From Salvelinus alpinus (Eukaryota; Chordata; Actinopteri; Salmoniformes; Salmonidae): DNA of 64,000 nt. The stretch covers positions 89,448,651-89,512,650 of the forward strand of contig NC_092091.1 in the NCBI RefSeq assembly GCF_045679555.1. Direction: 5' to 3'. The notes under the pieces were generated by a model, which was not told where the DNA came from, did no database searches, and saw nothing but the letters and a program-made list of their open reading frames with translations. The translations under genes and the position numbers were made by a program. Positions 1 to 64,000 of the stretch are shown here, piece after piece (position 1 is the first letter of the stretch; every line of letters begins with the position of its first letter).

Positions 1-208
1 TACCATGGGTGTGAGGGGTCATAAAACCCCCACATCTTCAGACCCCTAGATCTCTCCTCCTCTGTTGGGGTTGAGAGGTAATCTGTAGGGATGTGGTCTC
101 CTGTAACCTGACCTATTCAGGACAGTCATGACACATGTCACCACCATCGCCTCTCCCGAGCCCAGCGCTGCCTGAAATTGATATATGGTGCACGTTTTTA
201 AGGACACA

Positions 209-876
209 CCTCAGATATTGTCACTCCTCACACCTCAGATATTGTCACTCCTCCCACCTCAGATATTGTCACTCCTCCCACCTCAGATATTGTCACCCCT
301 CCCACCTCAGATATTGTCACTCCTCCCACCTCAGATATTGTCACTCCTCCCACCTCAGATATTGTCACTCCTCCCACATCAGATATTGTCACTCCTCCCA
401 CCACAGATATTGTCACTCCTCCCACCTCAGATATTGTCACCCCTCCCACCTCAGATATTGTCACTCCTCCCACCTCAGATATTGTCACTCCTCCCACCTC
501 AGATATTGTCACCCCTCCCACCTCAGATATTGTCACCCCTCCCACCTCAGATATTGTCACCCCTCCCACCTCAGATATTGTCACTCCTCCCACCTCAGAT
601 ATTGTCACTCCTCCCACCTCAGATATTGTCACTCCTCCCACCTCACATATTGTCACTCCTCCCACCTTAGATATTGTCACCCCTCCCACCTCAGATATTG
701 TCACCCCTCCCACCTCACATATTGTCACTCCTCCCACCCTCAGATATTGTCACTCCTCCCACCTCAGATATTGTCACACCTCCCACCTCACATATTGTCA
801 CTCCTCCCACCTCAGATATGGTCACCCCTCCCACCTCAGATATTGTCACCCCTCCCACCTCAGATATGGTCACCCC
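209..876. repeat. Minisatellite, 24-bp unit
   Basis: About 28 tandem copies of a 24-bp unit built around 'cctcagatattgtcac'. Units differ at a few positions (act/acc, tcagat/tcacat, att/atg), and one extra base near 740 shifts the register. Open frames on both strands result from the unit being eight codons long. No coding signal is seen. Confidence 0.95.
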
Positions 877-1032
877 AGTGCACGTGAGCTCATATATAAC
901 GGGTCAATTACCAATCCTGGCGCACAGATTGGAAAATAAGAAAGCGCGGCTCATAATTGCCAACGACATGCATTTGACAATAGTGCTGACTTGACGTCAG
1001 CCAACAATAGAGCCCTAGTTTTAACAGCTTCA
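877..1032. other. Short single-copy stretch, nothing recognised
   Basis: Unique sequence between the 24-bp array and the first retrotransposon fragment. It contains a CRE-like palindrome 'tgacgtca' near 992 but no gene structure. Confidence 0.4.
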
Positions 1033-1830
1033 CTGTGAACCCTTTTATTTTTATGTATTTCACCTTTATTTAACCAGGGAGGCCAGTTGAGAACAAGTTC
1101 TCATTTACAACTGCGACCTGGCCAAGATAGAGCAAAGCAAGGAGACAAAACAACAACATAGAGTTACACATGTGATAAACAAACGTACAGTAAATATCAC
1201 AATAGAAAAATCTATACACAGTCTGTGCAAATGTAGTAAGATTAGGGAGGTAAGGAAATAAATAGGCCATAGTCGCGAAATAATTACAATTTAGCAATTA
1301 ACACTGGAGTGATAGATGTGCAGATGATGATGTGCAAGTAGAGATACTGGGGTGCGAAAGAGCAAAAAATAAATAACAATATGGGGATGGGATAGTTGGC
1401 TGGACTATGTACAGGTGCAGTGATCTGTAAGCTGCTCTGACAGCTGATGCTTATAGTTAGCGAGGGAGATATAAGTCTCCAGCTTCAGTGATTTTTGCAA
1501 TTCGTTCCAGTCATTGGCAGCAGAGAACTGGAAGGAAAGGCGGCCAAAGGAGATGTTGGCTTTGGGGATGACCAGTGAAATATACCTTCTGGAGCGCGTG
1601 CTACGGGTGGGTGTTGCTATGGTGACCAGTGAGCTGAGATAAGGCGGGGCTTTACCTAGCAAAGACTTATAGATGACCTGGAGCCAGTGGGTTTGGCGAC
1701 AGATATGTAGAGAGGGCCAGCCAACGAGAGCATACAGGTCACAGTGGTGGGTGGTATACGGGGCTTTAGTGACAAAACGGATGGCACTGTGATAGAACTC
1801 TAACAAGTCTTCTGTCATTGTTGGTTCATA
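1033..1830 (-). mobile_element. Non-LTR retrotransposon fragment, 3' end
   Basis: The minus strand encodes the C-terminal part of a LINE polyprotein. An open stretch from 1818 to 1405 contains 'HSAIRFVTKAPYTTHHCDLY' and ends in 'EQLTDHCTCT', typical of the region after the reverse transcriptase in an abundant salmonid LINE. The lower-coordinate part (1033-1404) looks like the 3' non-coding tail of the same element. The 5' portion is missing, so this is a dead, 5'-truncated copy. A second copy of the same family lies at 2386-4134 in the same orientation. Confidence 0.75.
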
Positions 1831-1920
1831 ATGCCTGGTGAATTTTTGGGGGGTATTTGAAATTGTCTAAATAAATTAAATACAATTATAGTGATCAGAC
1901 TGCATAGTAACCATATATGT

Positions 1921-1946
1921 TAACACACACACACACACACACACAA
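1921..1946. repeat. CA microsatellite
   Basis: Short (CA)n run in unique sequence. Confidence 0.9.
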
Positions 1947-2011
1947 AACAAAAAACTGTCAATAATGACAGCAAAAAGGAGGAGTGTCAGTCACATGCTT
2001 CATAGGGTGAT

Positions 2012-2147
2012 ATAAAGTAAACCAACTGGTTCCTTCAGAGAGGAAGTGTTTCAGGGAAATACTTTGTGCTGCGACGCTCCCTTCAGTTCACCAGACAGCA
2101 GGATGGAGAGCAGAGCTCAACACAGAGGGGAGAAATAGATCACTACT
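2012..2147 (+). promoter_or_regulatory. Candidate TATA box and untranslated first exon
   Basis: A 'tataaa' at about 2012 is followed about 30 bases later by a non-repetitive stretch ending in a good splice donor, 'ctact|gtaagt', at 2147/2148. The first NLR coding exon at 9651 has a strong acceptor and an in-frame stop upstream of its ATG, so a 5' non-coding exon must exist somewhere upstream. This stretch is the only donor-bearing candidate I see on the plus strand before 5.9 kb. The link is an inference; a 7.5-kb first intron filled with repeats would be required. Confidence 0.3.
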
Positions 2148-2157
2148 GTAAGTTGCT

Positions 2158-2302
2158 GTTGTGTGTGTGTGTGGGTGGGTTTGTGTGTGGTGTGTGTCTT
2201 AATATGTGGGTGTGGGTGGGTGTGTGTGTGTGTGTTTGTGTGTGTGAGTGGGTTTGTGTGTGTTGTGTGTCTTAATATGTGTGTGTGTGTGTGTTGTAAC
2301 AG
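2158..2302. repeat. Imperfect TG microsatellite
   Basis: (TG)n with interruptions, followed by a unique flank from 2295 to 2390 that recurs after the second TG tract at 4303-4380. Confidence 0.9.
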
Positions 2303-2385
2303 AATTCTACATGTGGCTAAGAGGAGGGCAGTAACGATAGATAATTGACAGGCTAACAACACAGTAAAAGGTTTAAACCGGTGGG

Positions 2386-4134
2386 CTATTTACAGATGGG
2401 CCGTGTACAGGTGCAGTGATCTGTGAGCTGCTCTGACAGCTGGTGCTTATAGTTACTGAGGTAGAAAATAGTCTCCAACTTCAGAGAACTGGAAGGAAAG
2501 ACGGCCAAAGGAGATGTTGGCTTTGTGGATGACCAGTGAAATATACCTGCTGGAGCGAGTGCTACGGGTGGGTGTTGCTATGGTGACCAGTGAGCTGAGA
2601 TAAGGCGGGGCTTTACCTAGCAGACTTATAGATGACCTGGAGCCAGTGGGTTTGGCGACAGATATGTAGCGAGGGCCAGCCGATTAGAGCATACAGATCG
2701 CAGTGGTGGGTGGTATAAGTGGCTTTGGTGACAAAATGGATGGCACTGTGATAGACTGCATCCAGTTTGCTGAGTAGAGTGTTGGAGGCAATTTTGTAAA
2801 TGACATCGCTGAAGTCGAGGATCGGTAGGATAGTCAGTTTTACGAGGGTATGTTTGGCGTCGTGAGTGAGGGAGGCTTTGTTGCGAAATAGGAAGCCGAT
2901 TCTAGATTTAATTTTGGATTGGAGATGTTTAATGTGAGTCTGGAAGGAGAGTTTACAGTCTAGCCAGACACCTAGGTATTTGTAGTTGTCTACATGTTCT
3001 AAGTCAGAACCGTCCAGTGTAGTGATGCTCTCGGCCTTCGACCTCTCCTGAGTGTATCGTGTAGGTAGTCTACCTGCACCATAACAGGAATCTCATCGTG
3101 TAGGTAGTCTACCTGCACCATAACAGGAATCTATTCATGTAGGTAGTCTACCTGCACCATAACAGGAATCTCATCGTGTAGGTAGTCTACCTGCACCATA
3201 ACAGGAATCTCACCGTGTAGGTAGTCTACCTGCACCATAACAGGAATCTATTCATGTAGGTAGTCTACCTGCACCATAACAGGAATCTATTAATGTAGGT
3301 AGTCTACCTGCACCATAACAGGAATCTCACCGTGTAGGTAGTCTACCTGCACCATAACAGGAATCTATTCATGTAGGTAGTCTACCTGCACCATAACAGG
3401 AATCTCACCGTGTAGGTAGTCTACCTGCACCATAACAGGAATCTATTCATGTAGGTAGTCTACCTGCACCATAACAGGAATCTATTCATGTAGGTAGTCT
3501 ACCTGCACCATAACAGGAATCTATTAATGTAGGTAGTCTACCTGCACCATAACAGGAATCTCACCGTGTAGGTAGTCTACCTGCACCATAACAGGAATCT
3601 ATTCATGTAGGTAGTCTACCTGCACCATAACAGGAATCTCACCGTGTAGGTAGTCTACCTGCACCATAACAGGAATCTATTCATGTAGGTAGTCTACCTG
3701 CACCATAACAGGAATCTATTCATGTAGGTAGTCTACCTGCACCATAACAGGAATCTATTCATGTAGGTAGTCTACCTGCACCATAACAGGAATCTATTCA
3801 TGTAGGTAGTCTACCTGCACCATAACAGGAATCTATTCGTGTAGGTAGTCTACCTGCACCATAACAGGAATCTATTCATGTAGGTAGTGCTGGCAGCGAT
3901 CGGTTGAAGAGCATGCATTTAGTTTTACTTGCATTTAAGAGCAGTTGGAGGCCACGGAAGGAGTGTTGTATGGCATTGAAGCTCGTTTGGAGGTTAGTTA
4001 ACACAGTGTCCAAAGAAAGACCAGAAGCATACAGAATGGTATCGTCTGCGTAGAGGTGGATCAGAGAATCACCAGCAGAAAGAGCGACATCGTTGATATA
4101 TACAGAGAAAAGATTCATCCAGAGAATTGAACCC
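2386..4134 (-). mobile_element. Non-LTR retrotransposon fragment with RT palm motif
   Basis: Second minus-strand copy of the LINE seen at 1033-1830. From 4134 downward it encodes reverse transcriptase palm sequence with the catalytic motif 'YADDTILYASG' (around 4025-4050) and then 'NASKTKCMLFNRSLPALP'. After an interruption, 3052-2640 encodes 'VDNYKYLGVWLDCKLSF' and 'GWPSL', as expected downstream of the palm domain. A 39-bp minisatellite (3059-3889) sits between these two coding parts. The element is cut at 4134 by a GT tract, so the fingers domain and endonuclease are absent. It is not functional. Confidence 0.8.
3059..3889. repeat. Minisatellite, 39-bp unit, inside LINE
   Basis: About 21 copies of a 39-bp unit around 'tgtaggtagtctacctgcac', itself partly palindromic. 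The final six to eight bases alternate among a few variants (attcatg, attaatg, caccgtg, catcgtg), giving a readable variant map. Confidence 0.95.
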
Positions 4135-4150
4135 TGTATGTGTGTTTGTG

Positions 4151-4303
<153 letters not shown>

Positions 4304-4586
4304 GTAACAGAATGCTACATGTGGCTAAGAGGAGAGCAGTGATGACAGGCTCACAACACAGTAACAGGTTTAAACCGGTGTGAACTGGTTTATCTATTAA
4401 GGAACTTGAGATTTAACAACGGATTCAGAAATTTGGAAAATAAAATGTCCTCGCAGGGTATGAGGCTGGTCTGCTTCTTCTAACAATAAGATAATCCAGT
4501 GACCTGTGTCCCAATCATCTATCCTTCCTCCTAAAGTGTGCACTTGTTCACTTAATTTCAATGATTATAAATAGACCAGGCGATAT

Positions 4587-4805
4587 GTGAAAATGATGTT
4601 CACTTTTGTATAAAAGAATGAAACTTGGTACACTTGTACAGTTTGGGACACAACACATTGGTATAGACGTCATCTTTTCTCTGTGTTATCATGTTTGGTT
4701 CAGCAAGTGTTTTTGCAATGGCTCCATATCTGGAAAAAGGTTCAGGGCTCCAAACTGTACAAGTATACCAAGTTTCATGCTTTATAAAAAAGTGAACATT
4801 TCACC
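4587..4805. repeat. Imperfect inverted repeat
   Basis: Arms of about 50 bases (left 4598-4647, right 4749-4797) are inverted copies, for example 'gaaacttggta' against 'taccaagtttc', separated by about 100 bases. The pairing extends weakly to 4587 and 4805. It could be a small foldback or MITE-like element. No gene is seen here or in the flanks 4381-4586 and 4806-5097. Confidence 0.6.
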
Positions 4806-5097
4806 TAAAATTGGACAGAAATTGTACTAAAAGGAAACAAACATATTGGATAACAAGGAGCGGCGTGATGTCACAAACAGACAGGCTATGGGGAATGAAA
4901 TGGGCGGCTTCTGCCAGGGAACTCCCACTCCTTCAGAAAGTAAACAGACCGGCTTCAGCTGTGGGCGTGGCGGTGCAGACAAGTTTGCTATCAGGGGAAC
5001 TGCTGGCCAATGGGGTGGAGCGTTGGCTTGGAAACGTGGCGCTTACACCAGAGTCATACATCCAGGTGTTGTATTTACATAAAATGCTTTAGTTAGA

Positions 5098-5495
5098 AAG
5101 GGAATGAAGAGGTCTATTAGACCTCAGGATAAGACCCAGATGCAGACAGTTCGAAAATAACAAAAGTTTATTTACAAAACAGGGCGGCAGGCAAACGACA
5201 GGTCAAGGGCAGGCAGAGGTCAGTAATCCAGGGAAGTGTCAAGAGGTACAGAACGGCAGGCAGGGTCAGGGCAGGAAGAATGGTCAAAAACCGGGAGAAC
5301 TAGAAAACAGGAACTAACGGGAAACAGGAGTACGGGGAAAAACTGCTGGTAGGCTTGATGAAACAAGATGAACTGGCAACAGACAAACAGAGAACACAGG
5401 TATAAATACACTGGGGATAATGGGGCAGATCGGCAACACCTGGAAGGGGTCGGGACAAGCACAAAGACAGGTGAAACAGACCAGGGTGTGACAAA
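5098..5495. mobile_element. Dispersed repeat, salmonid type
   Basis: Starts near 'aagacccagatgcagacag' and includes 'ggcaggcaaacgacaggtca', which I recognise as very common in salmonid genomes. Coding content is absent. The class (non-autonomous DNA element or other) is not decidable from one copy. Confidence 0.55.
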
Positions 5496-5496
5496 G

Positions 5497-5856
5497 TGTC
5501 ACGAACGTCGTCAGGGAAATGACCGGACCAAGGTGCAGCGTGGTGAGCGCACATTTTCCTTTATTATAAATGTCGCCAACAAAACAAGAAACAACAAAAA
5601 CAAACGTGAAGCTTACTAGGGCTATACAGGGCACTAACAAAGACAACTACCCACAACTAAGATGGAAAAACAGGCTGCCTAAGTATGATTCCCAATCAGA
5701 GACAACGATAGACAGCTGTTCCTGATTGAGAACCATACCCGGCCAAAACATAGAAACAGAAAACATAGAAATAAAGAAACTAGAATGCCCACCCTAGTCA
5801 CACCCTGGCCTAACCAACATAGAGAATAAAAGCCTCTCTATGGCCAGGGCCTGACA
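5497..5856. mobile_element. Dispersed repeat with TGTCA/TGACA ends
   Basis: A 360-bp unit begins 'tgtcacgaac' and ends 'cagggcctgaca', so its five terminal bases are inverted. It is adjacent to the preceding repeat and also looks like a common salmonid interspersed element. A LTR-like or MITE-like origin is possible; no target duplication is clear. Confidence 0.55.
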
Positions 5857-5997
5857 CACGGTCTGTTTTATGATACATGAGTTAAGGTTAGACTGACAAC
5901 CTGACAGGGTTGGTGTATAACATCACTTATTCTATGGAAACATACATACAATCACATAGGATAATGTTGCCTCCACATAAGAAACATTTTACAGAAA

Positions 5998-8900
5998 GTC
6001 TTAGTTTGTCAGTAACTGTCTGAATGGAGGAGTAGGTAAAGACATGACAGATTATAGACTGTCTTAGTTTGTCAGTAACTGTCTGAATGGAGGAGTAGGT
6101 AAAGACATGACAGGTTATAGACTGTCTTAGTTTGTCAGTAACTGTCTGAATGGAGGAGTAGGTAAAGACATGACAGATTATAGACTGTCTTAGTTTGACA
6201 GTAACTGTCTAAATGAAGGAGTAGATAAAGACATGACAGATTATAGACTGTCTTAGTTTGTCAGTAACTGTCTAAATGTAGGTAAAGACATGACAGATTA
6301 TAGACTGTCTTAGTTTGTCAGTAACTGTCTGAATGGAGGTAAAGACATGACAGATTATAGACTGTCTTAGTTTGTCAGTAACTGTCTAAATGTAGGTAAA
6401 GACATGACAGATTATAGACTGTTTTAGTTTGTCAGTAACTGTCTAAATGGAGGTAAAGACATGACAGATTATAGACTGTCTTAGTTTGTCAGTAACTGTC
6501 TAAATGTAGGTAAAGACATGACAGATTATAGACTGTCTTAGTTTGTCAGTAACTGTCTAAATGGAGGAGTAGGTAAAGACATGACAGATTATAGACTGTT
6601 TTAGTTTGTCAGTAACTGTCTGAATGGAGGTAAAGACATGACAGATTATAGACTGTCTTAGTTTGTCAGTAACTGTCTGAATGGAGGTAAAGACATGACA
6701 GATTATAGACTGTCTTAGTTTGTCAGTAACTGTCTAAATGGAGGAGTAGGTAAAGACATGACAGATTATAGACTGTCTTAGTTTGTCAGTAACTGTCTAA
6801 ATGGACGAGTAGGTAAAGACATGACAGGTTATAGACTGTCTTAGTTTGTCAGTAACTGTCTGAATGGAGAAGTAGGTAAAGACATGACAGATTATAGACT
6901 GTCTTAGTTTGTCAGTAACTGTCTGAATGGAGAAGTAGGTAAAGACATGACAGATTATAGACTGTCTTAGTTTGTCAGTAACTGTCTAAATGAAGGAGTA
7001 GATAAAGACATGACAGATTATAGACTGTCTTAGTTTGTCAGTAACTGTCTAAATGGAGGAGTAGGTAAAGACATGACAGATTATAGACTGTCTTAGTTTG
7101 TCAGTAACTGTCTAAATGGAGGAGTAGGTAAAGACATGGCAGATTATAGACTGTCTTAGTTTGTCAGTAACTGTCTAAATGGAGGTAAAGACATGACAGA
7201 TTATAGACTGTCTTAGTTTGTCAGTAACTGTCTAAATGGAGGAGTAGGTAAAGACATGACAGATTATAGACTGTCTTAGTTTGTCAGTAAGTGTCTAAAT
7301 GGAGGAGTAGGTAAAGACATGACAGATTATAGACTGTCTTAGTTTGTCAGTAACTGTCTAAATGGAGGAGTAGGTAAAGACATGACAGGTTATAGACTGT
7401 CTTAGTTTGTCAGTAACTGTCTAGATGAAGGAGTAGATAAAGACATGACAGATTATAGACTGTCTTAGTTTGTCAGTAACTGTCTAAATGTAGGTAAAGA
7501 CATGACAGATTATAGACTGTCTTAGTTTGTCAGTAACTGTCTGAATGGAGGTAAAGACATGACAGATTATAGACTGTCTTAGTTTGTCAGTAACTGTCTA
7601 AATGTAGGTAAAGACATGACAGATTATAGACTGTCTTAGTTTGTCAGTAACTGTCTAAATGGAGGAGTAGGTAAAGACATGACAGATTATAGACTGTTTT
7701 AGTTTGTCAGTAACTGTCTAAATGGAGGTAAAGACATGACAGATTATAGACTGTCTTAGTTTGTCAGTAACTGTCTAAATGGAGGAGTAGGTAAAGACAT
7801 GACAGATTATAGACTGTCTTAGTTTGTCAGTAACTGTCTGAATGGAGGAGTAGGTAAAGACATGACAGATTATAGACTGTCTTAGTTTGTCAGTAACTGT
7901 CTGAATGGAGAAGTAGGTAAAGACATGACAGATTATAGACTGTCTTAGTTTGTCAGTAACTGTCTAAATGAAGGAGTAGATAAAGACATGACAGATTATA
8001 GACTGTCTTAGTTTGTCAGTAACTGTCTAAATGGAAGTAAAGACATGAGAGATTATAGACTGTCTTAGTTTGTCAGTAACTGTCTGAATGGAGGTAAAGA
8101 CATGACAGATTATAGACTGTCTTAGTTTGTCAGTAAGTGTCTAAATGTAGGTAAAGACATGACAGATTATAGACTGTCTTAGTTTGTCAGTAACTGTCTA
8201 AATGGAGGAGTAGGTAAAGACATGACAGATTATAGACTGTCTTAGTTTGTCAGTAACTGTCTAAATGGAGGAGTAGGTAAAGACATGGCAGATTATAGAC
8301 TGTCTTAGTTTGTCAGTAACTGTCTAAATGGAGGTAAAGACATGACAGATTATAGACTGTCTTAGTTTGTCAGTAACTGTCTAAATGGAGGAGTAGGTAA
8401 AGACATGACAGATTATAGACTGTCTTAGTTTGTCAGTAAGTGTCTAAATGGAGGAGTAGGTAAAGACATGACAGGTTATAGACTGTCTTAGTTTGTCAGT
8501 AACTGTCTAGATGAAGGAGTAGATAAAGACATGACAGATTATAGACTGTCTTAGTTTGTCAGTAACTGTCTAAATGTAGGTAAAGACATGACAGATTATA
8601 GACTGTCTTAGTTTGTCAGTAACTGTCTGAATGGAGGTAAAGACATGACAGATTATAGACTGTCTTAGTTTGTCAGTAACTGTCTAAATGTAGGTAAAGA
8701 CATGACAGATTATAGACTGTCTTAGTTTGTCAGTAACTGTCTAAATGGAGGAGTAGGTAAAGACATGACAGATTATAGACTGTTTTAGTTTGTCAGTAAC
8801 TGTCTAAATGGAGGTAAAGACATGACAGATTATAGACTGTCTTAGTTTGTCAGTAACTGTCTAAATGTAGGTAAAGACATGACAGATTATAGACTGTCTT

Positions 8901-9366
8901 AGTTTGTCAGTAACTGTCTAAATGGAGGAGTAGGTAAAGACATGACAGATTATAGACTGTCTTAGTTTGTCAGTAACTGTCTGAATGGAGGCAAAGACAT
9001 GACAGATTATAGACTGTCTTAGTTTGTCAGTAACTGTCTGAATGTAGGTAAAGACATGACAGATTATAGACTGTCTTAGTTTGTCAGTAACTGTCTAAAT
9101 GGAGGAGTAGGTAAAGACATGACAGATTATAGACTGTCTTAGTTTGTCAGTAACTGTCTAAATGGAGGAGTAGGTAAAGACATGACAGATTATAGACTGT
9201 CTTAGTTTGTCAGAAACTGTCTGAATGGAGGTAAAGACATGACAGATTATAGACTGTCTTAGTTTGTCAGTAACTGTCTAAATGGAGGTAAAGACATGAC
9301 AGATTATAGACTGTCTTAGTTTGTCAGTAACTGTCTGAATGGAGGTAAAGACATGACAGATTATAG
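5998..9366. repeat. Minisatellite, 57/63-bp units, 3.4 kb
   Basis: About 56 tandem units around 'ttagtttgtcagtaactgtc' and 'aaagacatgacagattatag'. Two length classes differ by presence or absence of 'gagtag' (63 versus 57 bp). Rare variants (ctagatgaag, cagtaagtgtc, acatggcag) recur about 1.09-1.15 kb apart, showing a higher-order duplication. It would lie in the first intron of the NLR gene if the 5' exon at 2.1 kb is real. Confidence 0.95.
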
Positions 9367-9650
9367 AAAGTGGACTGAGGATATTCTGATGATTCTTTGA
9401 CTTAATTACTGTTCTTTACTCTGTAGCAGCTGATGTTTCTAACTCTGTAGAGGCCAAAGTCTGTGGTTTATCTCCCTACAAGCCTCTAGGGTTAATGTTT
9501 ACAGAACATGTATTGCTGTTTTATCAGGGTATAAAGGTCTGCTTATCTCGCCCAAGGTACCAGCCTGTCAGTTAGACATGTTCTCTGCTTGTGCTGGGTG
9601 GTACTAACAATGCTCAGGAATATTGACTGTTCTGTTATTTCTTATTGTAG
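9367..9650. other. Unique sequence before NLR coding exon 1
   Basis: Non-repetitive stretch ending in a pyrimidine-rich tract and acceptor 'tttcttattgtag' at 9650. No open frame of note. It is read here as the 3' end of a 5' intron. Confidence 0.5.
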
Positions 9651-9928
9651 CTGAGAGAGCTGTGATTTACATCTACAATTAGTCTCTCTGGGGAGAGAGA
9701 GGAGGAGACCACTGCCTCTAAAATGAGTCTCTGTGGGGAGAGAGAGGAGGAGACCACTGCCTCTAAAATGAGTCTCTCTGGGGAGAGAGAGGAGGAGACC
9801 ACTGCCTCTAAAATGAGTCTCTCTGGGGAGAGAGAGGAGGGGACCACTGCCTCTAAAATGAGTCTCTCTGGGGAGAGAGAGGAGGAGACTACTGCCTCTA
9901 AAATGACTCAAGACACCAGTTCTGAGAG
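9651..9928 (+). CDS. NLR exon 1: 5' UTR and repeated start peptide
   Basis: Acceptor 'cttattgtag' at 9650 and donor 'gagag|gtaagt' at 9928/9929. From 9678 it holds five copies of a 45-bp unit, [15 protein letters not shown] and variants. The first unit has ATT in place of ATG, so coding begins in the second (9723), and three further in-frame ATGs follow at 9768, 9813 and 9858, each in the same 'tctaaaatga' context. The exon ends in phase 2 and joins to give SSE-S-VQKP. Confidence 0.85.
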
Positions 9929-10365
9929 GTAAGTGATGAATTGTCAAATGTACAGTTCTTTTAAAGGTATAAAACTTATTTTTGAGAAAAGTGTTGCCAA
10001 GTTAATTTAAGTCCTAAAATCTAATGACCAAATGCAGACTGTAGCTTTATAAAGAAACATCAGGACTTCTAGAAGTTCCACTATACATTTGTTAAAATGA
10101 AGTAGATGAGGTATTGATGTGATATTGATGAGGTGATCTGTCTCCCTGTTTTGTTCAGTGTCCAGAAGCCCAGAGCAGAGTCACCTACAACCAGCCTGCT
10201 ATCAATGAAGAGTGATCAGCCACCTGCTTTCAGCCAGGAACCATTACCACATGACAATAAGGAAGTGGAGAGTTTGGACAGTGAGGATGTATTAAAGATC
10301 ACACACAACCTTCTGGACAGAAGAAGTAAGACTGTGTTTCATACAATATTACAAAGAAGGGTTCT

Positions 10366-10396
<31 letters not shown>

Positions 10397-13300
10397 AAAC
10401 AAACAAACAAACAAACAAACAAACAAACAAACTTACTTATGAGACTCAACTCTCATTGTTTTCCTACAGCTGAAACTCTGCTGACAGTCCAACAAGACAT
10501 TAAGGCTAAACTGAAACACAAGTATCAACACATATCTGAAGGAATTGGACACCATGGAAACCAAAGTCTGTTCAAGGACATCTACACAGAGCTCTACATC
10601 ACAGAGGGTGGAAGTGGAGGGCTCAATAATGAACATGAGGTGAGACAGGTAGAGATGGCATCCAAGAAAGAAACCACACAAGAGACACCAATCAAATGCA
10701 ACAACATTTTCAAGCCTTTACCTGGACAAGACAAACCTATCAGAACTGTGCTGACAAAAGGAATCGCTGGCATTGGAAAAACAGTCTCTGTGCAGAAGGT
10801 CATCCTTGACTGGGCAGAGGGAAAAGCAAATCAGGACGTTAATTTCATGTTTCCTCTTCCTTTCCGTGATCTGAACCTGAAAAAGGACCAATACAGTCTG
10901 ATGCAACTTCTTTCCCACTACTTCTCAGAGCTGAAAGAGATTGACAGCATTGAAGATGTGGAAACCAAAACTGTTTTCATTTTTGATGGTCTGGATGAGT
11001 GTCGACTTCCTCTAGACTTCAAAAACAATGAGAAGTGCTGTGATGTCACGAAGCCAACCTCAGTGGACGTGCTGCTGACAAACCTCATCGAGGGGAATCT
11101 GCTTCCCTCTGCTCTCCTCTGGATAACCACACGACCTGCAGCAGCCAATCAGATCCCTCCTGAGTGTATTGACCAGGTGACAGAGGTACGAGGGTTCAAT
11201 GATCCACAGAAGAAGGAATACTTCAGGAAGAAAATCACAGATCAGAATCTGGCCAATGAAATCATCACCCACATGAAGACATCAAGGAGCCTCCACATCA
11301 TGTGCCACATGCCAGTCTTCTGTTGGATATCAGCCACTGTCCTTGAGATGATACTGAAAGAGGCAGAGAAGGATGAAGTCCCCAAAACTCTGACCCAGAT
11401 GTACTCACACTTCATACGCATCCAAATCATTGTGAAGAACAGGAAGTACAACAAAGCCACAGAGACAAACCCAAAGGAACTGTCTCAGTCAGACAAAGAG
11501 ATGATCCTGAAACTGGCAAAGCTGGCTTTCCAACAGCTGCAGAAGGGCAACCTGATCTTCTATGAGGAGGACCTGAGAGAGTGTGGCCTTGATGTCACAG
11601 AGGCATCAGAGTACTCAGCATTGTGTACAGAGATCTTTAAAGAAGAATCTGGGCTGTACCAAGACAAGGTCTACAGCTTTGTGCATCTGAGCATTCAGGA
11701 GTTTCTAGCAGCAGTGCATGCTTTAGAATCATGTCTGGACGAGAAGAAAAATGTTTTCTCCCCCAAAGCAGTCACTGGTGTTGATGATGATGATGAGGAG
11801 GAATATGAGGAGAATGATGAGGAGGAGGAGGAGGAGAAGGAGGGGGATGAGGAGGAGGAGGAGGAAGATGAGGAGAAGAATTATGAGGAGGAGGAGAAGG
11901 ATGACGACAACGACGATGATGACGATGAGGAAGAGGATGAGGAAGATGATGACAATGATGAAGAGAAGGAGTCATTCAAATTGTCTGACTTACACAGGAG
12001 AGCAGTGGACCAGGCCTTGAAGAGTGAGAATGGAAACCTGGACCTGTTCCTCCGCTTCCTTCTGGGTCTCTCACTGGAGTCCAATCAGAATCTGTTACGA
12101 GGCCTTCTGACACAGACAGGAAGTACAACACAGACCAATGAGGAAACAGTTAAGAGAACAGTCAGGTACCTTTCAGACAAGATCAACCAGGAATCCTCAC
12201 CAGAAAGGATCATCAACCTGTTCCACTGTCTGAATGAACTTGGTTCCAACTCTCTAGTTGAAGACATGCAGACCTCCCTGCGATCAGGAACTCTTTCAGA
12301 AACAAGACTAGAACCTGACCAATGTTCAGCCCTGGCCTACCTGTTACTGATGTCAGAGGAGGTGCTGGAGGAGTTTGACCTGAAGACATACAACACATCA
12401 GAGGAAGGTTATCAGAGGTTGCTGCCGGTAGTGAAAACCTGCAAGAGAGCACTGTAAGTTCTGTTATTGAGTTGATGTTTACAGTATCATTATAATGAAG
12501 GATTTGTATATCTAACAGATTATCTCCTCTCTCCAGACTGGATGGCTGTAAACTCACATATAAATCCTGTGAGACTCTGGCCTCAGCTCTGCAGACACCA
12601 AACTCCCCCCTGAGAGAACTGGACCTCAGCTACAATGACCTGGGAGACAGAGGAGTGGAGCTGCTCTGTGTTGGACTAACCAGTCCACTCTGCAACATAC
12701 AGACACTAGTGTGAGTTAAATATCTTCAGTATGAGTTATTATGTGGATGTTTTAAACATGTGTTAATCATTTTCTCTTCTGCCCTCTAGTCTAGGTCAGT
12801 GTGGTCTGACAGAGGGTTGCTGTTCAGATCTGGCCTCAGTCCTGAGTTCACCCAACTCACAACTGAAACAACTGGAGCTGAGAGACAATGACCTGCAGGA
12901 CTCAGGAGTTACACTGCTGTCTGCTGGACTGGAGGATCCAGACTGTAAACTACACACACTGGGGTAAGTACAGCTGTTTCAGTCAGGTCGGTACTGAGCT
13001 GAGTTACACTGCTGTCTGCTGGACTGGAGGATCCAGACTGTAAACTACACACACTGGGGTAAGTACAGCTGTTTCAGTCAGGTCGGTACTGAGCTGAGTT
13101 ACACTGCTGTCTGCTGGACTGGAGGATCCAGACTGTAAACTACACACACTGGGGTAAGTACAGCTGTTTCAGTCAGGTCGGTACTGAGCTGAGTTACACT
13201 GCTGTCTGCTGGACTGGAGGATCCAGACTGTAAACTACACACACTGGGGTAAGTACAGCTGTTTCAGTCAGGTCAGTACTGAGCTTAGTAAAACAAATAC

Positions 13301-15059
13301 TCTGAAAATCTGATGTTTCATGACAATGTTTGTGTCATGGACAAATGTACGGGTGGTCCTACAAGATGATTGACACCAGTACACCAACCTAGACAGCTGT
13401 TGTGTCTCTCTGTAGGCTGTCTGGCTGTCTGGTTACAGAGGAGGGCTGTGCTGCTCTGTCTTCAGCTCTGAGGTCAAACCCCTCCCACCTGAAAGAGCTG
13501 GACCTGAGCTACAATCACCCAGGAGACTCTGCAGGGGGACTGCTTTCAGCTGCTCTGGTGGGAGCTGCTCTGGTGTATCCCACATATAAACTGATGAAGC
13601 TGAAGTAAGTCAGAATAGATGTCCTAATAGTGTGAGCAGCGGTTGTGTGATATGTAGTGTAGTAGGGTCAGTAACATGAGGACATGATGGTAGAATTAAG
13701 GGGAAGTTTACCCAGCAGGCTTAGCACTCCAACACAGCATACATCATCACCACATGAATACTCTTCTTCTGCATCTCTGATATCCTGTTGGAATTGTACT
13801 CCGTTCTGTATGCAGTAGGTAGGATAGAATACCTGTATGTCTCTAGTAATGAATTGTACTCCGTTCTGTATGCAGTAGGTAGGATAGAATACCTGTATGT
13901 CTCTAGTAATGAATTGTACTCCGTTCTGTATGCAGTAGGTAGGATAGAATACCTGTATGTCTCTAGTAATGAATTGTACTCCGTTCTGTATGCAGTAGGT
14001 AGGATAGAATACCTGTATGTCTCTAGTAATGAATTGTACTCCGTTCTGTATGCAGTAGGTAGGATAGAATACCTGTATGTCTCTAGTAATGAATTGTACT
14101 CCGTTCTGTATGCAGTAGGTAGGATAGAATACCTGTATGTCTCTAGTAATGAATTGTACTCCGTTCTGTATGCAGTAGGTAGGATAGAATACCTGTATGT
14201 CTCTAGTAATGAACTTGGATAGTGCACCAGAACACAACAATATGGTTTAAATGTTGACTGCTTTATTAGGTCTTTGTCAGTCAATAACCTGTTTCTCCTA
14301 CAGTGTGGATCATGGTGGAGAGTGCAGGCTGAAATCAGGGCTGAAGAAATGTAAGTCTCTTCAATCCTAATTAACTGCATATTCAGAACTATAGTAACAT
14401 AGTAACTAATCAATACTTGTTCTGAACCTACAAAACAACATTTTATATGAAGATGTGGTTTGATTACAGCAGACGATTAAACTCTCCTTTTGTCTACAGA
14501 TGCCTGTCATCTCACCCTGGACCCAAATACAGCAAACCCAAACCTGGTACTGTCTGAGGGGAACAGGAAGGTGACACGGGTGGAAGAGGAGCAGCATTAT
14601 GAAGACCATCCAGACAGATTTGACGCATATCCCCAAGTTCTCTGCAAAGAAGGCTTATCTGGATGTCGTTATTACTGGGAGGTGGAGAGGGATGATGGCA
14701 TGGCTGTCATTGGTGTGGTGTACAAAGGAAAGAAGAGGAAGAGAGATGAGGGGGACAGTAGGATTGGACACAATAGGGAGTCCTGGAGTTTAGTCTGTTC
14801 TCATAGAGGGTATCAATTTTACCATGCTGGAGTCAGCAGAATCATCCCTGGTCCTGTTTCTAACAGAGTTGGAGTGTATCTGGACTGGCCAGCTGGTACT
14901 TTGACCTTCTATAGTGTGTCCTCCTCTGGTACACTGACACACCTTTACACAAGACACACCACATTCCCCGAACCCCTCTATCCTGGGTTTGGGGTTACGT
15001 CCTCCTCGAAGACCTCAGTGACCCTGTGTCAGATAGATGACCAACACATTCAGAGGTGA
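9723..15059 (+). CDS. NLRC3/NLRP12-like receptor: FISNA-NACHT-LRR-B30.2
   Basis: Cytosolic pattern-recognition receptor of the large fish-specific NLR-C group. Exons join cleanly with GT-AG introns: 9651-9928 (coding from 9723), 10159-10325, 10470-12453, 12537-12710, 12790-12963, 13416-13604, 14304-14350, 14500-15059, giving 1166 aa. Order: repeated N-terminal peptide (1-60), FISNA (about 126-200), NACHT with P-loop GIAGIGKT (222-229) and Walker [10 protein letters not shown] (about 294-302), helical regions, a 63-residue acidic insert (563-625), three LRR exons (786-965), PRY-SPRY (about 985-1165). The start is chosen because TGA lies in frame at 9663 and the first in-frame ATG is 9723 with A at -3. 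The end may be the TGA at 15057-15059 or a splice donor at the same 'ag|gtgag'; beyond it is repeat and gap. Family assignment is firm; the ortholog is not, and function is inferred from the family. Confidence 0.9.
10159..10325 (+). CDS. NLR exon 2: linker
   Basis: Acceptor 'tttgttcag' at 10158, donor 'agaa|gtaag' at 10325/10326. Encodes a serine- and acidic-rich linker, [19 protein letters not shown] through to NLLDRR. The following intron carries a CA tract (10366-10390) and an AAAC tract (10391-10432); reading through it in frame would insert a Thr/His/Gln/Asn-rich peptide, so splicing rather than read-through is expected. Confidence 0.85.
10366..10432. repeat. CA and AAAC microsatellites in NLR intron 2
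   Basis: A (CA)n run followed by (AAAC)n, fully within the 144-bp intron between exons 2 and 3. Confidence 0.95.
10470..12453 (+). CDS. NLR exon 3: FISNA, NACHT, helical domains
   Basis: The large 1984-bp exon typical of fish NLR-C genes. FISNA begins at [19 protein letters not shown]. The NACHT ATPase has P-loop GIAGIGKT (nt 10760-10783), Walker B FDGLDEC (nt 10982 on) and sensor-like [11 protein letters not shown]. Downstream, [16 protein letters not shown] is the conserved winged-helix to HD2 junction. Nt 11783-11971 is a GAT/GAG-rich coding microsatellite giving 52 Asp/Glu in 63 residues, after which the family sequence resumes at [16 protein letters not shown]. Donor 'gcact|gtaagt' at 12453/12454. 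Confidence 0.92.
11783..11971 (+). repeat. Coding GAT/GAG tract (acidic insert)
   Basis: In-frame trinucleotide-like expansion inside NLR exon 3. Its length is a multiple of three and contains no stop, so the receptor frame stays open. Confidence 0.95.
12537..12710 (+). CDS. NLR exon 4: leucine-rich repeat
   Basis: 174-bp LRR exon, the standard size in this family, phase 2 at both ends, with acceptor 'ctccag' and donor 'ctagt|gtgagt'. Encodes [18 protein letters not shown] and [13 protein letters not shown]. Confidence 0.9.
12790..12963 (+). CDS. NLR exon 5: leucine-rich repeat
   Basis: Second 174-bp LRR exon, encoding [18 protein letters not shown] and [15 protein letters not shown]. Its last 58 bp plus 37 bp of intron are tandemly repeated downstream (see repeat at 12906-13285). 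The first donor at 12963/12964 is the one that keeps the frame. Confidence 0.9.
12906..13285. repeat. 95-bp tandem duplication of exon end and splice donor
   Basis: Four copies start at 12906, 13001, 13096 and 13191. Each has the exon 5 3' end (58 bp), an identical 'ctgggg|taag'-type donor, and 37 bp of intron. Copies two to four have no acceptor of their own. Using a later donor would read straight into TAA at the first one. Confidence 0.97.
13416..13604 (+). CDS. NLR exon 6: last leucine-rich repeat
   Basis: 189 bp, acceptor 'tctgtag', donor 'ctgaa|gtaagt'. Encodes [19 protein letters not shown] and [10 protein letters not shown] as expected. The C-terminal part ([20 protein letters not shown]) is more hydrophobic than the usual 'LLSAGLEDP' form of this family, so the last LRR is atypical. 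Confidence 0.88.
13789..14212. repeat. Minisatellite, seven perfect 60-bp copies, NLR intron 6
   Basis: Seven consecutive 60-bp units beginning 'gaattgtactccgttctgta' show no difference by eye. They lie in the 699-bp intron before exon 7. Confidence 0.98.
14304..14350 (+). CDS. NLR exon 7: short linker
   Basis: 47-bp exon with acceptor 'tcctacag' and donor 'aaat|gtaagt'. Encodes [17 protein letters not shown], the conserved linker between the LRRs and the B30.2 domain. Confidence 0.88.
14500..15059 (+). CDS. NLR exon 8: B30.2 (PRY-SPRY)
   Basis: Acceptor 'ttgtctacag' at 14499. PRY begins at [24 protein letters not shown] shows [34 protein letters not shown] and EPLYPGFG. This domain is the presumed ligand-binding end of the receptor. 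It ends at [10 protein letters not shown] with TGA, though 'cagag|gtgag' would also serve as a donor. Confidence 0.9.
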
Positions 15060-15297
15060 GTGTTTTAATGTGTTCTGTTGGACCTACAGACAGTTAGATT
15101 AGTAGTAGTGGTGTGTTTTAATGTGTTCTGTTGGACCTACAGACAGTTAGATTAGTAGTAGTGGTGTGTTTTAATGTGTTCTGTTGGACCTACAGACAGT
15201 TAGATTAGTAGTAGTGGTGTGTTTTAATGGGTTCTGTTGGACCTACAGACAGTTAGATTAGTAGTAGTGGTGTGTTTTAATGTGTTCTGTTGGACCT
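15060..15297. repeat. Minisatellite, 53-bp unit, cut by gap
   Basis: About 4.5 copies of a 53-bp unit around 'ttctgttggacctacagaca', directly after the B30.2 exon and running into the gap, so the true array length is unknown. Confidence 0.95.
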
Positions 15298-15397
15298 NNN
15301 NNNNNNNNNNNNNNNNNNNNNNNNNNNNNNNNNNNNNNNNNNNNNNNNNNNNNNNNNNNNNNNNNNNNNNNNNNNNNNNNNNNNNNNNNNNNNNNNN
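15298..15397. other. Assembly gap, 100 N
   Basis: Exactly 100 undetermined bases between two different minisatellites. This looks like a placeholder of unknown true size. Confidence 0.99.
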
Positions 15398-15408
15398 CAT
15401 AACAACAG

Positions 15409-16213
15409 ATAGTGTATCTGATGCTGTCTGGACAGTGAAACAGCTCCTCTCTGTCTCTCTACATGTAGACCATGTATCTGATGCTGTCTGGACAGTGAAA
15501 CAGCTCCTCTCTGTCTCTCTACATGTAGACCATGTATCTGATGCTGTCTGGTCAGTGAAACAGCTCCTCTCTGTCTCTCTACATGTAGACCATGTATCTG
15601 ATGCTGTCTGGACAGTGAAACAGCACCTCTCTGTCTCAGTATGTGTAGACCATGTATCTGATGCTGTCTGGACAGTGAAACAGCACCTCTCTCTCTCAGT
15701 ATGTGTAGACCATGTATCTGATGCTGTCTGGACAGTGAAACAGCACCTCTCTCTCTCAGTATGTGTAGACCATGTATCTGATGCTGTCTGGACAGTGAAA
15801 CAGCACCTCTCTCTTTCAGTATGTGTAGACCATGTATCTGATGCTGTCTGGTCAGTGAAATAGCTCCCCTCTGTCTCTCTACATGTAGACCATGTATCTG
15901 ATGCTGTCTGGACAGTGAAACAGCTCCCCCTCTGTCTCAGTATGTGTAGACCATGTATCTGATGCTGTCTGGACAGTGAAACAACTCCCCTCTGTCTCAG
16001 TATGTGTAGACCATGTATCTGATGCTGTCTGGACAGTGAAACAGCACCTCTCTGTCTCAGTATGTGTAGACCATGTATCTGATGCTGTCTGGACAGTGAA
16101 ACAGCACCTCTCTGTCTCAGTATGTGTAGACCATGTATCTGATGCTGTCTGGACAGTGAAACAGCTCCCCTCTGTCTCAGTATGTGTAGACCATGTATCT
16201 GATGCTGTCTGGT
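15409..16213. repeat. Minisatellite, 60-bp unit
   Basis: About 13 units around 'gtatctgatgctgtctggac' and 'agtgaaacagc'. Two sub-families differ in the second half ('ctctctacatgtagacc' versus 'ctcagtatgtgtagacc') and are arranged in blocks. Confidence 0.95.
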
Positions 16214-16752
16214 CCAAACGAGTATTACATTGTTGTCCGTAGCATTGAAGGCAAAGGGAAGCCAGAAAGAATCTGTCCCTTGATAAAAATTAAAAAAAAG
16301 TATAAGAAATTAGCCAATCAGCATTGAGCTAAACTGTGAATGGTCCTGGCGCACCAAAAAAATGGGTCAAGGGAAGCCAGTTTGGATTTGGCTTCACTCC
16401 TATCAGATCCCATTCATACGTCACTGACAGAAACAACTTGAATTGTTGCATCTCGTTGTGTTGTTGTCCTATGGTGGCTAGCTAGTTAAAATGGTCCCTT
16501 TCCTAAATTAGCCACGGATGGAGATGGGGATGTGGACTTGTGGTTTTACTCAATTCTCCATACTGGCTAATGATTATAACGGTGATTCTGATCCAACCAT
16601 TAATTCATACATTGTTGTGCCCTTGGCCTGAGAGGATGGCATTTCAATATGTCGTTAGATGTAGAAGGCTAATGTTAACTAGCTAACGTTGCCCATGAAT
16701 GAAGTTAGGTTAGCGAGCAAGCATTTTAGCCATGTAGCCTAGGACAACAAAC
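16214..16752. other. Unique or dispersed-repeat sequence, no gene
   Basis: Includes a palindrome 'gttaactagctaac' near 16675 and an AT-rich part. The style resembles interspersed salmonid repeats, but I cannot assign it. No exon structure is seen. Confidence 0.4.
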
Positions 16753-19700
16753 AAGTGATAGACCGTGTACTGTATGACAGAGTGATAGACCGTGTACTGT
16801 ATGACAGTGTTATAGACCGTGTACTGTATGACAGTTATAGACCGTGTACTGTATGACAGAGTGATAGACCGTGTACTGTATGACAGAGTGATAGACCGTG
16901 TACTGTATGACAGTTATAGACCGTGTACTGTATGACAGTGATAGACCGTGTACTGTATGACAGTTATAGACCGTGTACTGTATGACAGAGTGATAGACCG
17001 TGTACTGTATGACAGTTATAGACCGTGTACTGTATGACAGTTATAGACCGTGTACTGTATGACAGTTATAGACCGTGTACTGTATGACAGAGTGATAGAC
17101 CGTGTACTGTATGACAGTTATAGACCGTGTACTGTATGACAGTTATAGACCGTGTACTGTATGACAGAGTGATAGACCGTGTACTGTATGACAGTTATAG
17201 ACCGTGTACTGTATGACAGAGTGATAGACCGTGTACTGTATGACAGTTATAGACGGTGTACTGTATGACAGAGTGATAGACCGTGTACTGTATGACAGTT
17301 ATAGACCGTGTACTGTATGACAGTTATAGACCGTGTACTGTATGACAGAGTGATAGACCGTGTACTGTATGACAGTTATAGACCGTGTACTGTATGACAG
17401 AGTGATAGACCGTGTACTGTATGACAGTTATAGACCGTGTACTGTATGACAGTTATAGACCGTGTACTGTATGACAGTGATAGACCGTGTACTGTATGAC
17501 AGTTATAGACCGTGTACTGTATGACAGAGTGATAGACCGTGTACTGTATGACAGTTATAGACCGTGTACTGTATGACAGTTATAGACCGTGTACTGTATG
17601 ACAGTTATAGACCGTGTACTGTATGACAGAGTGATAGACCGTGTACTGTATGACAGTTATAGACCGTGTACTGTATGACAGTTATAGACCGTGTACTGTA
17701 TGACAGAGTGATAGACCGTGTACTGTATGACAGTTATAGACCGTGTACTGTATGACAGAGTGATAGACCGTGTACTGTATGACAGTTATAGACCGTGTAC
17801 TGTATGACAGAGTGATAGACCGTGTACTGTATGACAGTTATAGACCGTGTACTGTATGACAGTTATAGACCGTGTACTGTATGACAGTTATAGACCGTGT
17901 ACTGTATGACAGTTATAGACCGTGTACTGTATGACAGTTATAGACCGTGTACTGTATGACAGAGTGATAGACCGTGTACTGTATGACAGTTATAGACAGT
18001 GTACTGTATGACAGAGTGATAGACCGTGTACTGTATAACAGAGTGATAGACCGTGTACTGTATGACAGTTATAGACAGTGTACTGTATGACAGAGTTATA
18101 GACAGTGTACTGTATGACAGAGTGATAGACCGTGTACTGTATGACAGAGTGATAGACCGTGTACTGTATGACAGTTATAGACCGTGTACTGTATGACAGA
18201 GTGATAGACCGTGTACTGTATGACAGTTATAGACCGTGTACTGTATGACAGTTATAGACCGTGTACTGTATGACAGTTATAGACCGTGTACTGTATGACA
18301 GAGTGATAGACCGTGTACTGTATGACAGTTATAGACCGTGTACTGTATGACAGAGTGATAGACCGTGTACTGTATGACAGTTATAGACCGTGTACTGTAT
18401 GACAGAGTGATAGACCGTGTACTGTATGACAGTTATAGACCGTGTACTGTATGACAGTTATAGACCGTGTACTGTATGACAGTTATAGACCGTGTACTGT
18501 ATGACAGAGTGATAGACCGTGTACTGTATGACAGTTATAGACCGTGTACTGTATGACAGAGTGATAGACCGTGTACTGTATGACAGTGTTATAGACCGTG
18601 TACTGTATGACAGTTATAGACCGTGTACTGTATGACAGAGTGATAGACCGTGTACTGTATGACAGTTATAGACAGTGTACTGTATGACAGAGTGATAGAC
18701 CGTGTACTGTATAACAGAGTGATAGACCGTGTACTGTATGACAGAGTTATAGACAGTGTACTGTATGACAGAGTGATAGACCGTGTACTGTATGACAGAG
18801 TGATAGACCGTGTACTGTATGACAGTTATAGACCGTGTACTGTATGACAGAGTGATAGACCGTGTACTGTATGACAGTTATAGACCGTGTACTGTATGAC
18901 AGAGTGATAGACCGTGTACTGTATAACAGAGTGATAGACCGTGTACTGTATGACAGAGTTATAGACAGTGTACTGTATGACAGAGTGATAGACCGTGTAC
19001 TGTATGACAGAGTGATAGACCGTGTACTGTATGACAGTTATAGACCGTGTACTGTATGACAGAGTGATAGACCGTGTACTGTATGACAGAGTGATAGACC
19101 GTGTACTGTATGACAGTTATAGACCGTGTACTGTATGACAGTTATAGACCGTGTACTGTATGACAGTTATAGACCGTGTACTGTATGACAGTTATAGACG
19201 GTGTACTGTATGACAGAGTGATAGACCGTGTACTGTATGACAGAGTGATAGACCGTGTACTGTATGACAGTTATAGACCGTGTACTGTATGACAGAGTGA
19301 TAGACCGTGTACTGTATGACAGTTATAGACCGTGTACTGTATGACAGTGATAGACCGTGTACTGTATGACAGTTATAGACCGTGTACTGTATGACAGTTA
19401 TAGACCGTGTACTGTATAACAGAGTGATAGACCGTGTACTGTATGACAGAGTGATAGACCGTGTACTGTATGACAGTTATAGACCGTGTACTGTATGACA
19501 GAGTGATAGACCGTGTACTGTATGACAGAGTGATAGACCGTGTACTGTATGACAGTTATAGACCGTGTACTGTATAACAGAGTGATAGACCGTGTACTGT
19601 ATGACAGAGTGATAGACCGTGTACTGTATGACAGTTATAGACCGTGTACTGTATGACAGAGTGATAGACCGTGTACTGTATGACAGAGTGATAGACCGTG

Positions 19701-19802
19701 TACTGTATGACAGAGTGATAGACCGTGTACTGTATGACAGTTATAGACCGTGTACTGTATGACAGTTATAGACCGTGTACTGTATGACAGAGTGATAGAC
19801 CG
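16753..19802. repeat. Minisatellite, 25/27-bp units, 3.05 kb
   Basis: About 117 units around 'agaccgtgtactgtatgac'. Units are 27 bp ('agagtgatag' lead) or 25 bp ('agttatag' lead), interspersed without a simple period. A 'tataac' variant appears only in the second half. Short open frames here are repeat artefacts. Confidence 0.96.
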
Positions 19803-21720
19803 TTTTGTCAACATGACAGAGAGGAGGATGTCATTGGTTTCTCAACAATTAGGGTGAGTCAACATGTTTTTTCTACTTGTACGAATACGCACACACAGAC
19901 AGCAGTACCATGAACCGTTCTTTACAACGTGCAGTAACTCTCTGTGGTTCTAAATCAATAGTCGTTTAGTGGTCCGAAAATGTCGGATACATGAACTTGC
20001 TTGACCATGCTGTAGGTCATGTAACTGTCTGTTACATACCATATGATGTGTGGATTTAACCGGACAGAGATTGCTTTCCGGTTTAGTGATAAAACAAAGG
20101 TGTGGTTGAATTTATTCTGCCACTGTGTCTTATTGTCTCGGCCTTTAGGCCTATAGCCCATCTCACGGTTGAAAGACGTGAATTAACAGTGATTTTACCC
20201 ACGCACCGCTACTGGTGTGCCCTCATAATTGGCGTGAATGCAATTTGGACACGTGAACTATAGGCTTCTGTAGGCCCGAACCCGCCAAATTGATGTATGC
20301 GCTTCAGAATGGTTTAATTATAGGCTAGGTCCGCCCGTTCTCCGTTTTATTTTACAATTTGTATCATGTTATTAAATATCAGCCACTATCGGGACCACGG
20401 TCAGTAATAACCACATACATTTATAACTGTTACTTGAGTGATCGTTTTCTTCAAATTGTAGTTTACATTGTTGCGTTATTCCATTCTGTTCACCTTTCTT
20501 TCCTCTGTCACGTCAGTGTAAGATGTTCCTGAGGGTCGTTAGCGTTAGAATGTGGGCCTGTTTGAATCGTTATGGAACTCAGGCCCCACGGAGCAGGTTA
20601 AACCTGTAGCCTGGTGCTCGGTTCACGACGACTGGACCGTTGTCATACAGTTCCATGATTAGTGAGAATTAGGGTAGATGTATAGGACCCCTCCCTATTC
20701 AACCCCTATTGTGCACTTTTTTACACCTTCCAATGTTTCATGGCTTGAACTTGAATATGAACATTTTCAGAATGAATCAAACCACTGTATTTATTATTTA
20801 TCTATATATTTCGTGTGAAAACGCTGTTGAATGATAACTCCACCAGTAAATCTGTTGGCAAGCAAGTTGGGAGTGTTTTCAGTGATTCAATTACATTTAT
20901 TCAGCGCACGCGAGGGAGCCACGCCTGCAAAACCCGTTATTCAATTTAATAAGGTAAGTCTGAATAAAAACCAATGACAAGTGCGTAGGAAAGGCGTGCA
21001 TAAGAAGGGCGTAATTTCATAAATTGGAATAGTGCCCGTAGTGAATACACCCACGCGCTGCTTGAGTTTACATGAGGTGCGATCAGTTTATCTCGCCCAT
21101 TGCACCGGGGCTTGTATTCAGAAGAAAGGTGTGCTGACAACGAATTAACCAGTGGGTAACATTACGCAACGGTGCGTTATATCGAGCGCACAGCAGTGAG
21201 CAAAACGGACCACCACCTTCCTGATCCGTGTCGCCAGAAAGCATTTTCAACGTTGATTTAGCCCTACATTCAAATAGTTTCTATGCCCATTGTTGCTCGT
21301 CACTTTTACTTGACTGACTTGACGAAACATACTATTTTCTTTAGTGATAGATTTACTTAATTCCGATGCACGTCTTCTAACGCAGTTTCGTCATGCGGGT
21401 AATAATCACGATAATGTGCTGTCAGTCGCCTTTACCAATAATACTCTACCTCATATCCCTGTAGCCTTTACCAATAATACTCTACCTCATATCCCTGTAG
21501 CCTATAACATCACATTGGATCATATTGATTAGGCTAATCAATACGAATCAACACCAAATGTAAATAAGATGTGACTTATTTATCGGTATTTTATTAACTT
21601 TACAATTCTTCAGGTGTCTTTCCCTTAAATCATCTGTCTCTCTATGAAAACCTAACTTCTCCACAACACTTTTCTATATTAAATTATAAAAACACTACAA
21701 ACCTCTGATGTTTTAGTCTT
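19803..21720. other. Single-copy stretch, no recognised gene
   Basis: Non-repetitive except for a 36-bp direct duplication at 21429-21500. Donor-like sites ('ataag|gtaagt' at about 20952, 'ttagg|gtgagt' at about 19853) occur without convincing flanking codons. Promoter or 5' UTR content is possible. I see no supported gene on either strand. Confidence 0.4.
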
Positions 21721-21776
21721 CTACCCGTAAGGTCCATTTCTTCCTCTTGGTCCTTAAACATGGACTTCCTGTGTTG

Positions 21777-22045
21777 GGACATGAGGTGGAGGGAGGCAGT
21801 GGAGAGGGGAGGAGAGAGGGAGGTGGAGGGAGGAGAAAGTGGGGGAGGAGAGAGGGAGGGGGGAGGTGGAGGGAGGAGAAAGTGGGGGAGGAGAGAAGGA
21901 GGGGGGAGGTGGAGGGAGGAGAAAGCGGGGGTGGAGGGAGGAGAAAGCGGGGGAGGAGGGAGAGAGGGGGAGGTGGAGGGAGGAGAAAGCAGGGGTGGAG
22001 GGAGGAGAGAGGGAGAGGTGGAAAGAGGGGGGGAGGGGCGAGAGG
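21777..22045 (+). repeat. Purine-rich GGAGG tract
   Basis: About 270 bases almost entirely G and A on the plus strand, in irregular units containing 'ggtggagggaggagaaag'. Such tracts can form triplex or quadruplex DNA. Confidence 0.9.
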
Positions 22046-22054
22046 TATCAGGGA

Positions 22055-22128
22055 TATACTGTATAGTGCCCTATGTGGCTCTGGTCTAAAGTAGTGCACT
22101 ATATAGGGAATAGGGTGTCATTTGAGGG
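22055..22128. mobile_element. Fragment of dispersed salmonid repeat
   Basis: Contains 'agtagtgcactatatagg' and 'gaatagggtgtcatttg', a motif pair I recognise as one of the commonest interspersed repeats in salmonid DNA. Confidence 0.55.
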
Positions 22129-22186
22129 TACCTACTCTATACACTGTAGTAACATAGGACCTTATAGCTTATTGACATAGGATCTG

Positions 22187-22294
<108 letters not shown>

Positions 22295-22360
22295 CACCTT
22301 AACAGACTGACTACACTACATTTACAGCACCTCACCTTAACAGACTGACTACACTACATT

Positions 22361-24355
22361 TATTACAGTAAAGATATGCTGTGGTATATATGTAGAATAT
22401 ATTACAGTAAAGATATGCTGTGGTATATATTTAGAATATATTACAGTAAAAATATGCTTTGGTATATATGTAGAATATATTACAATAAAGATATGCTGTG
22501 GTATATACTGTATGTAGAATATATTACAGTAAAGATATGCTGTCGTATATATGTAGAATATATTACAATAAAGATATGCTGTGGTATATATGTAGAATAT
22601 ATTACAGTAAAGATATGCTGTGGTATATATTTAGAATATATTACAATAAAGATATGCTGTGGTATATATGTAGAATATATTACAATAAAGATATGCTGTG
22701 GTAAATATGTAGAATATATTACAGTAAAGATATGCTGTGGTATATATGTAGAATATATTACAATAAAGATATGCTGTGGTATATATGTAGAATATATTAC
22801 AGTAAAGATATGCTGTGGTATATATGTAGAATATATTACAATAAAGATATGCTGTGGTATATATGTAGAATATATTACAGTAAAGATATGCTGTGGTATA
22901 TATGTAGAATATATTACAATAAAGATATGCTGTGCTATATATGTAGGATATATTACAATAAAGATATGCTGTGCTATATATGTAGGATATATTACAGTAA
23001 AGATATGCTGTGGTATATATGTAGAATATATTACAATAAAGCTATGCTGTGGTATATATGTAGAATATATTACAATAAAGATATGCTGTGGTATATATGT
23101 AGAATATATTACAGTAAAGATATGCTGGGGCATATATGTAGAATATATTACAATAAAGATATGCTGTGGTATATATGTAGAATATATTACAATAAAGATA
23201 TGCTGTGGTATATATGTAGAATATATTACAGTAAAGATATGCTGTGGTATATATGTAGAATATATTACAGTAAAGATATGCTGTGGTATATATTTAGAAT
23301 ATATTACAATAAAGATATGCTGTGGTATATATGTAGGATATATTACAGTAAAGATATGCTGTGGTATATATGTAGAATATATTACAATAAAGCTATGCTG
23401 TGGTATATATGTAGAATATATTACAGTAAAGATATGCTGTGGTATATATGTAGAATATAATACAGTAAAGATATGCTGTGGTATATATGTAGAATATATT
23501 ACAATAAAGATATGCTGTGGTATATATGTAGAATATATTACAATAAAGATATGCTGTGGTATATATGTAGAATATATTACAGTAAAGATATGCTGTGGTA
23601 TATATGTAGAATATATTACAATAAAGATATGCTGTGGTATATATGTAGAATATATTACAATAAAGATATGCTGTGCTATATATGTAGGATATATTACAGT
23701 AAAGATATGCTGTGGTATATATGTAGAATATATTACAATAAAGCTATGCTGTGGTATATATGTAGAATATATTACAGTAAAGATATGCTGTGGTATATAT
23801 GTAGAATATAATACAATAAAGATATGCTGTGGTGTATATGTAGAATATATTACAATAAAGATATGCTGTGGTGTATATGTAGAATATATTACAGTAAAGA
23901 TATGCTGTCGTGTATATGTAGAATATATTACAGTAAAGATATGCTGTGGTATATATGTAGAATATATTACAATAAAGATATGCTGTGGTATATATTTAGA
24001 ATATATTACAGTAAAGATATGCTGTGGTATATATGTAGAATATATTACAGTAATGATATGTTGTGGTATATATGTAGAATATATTACAATAAAGATATGC
24101 TGTGGTATATATTTAGAATATATTACAGTAAAGATATGCTGTGGTATATATGTAGAATATATTACAGTAATGATATGTTGTGGTATATATGTAGAATATA
24201 TTACAATAAAGATATGCTGTGGTATATATGTAGAATATATTACAATAAAGATATGCTGTGGTATATATGTAGAATATATTACAATAAAGATATGCTGTGG
24301 TATATATGTAGAATATATTACAATAAAGATATGCTGTGGTATATATGTAGGATAT
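22361..24355. repeat. Minisatellite, AT-rich 39-bp unit, 2.0 kb
   Basis: About 51 units around 'attacagtaaagatatgctg' and 'tggtatatatgtagaat'. Alternating acagta/acaata variants mark the units. Because 39 is thirteen codons and the unit lacks stops in some frames, a 686-codon open frame runs through it; the Cys/Tyr/Ile-repeat product is not credible as a protein. Confidence 0.96.
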
Positions 24356-24890
24356 TTTTCACATTTTGTTACGTTACAGTCTGTACAGAAGTCACTGTAC
24401 AGTGTTGGTCTGTTAGAGGTTCATGAGAGGGGCTGAATATCAACACAACCATTCTCAGAGCCAGTTTCCCCAGACACATTCTCAGTTACCCGACTAGTCC
24501 GGACTTGAACTCGATCGAACATCTCTGGAGAGATCTGAAAATAGCTGTGTAGCAACACTCCCTGTCCAACCTGTCAGAAGTTGAGAGGATCTGCAGAGAA
24601 GAACGGGAGAAACTCCCTAAATACAGGTGTGCCAAGCTTGTATCGTCATACCCAAGAAGACTCGAGGCTGTAATCACTGCCAAAGGTGCTTCAACAAAGT
24701 ACTGAGTAAAGGGTCTGAATACTTATGCAAATGTGATATTTCCGGGTAGTTCTTTTTAAATAAATTTGCTAAAATTTCTAAAAAAACATTTTTGCTTTGT
24801 CATTATGGGGTATTGTGATGTCATTATGGGTTATTGTTTGTAGATTGATGAGGGAAAAAACGATTTAAAAAAAAGGCTGCACCATATCAA
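24356..24890 (+). pseudogene. Tc1-like transposase remnant
   Basis: Nt 24496-24705 reads SPDLNSIEHLWRDLKIAV, then an in-frame TAG, then continues to end KGASTKY-stop. The Glu in IEHLW is the last residue of the Tc1 DDE triad. The two Asp-bearing regions are missing. The flanks contain typical Tc1 internal sequence ('cacattttgttacgttacag') and the 3' non-coding tail. A dead, rearranged DNA transposon copy. Confidence 0.8.
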
Positions 24891-24989
24891 AATGTGTTAA
24901 ATGTCAAGGTGCTGTATCTCCATGAAGACCAACAGGTCCCTGTATAATTATTCCTGGCTTGGCAGTGGTCCAGTGGTGTCTGGACAGAG

Positions 24990-25097
<108 letters not shown>

Positions 25098-25135
25098 AGA
25101 GAAAAAGAGAGAGACACTGAAAAAAACATTTGCGA

Positions 25136-25516
25136 GCATGGAGGCCTACAAACCTGACTCCGTTACACCAGCTCTGTCAGGAGGAATTGGCCAAAATTCA
25201 CCCAACTTATTGTGGGAAAGTTGTGGAAGGCTACCCAAAACATTTGACCCAAGTTAAACAATTTAAAGGCAATGCTACCAAATACAAATTGAGTGTATGT
25301 AAACTTCTGACCCACTGGGAATGTGATGAAACAAATAAAATCTGAAATAAATCATTCTCTCTACTATTATTCTGACATTTCACATTCTTAAAATAAAGTG
25401 GTGATTCTAACTGACCTAAGACAGGGAATATTTACAAGGAATAAATGTCAGGAATTGTGAAAAACTGAGTTTAAATGTATTTGGCGAAGGTGTATGTAAA
25501 CTTCCGACTTCAACTG
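25136..25516 (+). pseudogene. Sleeping Beauty-type Tc1 transposase, C-terminal end and 3' TIR
   Basis: Nt 25139-25288 encodes the last residues of a salmonid Tc1 transposase, with CQEELAKIHPTYCGK and YPKHLTQVKQFKGNATKY. The usual stop after KY has mutated to a Lys codon. The element ends at 25516 in the terminal inverted repeat 'gtaaacttccgacttcaact' followed by the expected TA target. The 5' part and catalytic core are gone. Confidence 0.88.
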
Positions 25517-25758
25517 TAGTAACTAAAGAGCACACACAGACAACATGCACACGACGGGGATGTGTTCGCTCATCAGCGCTAGTTTCCTTACCATGAGCAG
25601 AAATTATACTTGATAACTGAAGATTAAAACTATCCTTAAAATATGTTTTGTAGTTTGTAGATTTACAAAAATATATTTTTTAGCTGTTTATCTCTGGGTT
25701 GACACGGAGTTGGCTTTGAATTATACAGATTTATTCCAGGGCTTCTACTTGCCGGTCC

Positions 25759-28700
25759 CAACAGAGCCAATAGCATCACAGCTCTCACCCTCCCATTCCC
25801 TCCCAACAGAGCCAATAGCATCACAGCTCTCACCCTCCCATTCCCTCCCAACAGAGCCAATAGCATCACAGCTCTCACCCTCCCATTCCCTCCCAACAGA
25901 GCCAAGAGCATCACAGCTCTCACCTTCCCATTCCCTCCCAACAGAGCCAATAGAATCACAGCTCTCACCCTCCCATTCCCCCCCAACAGAGCCAAGAGCA
26001 TCACAGCTCTCACCCTCCCATTCCCTCCCAACAGAGCCAATAGCATCACAGCTCTCACCCTCCCATTCCCTCCCAACAGAGCCAATAGCATCACAGCTCT
26101 CACCCTCCCATTCCCTCCCAACAGAGCCAATAGCATCACAGCTCTCACCCTCCCATTCCCTCCCAACAGAGCCAAGAGCATCACAGCTCTCACCCTCCCA
26201 TTCCCTCCACTAGACCAGAGCATCACAGCTCTCACCCTCCCATTCCCTCCCAACAGAGCCAAGAGCATCACAGCTCTCACCCTCCCATTCCCTCCACTAG
26301 ACCAGAGCATCACAGCTCTCACCCTCCCATTCCCTCCCAACAGAGCCAAGAGCATCACAGCTCTCACCCTCCCATTCCCTCCACTAGACCAGAGCATCAC
26401 ACCTCTCACCCTCCCATTCCCTCCTAAAGGAGCCAATAGCATCACAGCTCTCACCCTCCCAACAGAGCCAAGAGCATCACACCTCTCACCCTCCCATTCC
26501 CTCCCAACAGAGCCAATAGCATCACAGCTCTCACCCTCCCATTCCCTCCCAACAGAGCCAATAGCATCACAGCTCTCACCCTCCCATTCCCTCCCAACAG
26601 AGCCAATAGCATCACAGCTCTCACCCTCCCATTCCCTCCCAACAGAGCCAATAGCATCACAGCTCTCACCCTCCCATTCCCTCCCAACAGAGCCAATAGC
26701 ATCACAGCTCTCACCCTCCCATTCCCCCCCAACAGAGCCAATAGCATCACACCTCTCACCCTCCCATTCCCTCCTAAAGGAGCCAATAGCATCACACCTC
26801 TCACCCTCCCATTCCCTCCCAACGGAGCCAATAGCATCACACCTCTCACCCTCCCATTCCCTCCCAACAGAGCCAATAGCATCACAGCTCTCACCCTCCC
26901 ATTCCCTCCCAACAGAGCCAATAGCATCACACCTCTCACCCTCCCATTCCCTCCCAACAGAGCCAATAGCATCACACCTCTCACCCTCCCATTCCCTCCT
27001 AAAGGAGCCAATAGATTCACAGCTCTCACCCTCCCATTCCCTCCCAACAGAGCCAATAGAATCACAGCTCTCACCCTCCCATTCCCTCCCAACAGAGCCA
27101 ATAGCATCACACCTCTCACCCTCCCATTCCCTCCCAACAGAGCCAATAGAATCACACCTCTCACCCTCCCATTCCCCCCCAACAGAGCCAATAGCATCAC
27201 ACCTCTCACCCTCCCATTCCCTCCCAACAGAGCCAAGAGCATCACAGTTCTCACCCTCCCATTCCCTCCCAACAGAGCCAATAGCATCACACCTCTCACC
27301 CTCCCATTCCCTCCCAACAGAGCCAATAGAATCACACCTCTCACCCTCCCATTCCCTCCTAAAGGAGCCAATAGCATCACACCTCTCACCCTCCCATTCC
27401 CTCCTAAAGGAGCCAATAGCATCACACCTCTCACCCTCCCATTCCCTCCTAAAGGAGCCAAGAGCATCACACCTCTCACCCTCCCATTCCCTCCCAACAG
27501 AGCCAATAGCATCACAGCTCTCACCCTCCCATTCCCTCCCAACAGAGCCAATAGGATCACACCTCTCACCCTCCCATTCCCTCCCAACAGAGCCAAGAGC
27601 ATCGCAGCTCTCACCCTCCCATTCCCTCCTAAAGGAGCCAATAGCATCACAGCTCTCACCCTCCCATTCTCTCCTAAAGGAGCCAATAGCATCACACCTC
27701 TCACCCTCCCATTCCCTCCCAACAGAGCCAATAGCATCACACCTCTCACCCTCCCATTCCCTCCCAACAGAGCCAATAGCATCACAGCTCTCACCCTCCC
27801 ATTCCCTCCCAACAGAGCCAATAGCATCACACCTCTCACCCTCCCATTCCCTCCCAACAGAGCCAATAGCATCACAGCTCTCACCCTCCCATTCCCTCCC
27901 AACAGAACAATAGCATCACACCTCTCACCCTCCCATTCCCTCCCAACAGAGCCAAGAGCATCGCAGCTCTCACCCTCCCATTCCCTCCTAAAGGAGCCAA
28001 TAGCATCACAGCTCTCACCCTCCCATTCTCTCCTAAAGGAGCCAGTAGCATCACACCTCTCACCCTCCCATTCCCTCCTAACAGAGCCAATAGCATCACA
28101 CCTCTCACCCTCCCATTCCCTCCCAACAGAGCCAATAGCATCACACCTCTCACCCTCCCATTCCCTCCCAACAGAGCCAATAGCATCACACCTCTCACCC
28201 TCCCATTCCCTCCCAACAGAGCCAATAGCATCACACCTCTCACCCTCCCATTCCCTCCCAACAGAGCCAATAGCATCACACCTCTCACCCTCCCATTCCC
28301 TCCCAACAGAGCCAATAGCATCACACCTCTCACCCTCCCATTCCCTCCTAAAGGAGCCAAGAGCATCACACCTCTCACCCTCCCATTCCCTCCCAACAGA
28401 GCCAATAGCATCACACCTCTCACCCTCCCATTCCCTCCCAACAGAGCCAATAGCATCACACCTCTCACCCTCCCATTCCCTCCCAACAGAGCCAATAGCA
28501 TCACACCTCTCACCCTCCCATTCCCTCCTAAAGGAGCCAAGGGAATCACACCTCTCACCCTCCCATTCCCTCCCAACAGAGCCAAGAGCATCACACCTCT
28601 CACCCTCCCATTCCCTCCCAACAGAGCCAAGAGCATCACACCTCTCACCCTCCCATCCCCTCCCAACAGAGCCAATAGCATCACACCTCTCACCCTCCCA

Positions 28701-30324
28701 TTCCCTCCCAACGGAGCCAATAGCATCACACCTCTCACCCTCCCATTCCCTCCCAACAGATCCAATAGCATCACACCTCTCACCCTCCCATTCCCTCCCA
28801 ACAGAGCCAAGAGAATCACAGCTCTCACCCTCCCATTCCCTCCCAACAGAGCCAAGACCATCACAGCTCTCACCCTCCCATTCCCTCCCAACAGAGCCAA
28901 GACCATCACAGCTCTCACCCTCCCATTCCCTCCCAACAGAGCCAAGACCATCACAGCTCTCACCCTCCCATTCCCTCCTAAAGGAGCCAAGAGCATCGCA
29001 CCTCTCACCCTCCCATTCCCTCCCAACAGAGCCAATAGCATCGCACCTCTCACCCTCCCATTCCCTCCTAAAGGAGCCAATAGCATCACAGCTCTCACCC
29101 TCCCATTCCCTCCCAACAGAGCCAATAGCATCACAGCTCTCACCTTCCCATTCCCTCCCAACAGAGCCAATAGCATCACACCTCTCACCCTCCCATTCCC
29201 TCCCAACAGAGCCAATAGCATCACACCTCTCACCCTCTTATTCCCTCCCAACAGAGCCAATAGCATCACAGCTCTCACCCTCCCATTCCCTCCGCTAGAC
29301 CAGAGCATCACAGCTCTCACCCTCCCATTCCCTCCGCTAGACCAGAGCATCACACCTCTCACCCTCCCATTCCCTCCGCTAGACCAGAGCATCACACCTC
29401 TCACCCTCCCATTCCCTCCGCTAGACCAGAGCATCACACCTCTCACCCTCCCATTCCCTCCGCTAGACCAGAGCATCACACCTCTCACCCTCCCATTCCC
29501 TCCGCTAGACCAGAGCATCACACCTCTCACCCTCCCATTCCCTCCGCTAGACCAGAGCATCACACCTCTCACCCTCCCATTCCCTCCCAACAGAGCCAAG
29601 AGCATCGCAGCTCTCACCCTCCCATTCCCTCCACTAGACCAGAGCATCACACCTCTCACCCTCCCATTCCCTCCGCTAGACCAGAGCATCACACCTCTCA
29701 CCCTCCCATTCCCTCCACTAGACCAGAGCATCACACCTCTCACCCTCCCATTCCCTCCACTAGACCAGAGCATCACAGCTCTCACCCTCCCATTCCCTCC
29801 ACTAGACCAGAGCATCGCAGCTCTCACCCTCCCATTCCCTCCGCTAGACCAGAGCATCGCAGCTCTCACCCTCCCATTCCCTCCACTAGACCAGAGCATC
29901 ACAGCTCTCACCCTCCCATTCCCTCCACTAGACCAGAGCATCACAGCTCTCACCCTCCCATTCCCTCCACTAGACCAGAGCATCGCAGCTCTCACCCTCC
30001 CATTCCCTCCCAACAGAGCATCACAGCTCTCACCCTCCCATTCCCTCCTAAAGGAGCCAATAGCATCACAGCTCTCACCCTCCCATTCCCTCCACTAGAC
30101 CAGAGCATCACAGCTCTCACCCTCCCATTCCCTCCTAAAGGAGCCAATAGCATCACAGCTCTCACCCTCCCATTCCCTCCTAAAGGAGCCAAGAGCATCA
30201 CACCTCTCACCCTCCCATTCCCTCCCAACGGAGCCAAGAGCATCACACCTCTCACCCTCCCATTTCCTCCACTAGACCAGAGCATGGCAGCTCTCACCCT
30301 CCCATTCCCTCCGCTAGACCAGAG
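25759..30324. repeat. Minisatellite, 45/42-bp units, 4.6 kb
   Basis: About 103 units sharing 'catcacagctctcaccctcc' and 'cattccctcc'. The 45-bp type carries 'aacagagccaatagc' or 'taaaggagccaatagc'; the 42-bp type carries 'ctagaccagagc'. The 42-bp type is clustered at 26207-26400, 29293-29990 and 30090-30324. Minus-strand open frames of up to 710 codons are a product of the 15-codon unit. Confidence 0.96.
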
Positions 30325-30656
30325 CTGTTTCCCCATGAATAATGACAGTAAGAGGATTGTTCCATTGAAATGTGTGTCTTTTGATTCTCTCTGATATTTA
30401 ATGTATAAGTGATGCACTAATTCAAAAGGCACCTATTTTGTGGAACGACTCAAAATGTACTACAAAATTTTAACTTGTGTTAAAGTTAAACACTGAATCC
30501 ATTAGAATAGAGAATATTATTGAAACGTTGAACTATATCTATTATTGCAAATAAAATCTTTAAAAAAAAATTGCAATCACAATCTTGTCTGTCAGGATCC
30601 GCTTGCATGTGACAACCCCATATTTCCACAGTGTCAACAAAATGTTCTCCTTTCAG
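30325..30656. other. Unique sequence ending in splice acceptor
   Basis: AT-rich single-copy sequence ending in 'gttctcctttcag' at 30656, read as an intron end before the candidate exon described next. Confidence 0.45.
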
Positions 30657-33060
30657 AATTTCAGAAGTGTGTCTTAACTAAATTGGTGGAGACATTGGAG
30701 GAGGTGAAACGTGTTGGGAGAGCAGAGACCCATGACTCTTTGAGTTCCATGTCAAGAGGATGGAGACGGAGGAAGACTCTGAGTTCCATGTCAAGAGGAA
30801 GGAGACGGAGGAAGACTCTGAGTTCCATGTCAAGAGGATGGAGACGGAGGAAGACTCTTTGAGTTCCATGTCAAGAGGATGGAGACGGAGGAAGACTTTG
30901 AGTTCCATGTCAAGAGGATGGAGACGGAGGAAGACTTTGAGTTCCATGTCAAGAGGATGGAGACGGAGGAAGACTTTGAGTTCCATGTCAAGAAGATGGA
31001 GTCGGAGGAAGACTCTGAGTTCCATGTCAAGAGGATGGAGACGGAGGAAGACTCTGAGTTCCATGTCAAGAGGATGGAGACGGAGGAAGACTCTGAGTTC
31101 CATGTCAAGAGGATGGAGACGGAGGAAGACTCTGAGTTCCATGTCAAGAGGATGGAGACGGAGGAAGACTCTGAGTTCCATGTCAAGAGGATGGAGACGG
31201 AGGAAGACTCTGAGTTCCATGTCAAGAGGATGGAGACGGAGGAAGACTCTGAGTTCCATGTCAAGAGGATGGAGACGGAGGAAGACTCTGAGTTCCATGT
31301 CAAGAGGATGGAGACGGAGGAAGACTCTGAGTTCCTTGTCAAGAGGATGGAGACGGAGGAAGACTCTGAGTTCCATGTCAAGAGGATGGAGACGGAGGAA
31401 GACTCTGAGTTCCATGTCAAGAGGATGGAGACGGAGGAAGACTCTGAGTTCCATGTCAAGAGGAAGGAGACGGAGGAAGACTCTGAGTTCCATGTCAAGA
31501 GGATGGAGACGGAGGAAGACTCTGAGTTCCATGTCAAGAGGATGGAGACGGAGGAAGACTCTGAGTTCCATGTCAAGAGGATGTAGACGGAGGAAGACTT
31601 TGAGTTCCATGTCAAGAGGATGGAGACGGAGGAAGACTCTGAGTTCCATGTCAAGAGGATGGAGACGGAGGAAGACTTTGAGTTCCATGTCAAGACGATG
31701 GAGACGGAGGAAGACTCTGAGTTCCATGTCAAGAGGATGGAGACGGAGGAAGACTTTGAGTTCCATGTCAAGAGGATGGAGTCGGAGGAAGACTCTGAGT
31801 TCCATGTCAAGAGGAAGGAGACGGAGGAAGACTTTGAGTTCCTTGTCAAGAGGATGGAGACGGAGGAAGACTCTGAGTTCCATGTCAAGAGGATGGAGAC
31901 GGAGGAAGACTCTGAGTTCCATGTCAAGAGGATGGAGACGCAGGAAGACTCTGAGTTCCATGTCAAGAGGATGGAGACGGAGGAAGACTCTGAGTTCCAT
32001 GTCAAGAGGATGGAGACGGAGGAAGACTCTGAGTTCCATGTCAAGAGGATGGAGACGGAGGAAGACTCTGAGTTCCATGTCAAGAGGATGGAGACGGAGG
32101 AAGACTTTGAGTTCCATGTCAAGAGGAAGTAGACGGAGGAAGACTCTGAGTTCCATGTCAAGAGGATGGAGACGGAGGAAGACTCTGAGTTCCATGTCAA
32201 GAGGATGGAGACGGAGGAAGACTTTGAGTTCCATGTCAAGAGGATGGAGACGGAGGAAGACTCTGAGTTCCATGTCAAGAGGATGGAGACGGAGGAAGAC
32301 TCTGAGTTCCATGTCAAGAGGATGGAGACGGAGGAAGACTCTGAGTTCCATGTCAAGAGGATGGAGACGGAGGAAGACTCTTTGAGTTCCATGTCAAGAG
32401 GATGGAGACGGAGGAAGACTCTGAGTTCCATGTCAAGAGGATGGAGACGGAGGAAGACTCTGAGTTCCATGTCAAGAGGATGGAGATGGAGGAAGACTCT
32501 GAGTTCCATGTCAAGAGGATGGAGACGGAGGAAGACTCTGAGTTCCATGTCAAGAGGATGGAGACGGAGGAAGACTCTGAGTTCCATGTCAAGAGGATGG
32601 AGACGGAGGAAGACTTTGAGTTCCATGTCAAGAGGATGGAGACGGAGGAAGACGTTGAGTTCCATGTCAAGAGGATGGAGACGGAGGAAGACTCTGAGTT
32701 CCATGTCAAGAGGAAGGAGACGGAGGAAGACTTTGAGTTCCATGTCAAGAGGATGGAGACGGAGGAAGACTTTGAGTTCCATGTCAAGAGGATGGAGACG
32801 GAGGAAGACTCTGAGTTCCATGTCAAGAGGATGGAGACGGAGGAAGACTCTGAGTTCCATGTCAAGAGGATGGAGACGGAGGAAGACTCTGAGTTCCATG
32901 TCAAGAGGATGGAGACGGAGGAAGACTCTGAGTTCCATGTCAAGAGGATGGAGACAGAGGAAGACTCTGAGTTCCATGTCAAGAGGATGGAGACGGAGGA
33001 AGACTTTGAGTTCCATGTCAAGAGGATGGAGACGGAGGAAGACTTTGAGTTCCATGTCAA

Positions 33061-33295
33061 TGTAACGGATGTGAAATGGCTAGCTAGTTAGCGGGTACGC
33101 GCTACTAGCATTTCAATCAGTTACGTCACTTGCTCTGAGACTTAAGTAGGGTTTCCCCTTGCTCTGCAAGGGCTGCGGCTTTTGTGGAGCGATGGGTAAC
33201 GACGCTTCGTGGGTGTCAGTTGTTGATGTGTGCAGAGGGTCCCTGGTTCGCGCCCGTGTCGGGGCGAGGGGACGGTTTAAAGATATACTGTTACA
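33061..33295. mobile_element. 235-bp TGTAAC/GTTACA element, copy 1
   Basis: Begins 'tgtaacggatgtgaaatgg', ends 'gatatactgttaca', and is flanked by a four-base direct repeat 'tcaa' that comes from the array unit (33057-33060 and 33296-33299). This marks an insertion. The TG...CA ends with a 4-bp duplication fit a solo LTR or a short DNA element. A 'ggttcgcgccc' near the 3' end resembles a tRNA B box. The family looks common in salmonids. Confidence 0.85.
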
Positions 33296-33925
33296 TCAAG
33301 AGGATGGAGACGGAGGAAGACTCTGAGTTCCATGTCAAGAGGAAGGAGACGGAGGAAGACTCTGAGTTCCATGTCAAGAGGATGGAGACGGAGGAAGACT
33401 CTGAGTTCCATGTCAAGAGGATGGAGACGGAGGAAGACTTTGAGTTCCATGTCAAGAGGATGGAGACGGAGGAAGACTCTGAGTTCCATGTCAAGAGGAT
33501 GGAGACGGAGGAAGACTCTTTGAGTTCCATGTCAAGAGGATGGAGACGGAGGAAGACTCTGAGTTCCATGTCAAGAGGATGGAGACGGAGGAAGACTCTG
33601 AGTTCCATGTCAAGAGGATGGAGACGGAGGAAGACTCTGAGTTCCATGTCAAGAGGATGGAGACGGAGGAAGACTCTGAGTTCCATGTCAAGAGGATGGA
33701 GACGGAGGAAGACTCTGAGTTCCATGTCAAGAGGATGGAGACAGAGGAAGACTCTGAGTTCCATGTCAAGAGGATGGAGACGGAGGAAGACTCTGAGTTC
33801 CATGTCAAGAGGATGGAGACGGAGGAAGACTCTGAGTTCCATGTCAAGAGGATGGAGACGGAGGAAGACTCTGAGTTCCATGTCAAGAGGATGGAGACGG
33901 AGGAAGACTTTGAGTTCCATGTCAA

Positions 33926-34160
33926 TGTAACGGATGTGAAATGGCTAGCTAGTTAGCGGGTACGCGCTACTAGCATTTCAATCAGTTACGTCACTTGCTC
34001 TGAGACTTAAGTAGGGTTTCCCCTTGCTCTGCAAGGGCTGCGGCTTTTGTGGAGCGATGGGTAACGACGCTTCGTGGGTGTCAGTTGTTGATGTGTGCAG
34101 AGGGTCCCTGGTTCGCGCCCGTGTCGGGGCGAGGGGACGGTTTAAAGATATACTGTTACA
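33926..34160. mobile_element. 235-bp element, copy 2
   Basis: Same length, ends and 'tcaa' junctions as copy 1, so it arose by array duplication rather than by a new insertion. Confidence 0.85.
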
Positions 34161-36206
34161 TCAAGAGGATGGAGACGGAGGAAGACTCTGAGTTCCATGT
34201 CGAGAGGATGGAGACGGAGGAAGACTCTGAGTTCCATGTCAAGAGGAAGGAGACGGAGGAAGACTCTGAGTTCCATGTCAAGAGGATGGAGACAGAGGAA
34301 GACTCTGAGTTCCATGTCAAGAGGATGGAGACGGAGGAAGACTGAGTTCCATGTCAAGAGGATGGAGACGGAGGAAGACTCTGAGTTCCATGCCAAGAGG
34401 ATGGAGACGGAGGAAGACTCTGAGTTCCATGTCAAGAGGATGGAGACGGAGGAAGACTCTGAGTTCCATGTCAAGAGGATGGAGACGGAGGAAGACTCTG
34501 AGTTCCATGTCAAGAGGATGGAGACGGAGGAAGACTCTTTGAGTTCCATGTCAAGAGGATGGAGACGGAGGAAGACTCTTTGAGTTCCATGTCAAGAGGA
34601 AGGAGACGGAGGAAGACTCTGAGTTCCATGTCAAGAGGATGGAGACGGAGGAAGACTCTTTGAGTTCCATGTCAAGAGGATGGAGACGGAGGAAGACTCT
34701 TTGAGTTCCATGTCAAGAGGATGGAGACGGAGGAAGACTCTGAGTTCCATGTCAAGAGGATGGAGATGGAGGAAGACTCTGAGTTCCATGTCAAGAGGAT
34801 GGAGACGGAGGAAGACTCTGAGTTCCATGTCAAGAGGATGGAGACGGAGGAAGACTCTTTGAGTTCCATGTCAAGAGGATGGAGACGGAGGAAGACGTTG
34901 AGTTCCATGTCAAGAGGATGGAGATGGAGGAAGACTCTGAGTTCCATGTCAAGAGGATGGAGACGGAGGAAGACTCTGAGTTCCATGTCAAGAGGATGGA
35001 GATGGAGGAAGACTCTGAGTTCCATGTCAAGAGGATGGAGACGGAGGAAGACTCTGAGTTCCATGTCAAGAGGATGGAGACGGAGGAAGACTCTGAGTTC
35101 CATGTCAAGAGGATGGAGACGGAGGAAGACTCTTTGAGTTCCATGTCAAGAGGATGGAGACGGAGGAAGACTCTGAGTTCCATGTCAAGAGGATGGAGAC
35201 GGAGGAAGACTCTGAGTTCCATGTCAAGAGGATGGAGACGGAGGAAGACTCTTTGAGTTCCATGTCAAGAGGATGGAGACGGAGGAAGACTCTGAGTTCC
35301 ATGTCAAGAGGATGGAGACGGAGGAAGACTCTGAGTTCCATGTCAAGAGGATGGAGACGGAGGAAGACTTTGAGTTCCATGTCAAGAGGATGGAGACGGA
35401 GGAAGACTCTGAGTTCCATGTCAAGAGGATGGAGACGGAGGAAGACTCTGAGTTCCATGTCAAGAGGATGGAGACGGAGGAAGACTCTGAGTTCCATGTC
35501 AAGAGGATGGAGACGGAGGAAGACTCTTTGAGTTCCATGTCAAGAGGATGGAGACGGAGGAAGACTCTGAGTTCCATGTCAAGAGGATGGAGACGGAGGA
35601 AGACTCTGAGTTCCATGTCAAGAGGATGGAGATGGAGGAAGACTCTGAGTTCCATGTCAAGAGGATGGAGACGGAGGAAGACTCTGAGTTCCATGTCAAG
35701 AGGATGGAGACGGAGGAAGACTCTGAGTTCCATGTCAAGAGGATGGAGACGGAGGAAGACTTTGAGTTCCATGTCAAGAGGATGGAGACGGAGGAAGACG
35801 TTGAGTTCCATGTCAAGAGGATGGAGACGGAGGAAGACTCTGAGTTCCATGTCAAGAGGAAGGAGACGGAGGAAGACTTTGAGTTCCATGTCAAGAGGAT
35901 GGAGACGGAGGAAGACTTTGAGTTCCATGTCAAGAGGATGGAGACGGAGGAAGACTCTGAGTTCCATGTCAAGAGGATGGAGACGGAGGAAGACTCTGAG
36001 TTCCATGTCAAGAGGATGGAGACGGAGGAAGACTCTGAGTTCCATGTCAAGAGGATGGAGACGGAGGAAGACTCTGAGTTCCATGTCAAGAGGATGGAGA
36101 CAGAGGAAGACTCTGAGTTCCATGTCAAGAGGATGGAGACGGAGGAAGACTTTGAGTTCCATGTCAAGAGGATGGAGACGGAGGAAGACTTTGAGTTCCA
36201 TGTCAA

Positions 36207-36441
36207 TGTAACGGATGTGAAATGGCTAGCTAGTTAGCGGGTACGCGCTACTAGCATTTCAATCAGTTACGTCACTTGCTCTGAGACTTAAGTAGGGTTT
36301 CCCCTTGCTCTGCAAGGGCTGCGGCTTTTGTGGAGCGATGGGTAACGACGCTTCGTGGGTGTCAGTTGTTGATGTGTGCAGAGGGTCCCTGGTTCGCGCC
36401 CGTGTCGGGGCGAGGGGACGGTTTAAAGATATACTGTTACA
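36207..36441. mobile_element. 235-bp element, copy 3
   Basis: Exactly 2281 bp after copy 2, with the same junctions. Confidence 0.85.
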
Positions 36442-38487
36442 TCAAGAGGATGGAGACGGAGGAAGACTCTGAGTTCCATGTCGAGAGGATGGAGACGGAG
36501 GAAGACTCTGAGTTCCATGTCAAGAGGAAGGAGACGGAGGAAGACTCTGAGTTCCATGTCAAGAGGATGGAGACAGAGGAAGACTCTGAGTTCCATGTCA
36601 AGAGGATGGAGACGGAGGAAGACTGAGTTCCATGTCAAGAGGATGGAGACGGAGGAAGACTCTGAGTTCCATGCCAAGAGGATGGAGACGGAGGAAGACT
36701 CTGAGTTCCATGTCAAGAGGATGGAGACGGAGGAAGACTCTGAGTTCCATGTCAAGAGGATGGAGACGGAGGAAGACTCTGAGTTCCATGTCAAGAGGAT
36801 GGAGACGGAGGAAGACTCTTTGAGTTCCATGTCAAGAGGATGGAGACGGAGGAAGACTCTTTGAGTTCCATGTCAAGAGGAAGGAGACGGAGGAAGACTC
36901 TGAGTTCCATGTCAAGAGGATGGAGACGGAGGAAGACTCTTTGAGTTCCATGTCAAGAGGATGGAGACGGAGGAAGACTCTTTGAGTTCCATGTCAAGAG
37001 GATGGAGACGGAGGAAGACTCTGAGTTCCATGTCAAGAGGATGGAGATGGAGGAAGACTCTGAGTTCCATGTCAAGAGGATGGAGACGGAGGAAGACTCT
37101 GAGTTCCATGTCAAGAGGATGGAGACGGAGGAAGACTCTTTGAGTTCCATGTCAAGAGGATGGAGACGGAGGAAGACGTTGAGTTCCATGTCAAGAGGAT
37201 GGAGATGGAGGAAGACTCTGAGTTCCATGTCAAGAGGATGGAGACGGAGGAAGACTCTGAGTTCCATGTCAAGAGGATGGAGATGGAGGAAGACTCTGAG
37301 TTCCATGTCAAGAGGATGGAGACGGAGGAAGACTCTGAGTTCCATGTCAAGAGGATGGAGACGGAGGAAGACTCTGAGTTCCATGTCAAGAGGATGGAGA
37401 CGGAGGAAGACTCTTTGAGTTCCATGTCAAGAGGATGGAGACGGAGGAAGACTCTGAGTTCCATGTCAAGAGGATGGAGACGGAGGAAGACTCTGAGTTC
37501 CATGTCAAGAGGATGGAGACGGAGGAAGACTCTTTGAGTTCCATGTCAAGAGGATGGAGACGGAGGAAGACTCTGAGTTCCATGTCAAGAGGATGGAGAC
37601 GGAGGAAGACTCTGAGTTCCATGTCAAGAGGATGGAGACGGAGGAAGACTTTGAGTTCCATGTCAAGAGGATGGAGACGGAGGAAGACTCTGAGTTCCAT
37701 GTCAAGAGGATGGAGACGGAGGAAGACTCTGAGTTCCATGTCAAGAGGATGGAGACGGAGGAAGACTCTGAGTTCCATGTCAAGAGGATGGAGACGGAGG
37801 AAGACTCTTTGAGTTCCATGTCAAGAGGATGGAGACGGAGGAAGACTCTGAGTTCCATGTCAAGAGGATGGAGACGGAGGAAGACTCTGAGTTCCATGTC
37901 AAGAGGATGGAGATGGAGGAAGACTCTGAGTTCCATGTCAAGAGGATGGAGACGGAGGAAGACTCTGAGTTCCATGTCAAGAGGATGGAGACGGAGGAAG
38001 ACTCTGAGTTCCATGTCAAGAGGATGGAGACGGAGGAAGACTTTGAGTTCCATGTCAAGAGGATGGAGACGGAGGAAGACGTTGAGTTCCATGTCAAGAG
38101 GATGGAGACGGAGGAAGACTCTGAGTTCCATGTCAAGAGGAAGGAGACGGAGGAAGACTTTGAGTTCCATGTCAAGAGGATGGAGACGGAGGAAGACTTT
38201 GAGTTCCATGTCAAGAGGATGGAGACGGAGGAAGACTCTGAGTTCCATGTCAAGAGGATGGAGACGGAGGAAGACTCTGAGTTCCATGTCAAGAGGATGG
38301 AGACGGAGGAAGACTCTGAGTTCCATGTCAAGAGGATGGAGACGGAGGAAGACTCTGAGTTCCATGTCAAGAGGATGGAGACAGAGGAAGACTCTGAGTT
38401 CCATGTCAAGAGGATGGAGACGGAGGAAGACTTTGAGTTCCATGTCAAGAGGATGGAGACGGAGGAAGACTTTGAGTTCCATGTCAA

Positions 38488-38722
38488 TGTAACGGATGTG
38501 AAATGGCTAGCTAGTTAGCGGGTACGCGCTACTAGCATTTCAATCAGTTACGTCACTTGCTCTGAGACTTAAGTAGGGTTTCCCCTTGCTCTGCAAGGGC
38601 TGCGGCTTTTGTGGAGCGATGGGTAACGACGCTTCGTGGGTGTCAGTTGTTGATGTGTGCAGAGGGTCCCTGGTTCGCGCCCGTGTCGGGGCGAGGGGAC
38701 GGTTTAAAGATATACTGTTACA
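38488..38722. mobile_element. 235-bp element, copy 4
   Basis: Exactly 2281 bp after copy 3, with the same junctions. Confidence 0.85.
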
Positions 38723-39781
38723 TCAAGAGGATGGAGACGGAGGAAGACTCTGAGTTCCATGTCAAGAGGAAGGAGACGGAGGAAGACTCTGAGTTCCATG
38801 TCAAGAGGATGGAGACGGAGGAAGACTCTGAGTTCCATGTCAAGAGGATGGAGACGGAGGAAGACTTTGAGTTCCATGTCAAGAGGAAGGAGACGGAGGA
38901 AGACTCTGAGTTCCATGTCAAGAGGATGGAGACGGAGGAAGACTCTGAGTTCCATGTCAAGAGGATGGAGACGGAGGAAGACTTTGAGTTCCATGTCAAG
39001 AGGATGGAGACGGAGGAAGACTCTGAGTTCCATGTCAAGAGGATGGAGACGGAGGAAGACTCTGAGTTCCATGTCAAGAGGATGGAGACGGAGGAAGACT
39101 CTGAGTTCCATGTCAAGAGGATGGAGACGGAGGAAGACTCTTTGAGTTCCATGTCAAGAGGATGGAGACGGAGGAAGACTCTGAGTTCCATGTCAAGAGG
39201 ATGGAGACGGAGGAAGACTCTGAGTTCCATGTCAAGAGGATGGAGATGGAGGAAGACTCTGAGTTCCATGTCAAGAGGATGGAGACGGAGGAAGACTCTG
39301 AGTTCCATGTCAAGAGGATGGAGACGGAGGAAGACTCTGAGTTCCATGTCAAGAGGATGGAGACGGAGGAAGACTTTGAGTTCCATGTCAAGAGGATGGA
39401 GACGGAGGAAGACGTTGAGTTCCATGTCAAGAGGATGGAGACGGAGGAAGACTTTGAGTTCCATGTCAAGAGGATGGAGACGGAGGAAGACTTTGAGTTC
39501 CATGTCAAGAGGATGGAGACGGAGGAAGACTCTGAGTTCCATGTCAAGAGGATGGAGACGGAGGAAGACTCTGAGTTCCATGTCAAGAGGATGGAGACGG
39601 AGGAAGACTCTGAGTTCCATGTCAAGAGGATGGAGACGGAGGAAGACTCTGAGTTCCATGTCAAGAGGATGGAGACAGAGGAAGACTCTGAGTTCCATGT
39701 CAAGAGGATGGAGACGGAGGAAGACTTTGAGTTCCATGTCAAGAGGATGGAGACGGAGGAAGACTTTGAGTTCCATGTCAA

Positions 39782-40016
39782 TGTAACGGATGTGAAATGG
39801 CTAGCTAGTTAGCGGGTACGCTCTACTAGCATTTCAATCAGTTACGTCACTTGCTCTGATACTTAAGTAGGGTTTCCCCTTGCTCTGCAAGGGCTGCGGC
39901 TTTTGTGGAGCGATGGGTAACGACGCTTCGTGGGTGTCAGTTGTTGATGTGTGCAGAGGGTCCCTGGTTCGCGCCCGTGTCGGGGCGAGGGGACGGTTTA
40001 AAGATATACTGTTACA
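39782..40016. mobile_element. 235-bp element, copy 5
   Basis: Same junctions. It shares two substitutions with copy 6 ('tacgctctac' and 'ctgatactta') that copies 1-4 lack. Confidence 0.85.
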
Positions 40017-41356
40017 TCAAGAGGATGGAGACGGAGGAAGACTCTGAGTTCCATGTCAAGAGGATGGAGACGGAGGAAGACTCTGAGTTCCATGTCAAGA
40101 GGAAGGAGATGGAGGAAGACTCTGAGTTCCATGTCAAGAGGATGGAGACAGAGGAAGACTCTGAGTTCCATGTCAAGAGGATGGAGACGGAGGAAGACTG
40201 AGTTCCATGTCAAGAGGGTGGAGACGGAGGAAGACTCTGAGTTCCATGCCAAGAGGATGGAGACGGAGGAAGACTCTGAGTTCCATGTCAAGAGGATGGA
40301 GACGGAGGAAGACTCTGAGTTCCATGTCAAGAGGATGGAGACGGAGGAAGACTCTGAGTTCCATGTCAAGAGGATGGAGACGGAGGAAGACTCTTTGAGT
40401 TCCATGTCAAGAGGATGGAGACGGAGGAAGACTCTTTGAGTTCCATGTCAAGAGGAAGGAGACGGAGGAAGACTCTGAGTTCCATGTCAAGAGGATGGAG
40501 ACGGAGGAAGACTCTTTGAGTTCCATGTCAAGAGGATGGAGACGGAGGAAGACTCTTTGAGTTCCATGTCAAGAGGATGGAGACGGAGGAAGACTCTGAG
40601 TTCCATGTCAAGAGGATGGAGATGGAGGAAGACTCTGAGTTCCATGTCAAGAGGATGGAGACGGAGGAAGACTCTGAGTTCCATGTCAAGAGGATGGAGA
40701 CGGAGGAAGACTCTTTGAGTTCCATGTCAAGAAGATGGAGACGGAGGAAGACGTTGAGTTCCATGTCAAGAGGATGGAGATGGAGGAAGACTCTGAGTTC
40801 CATGTCAAGAGGATGGAGACGGAGGAAGACTCTGAGTTCCATGTCAAGAGGATGGAGATGGAGGAAGACTCTGAGTTCCATGTCAAGAGGATGGAGACGG
40901 AGGAAGACTCTGAGTTCCATGTCAAGAGGATGGAGACGGAGGAAGACTCTGAGTTCCATGTCAAGAGGATGGAGACGGAGGAAGACTCTTTGAGTTCCAT
41001 GTCAAGAGGATGGAGACGGAGGAAGACTTTGAGTTCCATGTCAAGAGGATGGAGACGGAGGAAGACTTTGAGTTCCATGTCAAGAGGATGGAGACGGAGG
41101 AAGACTCTGAGTTCCATGTCAAGAGGATGGAGACGGAGGAAGACTCTGAGTTCCATGTCAAGAGGATGGAGACGGAGGAAGACTCTGAGTTCCATGTCAA
41201 GAGGATGGAGACGGAGGAAGACTCTGAGTTCCATGTCAAGAGGATGGAGACAGAGGAAGACTCTGAGTTCCATGTCAAGAGGATGGAGACGGAGGAAGAC
41301 TTTGAGTTCCATGTCAAGAGGATGGAGACGGAGGAAGACTTTGAGTTCCATGTCAA

Positions 41357-41591
41357 TGTAACGGATGTGAAATGGCTAGCTAGTTAGCGGGTACGCTCTA
41401 CTAGCATTTCAATCAGTTACGTCACTTGCTCTGATACTTAAGTAGGGTTTCCCCTTGCTCTGCAAGGGCTGCGGCTTTTGTGGAGCGATGGGTAACGACG
41501 CTTCGTGGGTGTCAGTTGTTGATGTGTGCAGAGGGTCCCTGGTTCGCGCCCGTGTCGGGGCGAGGGGACGGTTTAAAGATATACTGTTACA
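41357..41591. mobile_element. 235-bp element, copy 6
   Basis: Carries the same two diagnostic substitutions as copy 5, defining a second sub-lineage. Confidence 0.85.
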
Positions 41592-43164
41592 TCAAGAGGA
41601 TGGAGACGGAGGAAGACTCTGAGTTCCATGTCAAGAGGATGGAGACGGAGGAAGACTCTGAGTTCCATGTCAAGAGGAAGGAGACGGAGGAAGACTCTGA
41701 GTTCCATGTCAAGAGGATGGAGACAGAGGAAGACTCTGAGTTCCATGTCAAGAGGATGGAGACGGAGGAAGACTGAGTTCCATGTCAAGAGGGTGGAGAC
41801 GGAGGAAGACTCTGAGTTCCATGCCAAGAGGATGGAGACGGAGGAAGACTCTGAGTTCCATGTCAAGAGGATGGAGACGGAGGAAGACTCTGAGTTCCAT
41901 GTCAAGAGGATGGAGACGGAGGAAGACTCTGAGTTCCATGTCAAGAGGATGGAGACGGAGGAAGACTCTTTGAGTTCCATGTCAAGAGGATGGAGACGGA
42001 GGAAGACTCTTTGAGTTCCATGTCAAGAGGAAGGAGACGGAGGAAGACTCTGAGTTCCATGTCAAGAGGATGGAGACGGAGGAAGACTCTTTGAGTTCCA
42101 TGTCAAGAGGATGGAGACGGAGGAAGACTCTTTGAGTTCCATGTCAAGAGGATGGAGACGGAGGAAGACTCTGAGTTCCATGTCAAGAGGATGGAGATGG
42201 AGGAAGACTCTGAGTTCCATGTCAAGAGGATGGAGACGGAGGAAGACTCTGAGTTCCATGTCAAGAGGATGGAGACGGAGGAAGACTCTTTGAGTTCCAT
42301 GTCAAGAAGATGGAGACGGAGGAAGACGTTGAGTTCCATGTCAAGAGGATGGAGATGGAGGAAGACTCTGAGTTCCATGTCAAGAGGATGGAGACGGAGG
42401 AAGACTCTGAGTTCCATGTCAAGAGGATGGAGATGGAGGAAGACTCTGAGTTCCATGTCAAGAGGATGGAGACGGAGGAAGACTCTGAGTTCCATGTCAA
42501 GAGGATGGAGACGGAGGAAGACTCTGAGTTCCATGTCAAGAGGATGGAGACGGAGGAAGACTCTTTGAGTTCCATGTCAAGAGGATGGAGACGGAGGAAG
42601 ACTCTTTGAGTTCCATGTCAAGAGGATGGAGACGGAGGAAGACTTTGAGTTCCATGTCAAGAGGATGGAGATGGAGGAAGACTCTGAGTTCCATGTCAAG
42701 AGGATGGAGACGGAGGAAGACTCTTTGAGTTCCATGCCAAGAGGATGGAGACGGAGGAAGACTCTGAGTTCCATGTCAAGAGGATGGAGACGGAGGAAGA
42801 CTCTGAGTTCCATGTCAAGAGGATGGAGACGGAGGAAGACTCTGAGTTCCATGTCAAGAGGATGGAGACGGAGGAAGACTCTGAGTTCCATGTCAAGAGG
42901 ATGGAGACGGAGGAAGACTCTGAGTTCCATGTCAAGAGGATGGAGACGGAGGAAGACTCTGAGTTCCATGTCAAGAGGATGGAGACGGAGGAAGACTCTG
43001 AGTTCCATGTCAAGAGGATGGAGACGGAGGAAGACTCTGAGTTCCATGTCAAGAGGAAGGAGACGGAGGAAGACTCTGAGTTCCTTGTCAAGAGGATGGA
43101 GACGGAGGAAGACGTTGAGCAACTAGAGAAGCAGCTCCAAAGTGTAGATGCACAGAATCTGATG

Positions 43165-43714
43165 GTGAAATTGACATTTATTTTGACATTTCATTTACAC
43201 TGTAGATTGAGTCAGCATTTTTCACACTACCGACCGAAAGCTGTACAATGAGTTAATTTCAGTCTTATAAGCGATGCCTGTAGATATGTTTTTAAAGTAG
43301 TCATACTGAGACAGAGGTTACTGCAGAACTTCTGGTGTTTCAAACAAAGTCTCTTGACACAGATTGCAGGTTAAGCAGAATTGGTGTTAAGGACACAAAA
43401 GTTAATAAGAACAAATTCTTATTTACCGAGGAACAGTGGGTTAACTGCCTTGTTCATGGGCAGAAGACAGATTTTTACCTTGTCAGCTCGGGGATCGATT
43501 CAGCAACTCTAACCACTAGGCTACCTGCCGCCCCCCACCTTGAATGAGGTGATCATGTGACCTTAATGGCCTTTCAACTTTTTGACTCGCAAGTTCTAAA
43601 AATGTATAACGATCCGCACAACGTGACATTTTCTCAAATTATTTTTTATTTCATATTTTGCTATGCTGTAGCCCTAATAAATGATTTACCATTTGTTGTT
43701 CTTCGTTATTGCAG
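43165..43714. mobile_element. Intron-like stretch with a dispersed repeat
   Basis: Nt 43340-43535 contains 'agatttttaccttgtcagct' and 'ctaaccactaggctacctgc', a common salmonid interspersed repeat, here degraded. The rest is AT-rich unique sequence ending in acceptor 'cgttattgcag' at 43714. Confidence 0.5.
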
Positions 43715-43761
43715 ACTCTCTCGGATGTCATTATGCTGGTGTTGTCCAGCTTTCTGACCGG
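43715..43761 (+). pseudogene. Candidate exon cut by Harbinger insertion
   Basis: After a good acceptor the phase-0 frame reads TLSDVIMLVLSSFLT and then runs into the transposon end at 43762. It is in phase with the donor at 43164. If it is the next exon of the array-bearing gene, that gene is truncated here. No continuation of the reading frame is found after the transposon at 48224. Weak on its own. Confidence 0.3.
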
Positions 43762-43778
43762 GGGCCTGTTGCACAAAA
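43762..43778 (+). repeat. Harbinger left terminal inverted repeat
   Basis: 17 bp, perfectly complementary to 48207-48223. Confidence 0.9.
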
Positions 43779-43985
43779 GTAGAATTAAGACATCCGGGAT
43801 AAATGACTCAGCTGAGCTCAATGAAGCCAAAACATGTGCGTCCAGGCTTAATTGGTTGCACAAAGACCAAGCCAGGATGAGCAGACACGGATTCATTAAG
43901 CCAGGTGAAACAAATCCTGGATAGGTGCGCGCTCACGGCTCACTCAAATAGACCCCGCCACAGATCACAGATTAACTGATTTACC

Positions 43986-44404
43986 ATGGCAACTAGAGCC
44001 GCGTACTTTTCCCCGTCGGAAGCACAAATCCTCATGGAGGCATACGAGGAGGTAAAAGATATAATTAAGAAGAAAGGCAACACCGCCACAGTGATAAAGC
44101 AAAGAGAAAAAGCGTGGCAAAGTATTGCAGACCGCCTGAATGCGTAAGTAGTGCACAATTACACACTCACCGCTCCGCTGAAACATCACAATTACAATTC
44201 AAATATTTAATTCACATCTCCAAAAATGCAGTTGTACTGTAATTATGAAACGGTTAAATTTTTAATTGAAATGCACTGCAGATATGAGTGAAATTGTGTA
44301 AAGTAACTCCATCACACTGTATAAAGCTATGATACATTTTTTGATATTTTTACTGAAAACAAGACAAAAATACCAAGTAATTTTTTGCAGTGTGACTCCA
44401 TTAA

Positions 44405-44444
<40 letters not shown>

Positions 44445-45584
44445 TAAACATGAACGGGCCAAAACGGACATGGCAGCAGGTCAAAATCAAATACAAGAAC
44501 ATTCTGCAGAATGGTATGGTCCCTGACTAATATTTAACAAAGCACAAGCATATATTGTACCCAGAAGGTGCCTGCTCACACATTGTCTGTACTGTTTTAG
44601 CAGTGAAAAAGAATACCCACAGACAAGGCACGGGTGGTGGGTCACCAAAGGCTGACCTTACCCCAGCAGAGGACATGGCCTTGGAGCTAAATAAAGGCAG
44701 GCCCGTCTTAGAGGGGATCCCTGGGGGGAAAGAGACGAGCATAGGTTCCTCCCAAGATGCCACCCGCTTCATTCAAGGTATGTCCTTCCATCTCTACATG
44801 GGATACAACCACATTCATATTGAATCAATTTGGACTGTCTGACTTTGGTTTACCTATTGCCTTGCAGTGTCTGGCAGCACTGTGTTCCTGTTAGAGCCAC
44901 CAGCACAAGCACCAGACGATGCTGATCCAGTGAGTACTCCATCAAAGGCATACTGTAGGCCTGGCATGTCTTGTCTACTAGCTTCAATATGAATCCGATT
45001 AAATGTGATAGGGTGAAGGCCCCAGTGCAGCAGCAACAGCACATGATGGAGACGATGATGAGGAGGAGACCATCTCTCTGGATTCCAGAAGGCATGAGGT
45101 ATCATGTTAAGACTGTGAAAGTACTATTTACTCTACAATGGTGAGGAGTCCTCATCAAAATCAAAAAATCTAATTTCTTTTACAGGACCCAGATGCTATA
45201 CAGTGGGAAAACCAGCCTGGCAACATAGTGCGTATTAATAAAAGGACACCACATCCTGCCAAATTCCAGCTGCGCTAATTGTATTGTGTTCACAGAGCTC
45301 ACAAGCTATCAGAAAGTTGTATGGCAACCACCTCCGGCGCCAAATAGAACTGGCAGACATAGACATTCAGTACAAGAAGAAAAAGATGGAAAATCTTGCA
45401 CTGGAGTCCGAAATAAAAAAGAGGACAATTAGGAAACTGGACCTTGAAATAAAAAAACTTGAGAGGGAGGTGAGATATGCCTTCAATGTACACTGTATGC
45501 TAACTGTAACACAAATGTATTAATCATTATTTTTCTTTCCTCCCCCAGCTCCAAGAAGATGACACAGCTCAAAATAAAAATTAG
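43986..45584 (+). CDS. Harbinger Myb/SANT-like DNA-binding protein
   Basis: Eight exons: 43986-44143, 44443-44513, 44601-44777, 44868-44929, 45012-45098, 45186-45227, 45296-45469, 45549-45584. All join in frame to 268 aa ending in TAG. The N-terminus MATRAAYFSPSEAQILMEAY with EKAWQSIADRLNA and RTWQQVKIKYKNI is a Myb/SANT-like (NAIF1-type) domain, residues about 5-90, which in Harbinger elements binds the transposon ends and carries the nuclease into the nucleus. The middle is low-complexity and acidic (DGDDDEEET). The C-terminal 70 residues are highly charged and likely a coiled coil (ALESEIKKRTIRKLDLEIKK). The start was chosen as the first ATG with good family fit. A TG microsatellite forms the end of intron 1. 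Confidence 0.88.
44406..44440. repeat. TG microsatellite at intron acceptor
   Basis: (TG)n serves in place of a pyrimidine tract directly before the 'tag' acceptor of exon 2 of the Myb-like gene. Confidence 0.95.
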
Positions 45585-45804
45585 GTATATTCTCGTAAAG
45601 TCAAGTGAGCCATGACATATGAGCTCTTATTGTGAGCACACAGGACGGTGGCATCTTTCTAAGGTTTCTTTTATTTTCCCAGCAATCAGTACAACCAAGT
45701 CATCGTTATAAGGCATCGCCCTCTTTTGCCCACCCCCCCAGCACCAGGTGTGGCCACTAGCCTATATGAAGGCCCAAAATTGTGTGTTCCTTTCTGCTCT
45801 GACA

Positions 45805-47095
45805 ATGGCATGCCCATTCGTGCGAGATGTGGTGGATGAAGAAGCACTTGTGCTGAGGAGAGCCTTCAGGCGAGAAAGGGTCTTCAGGGACCGGTTGGAC
45901 CCACTGGCCTTCCCTGATGACCATCTATATGAAAGATACAGGTTTTCTGCAGATGGCATCAGGTATCTATGCAGACTACTGGGTCCCAGGATTAAGCACC
46001 GCACTGCACGGAGCCATGCACTGAGTGTGGAGCAAATGGTTTGTGTGGCCTTGCGCTTTTTTGCTAGTGGAGCCTTCCTGTACTCAGTGGGGGATGCAGA
46101 ACAGCTGAACAAGGCCACAATTTGCCGCACAATAAGGAGTGTGTGTCTGGCTATCAAAGCATTAGCAGATGTCTTCATCTCCTTCCCTGGCCACAGAAGA
46201 CTCTGTGACATCAAAGAGGAGTTCTATAGGATTGCAGGTAAGAGGATCTACAAATTACAGGACAACTGTTAACACATAGTAGGATACTCATTACTTTGTG
46301 TGACAGGTTTCCCCAATGTCATTGGTGCAGTGGACTGCACACACATAAGGATAAAAGCCCCCTCAGGTGCCCATGAGGCCGATTTTGTGAATAGGAAATC
46401 CTTTCACAGCATTAATGTTCAGGTGAACATAACTTTTTGATATTGTCCATTGACGAACACTCTGCATTGCCAGTGATGTGCATTGATTGGTGTAATATTC
46501 CTCATCTTATGATTTCAGATGGTCTGCAATGCTGACTGTGTGATCAGCAATGTTGTGGCAAAATGGCCTGGCTCAGTCCATGACTCCAGAATCTTTCGGG
46601 CCTCTGAAATCTATCAGTGCCTATCACAAGGTAAGCCACACAACCCCTATTTATAACCATCATGGCTGTGTCAAGAATATCACTGTGTTTATGAGGTAGT
46701 AATGATGAGATTTTGTGTTGACAGGTGAATTCTCTGGTGTGTTGCTGGGAGACAGGGGGTATGGCTGCCAGCCTTTTCTCCTGACACCTTTCACAGACCC
46801 CCAGGAAGCACAGCAGGCCTACAACCATGCCCATGCCAGGACCAGGGCCAGAGTTGAAATGACCTTTGGCCTCCTGAAGGCACGCTTTCACTGCCTTCAC
46901 AAATTAAGGGTCAGCCCTGTTAGGGCATGTGATATTACTGTGGCTTGTGCTGTCCTCCACAATGTGGCCTGCCTGAGGAAGGAGAGGGCCCCCAGAGTGC
47001 CACCAGCCATGGACTGGGACAATCCGGCAATCTTCCCTGATGACGACAGTGGTCGGCTGCTGAGGGACCAATATGTGTTGAATTATTTTAGTTAG
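45805..47095 (+). CDS. Harbinger transposase (HARBI1-like DDE nuclease)
   Basis: Four exons: 45805-46237, 46307-46422, 46519-46630, 46725-47095, giving 343 aa. Starts [19 protein letters not shown]. An upstream in-frame ATG at 45766 would add 13 residues, but MACPF fits the family better. Catalytic triad: Asp154 in GAVDCTH, Asp230 in LLGDRGY, Glu265 in RARVEMTFG, with 34 residues between the last two. A helix-turn-helix-like region ([20 protein letters not shown]) precedes the core. No frameshift or stop is seen, so the enzyme could be active. It lies 220 bp downstream of the Myb-like gene on the same strand. Confidence 0.92.
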
Positions 47096-48206
47096 TATGT
47101 GTGCTTTCAATTTTGGTTAAATATGTCCTGCGGTGGCAGAGGAATTTGGGTTTTTTTGGGTTCGTTTTTTGACGAATTTGGCCTCTTATGATGTTTGTGC
47201 GGTATACTGTGTGTAATACAAGGCTGCAGGGAGGCTACTGCATCCATTCATTTGTCTGTTCAGTTGATGTGTATGGATTTGTCCTGCATTTATTTTAGTG
47301 TGCAGACATGCAGGGTGTGTTATATACAGACCTTTGAATGTGTATGTATCATTTTGTATAATATGCTTGGATTCTGTGCTTTCCATCTTGTAGAGTCACT
47401 GTGACTTCAGTTTCGAAAGGAGCTGATGGTTTACCTGCTTTGTTTTGTCCTTATTCAATAAAGGAACATAATGTTACACATTGTGTTTTTATATTCATAT
47501 GGAATGTGTATTTGTTTATATGACAGAGTACTAGGGCCACACTGAAGAAAAAGGATAAAGTCATAAATTTATGAGGCTGGTTCTTTCTGCAGAAAAGCTA
47601 CATATTGTTTTTATAGTTTTGATACTTATGACAATGTGATACTTAATATTCTGGCACATCAGCATGTCTTTGTTTATGAAACCATACTGAAGTACAATTT
47701 CACGAAATGCCCCACATCTGTCATTTTAACAACTGTCCTCCTTTAAAACAACTGGTTACAATATTATGACTTGTGTTTTTTTCCCCTCTGTGGCCCTAAT
47801 ATTCTATCATTTTATATATAGCCTTATAGTCTATGGGAAACTGTAAATTATCTAATGATAGCAACATCATCTAAAAATAATTTTTTATCCAAAATCATTG
47901 AAATTAATGATCACAAACGTTTAAATAATAACAGTGGGTCTAGTTATATGTGATAACAATGTATAGTGAGCAGTGAAATAACTATTGGTTTCCATTTGTG
48001 GTGACTGCTGACTGACATTAGGGATGAGATTAAATAGATCCTGGAATTTAGCCTGGTCTGGAGCAGGCTAGCTCCACAGAATAAATCTCCATGGTAATTT
48101 ATACCATAACATATCCTCCTGCCCCCTATCCATCTTTAGTGCAACCGGATTACGGATCAATTGAGCCAGGATCACCAAGATATCCTGGCTTAATCCCTTA
48201 TCCTAG
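47096..48206. other. Harbinger 3' non-coding region
   Basis: AT-rich, no gene. A polyadenylation signal AATAAA lies at 47457-47462, about 360 bp after the transposase stop. Confidence 0.6.
47457..47462 (+). terminator. Candidate polyadenylation signal of the transposase gene
   Basis: AATAAA followed within about 20 bases by 'cataatgttacacattgtgt', a GT-rich stretch. Confidence 0.5.
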
Positions 48207-48223
48207 TTTTGTGCAACAGGCCC
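48207..48223 (-). repeat. Harbinger right terminal inverted repeat
   Basis: Exact inverse of 43762-43778. Confidence 0.9.
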
Positions 48224-48903
48224 GTTATCAATTAGTCCTTATTACTTCATTTCATCACACAGTCTACTAGTCCTGCATTTAAATACATTCAAGCATTCTC
48301 TTGAATAATTAGCCTACAGTATACAATGGCCTAAATAATAATAATAAAGGCTTTATAAAAAAAAAATATTGGTACAAATCAACTCTCTGGGACACCTATA
48401 ATTTATTTTGTGTTGTTTACATTGTACCAAGCAATCGGGAACAAAATATATATATACTAGCCTACAGCGCTTGTTTGTCACATCGACACAGCGCTGTCTC
48501 CTTCCTCTTCCTATGAGCTCAAGTCACGTCTTCCATACGTCTGACGTCATCTGCCTTTGTCTCCTCAGCGACCAGTCGGATAAACATTCCCCCATTTTTT
48601 TCAAGTTGAATTGTTTTTACTTGCGATCTCTGAATACTGACAAATATATTAGGCTACAGTTGTTCAGAGTTTACCAATGAATGTGATTATAATAGTCTAT
48701 TGGGGACGAGTGAAAGAGACACCTGGCGCCATTCAAACAGGCCCTCGTCTTTTCTACACTGCCTTCAAGTTTGAGCCTAATCAATTGTCAACCCCTGAGA
48801 AGGACAACTTTAACCAAACTTATCTTGTAAATATATTTTTGTTGTCTTTTTTGCTAGACACGGAAAAGCAAACACATTTATCCACTTGTAAATAAATGTA
48901 ATA
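48224..48903. other. Unique spacer before the U1 array
   Basis: AT-rich sequence with a 'tgacgtca' CRE-like palindrome near 48542. No gene recognised on either strand. Confidence 0.4.
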
Positions 48904-49211
48904 CAGCACACCCCTAGTAGCTACTACTGTGTCTTGTTGTTGATGAAATAGTAGTCTACTGTTTCTCCTCCATGTCTGGGGGTCGTTGCCACCCTGTGGT
49001 CGATGGTGGAATCACATGTTACGGAGAGCAGGAAACAAGCGTGATGAAACTATTCCTACAATGTCTGGAACGCTACAAAACACCAGAAATAGTTGGTGTC
49101 ATTCGGTGGGCTGTGTGTGTACGAACGTGATTTCAGCATTTTGGTACATCGTCTACTTGTGTGTAATCAGACGGACATTTATACAAACAATGCAATGTAT
49201 AGAATTTCTAC

Positions 49212-49378
49212 CGTGTTGCATGATGGGAAAACAGTCGGACCGTGATATAATATAGTAAAACAAAGTGCATCGCTTTTCCACCGCTTTGTCCTCAACTGTA
49301 TTCATAAATGTCATTAAACCCTGGTCAATATGATGTGATATTATCAGTAGTAGAAGTGGTAACCGTGAGTCAAACACC
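49212..49378 (+). promoter_or_regulatory. U1 copy 1 DSE (Staf/ZNF143 site) and PSE
   Basis: Nt 49212-49229, read on the minus strand as 'ttcccatcatgcaacacg', matches the 18-base Staf/ZNF143 consensus at 17 positions and lies at -209, where the snRNA distal element belongs. A degenerate octamer 'atgcaatg' is just upstream. Nt 49358-49378, 'ggtaaccgtgagtcaaacac', lies at -63 to -43, the fixed position of the proximal element. No TATA box is present at -30, as expected for a Pol II snRNA gene. Confidence 0.8.
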
Positions 49379-49420
49379 TTTGTCCTGGAATGAGTCGCCC
49401 TCTACCAACGTGTACAACTC

Positions 49421-49584
49421 ATACTTACCTGGCAAGGGAGACACCGTGATCAAGAAGGCGGTTCACCCAGGGCGAGGCTCAGCCATTGCACTCCGGCTGT
49501 GCTGACCCCTGCGAATTTCTCAAATGTGGAAATCTCGATTGCATAATTTATGGTAGTGGGGGACTGCGTTCGCGCTCTCCCCTG
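49421..49584 (+). ncRNA. U1 small nuclear RNA, copy 1
   Basis: 164 nt, the exact length of vertebrate U1. It starts 'atacttacctg', the strand that pairs with 5' splice sites. The U1-70K loop reads 'gatcaagaagg', the U1A loop 'attgcactcc', the Sm site 'aatttatgg', and the 3' stem is 'actgcgttcgcgctctcccc' plus tg. A 3'-box-like 'gttaaaaataat' follows about 9 bases downstream. The full promoter set suggests an expressible gene. Confidence 0.96.
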
Positions 49585-49975
49585 ATCTTCATGTTAAAAA
49601 TAATCAATGAACACATTTATGCTGTTATGTTCTGACATTTAAACTACGAGTTCTCATGAGTATCGTGATGACATTTATTAACATTTCCATTTGCTTACTT
49701 ATCAGATGAATGCTTTTAGAATATAGGATCTATTTAAAAGCCAACTAAAGCCTCAGAGATACTTTTTGTCTTCTGAAAACCCCAATGTGTGTGATCTGTT
49801 ATTGTAGTACTGGTGATTATGCCTGTCGTGTCCTGATTATGTCAAGGAAAAGGCCTACTTGTGAATGGATCATTTTGCGCCCTCAGACGTCATCTGGATT
49901 GAGGTCTTTTATTTACTAGATAATTAAGTCATTTATAGGACAGTTTGTCATTTAAAACCACAATAAACAGGCTGC

Positions 49976-50095
49976 ATCACATCCGGCCGTGATTGGTAAT
50001 CCCATAGGGTGGCGCACAATTGGCCCAGCGTCGTCCGGGGTAGGCGGTCATTGTAAATAAGAATTTCTTCTTAACTGATTTGCCTAGTTAAATAT
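49976..50095. mobile_element. SINE-like dispersed repeat fragment in U1 unit
   Basis: Contains 'ggcgcacaattggcccagcg' and 'gaatttcttcttaactga', a common salmonid repeat. Orthologous, more truncated copies lie in the other units near 53390-53500, 56090-56190, 58785-58885 and 61295-61400, so the insertion predates the amplification. A separate copy is at 63340-63440. Confidence 0.65.
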
Positions 50096-50698
50096 ATACA
50101 GGTAAATAACAAAAAATAAAACAACAACAATAGATTACTGCTCATTGTAACATAATGATCGAAATTAGGAGGGAGAAATTTGTTTGAATGACTTGGATAA
50201 TCACATTAGCTTTGAACGTGTCCCTGAAGTTGAAATGTCCAGAATACAGATTTAGAACGTTAACTTGGTCTGCTTTGATTTCATATCGTCTGAAATGGAA
50301 CCGGTCTATATCACCGAGGCTCATCAACTTTGTATATTGTATCCAACTCTCATTTCGTTTTCAAACTTATTTTTGTGTCATTGTAAGTGTGGTTGTATTG
50401 TGTTTTAAATTGTCAAATAAATCGTTCTACCTAAGTGATCCTTAAGGTGGGGCGATGGCGTCATCAGCCACTTCACAGTCGAGAAATGAGAGTTGTATTG
50501 ACTATACAAAGTTAATGAGCCTCGGTGATATAGATGGATTTATTCATATTCTCAGCAGTCAGGTACCTATCCAGTTCACACCCAAGACAGCTGACAGAGG
50601 GTTTTGGTGTAACCACTGAGTTATCCAGGGGAGCCTGCAACATTTACTCTGGATCCAAATAAGATGGATTCTGTTGTTCCGAGATGCAGATCCATTCC

Positions 50699-51794
50699 AC
50701 AGATATTTCCCTGGTCAACCATTACCATGACAACAGACATTTCCCTGGTCAACCATTACCATGACAACAGACATTTCCCTGGTCAACCATTCCACAGACA
50801 TTTCCCTGGTCAACCATTACCATGACAACAGACATTTCCCTGGTCAACCATTACAATACCATAGACATTTCCCTGGTCAACCATTACAATACCATAGACA
50901 TTTCCCTGGTCAACCATTACCATTCCACAGACATTTCCCTGATCAACCATTACCACAGACATTTCCCTGGTCAACCATTACCATGCCGCAGACATTTCCC
51001 TGGTCAACCATTACCATACCACAGACATTTCCCTGGTCAACCATTACAATTCCACAGACATTTCCCTGGTCAACCATTACAATACCATAGACATTTCCAT
51101 GGTCAACCATTACCATACCACAGACATTTCCCTGGTCAACCATTACAATTCCACAGACATTTCCCTGGTCAACCATTACAATACCATAGACATTTCCCTG
51201 GTCAACCATTACCATACCACAGACATTTCCCTGGTCAACCATTACAATACCATAGACATTTCCCTGGTCAACCATTACCATACCACAGACATTTCCCTGG
51301 TCAACCATTACAATTCCACAGACATTTCCCTGGTCAACCATTACAATACCATAGACATTTCCATGGTCAACCATTACCATTCCACAGACATTTCCCTGGT
51401 CAACCATTACAATTCCACAGACATTTCCCTGGTCAACCATTACAATACCACAGACATTTCCCTGGTCAACCATTACCATACCACAGACATTTCCCTGGTC
51501 AACCATTACAATTCCACAGACATTTCCCTGGTCAACCATTACAATACCATAGACATTTCCATGGTCAACCATTACCATTCCACAGACATTTCCCTGGTCA
51601 ACCATTACCATTCCACAGACATTTCCCTGGTCATCCATTACCATACCACAGACATTTCCCTGGTCAACCATTACCATTCCACAGACATTTCCCTTGTCAA
51701 CCATTACCATTCCACAGACATTTCCCTTGTCAACCATTACCATGACAACAGATATTTCCCTGGTCAACCATGACCATTCCACAGACATTTCCCT
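50699..51794. repeat. 33-bp minisatellite, U1 unit 1
   Basis: About 33 copies around 'acagacatttccctggtcaa' and 'ccattacca', with small variants (attcc, atacc, caatacc). Open frames in it are artefacts. Confidence 0.95.
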
Positions 51795-52631
51795 GCATGC
51801 ATTAATACTTGTAACACTTACTGTTAAGAAAAACGTTTCTCCCCCGTCCTATAACCACAGATAGAACAATGTGCTCATTATTAACGTCTCTGTTACTGTA
51901 GCTACTAGAGGTGTGTCGAGTAGTCAGACAAAACGAGGATCGTAACTGATATGGGCAATTTTCTGGATACGATTATGATCTAAGTCTTTTTTGTAATTAT
52001 TCGTGATCGGAAAAAAACTTTTTTTTCGGGTGCCAGCAAGAATCTTGCTCATACCAGTCAGTCACAGAGTTTCTAAACCATACTGTCCTGTCTTTGAGTT
52101 AGGCATAAATAATAAATCACCTGGCTAGTTTCCGTGTCTGTAAAGAGGTAGGTTGATCCTGCTGCTCTGATTGGATAGAGTGAAGCTGTAGTTCTTCCTC
52201 CGCTGGCTTCATCATTTCATCCTCTCTCTTTTCCTGGCATGTTTCTGGTCTGATCATAGGATTATCATTTAGATTTCTGCTGCCTGCTACTATGATAAAT
52301 TACAAATACGAGTATGTCCATGTCAGCACACCCCTAGTAGCTACTAATGTGTCTTGTTGTTGATGAAGTAGTAGGCGACTGATTCTCCTCCATGTCTGGG
52401 GTCGTACGCCACCCTGTGGTCGATGGTGGAATCATATTTTAATGAGAGCAGAAAACAAGCGTGATGAAACTATTCCTACAATGTCTGGAACGCTACAAAA
52501 CACCAGAAATAGTTAGTGTCATTCGGTTGGCTGTGTGTGCACGAACGTGATTTCAGCATTTTGCTACATCGTCTACTTGTGTGTAATCAGACGGACATTA
52601 ATACAAACAATGCAATGTATAGATTTTCTAC

Positions 52632-52798
52632 CGTGTTGCATGATGGGAATACGGTCGGACCGTGATATAATATAGTAAAACAAAGTGCATCGCTTTTCCA
52701 CCGCTTTGTCCGCAACTGTATTCATAAATGTCATTAAACCTTGTTCGATATGATGTGGTATTATCAGAAGTAGAAGTGGTAACCGTGAGTCAAACATC
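52632..52798 (+). promoter_or_regulatory. U1 copy 2 DSE and PSE
   Basis: Staf-like site at 52632-52649 (-209) and PSE at 52778-52798 (-63 to -43), both unchanged from copy 1 in their core bases. Confidence 0.8.
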
Positions 52799-52840
52799 TT
52801 TGCCCTGGAATCACTCGCCCTCTACCAACGTGTACAACTC

Positions 52841-53004
52841 ATACTTACCTGGCAAGGGAGACACCGTGATCAAGAAGGCGGTTCACCCAGGGCGAGGCTC
52901 AGCCATTGCACTCCGGCTGTGCTGACCCCTGCGAATTTCTCAAATGTGGAAATCTCGATTGCATAATTTATGGTAGTGGGGGACTGCGTTCGCGCTCTCC
53001 CCTG
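52841..53004 (+). ncRNA. U1 small nuclear RNA, copy 2
   Basis: 164 nt, identical by eye to copy 1 over the whole RNA, including the splice-site-pairing 5' end and the Sm site. Confidence 0.96.
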
Positions 53005-54025
53005 ATCTTCATGTTAAAAATAAAATATCAACAGATTGAAACTGTTGTGAGTTTTTAACTCTTGAGTTCTAATGACTTTCCTATTGAGAAGGAGATTTGT
53101 CAACATTTCCATTTTCGTATCAGATGAATGGCTATATAGAATGTAGGCTCTATTTAAAAGGCAACCAAGGCCTCAGAGATACATTTTGTCTTCTGAAAAC
53201 CACAATGTGTGTGATCTGTTATTGTACCACTGGTGATTATGCCTGTCATGTCCTGATTATGTCAAGGAAAAGGCCTACTTGTGGATCATTTTGCGCCCTC
53301 AGACGTAATCTTGATTGATGTCTTTTATTTGCTAAATAATTAAATCATTTATAGGACAGTTTGTAATTCAAGGCCACAATAAACAGGCTGCATCACATCC
53401 GGTGTCCCATAGGGCGGCGCACAATTGGCCCAGCGTCGTCCGGGTTTGGCCGGGGTAGGCCAAATGTAAATGAGAATTTCTTCTTAACTGATTTGCAATA
53501 TTTATTGACAACAATAGATTACTGCTCATTGTAACATAATGAACCTGTTCCTAAAGTTGAAATGTCCAGAATACAGATTTAGAACTTTAACTAGGTCTGC
53601 TTTGATTTCATATCGTCTGAAATGGAACCGGTCTATATCACCGAGGCTCATCAACTTTGTATATTGTATCCAACACTCATTTCGTTATCAAACTTATTTT
53701 TGTGTCATTGTAAGTGTGGTTGTATTGTGTTTTGAATTGTCAAATAAATCGTTCTACCTAAGTGATCCTTAAGGTGGGGCGATGGCGTCATCAGCCACTT
53801 CACAGTCGAGAAATGAGAGTTGTATTGACTATACAAAGTTAATGAGCCTCGGTGATATAGATGTATTTATTCATATTCTCAGCAGTCAGGTACCTATCCA
53901 GTTCACACCCAAGACAGCTGACAGAGGGTTTTGGTGTAACCACTGAGTTATCCAGGGGAGCCTGCAACATTTACTCTGGATCCAAATAAGATGGATTCTG
54001 TTGTTCCAAGATGCAAATCCATTCC

Positions 54026-54488
54026 ACAGACATTTCCCTGGTCAACCATTACCATGACAACAGACATTTCCCTGGTCAAACATTACAATGCCACAGACAT
54101 TTCCCTGGTCAACCATTCCACAGACATTTTCCTGGTCAGCCATTACCATGACAACAGACATTTCCCTGGTCAACCATTACAATACCATAGACATTTCCCT
54201 GGTCAACCATTACAATTCCACAGCTATTTCCCTGGTCAACCATTACCATTCCACAGACATTTCCCTGGTCAACCATTACCACAGACATTTCCCTGGTCAA
54301 CCATTACCACGCCACAGACATTTCCCTGGTCAACCATTACCACAGACATTTCCCTGGTCAACCATTACAATGACCACAGACATTTCCCTGGTCAACCATT
54401 ACAATTCCACAGACATTTCCCTGGTCAACCATTACCATTCCACAGACATCTCCCTGTCAACCATTACCATGCCACAGACATTTCCCTG
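54026..54488. repeat. 33-bp minisatellite, U1 unit 2
   Basis: About 14 units of the same sequence family as in unit 1, with some shortened units lacking 'accattcc'. Confidence 0.95.
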
Positions 54489-55336
54489 CATGCATCAATA
54501 CTTGTAACACTTACTGTTAAGAAAAACGTTTCTCCCACGTCCTATTACCACAGATAGAACAATGTGTTCATTACTAACGTCTCTGTTACTGTAGCTACTA
54601 GAGGTGTGTGGAATAGTCAGACAAAACGAGGATCGTAACTGATATGGGCAATTTGCTGGATACGATTATGATCTAAGTCTTTTTTGTAATTATTCGTGAT
54701 CGGAAAAAAACTTTTTTTCGGGTGCCAGCAAGAATCTTTCTCATACCAGTCAGTCACAGAGTTTCTAAACCATACTGTCCTGTCTTTGAGTCAGTCATAA
54801 ATAATAAATCACCTGGCTAGTTTTCCTGTCTGTAAAGAGAAGGGCGGGCTGTAGGTTGATCCTGCTGCTCTGATTGGATAGAGTGAAGCTGGATTTCTTC
54901 CTCCGCTGGCTTCATCATTTCATCCTCTCTCTTTTCCTGGCATGGTCCTGGTCTGATCATAGGATCATCATTTAGAGTCCTGCTGCCTGCTACTGTGATA
55001 AATTACAAATACGAGTATGTCCATGTCAGCACACCGCTAGTAGCTACTAATGTGTCTTGTTGTTGATGAAGTAGTAGGCGACAGTTTCTCCTCCATATCT
55101 GGGGTTCGTTGCTTCCCTGTGGTCGATGGTGGAATCATATTTTACCGAGAGCAGAAAACAAGCGTGATGAAACTATTCCTACAATGTCTGGAACGCTACA
55201 AAACACCAGAAATAGTTGGTGTCATTCGGTTGGCTGTGTGTGCACGAACGTGATTTCAGCATTTTGGTACATCGCCTACTTGTGTGTAATCAGACGGACA
55301 TTTAGACAACAAAATCAATTTATATAGAATTTCTAC

Positions 55337-55503
55337 CGTGTTGCATGATGGGAGAACAGTCGGACAGTGATATAATATAGTAAAACAAAGTGCATCTCTT
55401 TTCCACCGCTTTGTCCGCAACCGTATTCATAAATGTCATTAAACCTTGTTCGATATGATGTGATATTATCAGTAGTAGAAGTGGTAACCGGGAGTCAAAC
55501 ACT
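55337..55503 (+). promoter_or_regulatory. U1 copy 3 DSE and PSE
   Basis: Staf-like site at 55337-55354 has one tolerated change (gggag). The PSE at 55483-55503 has a T-to-G change, 'aaccgggagtc', shared with copy 4. Spacing to the RNA start is the same as in copy 1. Confidence 0.75.
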
Positions 55504-55545
55504 TTTGTCCTGGAATCAGACCCTCTCTACCAACGTGTACAACTC

Positions 55546-55709
55546 ATACTTACCTGGCAAGGGAGACACCGTGATCAAGAAGGCGGTTCACCCAGGTCGA
55601 GGCTCAGCCATTGCACTCCGGCTGTGCTGACCCCTGCGAATTTCTCAAATGTGGAAATCTCGATTGCATAATTTATGGTAGTGGGGGACTGCGTTCGCGC
55701 TCTCCCCTG
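55546..55709 (+). ncRNA. U1 small nuclear RNA, copy 3
   Basis: 164 nt. Differs from copies 1, 2 and 5 only by G52T ('cccaggtcgagg'), near the base of stem-loop II. Confidence 0.95.
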
Positions 55710-56721
55710 ATCTTCATGTTAAAAATAATGTTTGAGCTGTTTTAAATTATTATGTCATGTGAGGTCTGATGATTTTCCTATTGAGAAGGAGATTTGTCAA
55801 CATTTCCATTTTCGTATCAGATGAATGGCTATATAGAATGTAGGCTCTATTTAAAAGCCAACCAAGGCCTCAGAGATACATTTTGTCTTCTGAAAACCAC
55901 AATGTGTGTGATCTGTTATTGTACCACTGGTGATTATGCCTGTCATGTCCTGATTATGTCAAGGAAAAGGCCTCCTTGTGGATCATTTTGCGCCCTCAGA
56001 CGTCATCTGGATTGAGGTCTTTTATTTGCTAGATAATTCAATCATTTATAGGACAGTTTGTAATTCAAGGCCACAATAAACAGGCTGCATCACATCCGGT
56101 GTCCCATAGCGCGGCGCACAATTGGCCCAGCGTCGTCCGGGTTTGGCCGGGGTAGGCCAAATGTAAATGAGAATTTCTTCTTAACTGATTTGCAATATTT
56201 ATTGACAACAATAGATTACTGCTCATTGTAACATAATGAACCTGTTCCTAAAGTTGAAATGTCCAGAATACAGATTTAGAACTTTAACTAGGTCTGCTTT
56301 GATTTCATATCGTCTGAAATGGAACCGGTCTATATCACCGAGGCTCATCAACTTTGTATATTGTATCCAACACTCATTTCGTTATCAAACTTATTTTTGT
56401 GTCATTGTAAGTGTGGTTGTATTGTGTTTTGAATTGTCAAATAAATCGTTCTACCTAAGTGATCCTTAAGGTGGGGCGATGGCGTCATCAGCCACTTCAC
56501 AGTCGAGAAATGAGAGTTGTATTGACTATACAAAGTTAATGAGCCTCGGTGATATAGATGTATTTATTCATATTCTCAGCAGTCAGGTACCTATCCAGTT
56601 CACACCCAAGACAGCTGACAGAGGTTTTTGGTGTAACCACTGAGTTATCCAGGGGAGCCTGCACATTTACTCTGGATCCAAATAAGATGGATTCTGTTGT
56701 TCCAAGATGCAAATCCATTCC

Positions 56722-57182
56722 ACAGACATTTCCCTGGTCAACCATTACCATGACAACAGACATTTCCCTGGTCAAACATTACAATGCCACAGACATTTCC
56801 CTGGTCAACCATTCCACAGACATTTTCCTGGTCAGCCATTACCATGACAACAGACATTTCCCTGGTCAACCATTACAATACCATAGACATTTCCCTGGTC
56901 AACCATTACAATTCCACAGCTATTTCCCTGGTCAACCATTACCATTCCACAGACATTTCCCTGGTCAACCATTACCACAGACATTTCCCTGGTCAACCAT
57001 TACCACGCCACAGACATTTCCCTGGTCAACCATTACCACAGACATTTCCCTGGTCAACCATTACAGTTCCACAGACATTTCCCTGGTCAACATTACAATT
57101 CCACAGACATTTCCCTGGTCAACCATTACCATTCCACAGACATCTCCCTGTCAACCATTACCATGCCACAGACATTTCCCTG
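56722..57182. repeat. 33-bp minisatellite, U1 unit 3
   Basis: About 14 units, almost the same variant order as in unit 2. Confidence 0.95.
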
Positions 57183-58028
57183 CATGCATCAATACTTGTA
57201 ACACTTACTGTTAAGAAAAACGTTTCTCCCACGTCCTATTACCACAGATAGAACAATGTGTTCATTACTAACGTCTCTGTTACTGTAGCTACTAGAGGTG
57301 TGTGGAATAGTCAGACAAAACGAGGATCGTAACTGATATGGGCAATTTGCTGGATACGATTATGATCTAAGTCTTTTTTGTAATTATTCGTGATCGGAAA
57401 AAAACTTTTTTTCGGGTGCCAGCAAGAATCTTTCTCATACCAGTCAGTCACAGAGTTTCTAAACCATACTGTCCTGTCTTTGAGTCAGTCATAAATAATA
57501 AATCACCTGGCTAGTTTTCCTGTCTGTAAAGAGAAGGGCGGGCTGTAGGTTGATCCTGCTGCTCTGATTGGATAGAGTGAAGCTGGATTTCTTCCTCCGC
57601 TGGCTTCATCATTTCATCCTCTCTCTTTTCCTGGCATGGTCCTGGTCTGATCATAGGATCATCATTTAGAGTCCTGCTGCCTGCTACTGTGATAAATTAC
57701 AAATACGAGTATGTCCATGTCAGCACACCGCTAGTAGCTACTAATGTGTCTTGTTGTTGATGAAGTAGTAGGCGACAGTTTCTCCTCCATATCTGGGGTT
57801 CGTTGCTTCCCTGTGGTCGATGGTGGAATCATATTTTACCGAGAGCAGAAAACAAGCGTGATGAAACTATTCCTACAATGTCTGGAACGCTACAAAACAC
57901 CAGAAATAGTTGGTGTCATTCGGTTGGCTGTGTGTGCACGAACGTGATTTCAGCATTTTGGTACGTCGCCTACTTGTGTGTAATCAGACGGACATTTATA
58001 CAAACAATGCAATGTATAGAATTTCTAC

Positions 58029-58195
58029 CGTGTTGCATGATGGGAAAACAGTCGGACAGTGATATAATATAGTAAAACAAAGTGCATCTCTTTTCCACCG
58101 CTTTGTCCGCAACCGTATTCATAAATGTCATTAAACCTTGTTCGATATGATGTGATATTATCAGTAGTAGAAGTGGTAACCGGGAGTCAAACACT
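58029..58195 (+). promoter_or_regulatory. U1 copy 4 DSE and PSE
   Basis: Staf-like site at 58029-58046 and PSE at 58175-58195, the latter with the same T-to-G change as copy 3. Confidence 0.75.
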
Positions 58196-58237
58196 TTTGT
58201 CCTGGAATCAGACCCTCTCTACCAACGTGTACAACTC

Positions 58238-58401
58238 ATACTTACCTGGCAAGGGAGACACCGTGATCAAGAAGGCGGTTCACCCAGGTCGAGGCTCAGC
58301 CATTGCACTCCGGCTGTGCTGACCCCTGCGAATTTCTCAAATGTGGAAATCTCGATTGCATAATTTATGGTAGTGGGGGACTGCGTTCGCGCTCTCCCCT
58401 G
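58238..58401 (+). ncRNA. U1 small nuclear RNA, copy 4
   Basis: 164 nt, identical by eye to copy 3, including G52T. Confidence 0.95.
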
Positions 58402-59416
58402 ATCTTCATGTTAAAAATAATGTTTGAGCTGTTTTAAATTATTATGTCATGTGAGGTCTGATGATTTTCCTATTGAGAAGGAGATTTGTCAACATTTCCA
58501 TTTTCGTATCAGATGAATGGCTATATAGAATGTAGGCTCTATTTAAAAGCCAACCAAGGCCTCAGAGATACATTTTGTCTTCTGAAAACCACAATGTGTG
58601 TGATCTGTTATTGTACCACTGGTGATTATGCCTGTCATGTCCTGATTATGTCAAGGAAAAGGCCTCCTTGTGGATCATTTTGCGCCCTCAGACGTCATCT
58701 GGATTGAGGTCTTTTATTTGCTAGATAATTCAATCATTTATAGGACAGTTTGTAATTCAAGGCCACAATAAACAGGCTGCATCACATCCGGTGTCCCATA
58801 GCGCGGCGCACAATTGGCCCAGCGTCGTCCGGGTTTGGCCGGGGTAGGCCAAATGTAAATGAGAATTTCTTCTTAACTGATTTGCAATATTTATTGACAA
58901 CAATAGATTACTGCTCATTGTAACATAATGAACCTGTTCCTAAAGTTGAAATGTCCAGAATACAGATTTAGAACTTTAACTAGGTCTGCTTTGATTTCAT
59001 ATCGTCTGAAATGGAACCGGTCTATATCACTGAGGCTCATCAACTTTGTATATTGTATCCAACTCTCATTTCGTTTTCAAACTTATTTTTGTGTCATTTT
59101 AAGTGTGGTTGTATTTGTGTTTTAAATGGTCAAAGAAAACGTTCTACCTAAGTGATCCTTAAGTTGGGGCGATGGCGTCATCGGCCACTTCACAGTCGAG
59201 AAATGAGAGTTGTATTGACTATACAAAGTTAATGAGCCTCGGTGATATAGGTGGATTTATTCATATTCTCAGCAGTCAGGTACCTATCCAGTTCACACCC
59301 AAGACAGCTGACAGAGGTTTTTGGTTTAACCACTGAGTTATCCAGGGGAGCCTGCAACATTTACTCTGGATCCAAATAAGATGGATTCTGTTGTTCCAAG
59401 ATGCAGATCCATGACA

Positions 59417-59690
59417 ACAGATATTTCCCTGGTCAACCATTACCATTCCACAGACATTTCCCTGGTCAAACATTACAATGGCACAGACATTTCCCTGGTC
59501 AACCATTCCACAGACATTTTCCTGGTCAGCCATTACCATGACAACAGACATTTCCCTGGTCAACCATTACCATTCCACAGACATTTCCCTGGTCAAACAT
59601 TACAATGGCACAGACATTTCCCTGGTCAACCATTACCATGCCACAGACATTTCCCTGGTCAACCATTACCATTCCACAGACATTTCCCTG
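59417..59690. repeat. 33-bp minisatellite, U1 unit 4
   Basis: About 8 units, with 'caaacattacaatgg' variants. Confidence 0.95.
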
Positions 59691-60540
59691 CATGCATCAA
59701 TACTTGCAACACTTACTGTTAAGAAAAACGTTTCTCCCACGTCCTATTACCACAGATAGAACAATGTGTTCATTATTAACGTCTCTGTTACTGTAGCTAC
59801 TAGAGGTGTGTGGAGTAGTCAGACAAAACGAGGATCGTAACTGATATGGGCAATTTTCTGGATACGATTATGATCTAAGTCTTTTTTGTAATTATTCGTG
59901 ATCGGAAAAAAACTTTTTTTCGGTTGCCAGCAAGAATCTTTCTCATACCAGTCAGTCACAGAGTTTCTAAACCATACTGTCCTGTCTTTGAGTCAGTCAT
60001 AAATAATAAATCACCTGGCTAGTTTCCCCTGTCTGTGAAGAGAAGGGCGGGCTGTAGGTTGATCCTGCTGCTCTGATTGGATAGAGTGAAGCTGAATTTC
60101 ATCCTCCGCTGGCTTCATCATTTCATCCTCTCTCTTTTCCTGGCATGTTTCTGGTCTGATCATAGGATCATCATTTAGAGTCCTGCTGCCTGCTACTATG
60201 ATAAATTACAAATACGAGTATGTCCATGTCAGCACACCCCTAGTAGCTACTAGTGTGTCTTGTTGTTGATGAAGTAGTAGGCGACTGTTTCTCCTCCATG
60301 TCTGAGGGTCGTTGCTTCCCTGTGGTCGATGGTGGAATCACATGTTACGGAGAGCAGAAAACAAGCGTGATGAAACTATTCCTACAACGTCTGGAACGCT
60401 ACAAAACACCAGAAATAGTTGGTGTCATTCGGTGGGCTGTGTGTGCACGAACGTGATTTCAGCATTTTGGTACGTCGCCTAATTGTGTGTAATCAGACAG
60501 ACATTTAGACAAAAAAAATCAATGTGTATAGAATTTCTAC

Positions 60541-60707
60541 CGTGTTGCATGATGGGAACATAGTCAGACAGTGTTATAATATAGTAAAACAAAGTGCATC
60601 GCTTTTCCACCGCTTTGTCCTCAACTGTATTCATAAATGTCATTAAACCCTGGTCGATATGATGTGATATTATCAGAAGTAGAAGTGGTAACCGTGAGTC
60701 AAACACC
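60541..60707 (+). promoter_or_regulatory. U1 copy 5 DSE and PSE
   Basis: Staf-like site at 60541-60558 and PSE at 60687-60707, both in the copy 1 form. Confidence 0.8.
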
Positions 60708-60749
60708 TTTGTCCTGGAATCAGACCCTCTCTACCAACGTGTACAACTC

Positions 60750-60913
60750 ATACTTACCTGGCAAGGGAGACACCGTGATCAAGAAGGCGGTTCACCCAGG
60801 GCGAGGCTCAGCCATTGCACTCCGGCTGTGCTGACCCCTGCGAATTTCTCAAATGTGGAAATCTCGATTGCATAATTTATGGTAGTGGGGGACTGCGTTC
60901 GCGCTCTCCCCTG
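60750..60913 (+). ncRNA. U1 small nuclear RNA, copy 5
   Basis: 164 nt, identical by eye to copies 1 and 2. Confidence 0.96.
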
Positions 60914-61926
60914 ATCTTCATGTTAAAAATAATGTTGGAGCTGTTTTAAATTGGTATGTCATGTGAGTTCTGATGATTTTCCTATTGAGAAGGAGATTTG
61001 TCAACATTTCCATTTTCGTATCAGATGAATGGCGATATAATATAGGATCTATTTAAAAGGCAACCAAGGCCTCAGAGATACATTTTGTCTTCTGAAAACC
61101 ACAATGTGTGTGATCTGTTATTGTACCACTGGTGATTATGCCTGTCATGTCCTGATTATGTCAAGGAAAAGGCCTACTTGTGGATCATTTTGCGCCCTCA
61201 GACGTAATCTGGATTGAGGTCTTTTATTTGCTAGATAATTAAATCATTTATAGGACAGTTTGTAATTCAAGGCCACAATAAACAGGCTGCATCACATCCG
61301 GGGTCCCATAGGGCGGCGCACAATTGGCCCAGCGTCGTCCGGGTTTGGCCGGGGTAGGCCAAATGTAAATGAGAATTTCTTCTTAACTGATTTGCAATAT
61401 TTATTGACAACAATTGATTACTGCTCATTGTAACATAATGAACCTGTTCCTAAAGTTGAAATGTCCAGAATACAGATTTAGAACGTTAACCTGGTCTGCT
61501 TTGATTTCATATCGTCTGAAATGGAACCGGTCTATATCACTGAGGCTCATCAACTTTGTATATTGTATCCAACACTCATTTCGTTTTCAAACTTATTTTT
61601 GTGTCATTTTAAGTGTGGTTGTATTTGTGTTTTAAATGGTCAAAGAAAACGTTCTACCTAAGTGATCCTTAAGTTGGGGCGATGGCGTCATCGGCCACTT
61701 CACAGTCGAGACATGAGAGTTGTATTGACTATACAAAGTTAATGAGCCTCGGTGATATAGATGTATTTATTCATCTTCTCAGCAGTCAGGTACCTATCCA
61801 GTTCACACCCAAGACAGCTGCCAGAGGGTTTTGGTGTAACCACTGAGTTATCCAGGGGAGCCTGCAACATTTACTCTGGATCCAAATAAGATGGATTCTG
61901 TTGTTCCAAGATGCAGATCCATGACA

Positions 61927-62104
61927 ACAGATATTTCCCTGGTCAACCATTACTATCAAATCAAATCAAGTTTATTTTATATAGCCCTTCGTACATCAGC
62001 TAATATCTCGAAGTGCTGTACAGAAACCCAGCCTAAAACCCCAAACAGGGGTGCCACAGACATTTCCCTGGTCAAACATTACCATGCCACAGACATTTCC
62101 CTGG
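61927..62104. repeat. 33-bp minisatellite, U1 unit 5, with inserted repeat
   Basis: Only a few minisatellite units remain, split by a 96-bp interspersed repeat at 61954-62049 containing 'atcaaatcaagtttatttta' and 'gaagtgctgtacagaaaccc', a very common salmonid sequence. Confidence 0.8.
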
Positions 62105-62317
62105 TCCATTTATTTCCTGATGAAGTCAGTCAAAACAGAGATGTCAGTGGAGTGGGTCTTTCTAAAACCAGACTGTAGTTCTGATAAGAGTATTCTTGTC
62201 AGTATATTCATCCATCTATTCATAAATGACTTTTTCCAGCACCTTAGACTGCACACTCAACATTGATACAGTTCTGTTTTGCTGCCCTTCTTGTGGATAG
62301 GGGTCACTCTAGCATTG
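62105..62317 (-). mobile_element. Non-LTR reverse transcriptase fragment
   Basis: The minus strand reads SELQSGFRKTHSTDISVLTD before a stop at 62117, matching the conserved 'QSGFR..HST' block of LINE reverse transcriptases. The fragment is short and degenerate. It forms the outer insertion; the sequence continues after the nested LINE at 63169. Confidence 0.6.
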
Positions 62318-62329
62318 GCCATATACAAC

Positions 62330-63156
62330 CAAGAAGAGTCGGTGAGGCACTTGCTCTGGGAGTGCAGAGCTGCCAGGGACCTGTGGAAGGAAGCAGGCCC
62401 CCTGATTACCCCGTGTCTGCCAGCAGGGGAGGACCTAACACCTCAGCTCGTGCTGTATGGGGTGGGCCGAAGGCCTATTCCATCGAAGGCCTTCACCAAG
62501 TTCTGGCCCACCCTCGCGTGCCTGAAGGAAGCACTGTGGTCCTCCCGTAACCTGCTGGTAGCTAAAAGTGTAGAGACCACCCCCCAGGCAGTGGCCATGG
62601 TAGCCACGGAAGCCCTGGGGTGGTACGGAAGGAACGGGGCCTCGACCCCGGGCGAAGGGTCCCCCACAACACCCTAGGTCCCGGCGGCCACGGCCTGACA
62701 GCGCTGCGGCACCTAGGGCGATGCGCCTAGGGGAGGGATCTCCTCTGGGCCCCGAAGGACGGAACAACGATTGATTCTGGAGAGCAGGAGGAGGCGAGCT
62801 TGATAAGGACTCACCCCGCTCCTGTACAAAGGACCCGAAGACAGCTTTTTAACAAAGTGGCTTTTTAACATGTTTTTCATATCTTAAGAATGTTTTACCT
62901 TGTTGAATCATTTGTACACATTTTAAATGGCCTTTACAGATTTGATGTTTTTTACAATGAAAAGTACTTTTATTCATGGTTGTTCTCATTGGTTTTAACA
63001 ACATGTACTTTTTAACAAATTTAAATGTAATTTTCAAATGCTGTGTTTTATGCCTTATTGACGTTTTTATGTGTATAAAATGATGTAAAAAGTATATGAG
63101 CTGTTTTTAAAGGAATTGTGACAATAAAACTTTTCCAAAATAAAAAATATATATTT
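62330..63156 (+). mobile_element. 5'-truncated LINE with 12-bp target duplication
   Basis: An 827-bp insertion flanked by perfect 'gccatatacaac' copies (62318-62329 and 63157-63168). It encodes the C-terminal end of a LINE polyprotein, including HLLWECRAARDLWKEAGPL, VLYGVGRRPIPSKAFTKFW and ETTPQAVAMVATEALGWY, stopping at 62677. An AT-rich 3' tail with AATAAA near 63122 follows. Insertion is by target-primed reverse transcription; the copy is not autonomous. Confidence 0.82.
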
Positions 63157-63742
63157 GCCATATACAACAAACCCCAGAAGGACATTATTGCGATTAGAAA
63201 CTGGTTACCAACTAAATTAGAACAGTAAAACTATATATTTTTGTCAATCTGCATTCAGGGATCGAAACACCCAGTCTATAATTCCTAATAGATCACCTGT
63301 CTGAAAAGTACGACAAACTATGAGTTGTAGTAGCCTATTCAATTGGCCCAGCGTTGTCCAGGTTTGGCCGGTGTAGGCCGTCATTGTAAATAATAATTTG
63401 TTGCCTAGTTAAATAAATCGGACTTGCCTAGTTAAATAAAGGTTAAATAAAGATAAATAAATAAAAACTCAGCTATGGAGGCCAAAACAACCACTCAGTC
63501 AAGCTATTTTTGACTGTGATTTCAGTAGGTGCATGTCGTATGCATCAATACGTGTAACACTTACTGTTAAGAAAAACGTTTCTCCCCCGTCCTATTACCA
63601 CAGATAGAACAATGTGTTCATTATTAACGTCTCTGTTACTGCAGCTACTAGAGGTGTGTGGAGTAGTCAGACAAAACGAGGATCGTAACTGATATGGGCA
63701 ATTTTCTGGAAACGATTATGATCCAAGTCTTTTTTGTAATTA

Positions 63743-64000
63743 CAGTAATCCCTCGTTTATCGCGGGGGTTACGTTCCGAAAATGACCCGCGATAAGTGAA
63801 ATCCGCGAAATAGAAAACTTTTTTTTTTTTTTACAATTAGCAACTATTACATGTATACAAATACAGTGACTCACGTGTAGGCCGTTTCGTCGACATTATG
63901 GGTTTAGGAGATGTTCGAAATTACAAGATAATTTGGCCAACTTAATGTAAATTTGCCAAGCTGTTTTATGTACGTACACATAACTGCACGAGACGACAAA
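63743..64000 (+). mobile_element. Tigger/pogo-like element, terminal end
   Basis: After a TA target (63741-63742) the sequence starts 'cagtaatccctcgtttatcg' and continues with 'acccgcgataagtgaaatcc', typical of terminal repeats of pogo/Tigger-like DNA elements. It interrupts the U1 unit within 'gtaatta|ttcgtg'. The other end is outside the window. Confidence 0.55.

Follow-up and report, generated by a model that had tools for sequence, protein, structure and literature searches.

U1 is an RNA required for mRNA splicing. Dispersed U1 pseudogenes carry a truncated or diverged RNA and are often promoterless. The locus studied here, a row of U1 sequences in Salvelinus alpinus, raises the question of whether such a row consists of working genes or of relics. 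The window, i.e. the whole stretch of DNA analysed, is 64,000 nt long (GCF_045679555.1, NC_092091.1, positions 89,448,651-89,512,650, forward strand); unless a Mb position is given, coordinates are those of the window. The locus was read as a small tandem cluster of six pol II U1 snRNA genes, five of which lie in the window (probability about 0.85). Judged from its sequence, the cluster is real and probably working, and of a well-known kind.

The full window was scanned against Rfam using cmscan (gathering cut-off of the U1 family RF00003, 69.5 bits). Five matches reached the gathering score, all to RF00003, and no other snRNA family was found by cmscan in the 64 kb. Each gene is 164 nt long and spans positions 1-166 of the model.

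49421..49584, + strand, U1 gene 1, 164 nt, RF00003 167.1 bits
52841..53004, + strand, U1 gene 2, RNA identical to gene 1, 167.1 bits
55546..55709, + strand, U1 gene 3, G52T variant (T52 pattern), 161.1 bits
58238..58401, + strand, U1 gene 4, G52T variant, RNA identical to gene 3, 161.1 bits
60750..60913, + strand, U1 gene 5, RNA identical to gene 1, 167.1 bits

The matches begin exactly where the original prediction had placed five full-length 164-nt genes on one strand, and the Rfam check that it proposed returned 161.1-167.1 bits against a cut-off of 69.5, not the low scores of pseudogenes. Genome copies of U1 with at least 150 aligned nt were collected after three partial U1 matches had been dropped (44 copies; loci L051-L054 lie outside this set). 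The 5′ splice-site pairing end, loop I, loop II and the Sm site are intact in 44/44, including all window genes. The RNA of the window genes is neither truncated nor diverged, in contrast to the copies at 13.23 Mb on C20 and 4.03 Mb on C24.

Gene-to-gene spacings calculated from the five cmscan starts are 3420, 2705, 2692 and 2512 bp, the unit lengths originally given. The extent of the array was determined by self-comparison with unit 4 as query, and the spacers were found to contain a 33-bp minisatellite.

48904..63742, + strand, tandem U1 units in the window
50692..51795, + strand, 33-bp minisatellite in spacer 1, about 34 copies
54019..54488, + strand, 33-bp minisatellite in spacer 2, about 15 copies
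56715..57182, + strand, 33-bp minisatellite in spacer 3, about 15 copies
59417..59690, + strand, 33-bp minisatellite in spacer 4, about 8.5 copies

Without the minisatellite, the units measure 2316, 2235, 2224 and 2230 bp (the last figure takes the spacer 4 minisatellite from 59409, the 33-bp row itself beginning at 59417). The unit lengths thus differ mainly because the copy number of the minisatellite varies (a VNTR effect), and unequal length as a sign of unrelated units was ruled out. Unit homology starts 517 bp upstream of gene 1, is interrupted after 61956, returns at 63540-63742 and reappears outside the window at 71583-72589; foreign sequence interrupts unit 5 as well as the beginning of unit 6. 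An intact sixth U1 gene is located beyond the window at window coordinate 72402, and unit homology ends about 24 bp downstream of its RNA. The expectation that the array continues past the window was therefore borne out by one further gene. Growth of the array would have occurred by unequal exchange.

Promoter elements were located relative to each RNA start. The proximal element (PSE, -63..-43) and the ZNF143/Staf-like site of the distal element (DSE, -213..-192, 22-nt pattern) are as follows.

49358..49378, + strand, PSE of gene 1
52778..52798, + strand, PSE of gene 2
55483..55503, + strand, PSE of gene 3, T to G at the fifth base of ACCNTNA
58175..58195, + strand, PSE of gene 4, same T to G change as gene 3
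60687..60707, + strand, PSE of gene 5
49208..49229, + strand, ZNF143/Staf-like site of gene 1, exact match
52628..52649, + strand, ZNF143/Staf-like site of gene 2, exact match
55333..55354, + strand, ZNF143/Staf-like site of gene 3, one mismatch
58025..58046, + strand, ZNF143/Staf-like site of gene 4, exact match
60537..60558, + strand, ZNF143/Staf-like site of gene 5, exact match

In all five window genes, and in the sixth gene, the PSE has its ACC at -59, within the interval predicted for it. The same position was found in 6/6 promoter samples from five U1 clusters, among them C6 9.18 Mb, whose promoter shares just 57-59% identity with those of the window over -230..-1. The Staf-like core TGCATGATGGGA occupies -204..-193 in the six cluster genes; it is present in all six promoter samples, starting between -204 and -209, with two base changes at C6 9.18 Mb. 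The site predicted at -209 falls inside the longer motif. Genome-wide, the 22-nt Staf-like pattern (≤1 mismatch) matched 140 places and a 38-nt U1 5′ pattern (≤3 mismatches) 110; since the control pattern and the backwards control, respectively, matched none, these matches are not due to chance. A TATA[AT] motif in -45..-15 is absent from 44/44 full-length U1 copies. The DSE octamer is frequent, not universal, in pol II snRNA promoters, and none was found in -320..-1 of any of the six cluster genes with one mismatch allowed. The promoters had been called complete: this holds for the presence of a PSE and a ZNF143-like site, but not for the octamer, nor for the PSE of genes 3 and 4, in which one base has been lost.

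Downstream of each RNA there is an element that we liken to the 3′ box.

49585..49604, + strand, 3′-box-like sequence after gene 1, containing GTTAAAAATAA

The element also begins at 53005, 55710, 58402 and 60914. GTTAAAAATAA follows the window genes and GTTGAAAATAA the sixth gene, the comparison with the box consensus having been made by eye only.

From sequence, spacing, conservation and copy context, we infer factor binding, transcription, processing and incorporation into an snRNP. ZNF143/Staf bound to the DSE would help SNAPc to bind the PSE of this TATA-less promoter. Pol II would then make a short transcript, which Integrator would cut shortly beyond the mature end, at the 3′ box a few bases downstream of it, and the RNA, with its pairing end, loops and Sm site intact, would enter the U1 snRNP.

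Genes 3 and 4 differ from the others. Both carry G52T in stem II, and a 58-nt T52 pattern matched exactly at two places genome-wide, both in this cluster. The PSE T to G change is confined to the same 2/44 copies, the T being kept in the other 42/44. A promoter alignment comprised 43/44 copies, one with less than 250 nt upstream being omitted. There is also a conversion-like patch between the two promoters. Unit 3 and unit 4 seem to stem from a recent duplication, both carrying the stem II and the PSE change. With these changes, the predicted set of functional genes might be better counted as three genes and two variants. At slightly under even odds, genes 3 and 4 are in decay or almost silent while the rest of the cluster works; the altered PSE would then bind SNAPc less well, and the change in stem II would be tolerated drift. 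Such decay fits the rarity of both changes, the stem II pair flagged as broken by the U1 model and a single-sequence fold predicted to be 1.7 kcal/mol weaker. However, the rest of the RNA is intact and still scores 161 bits, and a promoter may stay active despite a change at one base of its PSE.

The six-gene cluster is a minor part of the U1 complement. At least 110 U1 5′ ends are present genome-wide, mostly in arrays with a unit of about 1.66 kb; the large ones are on C20, C15, C9 and contigs C138 and C64. Xenopus embryonic U1 genes form large tandem arrays. A stage-specific use of two promoter classes, the window cluster being somatic or low-level housekeeping U1 and the 1.66-kb arrays of oocyte/embryo type, is a tentative idea with perhaps one chance in three; it would refine the reading as six pol II U1 genes, not contradict it. 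It draws on the two tiers, six genes here against at least 34 U1 5′ ends at C20 14.1-14.2 Mb among the matches listed. The promoter there is 67-70% identical to the window promoter, and large-array RNAs differ from the window RNA by 2 to 8 bases, plus some length variants. By analogy, zebrafish Chr4 carries many maternal-specific U1 genes (PMC11075544), and embryonic and adult U1 forms are reported for mouse and Xenopus (PMC4291461). On the other hand, the roles could be reversed, and the one unit examined from the bulk C20 array differs from the window RNA at just two bases. It is unlikely that the window genes constitute a U1 class set apart in development by a promoter and an RNA type of their own, in which genes 3 and 4 would make a private U52 isoform under an altered PSE, promoter and RNA variant being regulated together. 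RNA positions 21, 22, 52, 100, 130 and 150 tell the U1 clusters apart. The window type has A21, C22, T100, A130 and T150, with either G52 or T52. Among the 100 listed of the 110 U1 5′ ends, C22 was seen at no place but this cluster and C6:9183759, which carries C130, so that C22 together with A130 would mark the window cluster. Between C6 9.16-9.22 Mb and a window unit, the U1 genes with about 14-24 downstream bases and one 126-base piece match. By its sequence the window cluster can be told from the far bigger U1 arrays of the same genome, and the diagnostic bases would let RNA data assign clusters to a tissue or stage.

The reading as working genes was weighed against sequence variation within the cluster. 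One of 164 RNA columns is variable (six genes), against 98/546 spacer columns (five genes; Fisher p 4e-11) and 67/492 promoter columns outside the PSE (p 3e-8), these p-values being nominal as columns are not independent across paralogues. Mean divergence within the cluster is 8.0% for the DSE, 4.5% for the PSE and 3.9% for the stretch between, so that neither element is clearly better conserved there than the intervening stretch. This counts against the reading, as do the missing octamer, the altered PSE and broken stem II pair of genes 3 and 4, and the foreign sequence in unit 5 and early unit 6. Given an unchanged RNA beside drifting spacers, a pseudogene-only reading was rejected. Functional genes had been predicted from constant promoter spacing and intact RNA: fixed spacing, RNA conservation and the sixth gene support this, but the presence of a promoter is not enough to exclude pseudogenes, because a U1 copy on C17 has a promoter above a decayed U1 body, as has one on C24. 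Gene conversion could hold the RNA uniform even if selection did not act on the individual copies; that every copy is a non-functional relic, with conversion or recent duplication as the sole cause of their likeness, as those decayed copies and the patch between promoters 3 and 4 might suggest, is very improbable given the fixed motif spacing and a spacer divergence of up to 18% with the RNA unchanged.

In other respects the six-gene pol II cluster is nothing unusual: U1 genes in several copies or in clusters are already documented in fish and frogs. It resembles vertebrate pol II U1 genes (RF00003; human RNU1) in RNA length and fold, PSE, ZNF143 site, absence of a TATA box and 3′-box-like element, and differs from them by the missing octamer and by its small tandem with long VNTR spacers (promoter anatomy from PMC3499247). 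Many copies and distinct U1 types per genome are shared with zebrafish Chr4 and the Xenopus maternal-embryonic genes (PMC11075544 and PMC4291461; Xenopus copy numbers in PMC10361878), whereas the window cluster belongs to a small, long-unit class. In hake and cichlids there are likewise several U1 clusters and pseudogene clusters (PMC4696792), but some hake U1 and U2 genes are linked, whereas cmscan found no other snRNA family in the window. Among the papers listed by a targeted literature search, none dealt with salmonid U1 arrays.

Zebrafish is reported to have 297 intact U1 genes, and Dada-type transposons target U1 (both from PMC3706591); no clear Dada-type insertion was seen by eye in three partial U1 copies. 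No case was made for a link of U1 with NLR genes like that in zebrafish: among the FISNA matches listed, for 150 of 201 candidates scored, C1 holds the largest group, and two lie at C6 89.38-89.46 Mb. An NLR-type open frame is present at 10133-12457 of the window.

The window (C6:89448651-89512650, in an assembly of 2.37 Gb and 928 contigs) was scanned whole with Rfam, and no family besides U1 was found at its threshold. The U1 model matched five times in the 64 kb, at exactly the coordinates of the original prediction (49421, 52841, 55546, 58238 and 60750; genes 1-5). The RNAs of genes 1, 2 and 5 are all identical. Those of genes 3 and 4 share one sequence, a single base (G52T) apart from the remaining genes.

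The extent of the array was mapped by sequence comparison using unit 4 as query. Unit homology begins at 48904, 517 bp upstream of gene 1, and continues across five units. Unit 5 is interrupted downstream of 61956; a piece of the unit reappears at 63540-63742 and the remainder at 71583-72401, directly before a sixth gene:

72402 in window coordinates (C6:89521052), outside the window: sixth U1 gene, intact

Homology stops at 72589, about 24 bp beyond the 3' end of the sixth RNA, and no further U1 match was found as far as C6:89550000. Thus the array, which had been expected to continue past the window, does so by one gene and then ends. Foreign sequence breaks into it from 63743 to 71582 (outside the window from 64001). 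The start of this insert resembles the end of a pogo/Tigger-like DNA transposon; a short search for the matching inverted end found none. The predicted unit steps of 3420, 2705, 2692 and 2512 bp were confirmed. A 33-bp minisatellite is present in every spacer (about 33.7, 14.7, 14.7 and 8.5 copies in spacers 1-4). Without it the units measure 2316, 2235, 2224 and 2230 bp, so the variation in unit length is mostly VNTR length.

Each of the cluster's six genes has the ACC of its proximal element (PSE) at -59 and the Staf-like core of its distal element (DSE), TGCATGATGGGA, at -204 to -193. Across six promoter samples from five clusters, ACC is kept at -59 and the core starts at -204 to -209. Promoter identity to gene 1 (-230 to -1) is 79% at C20 25.3 Mb, 70% and 69% in two 1.66-kb arrays and 59% at C6 9.18 Mb, where two bases of the core are changed; shuffled sequence gives about 41-45%. 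No TATA box was found in -45 to -15 of any of the 44 full-length U1 copies analysed, and no octamer (≤1 mismatch) in -320 to -1 of the window genes. Downstream of the cluster's U1 genes lies GTTAAAAATAA, which looks like the 3'-box consensus.

The RNA is variable at 1/164 columns (six genes), the 5' flank (-517 to -1, minus the PSE stretch) at 67/492 (six genes) and the downstream spacer at 98/546 (five genes). The most divergent pair of spacers, those of genes 1 and 2, differs by 18%, with the RNA unchanged. Mean divergence within the cluster is 8.0% in the DSE stretch and 4.5% in the PSE stretch versus 3.9% between the two. Neither region is clearly more conserved than its surroundings in the cluster, which is against a simple claim of promoter constraint; support for the promoters comes from conservation between clusters.

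Transcripts of pol II snRNA genes are processed by Integrator and then assembled into snRNPs. On the basis of such established knowledge, the window genes most likely function as U1 genes do in other vertebrates: pol II would initiate under the direction of ZNF143 and SNAPc, Integrator would process the transcripts at the 3' box, and the U1 snRNP would take up the RNA. The promoter anatomy of pol II snRNA genes is described in PMC3499247.

The G52T change of genes 3 and 4 disrupts one stem II pair of the U1 model, and the predicted single-sequence fold is 1.7 kcal/mol weaker. The exact 58-nt pattern bearing T52 occurs at two places genome-wide, these two genes. Their PSE reads ACCGGGA instead of ACCGTGA; this T is retained in the remaining 42 of the 44 full-length copies analysed. 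Units 3 and 4 are near-identical from about -2000 to +700, bar differences clustered in the DSE region, and look like a recent duplicate. Within that DSE region, gene 4 equals gene 2 and gene 3 equals gene 5 in part, the pattern expected from a small conversion tract:

57999-58046 (matching gene 3 promoter near 55310-55354): conversion-like patch, DSE region of genes 3 and 4

Other copies were sought genome-wide with a 38-nt U1 5' pattern (≤3 mismatches). It was found at 110 places, decayed copies included, and the backwards control at 0. The seven exact matches are the six genes of this cluster and C6:9183759. Arrays with a ~1.66-kb step make up 81/100 among the matches listed (of 110).

Arrays with a ~1.66-kb step, by contig (places among the matches listed)
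C20, 14.1-14.2 Mb: 34
C138: 25
C64: 11
C15: 8
C9: 3

RNA of the bulk C20 array (one unit read) is 2 bases away from the window type. Of the full-length copies analysed outside C6 and C20 25.3 Mb, 24/34 are at five or six bases from it; the other 10 differ by two to eight bases or are length variants. By analogy, the small cluster might be the somatic partner of larger maternal U1 arrays, a split for which zebrafish and Xenopus (PMC11075544 and PMC4291461) could serve as precedents. U1 clusters in fish are already known (PMC4696792, PMC11075544 and PMC3706591). Among the papers listed by literature searches, which covered few subscription journals, none dealt with a U1 array in a salmonid.

The U1 body of a decayed copy at C20:13.23 Mb is divergent beyond about 90 nt, and visual inspection of 240 nt showed neither a PSE nor a Staf-like site. 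Decayed bodies under retained promoter elements were found at C24:4.03 Mb and C17:0.088 Mb. Staf-like sites of U1 type (one mismatch) occur on C17 near 88113, 97102, 111476, 118622 and 125725, among the matches listed; in the single copy read there, the promoter looks intact and the U1 body is decayed. A130C, by which the Sm site becomes AATTTCTGG, is carried by C6:9183759, 9187094 and 9190498 and C20:25311999. It is also present in the copy at C20:13229006, in which no promoter was seen; this may mean that RNA of the A130C type was once reverse-transcribed. C15:6643758 and 6644049 mark a short internal duplication: a truncated U1 copy (first 73 nt), then promoter sequence, then a full U1.

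Elsewhere in the window, a 774-codon open frame (10133-12457, +) with FISNA (fish-specific NACHT-associated), NACHT, NOD2 winged helix and NLRC4 HD2 domains is, judged by these matches, a fish NLR-type gene. Its FISNA domain shows that the DNA comes from a fish, and the repeat types and genome size would suit a salmonid. A PIF/Harbinger-like element at 43762-48223 has matching inverted ends (GGGCCTGTTGCACAAAA), a frame resembling Myb/SANT and, in two frames, matches to DDE_Tnp_4. Two very long minisatellites lie at 25756-30312 (45-bp unit, about 103 copies) and 30741-43113 (39-bp unit, about 315 copies); both units are multiples of three, with strong GC skew.
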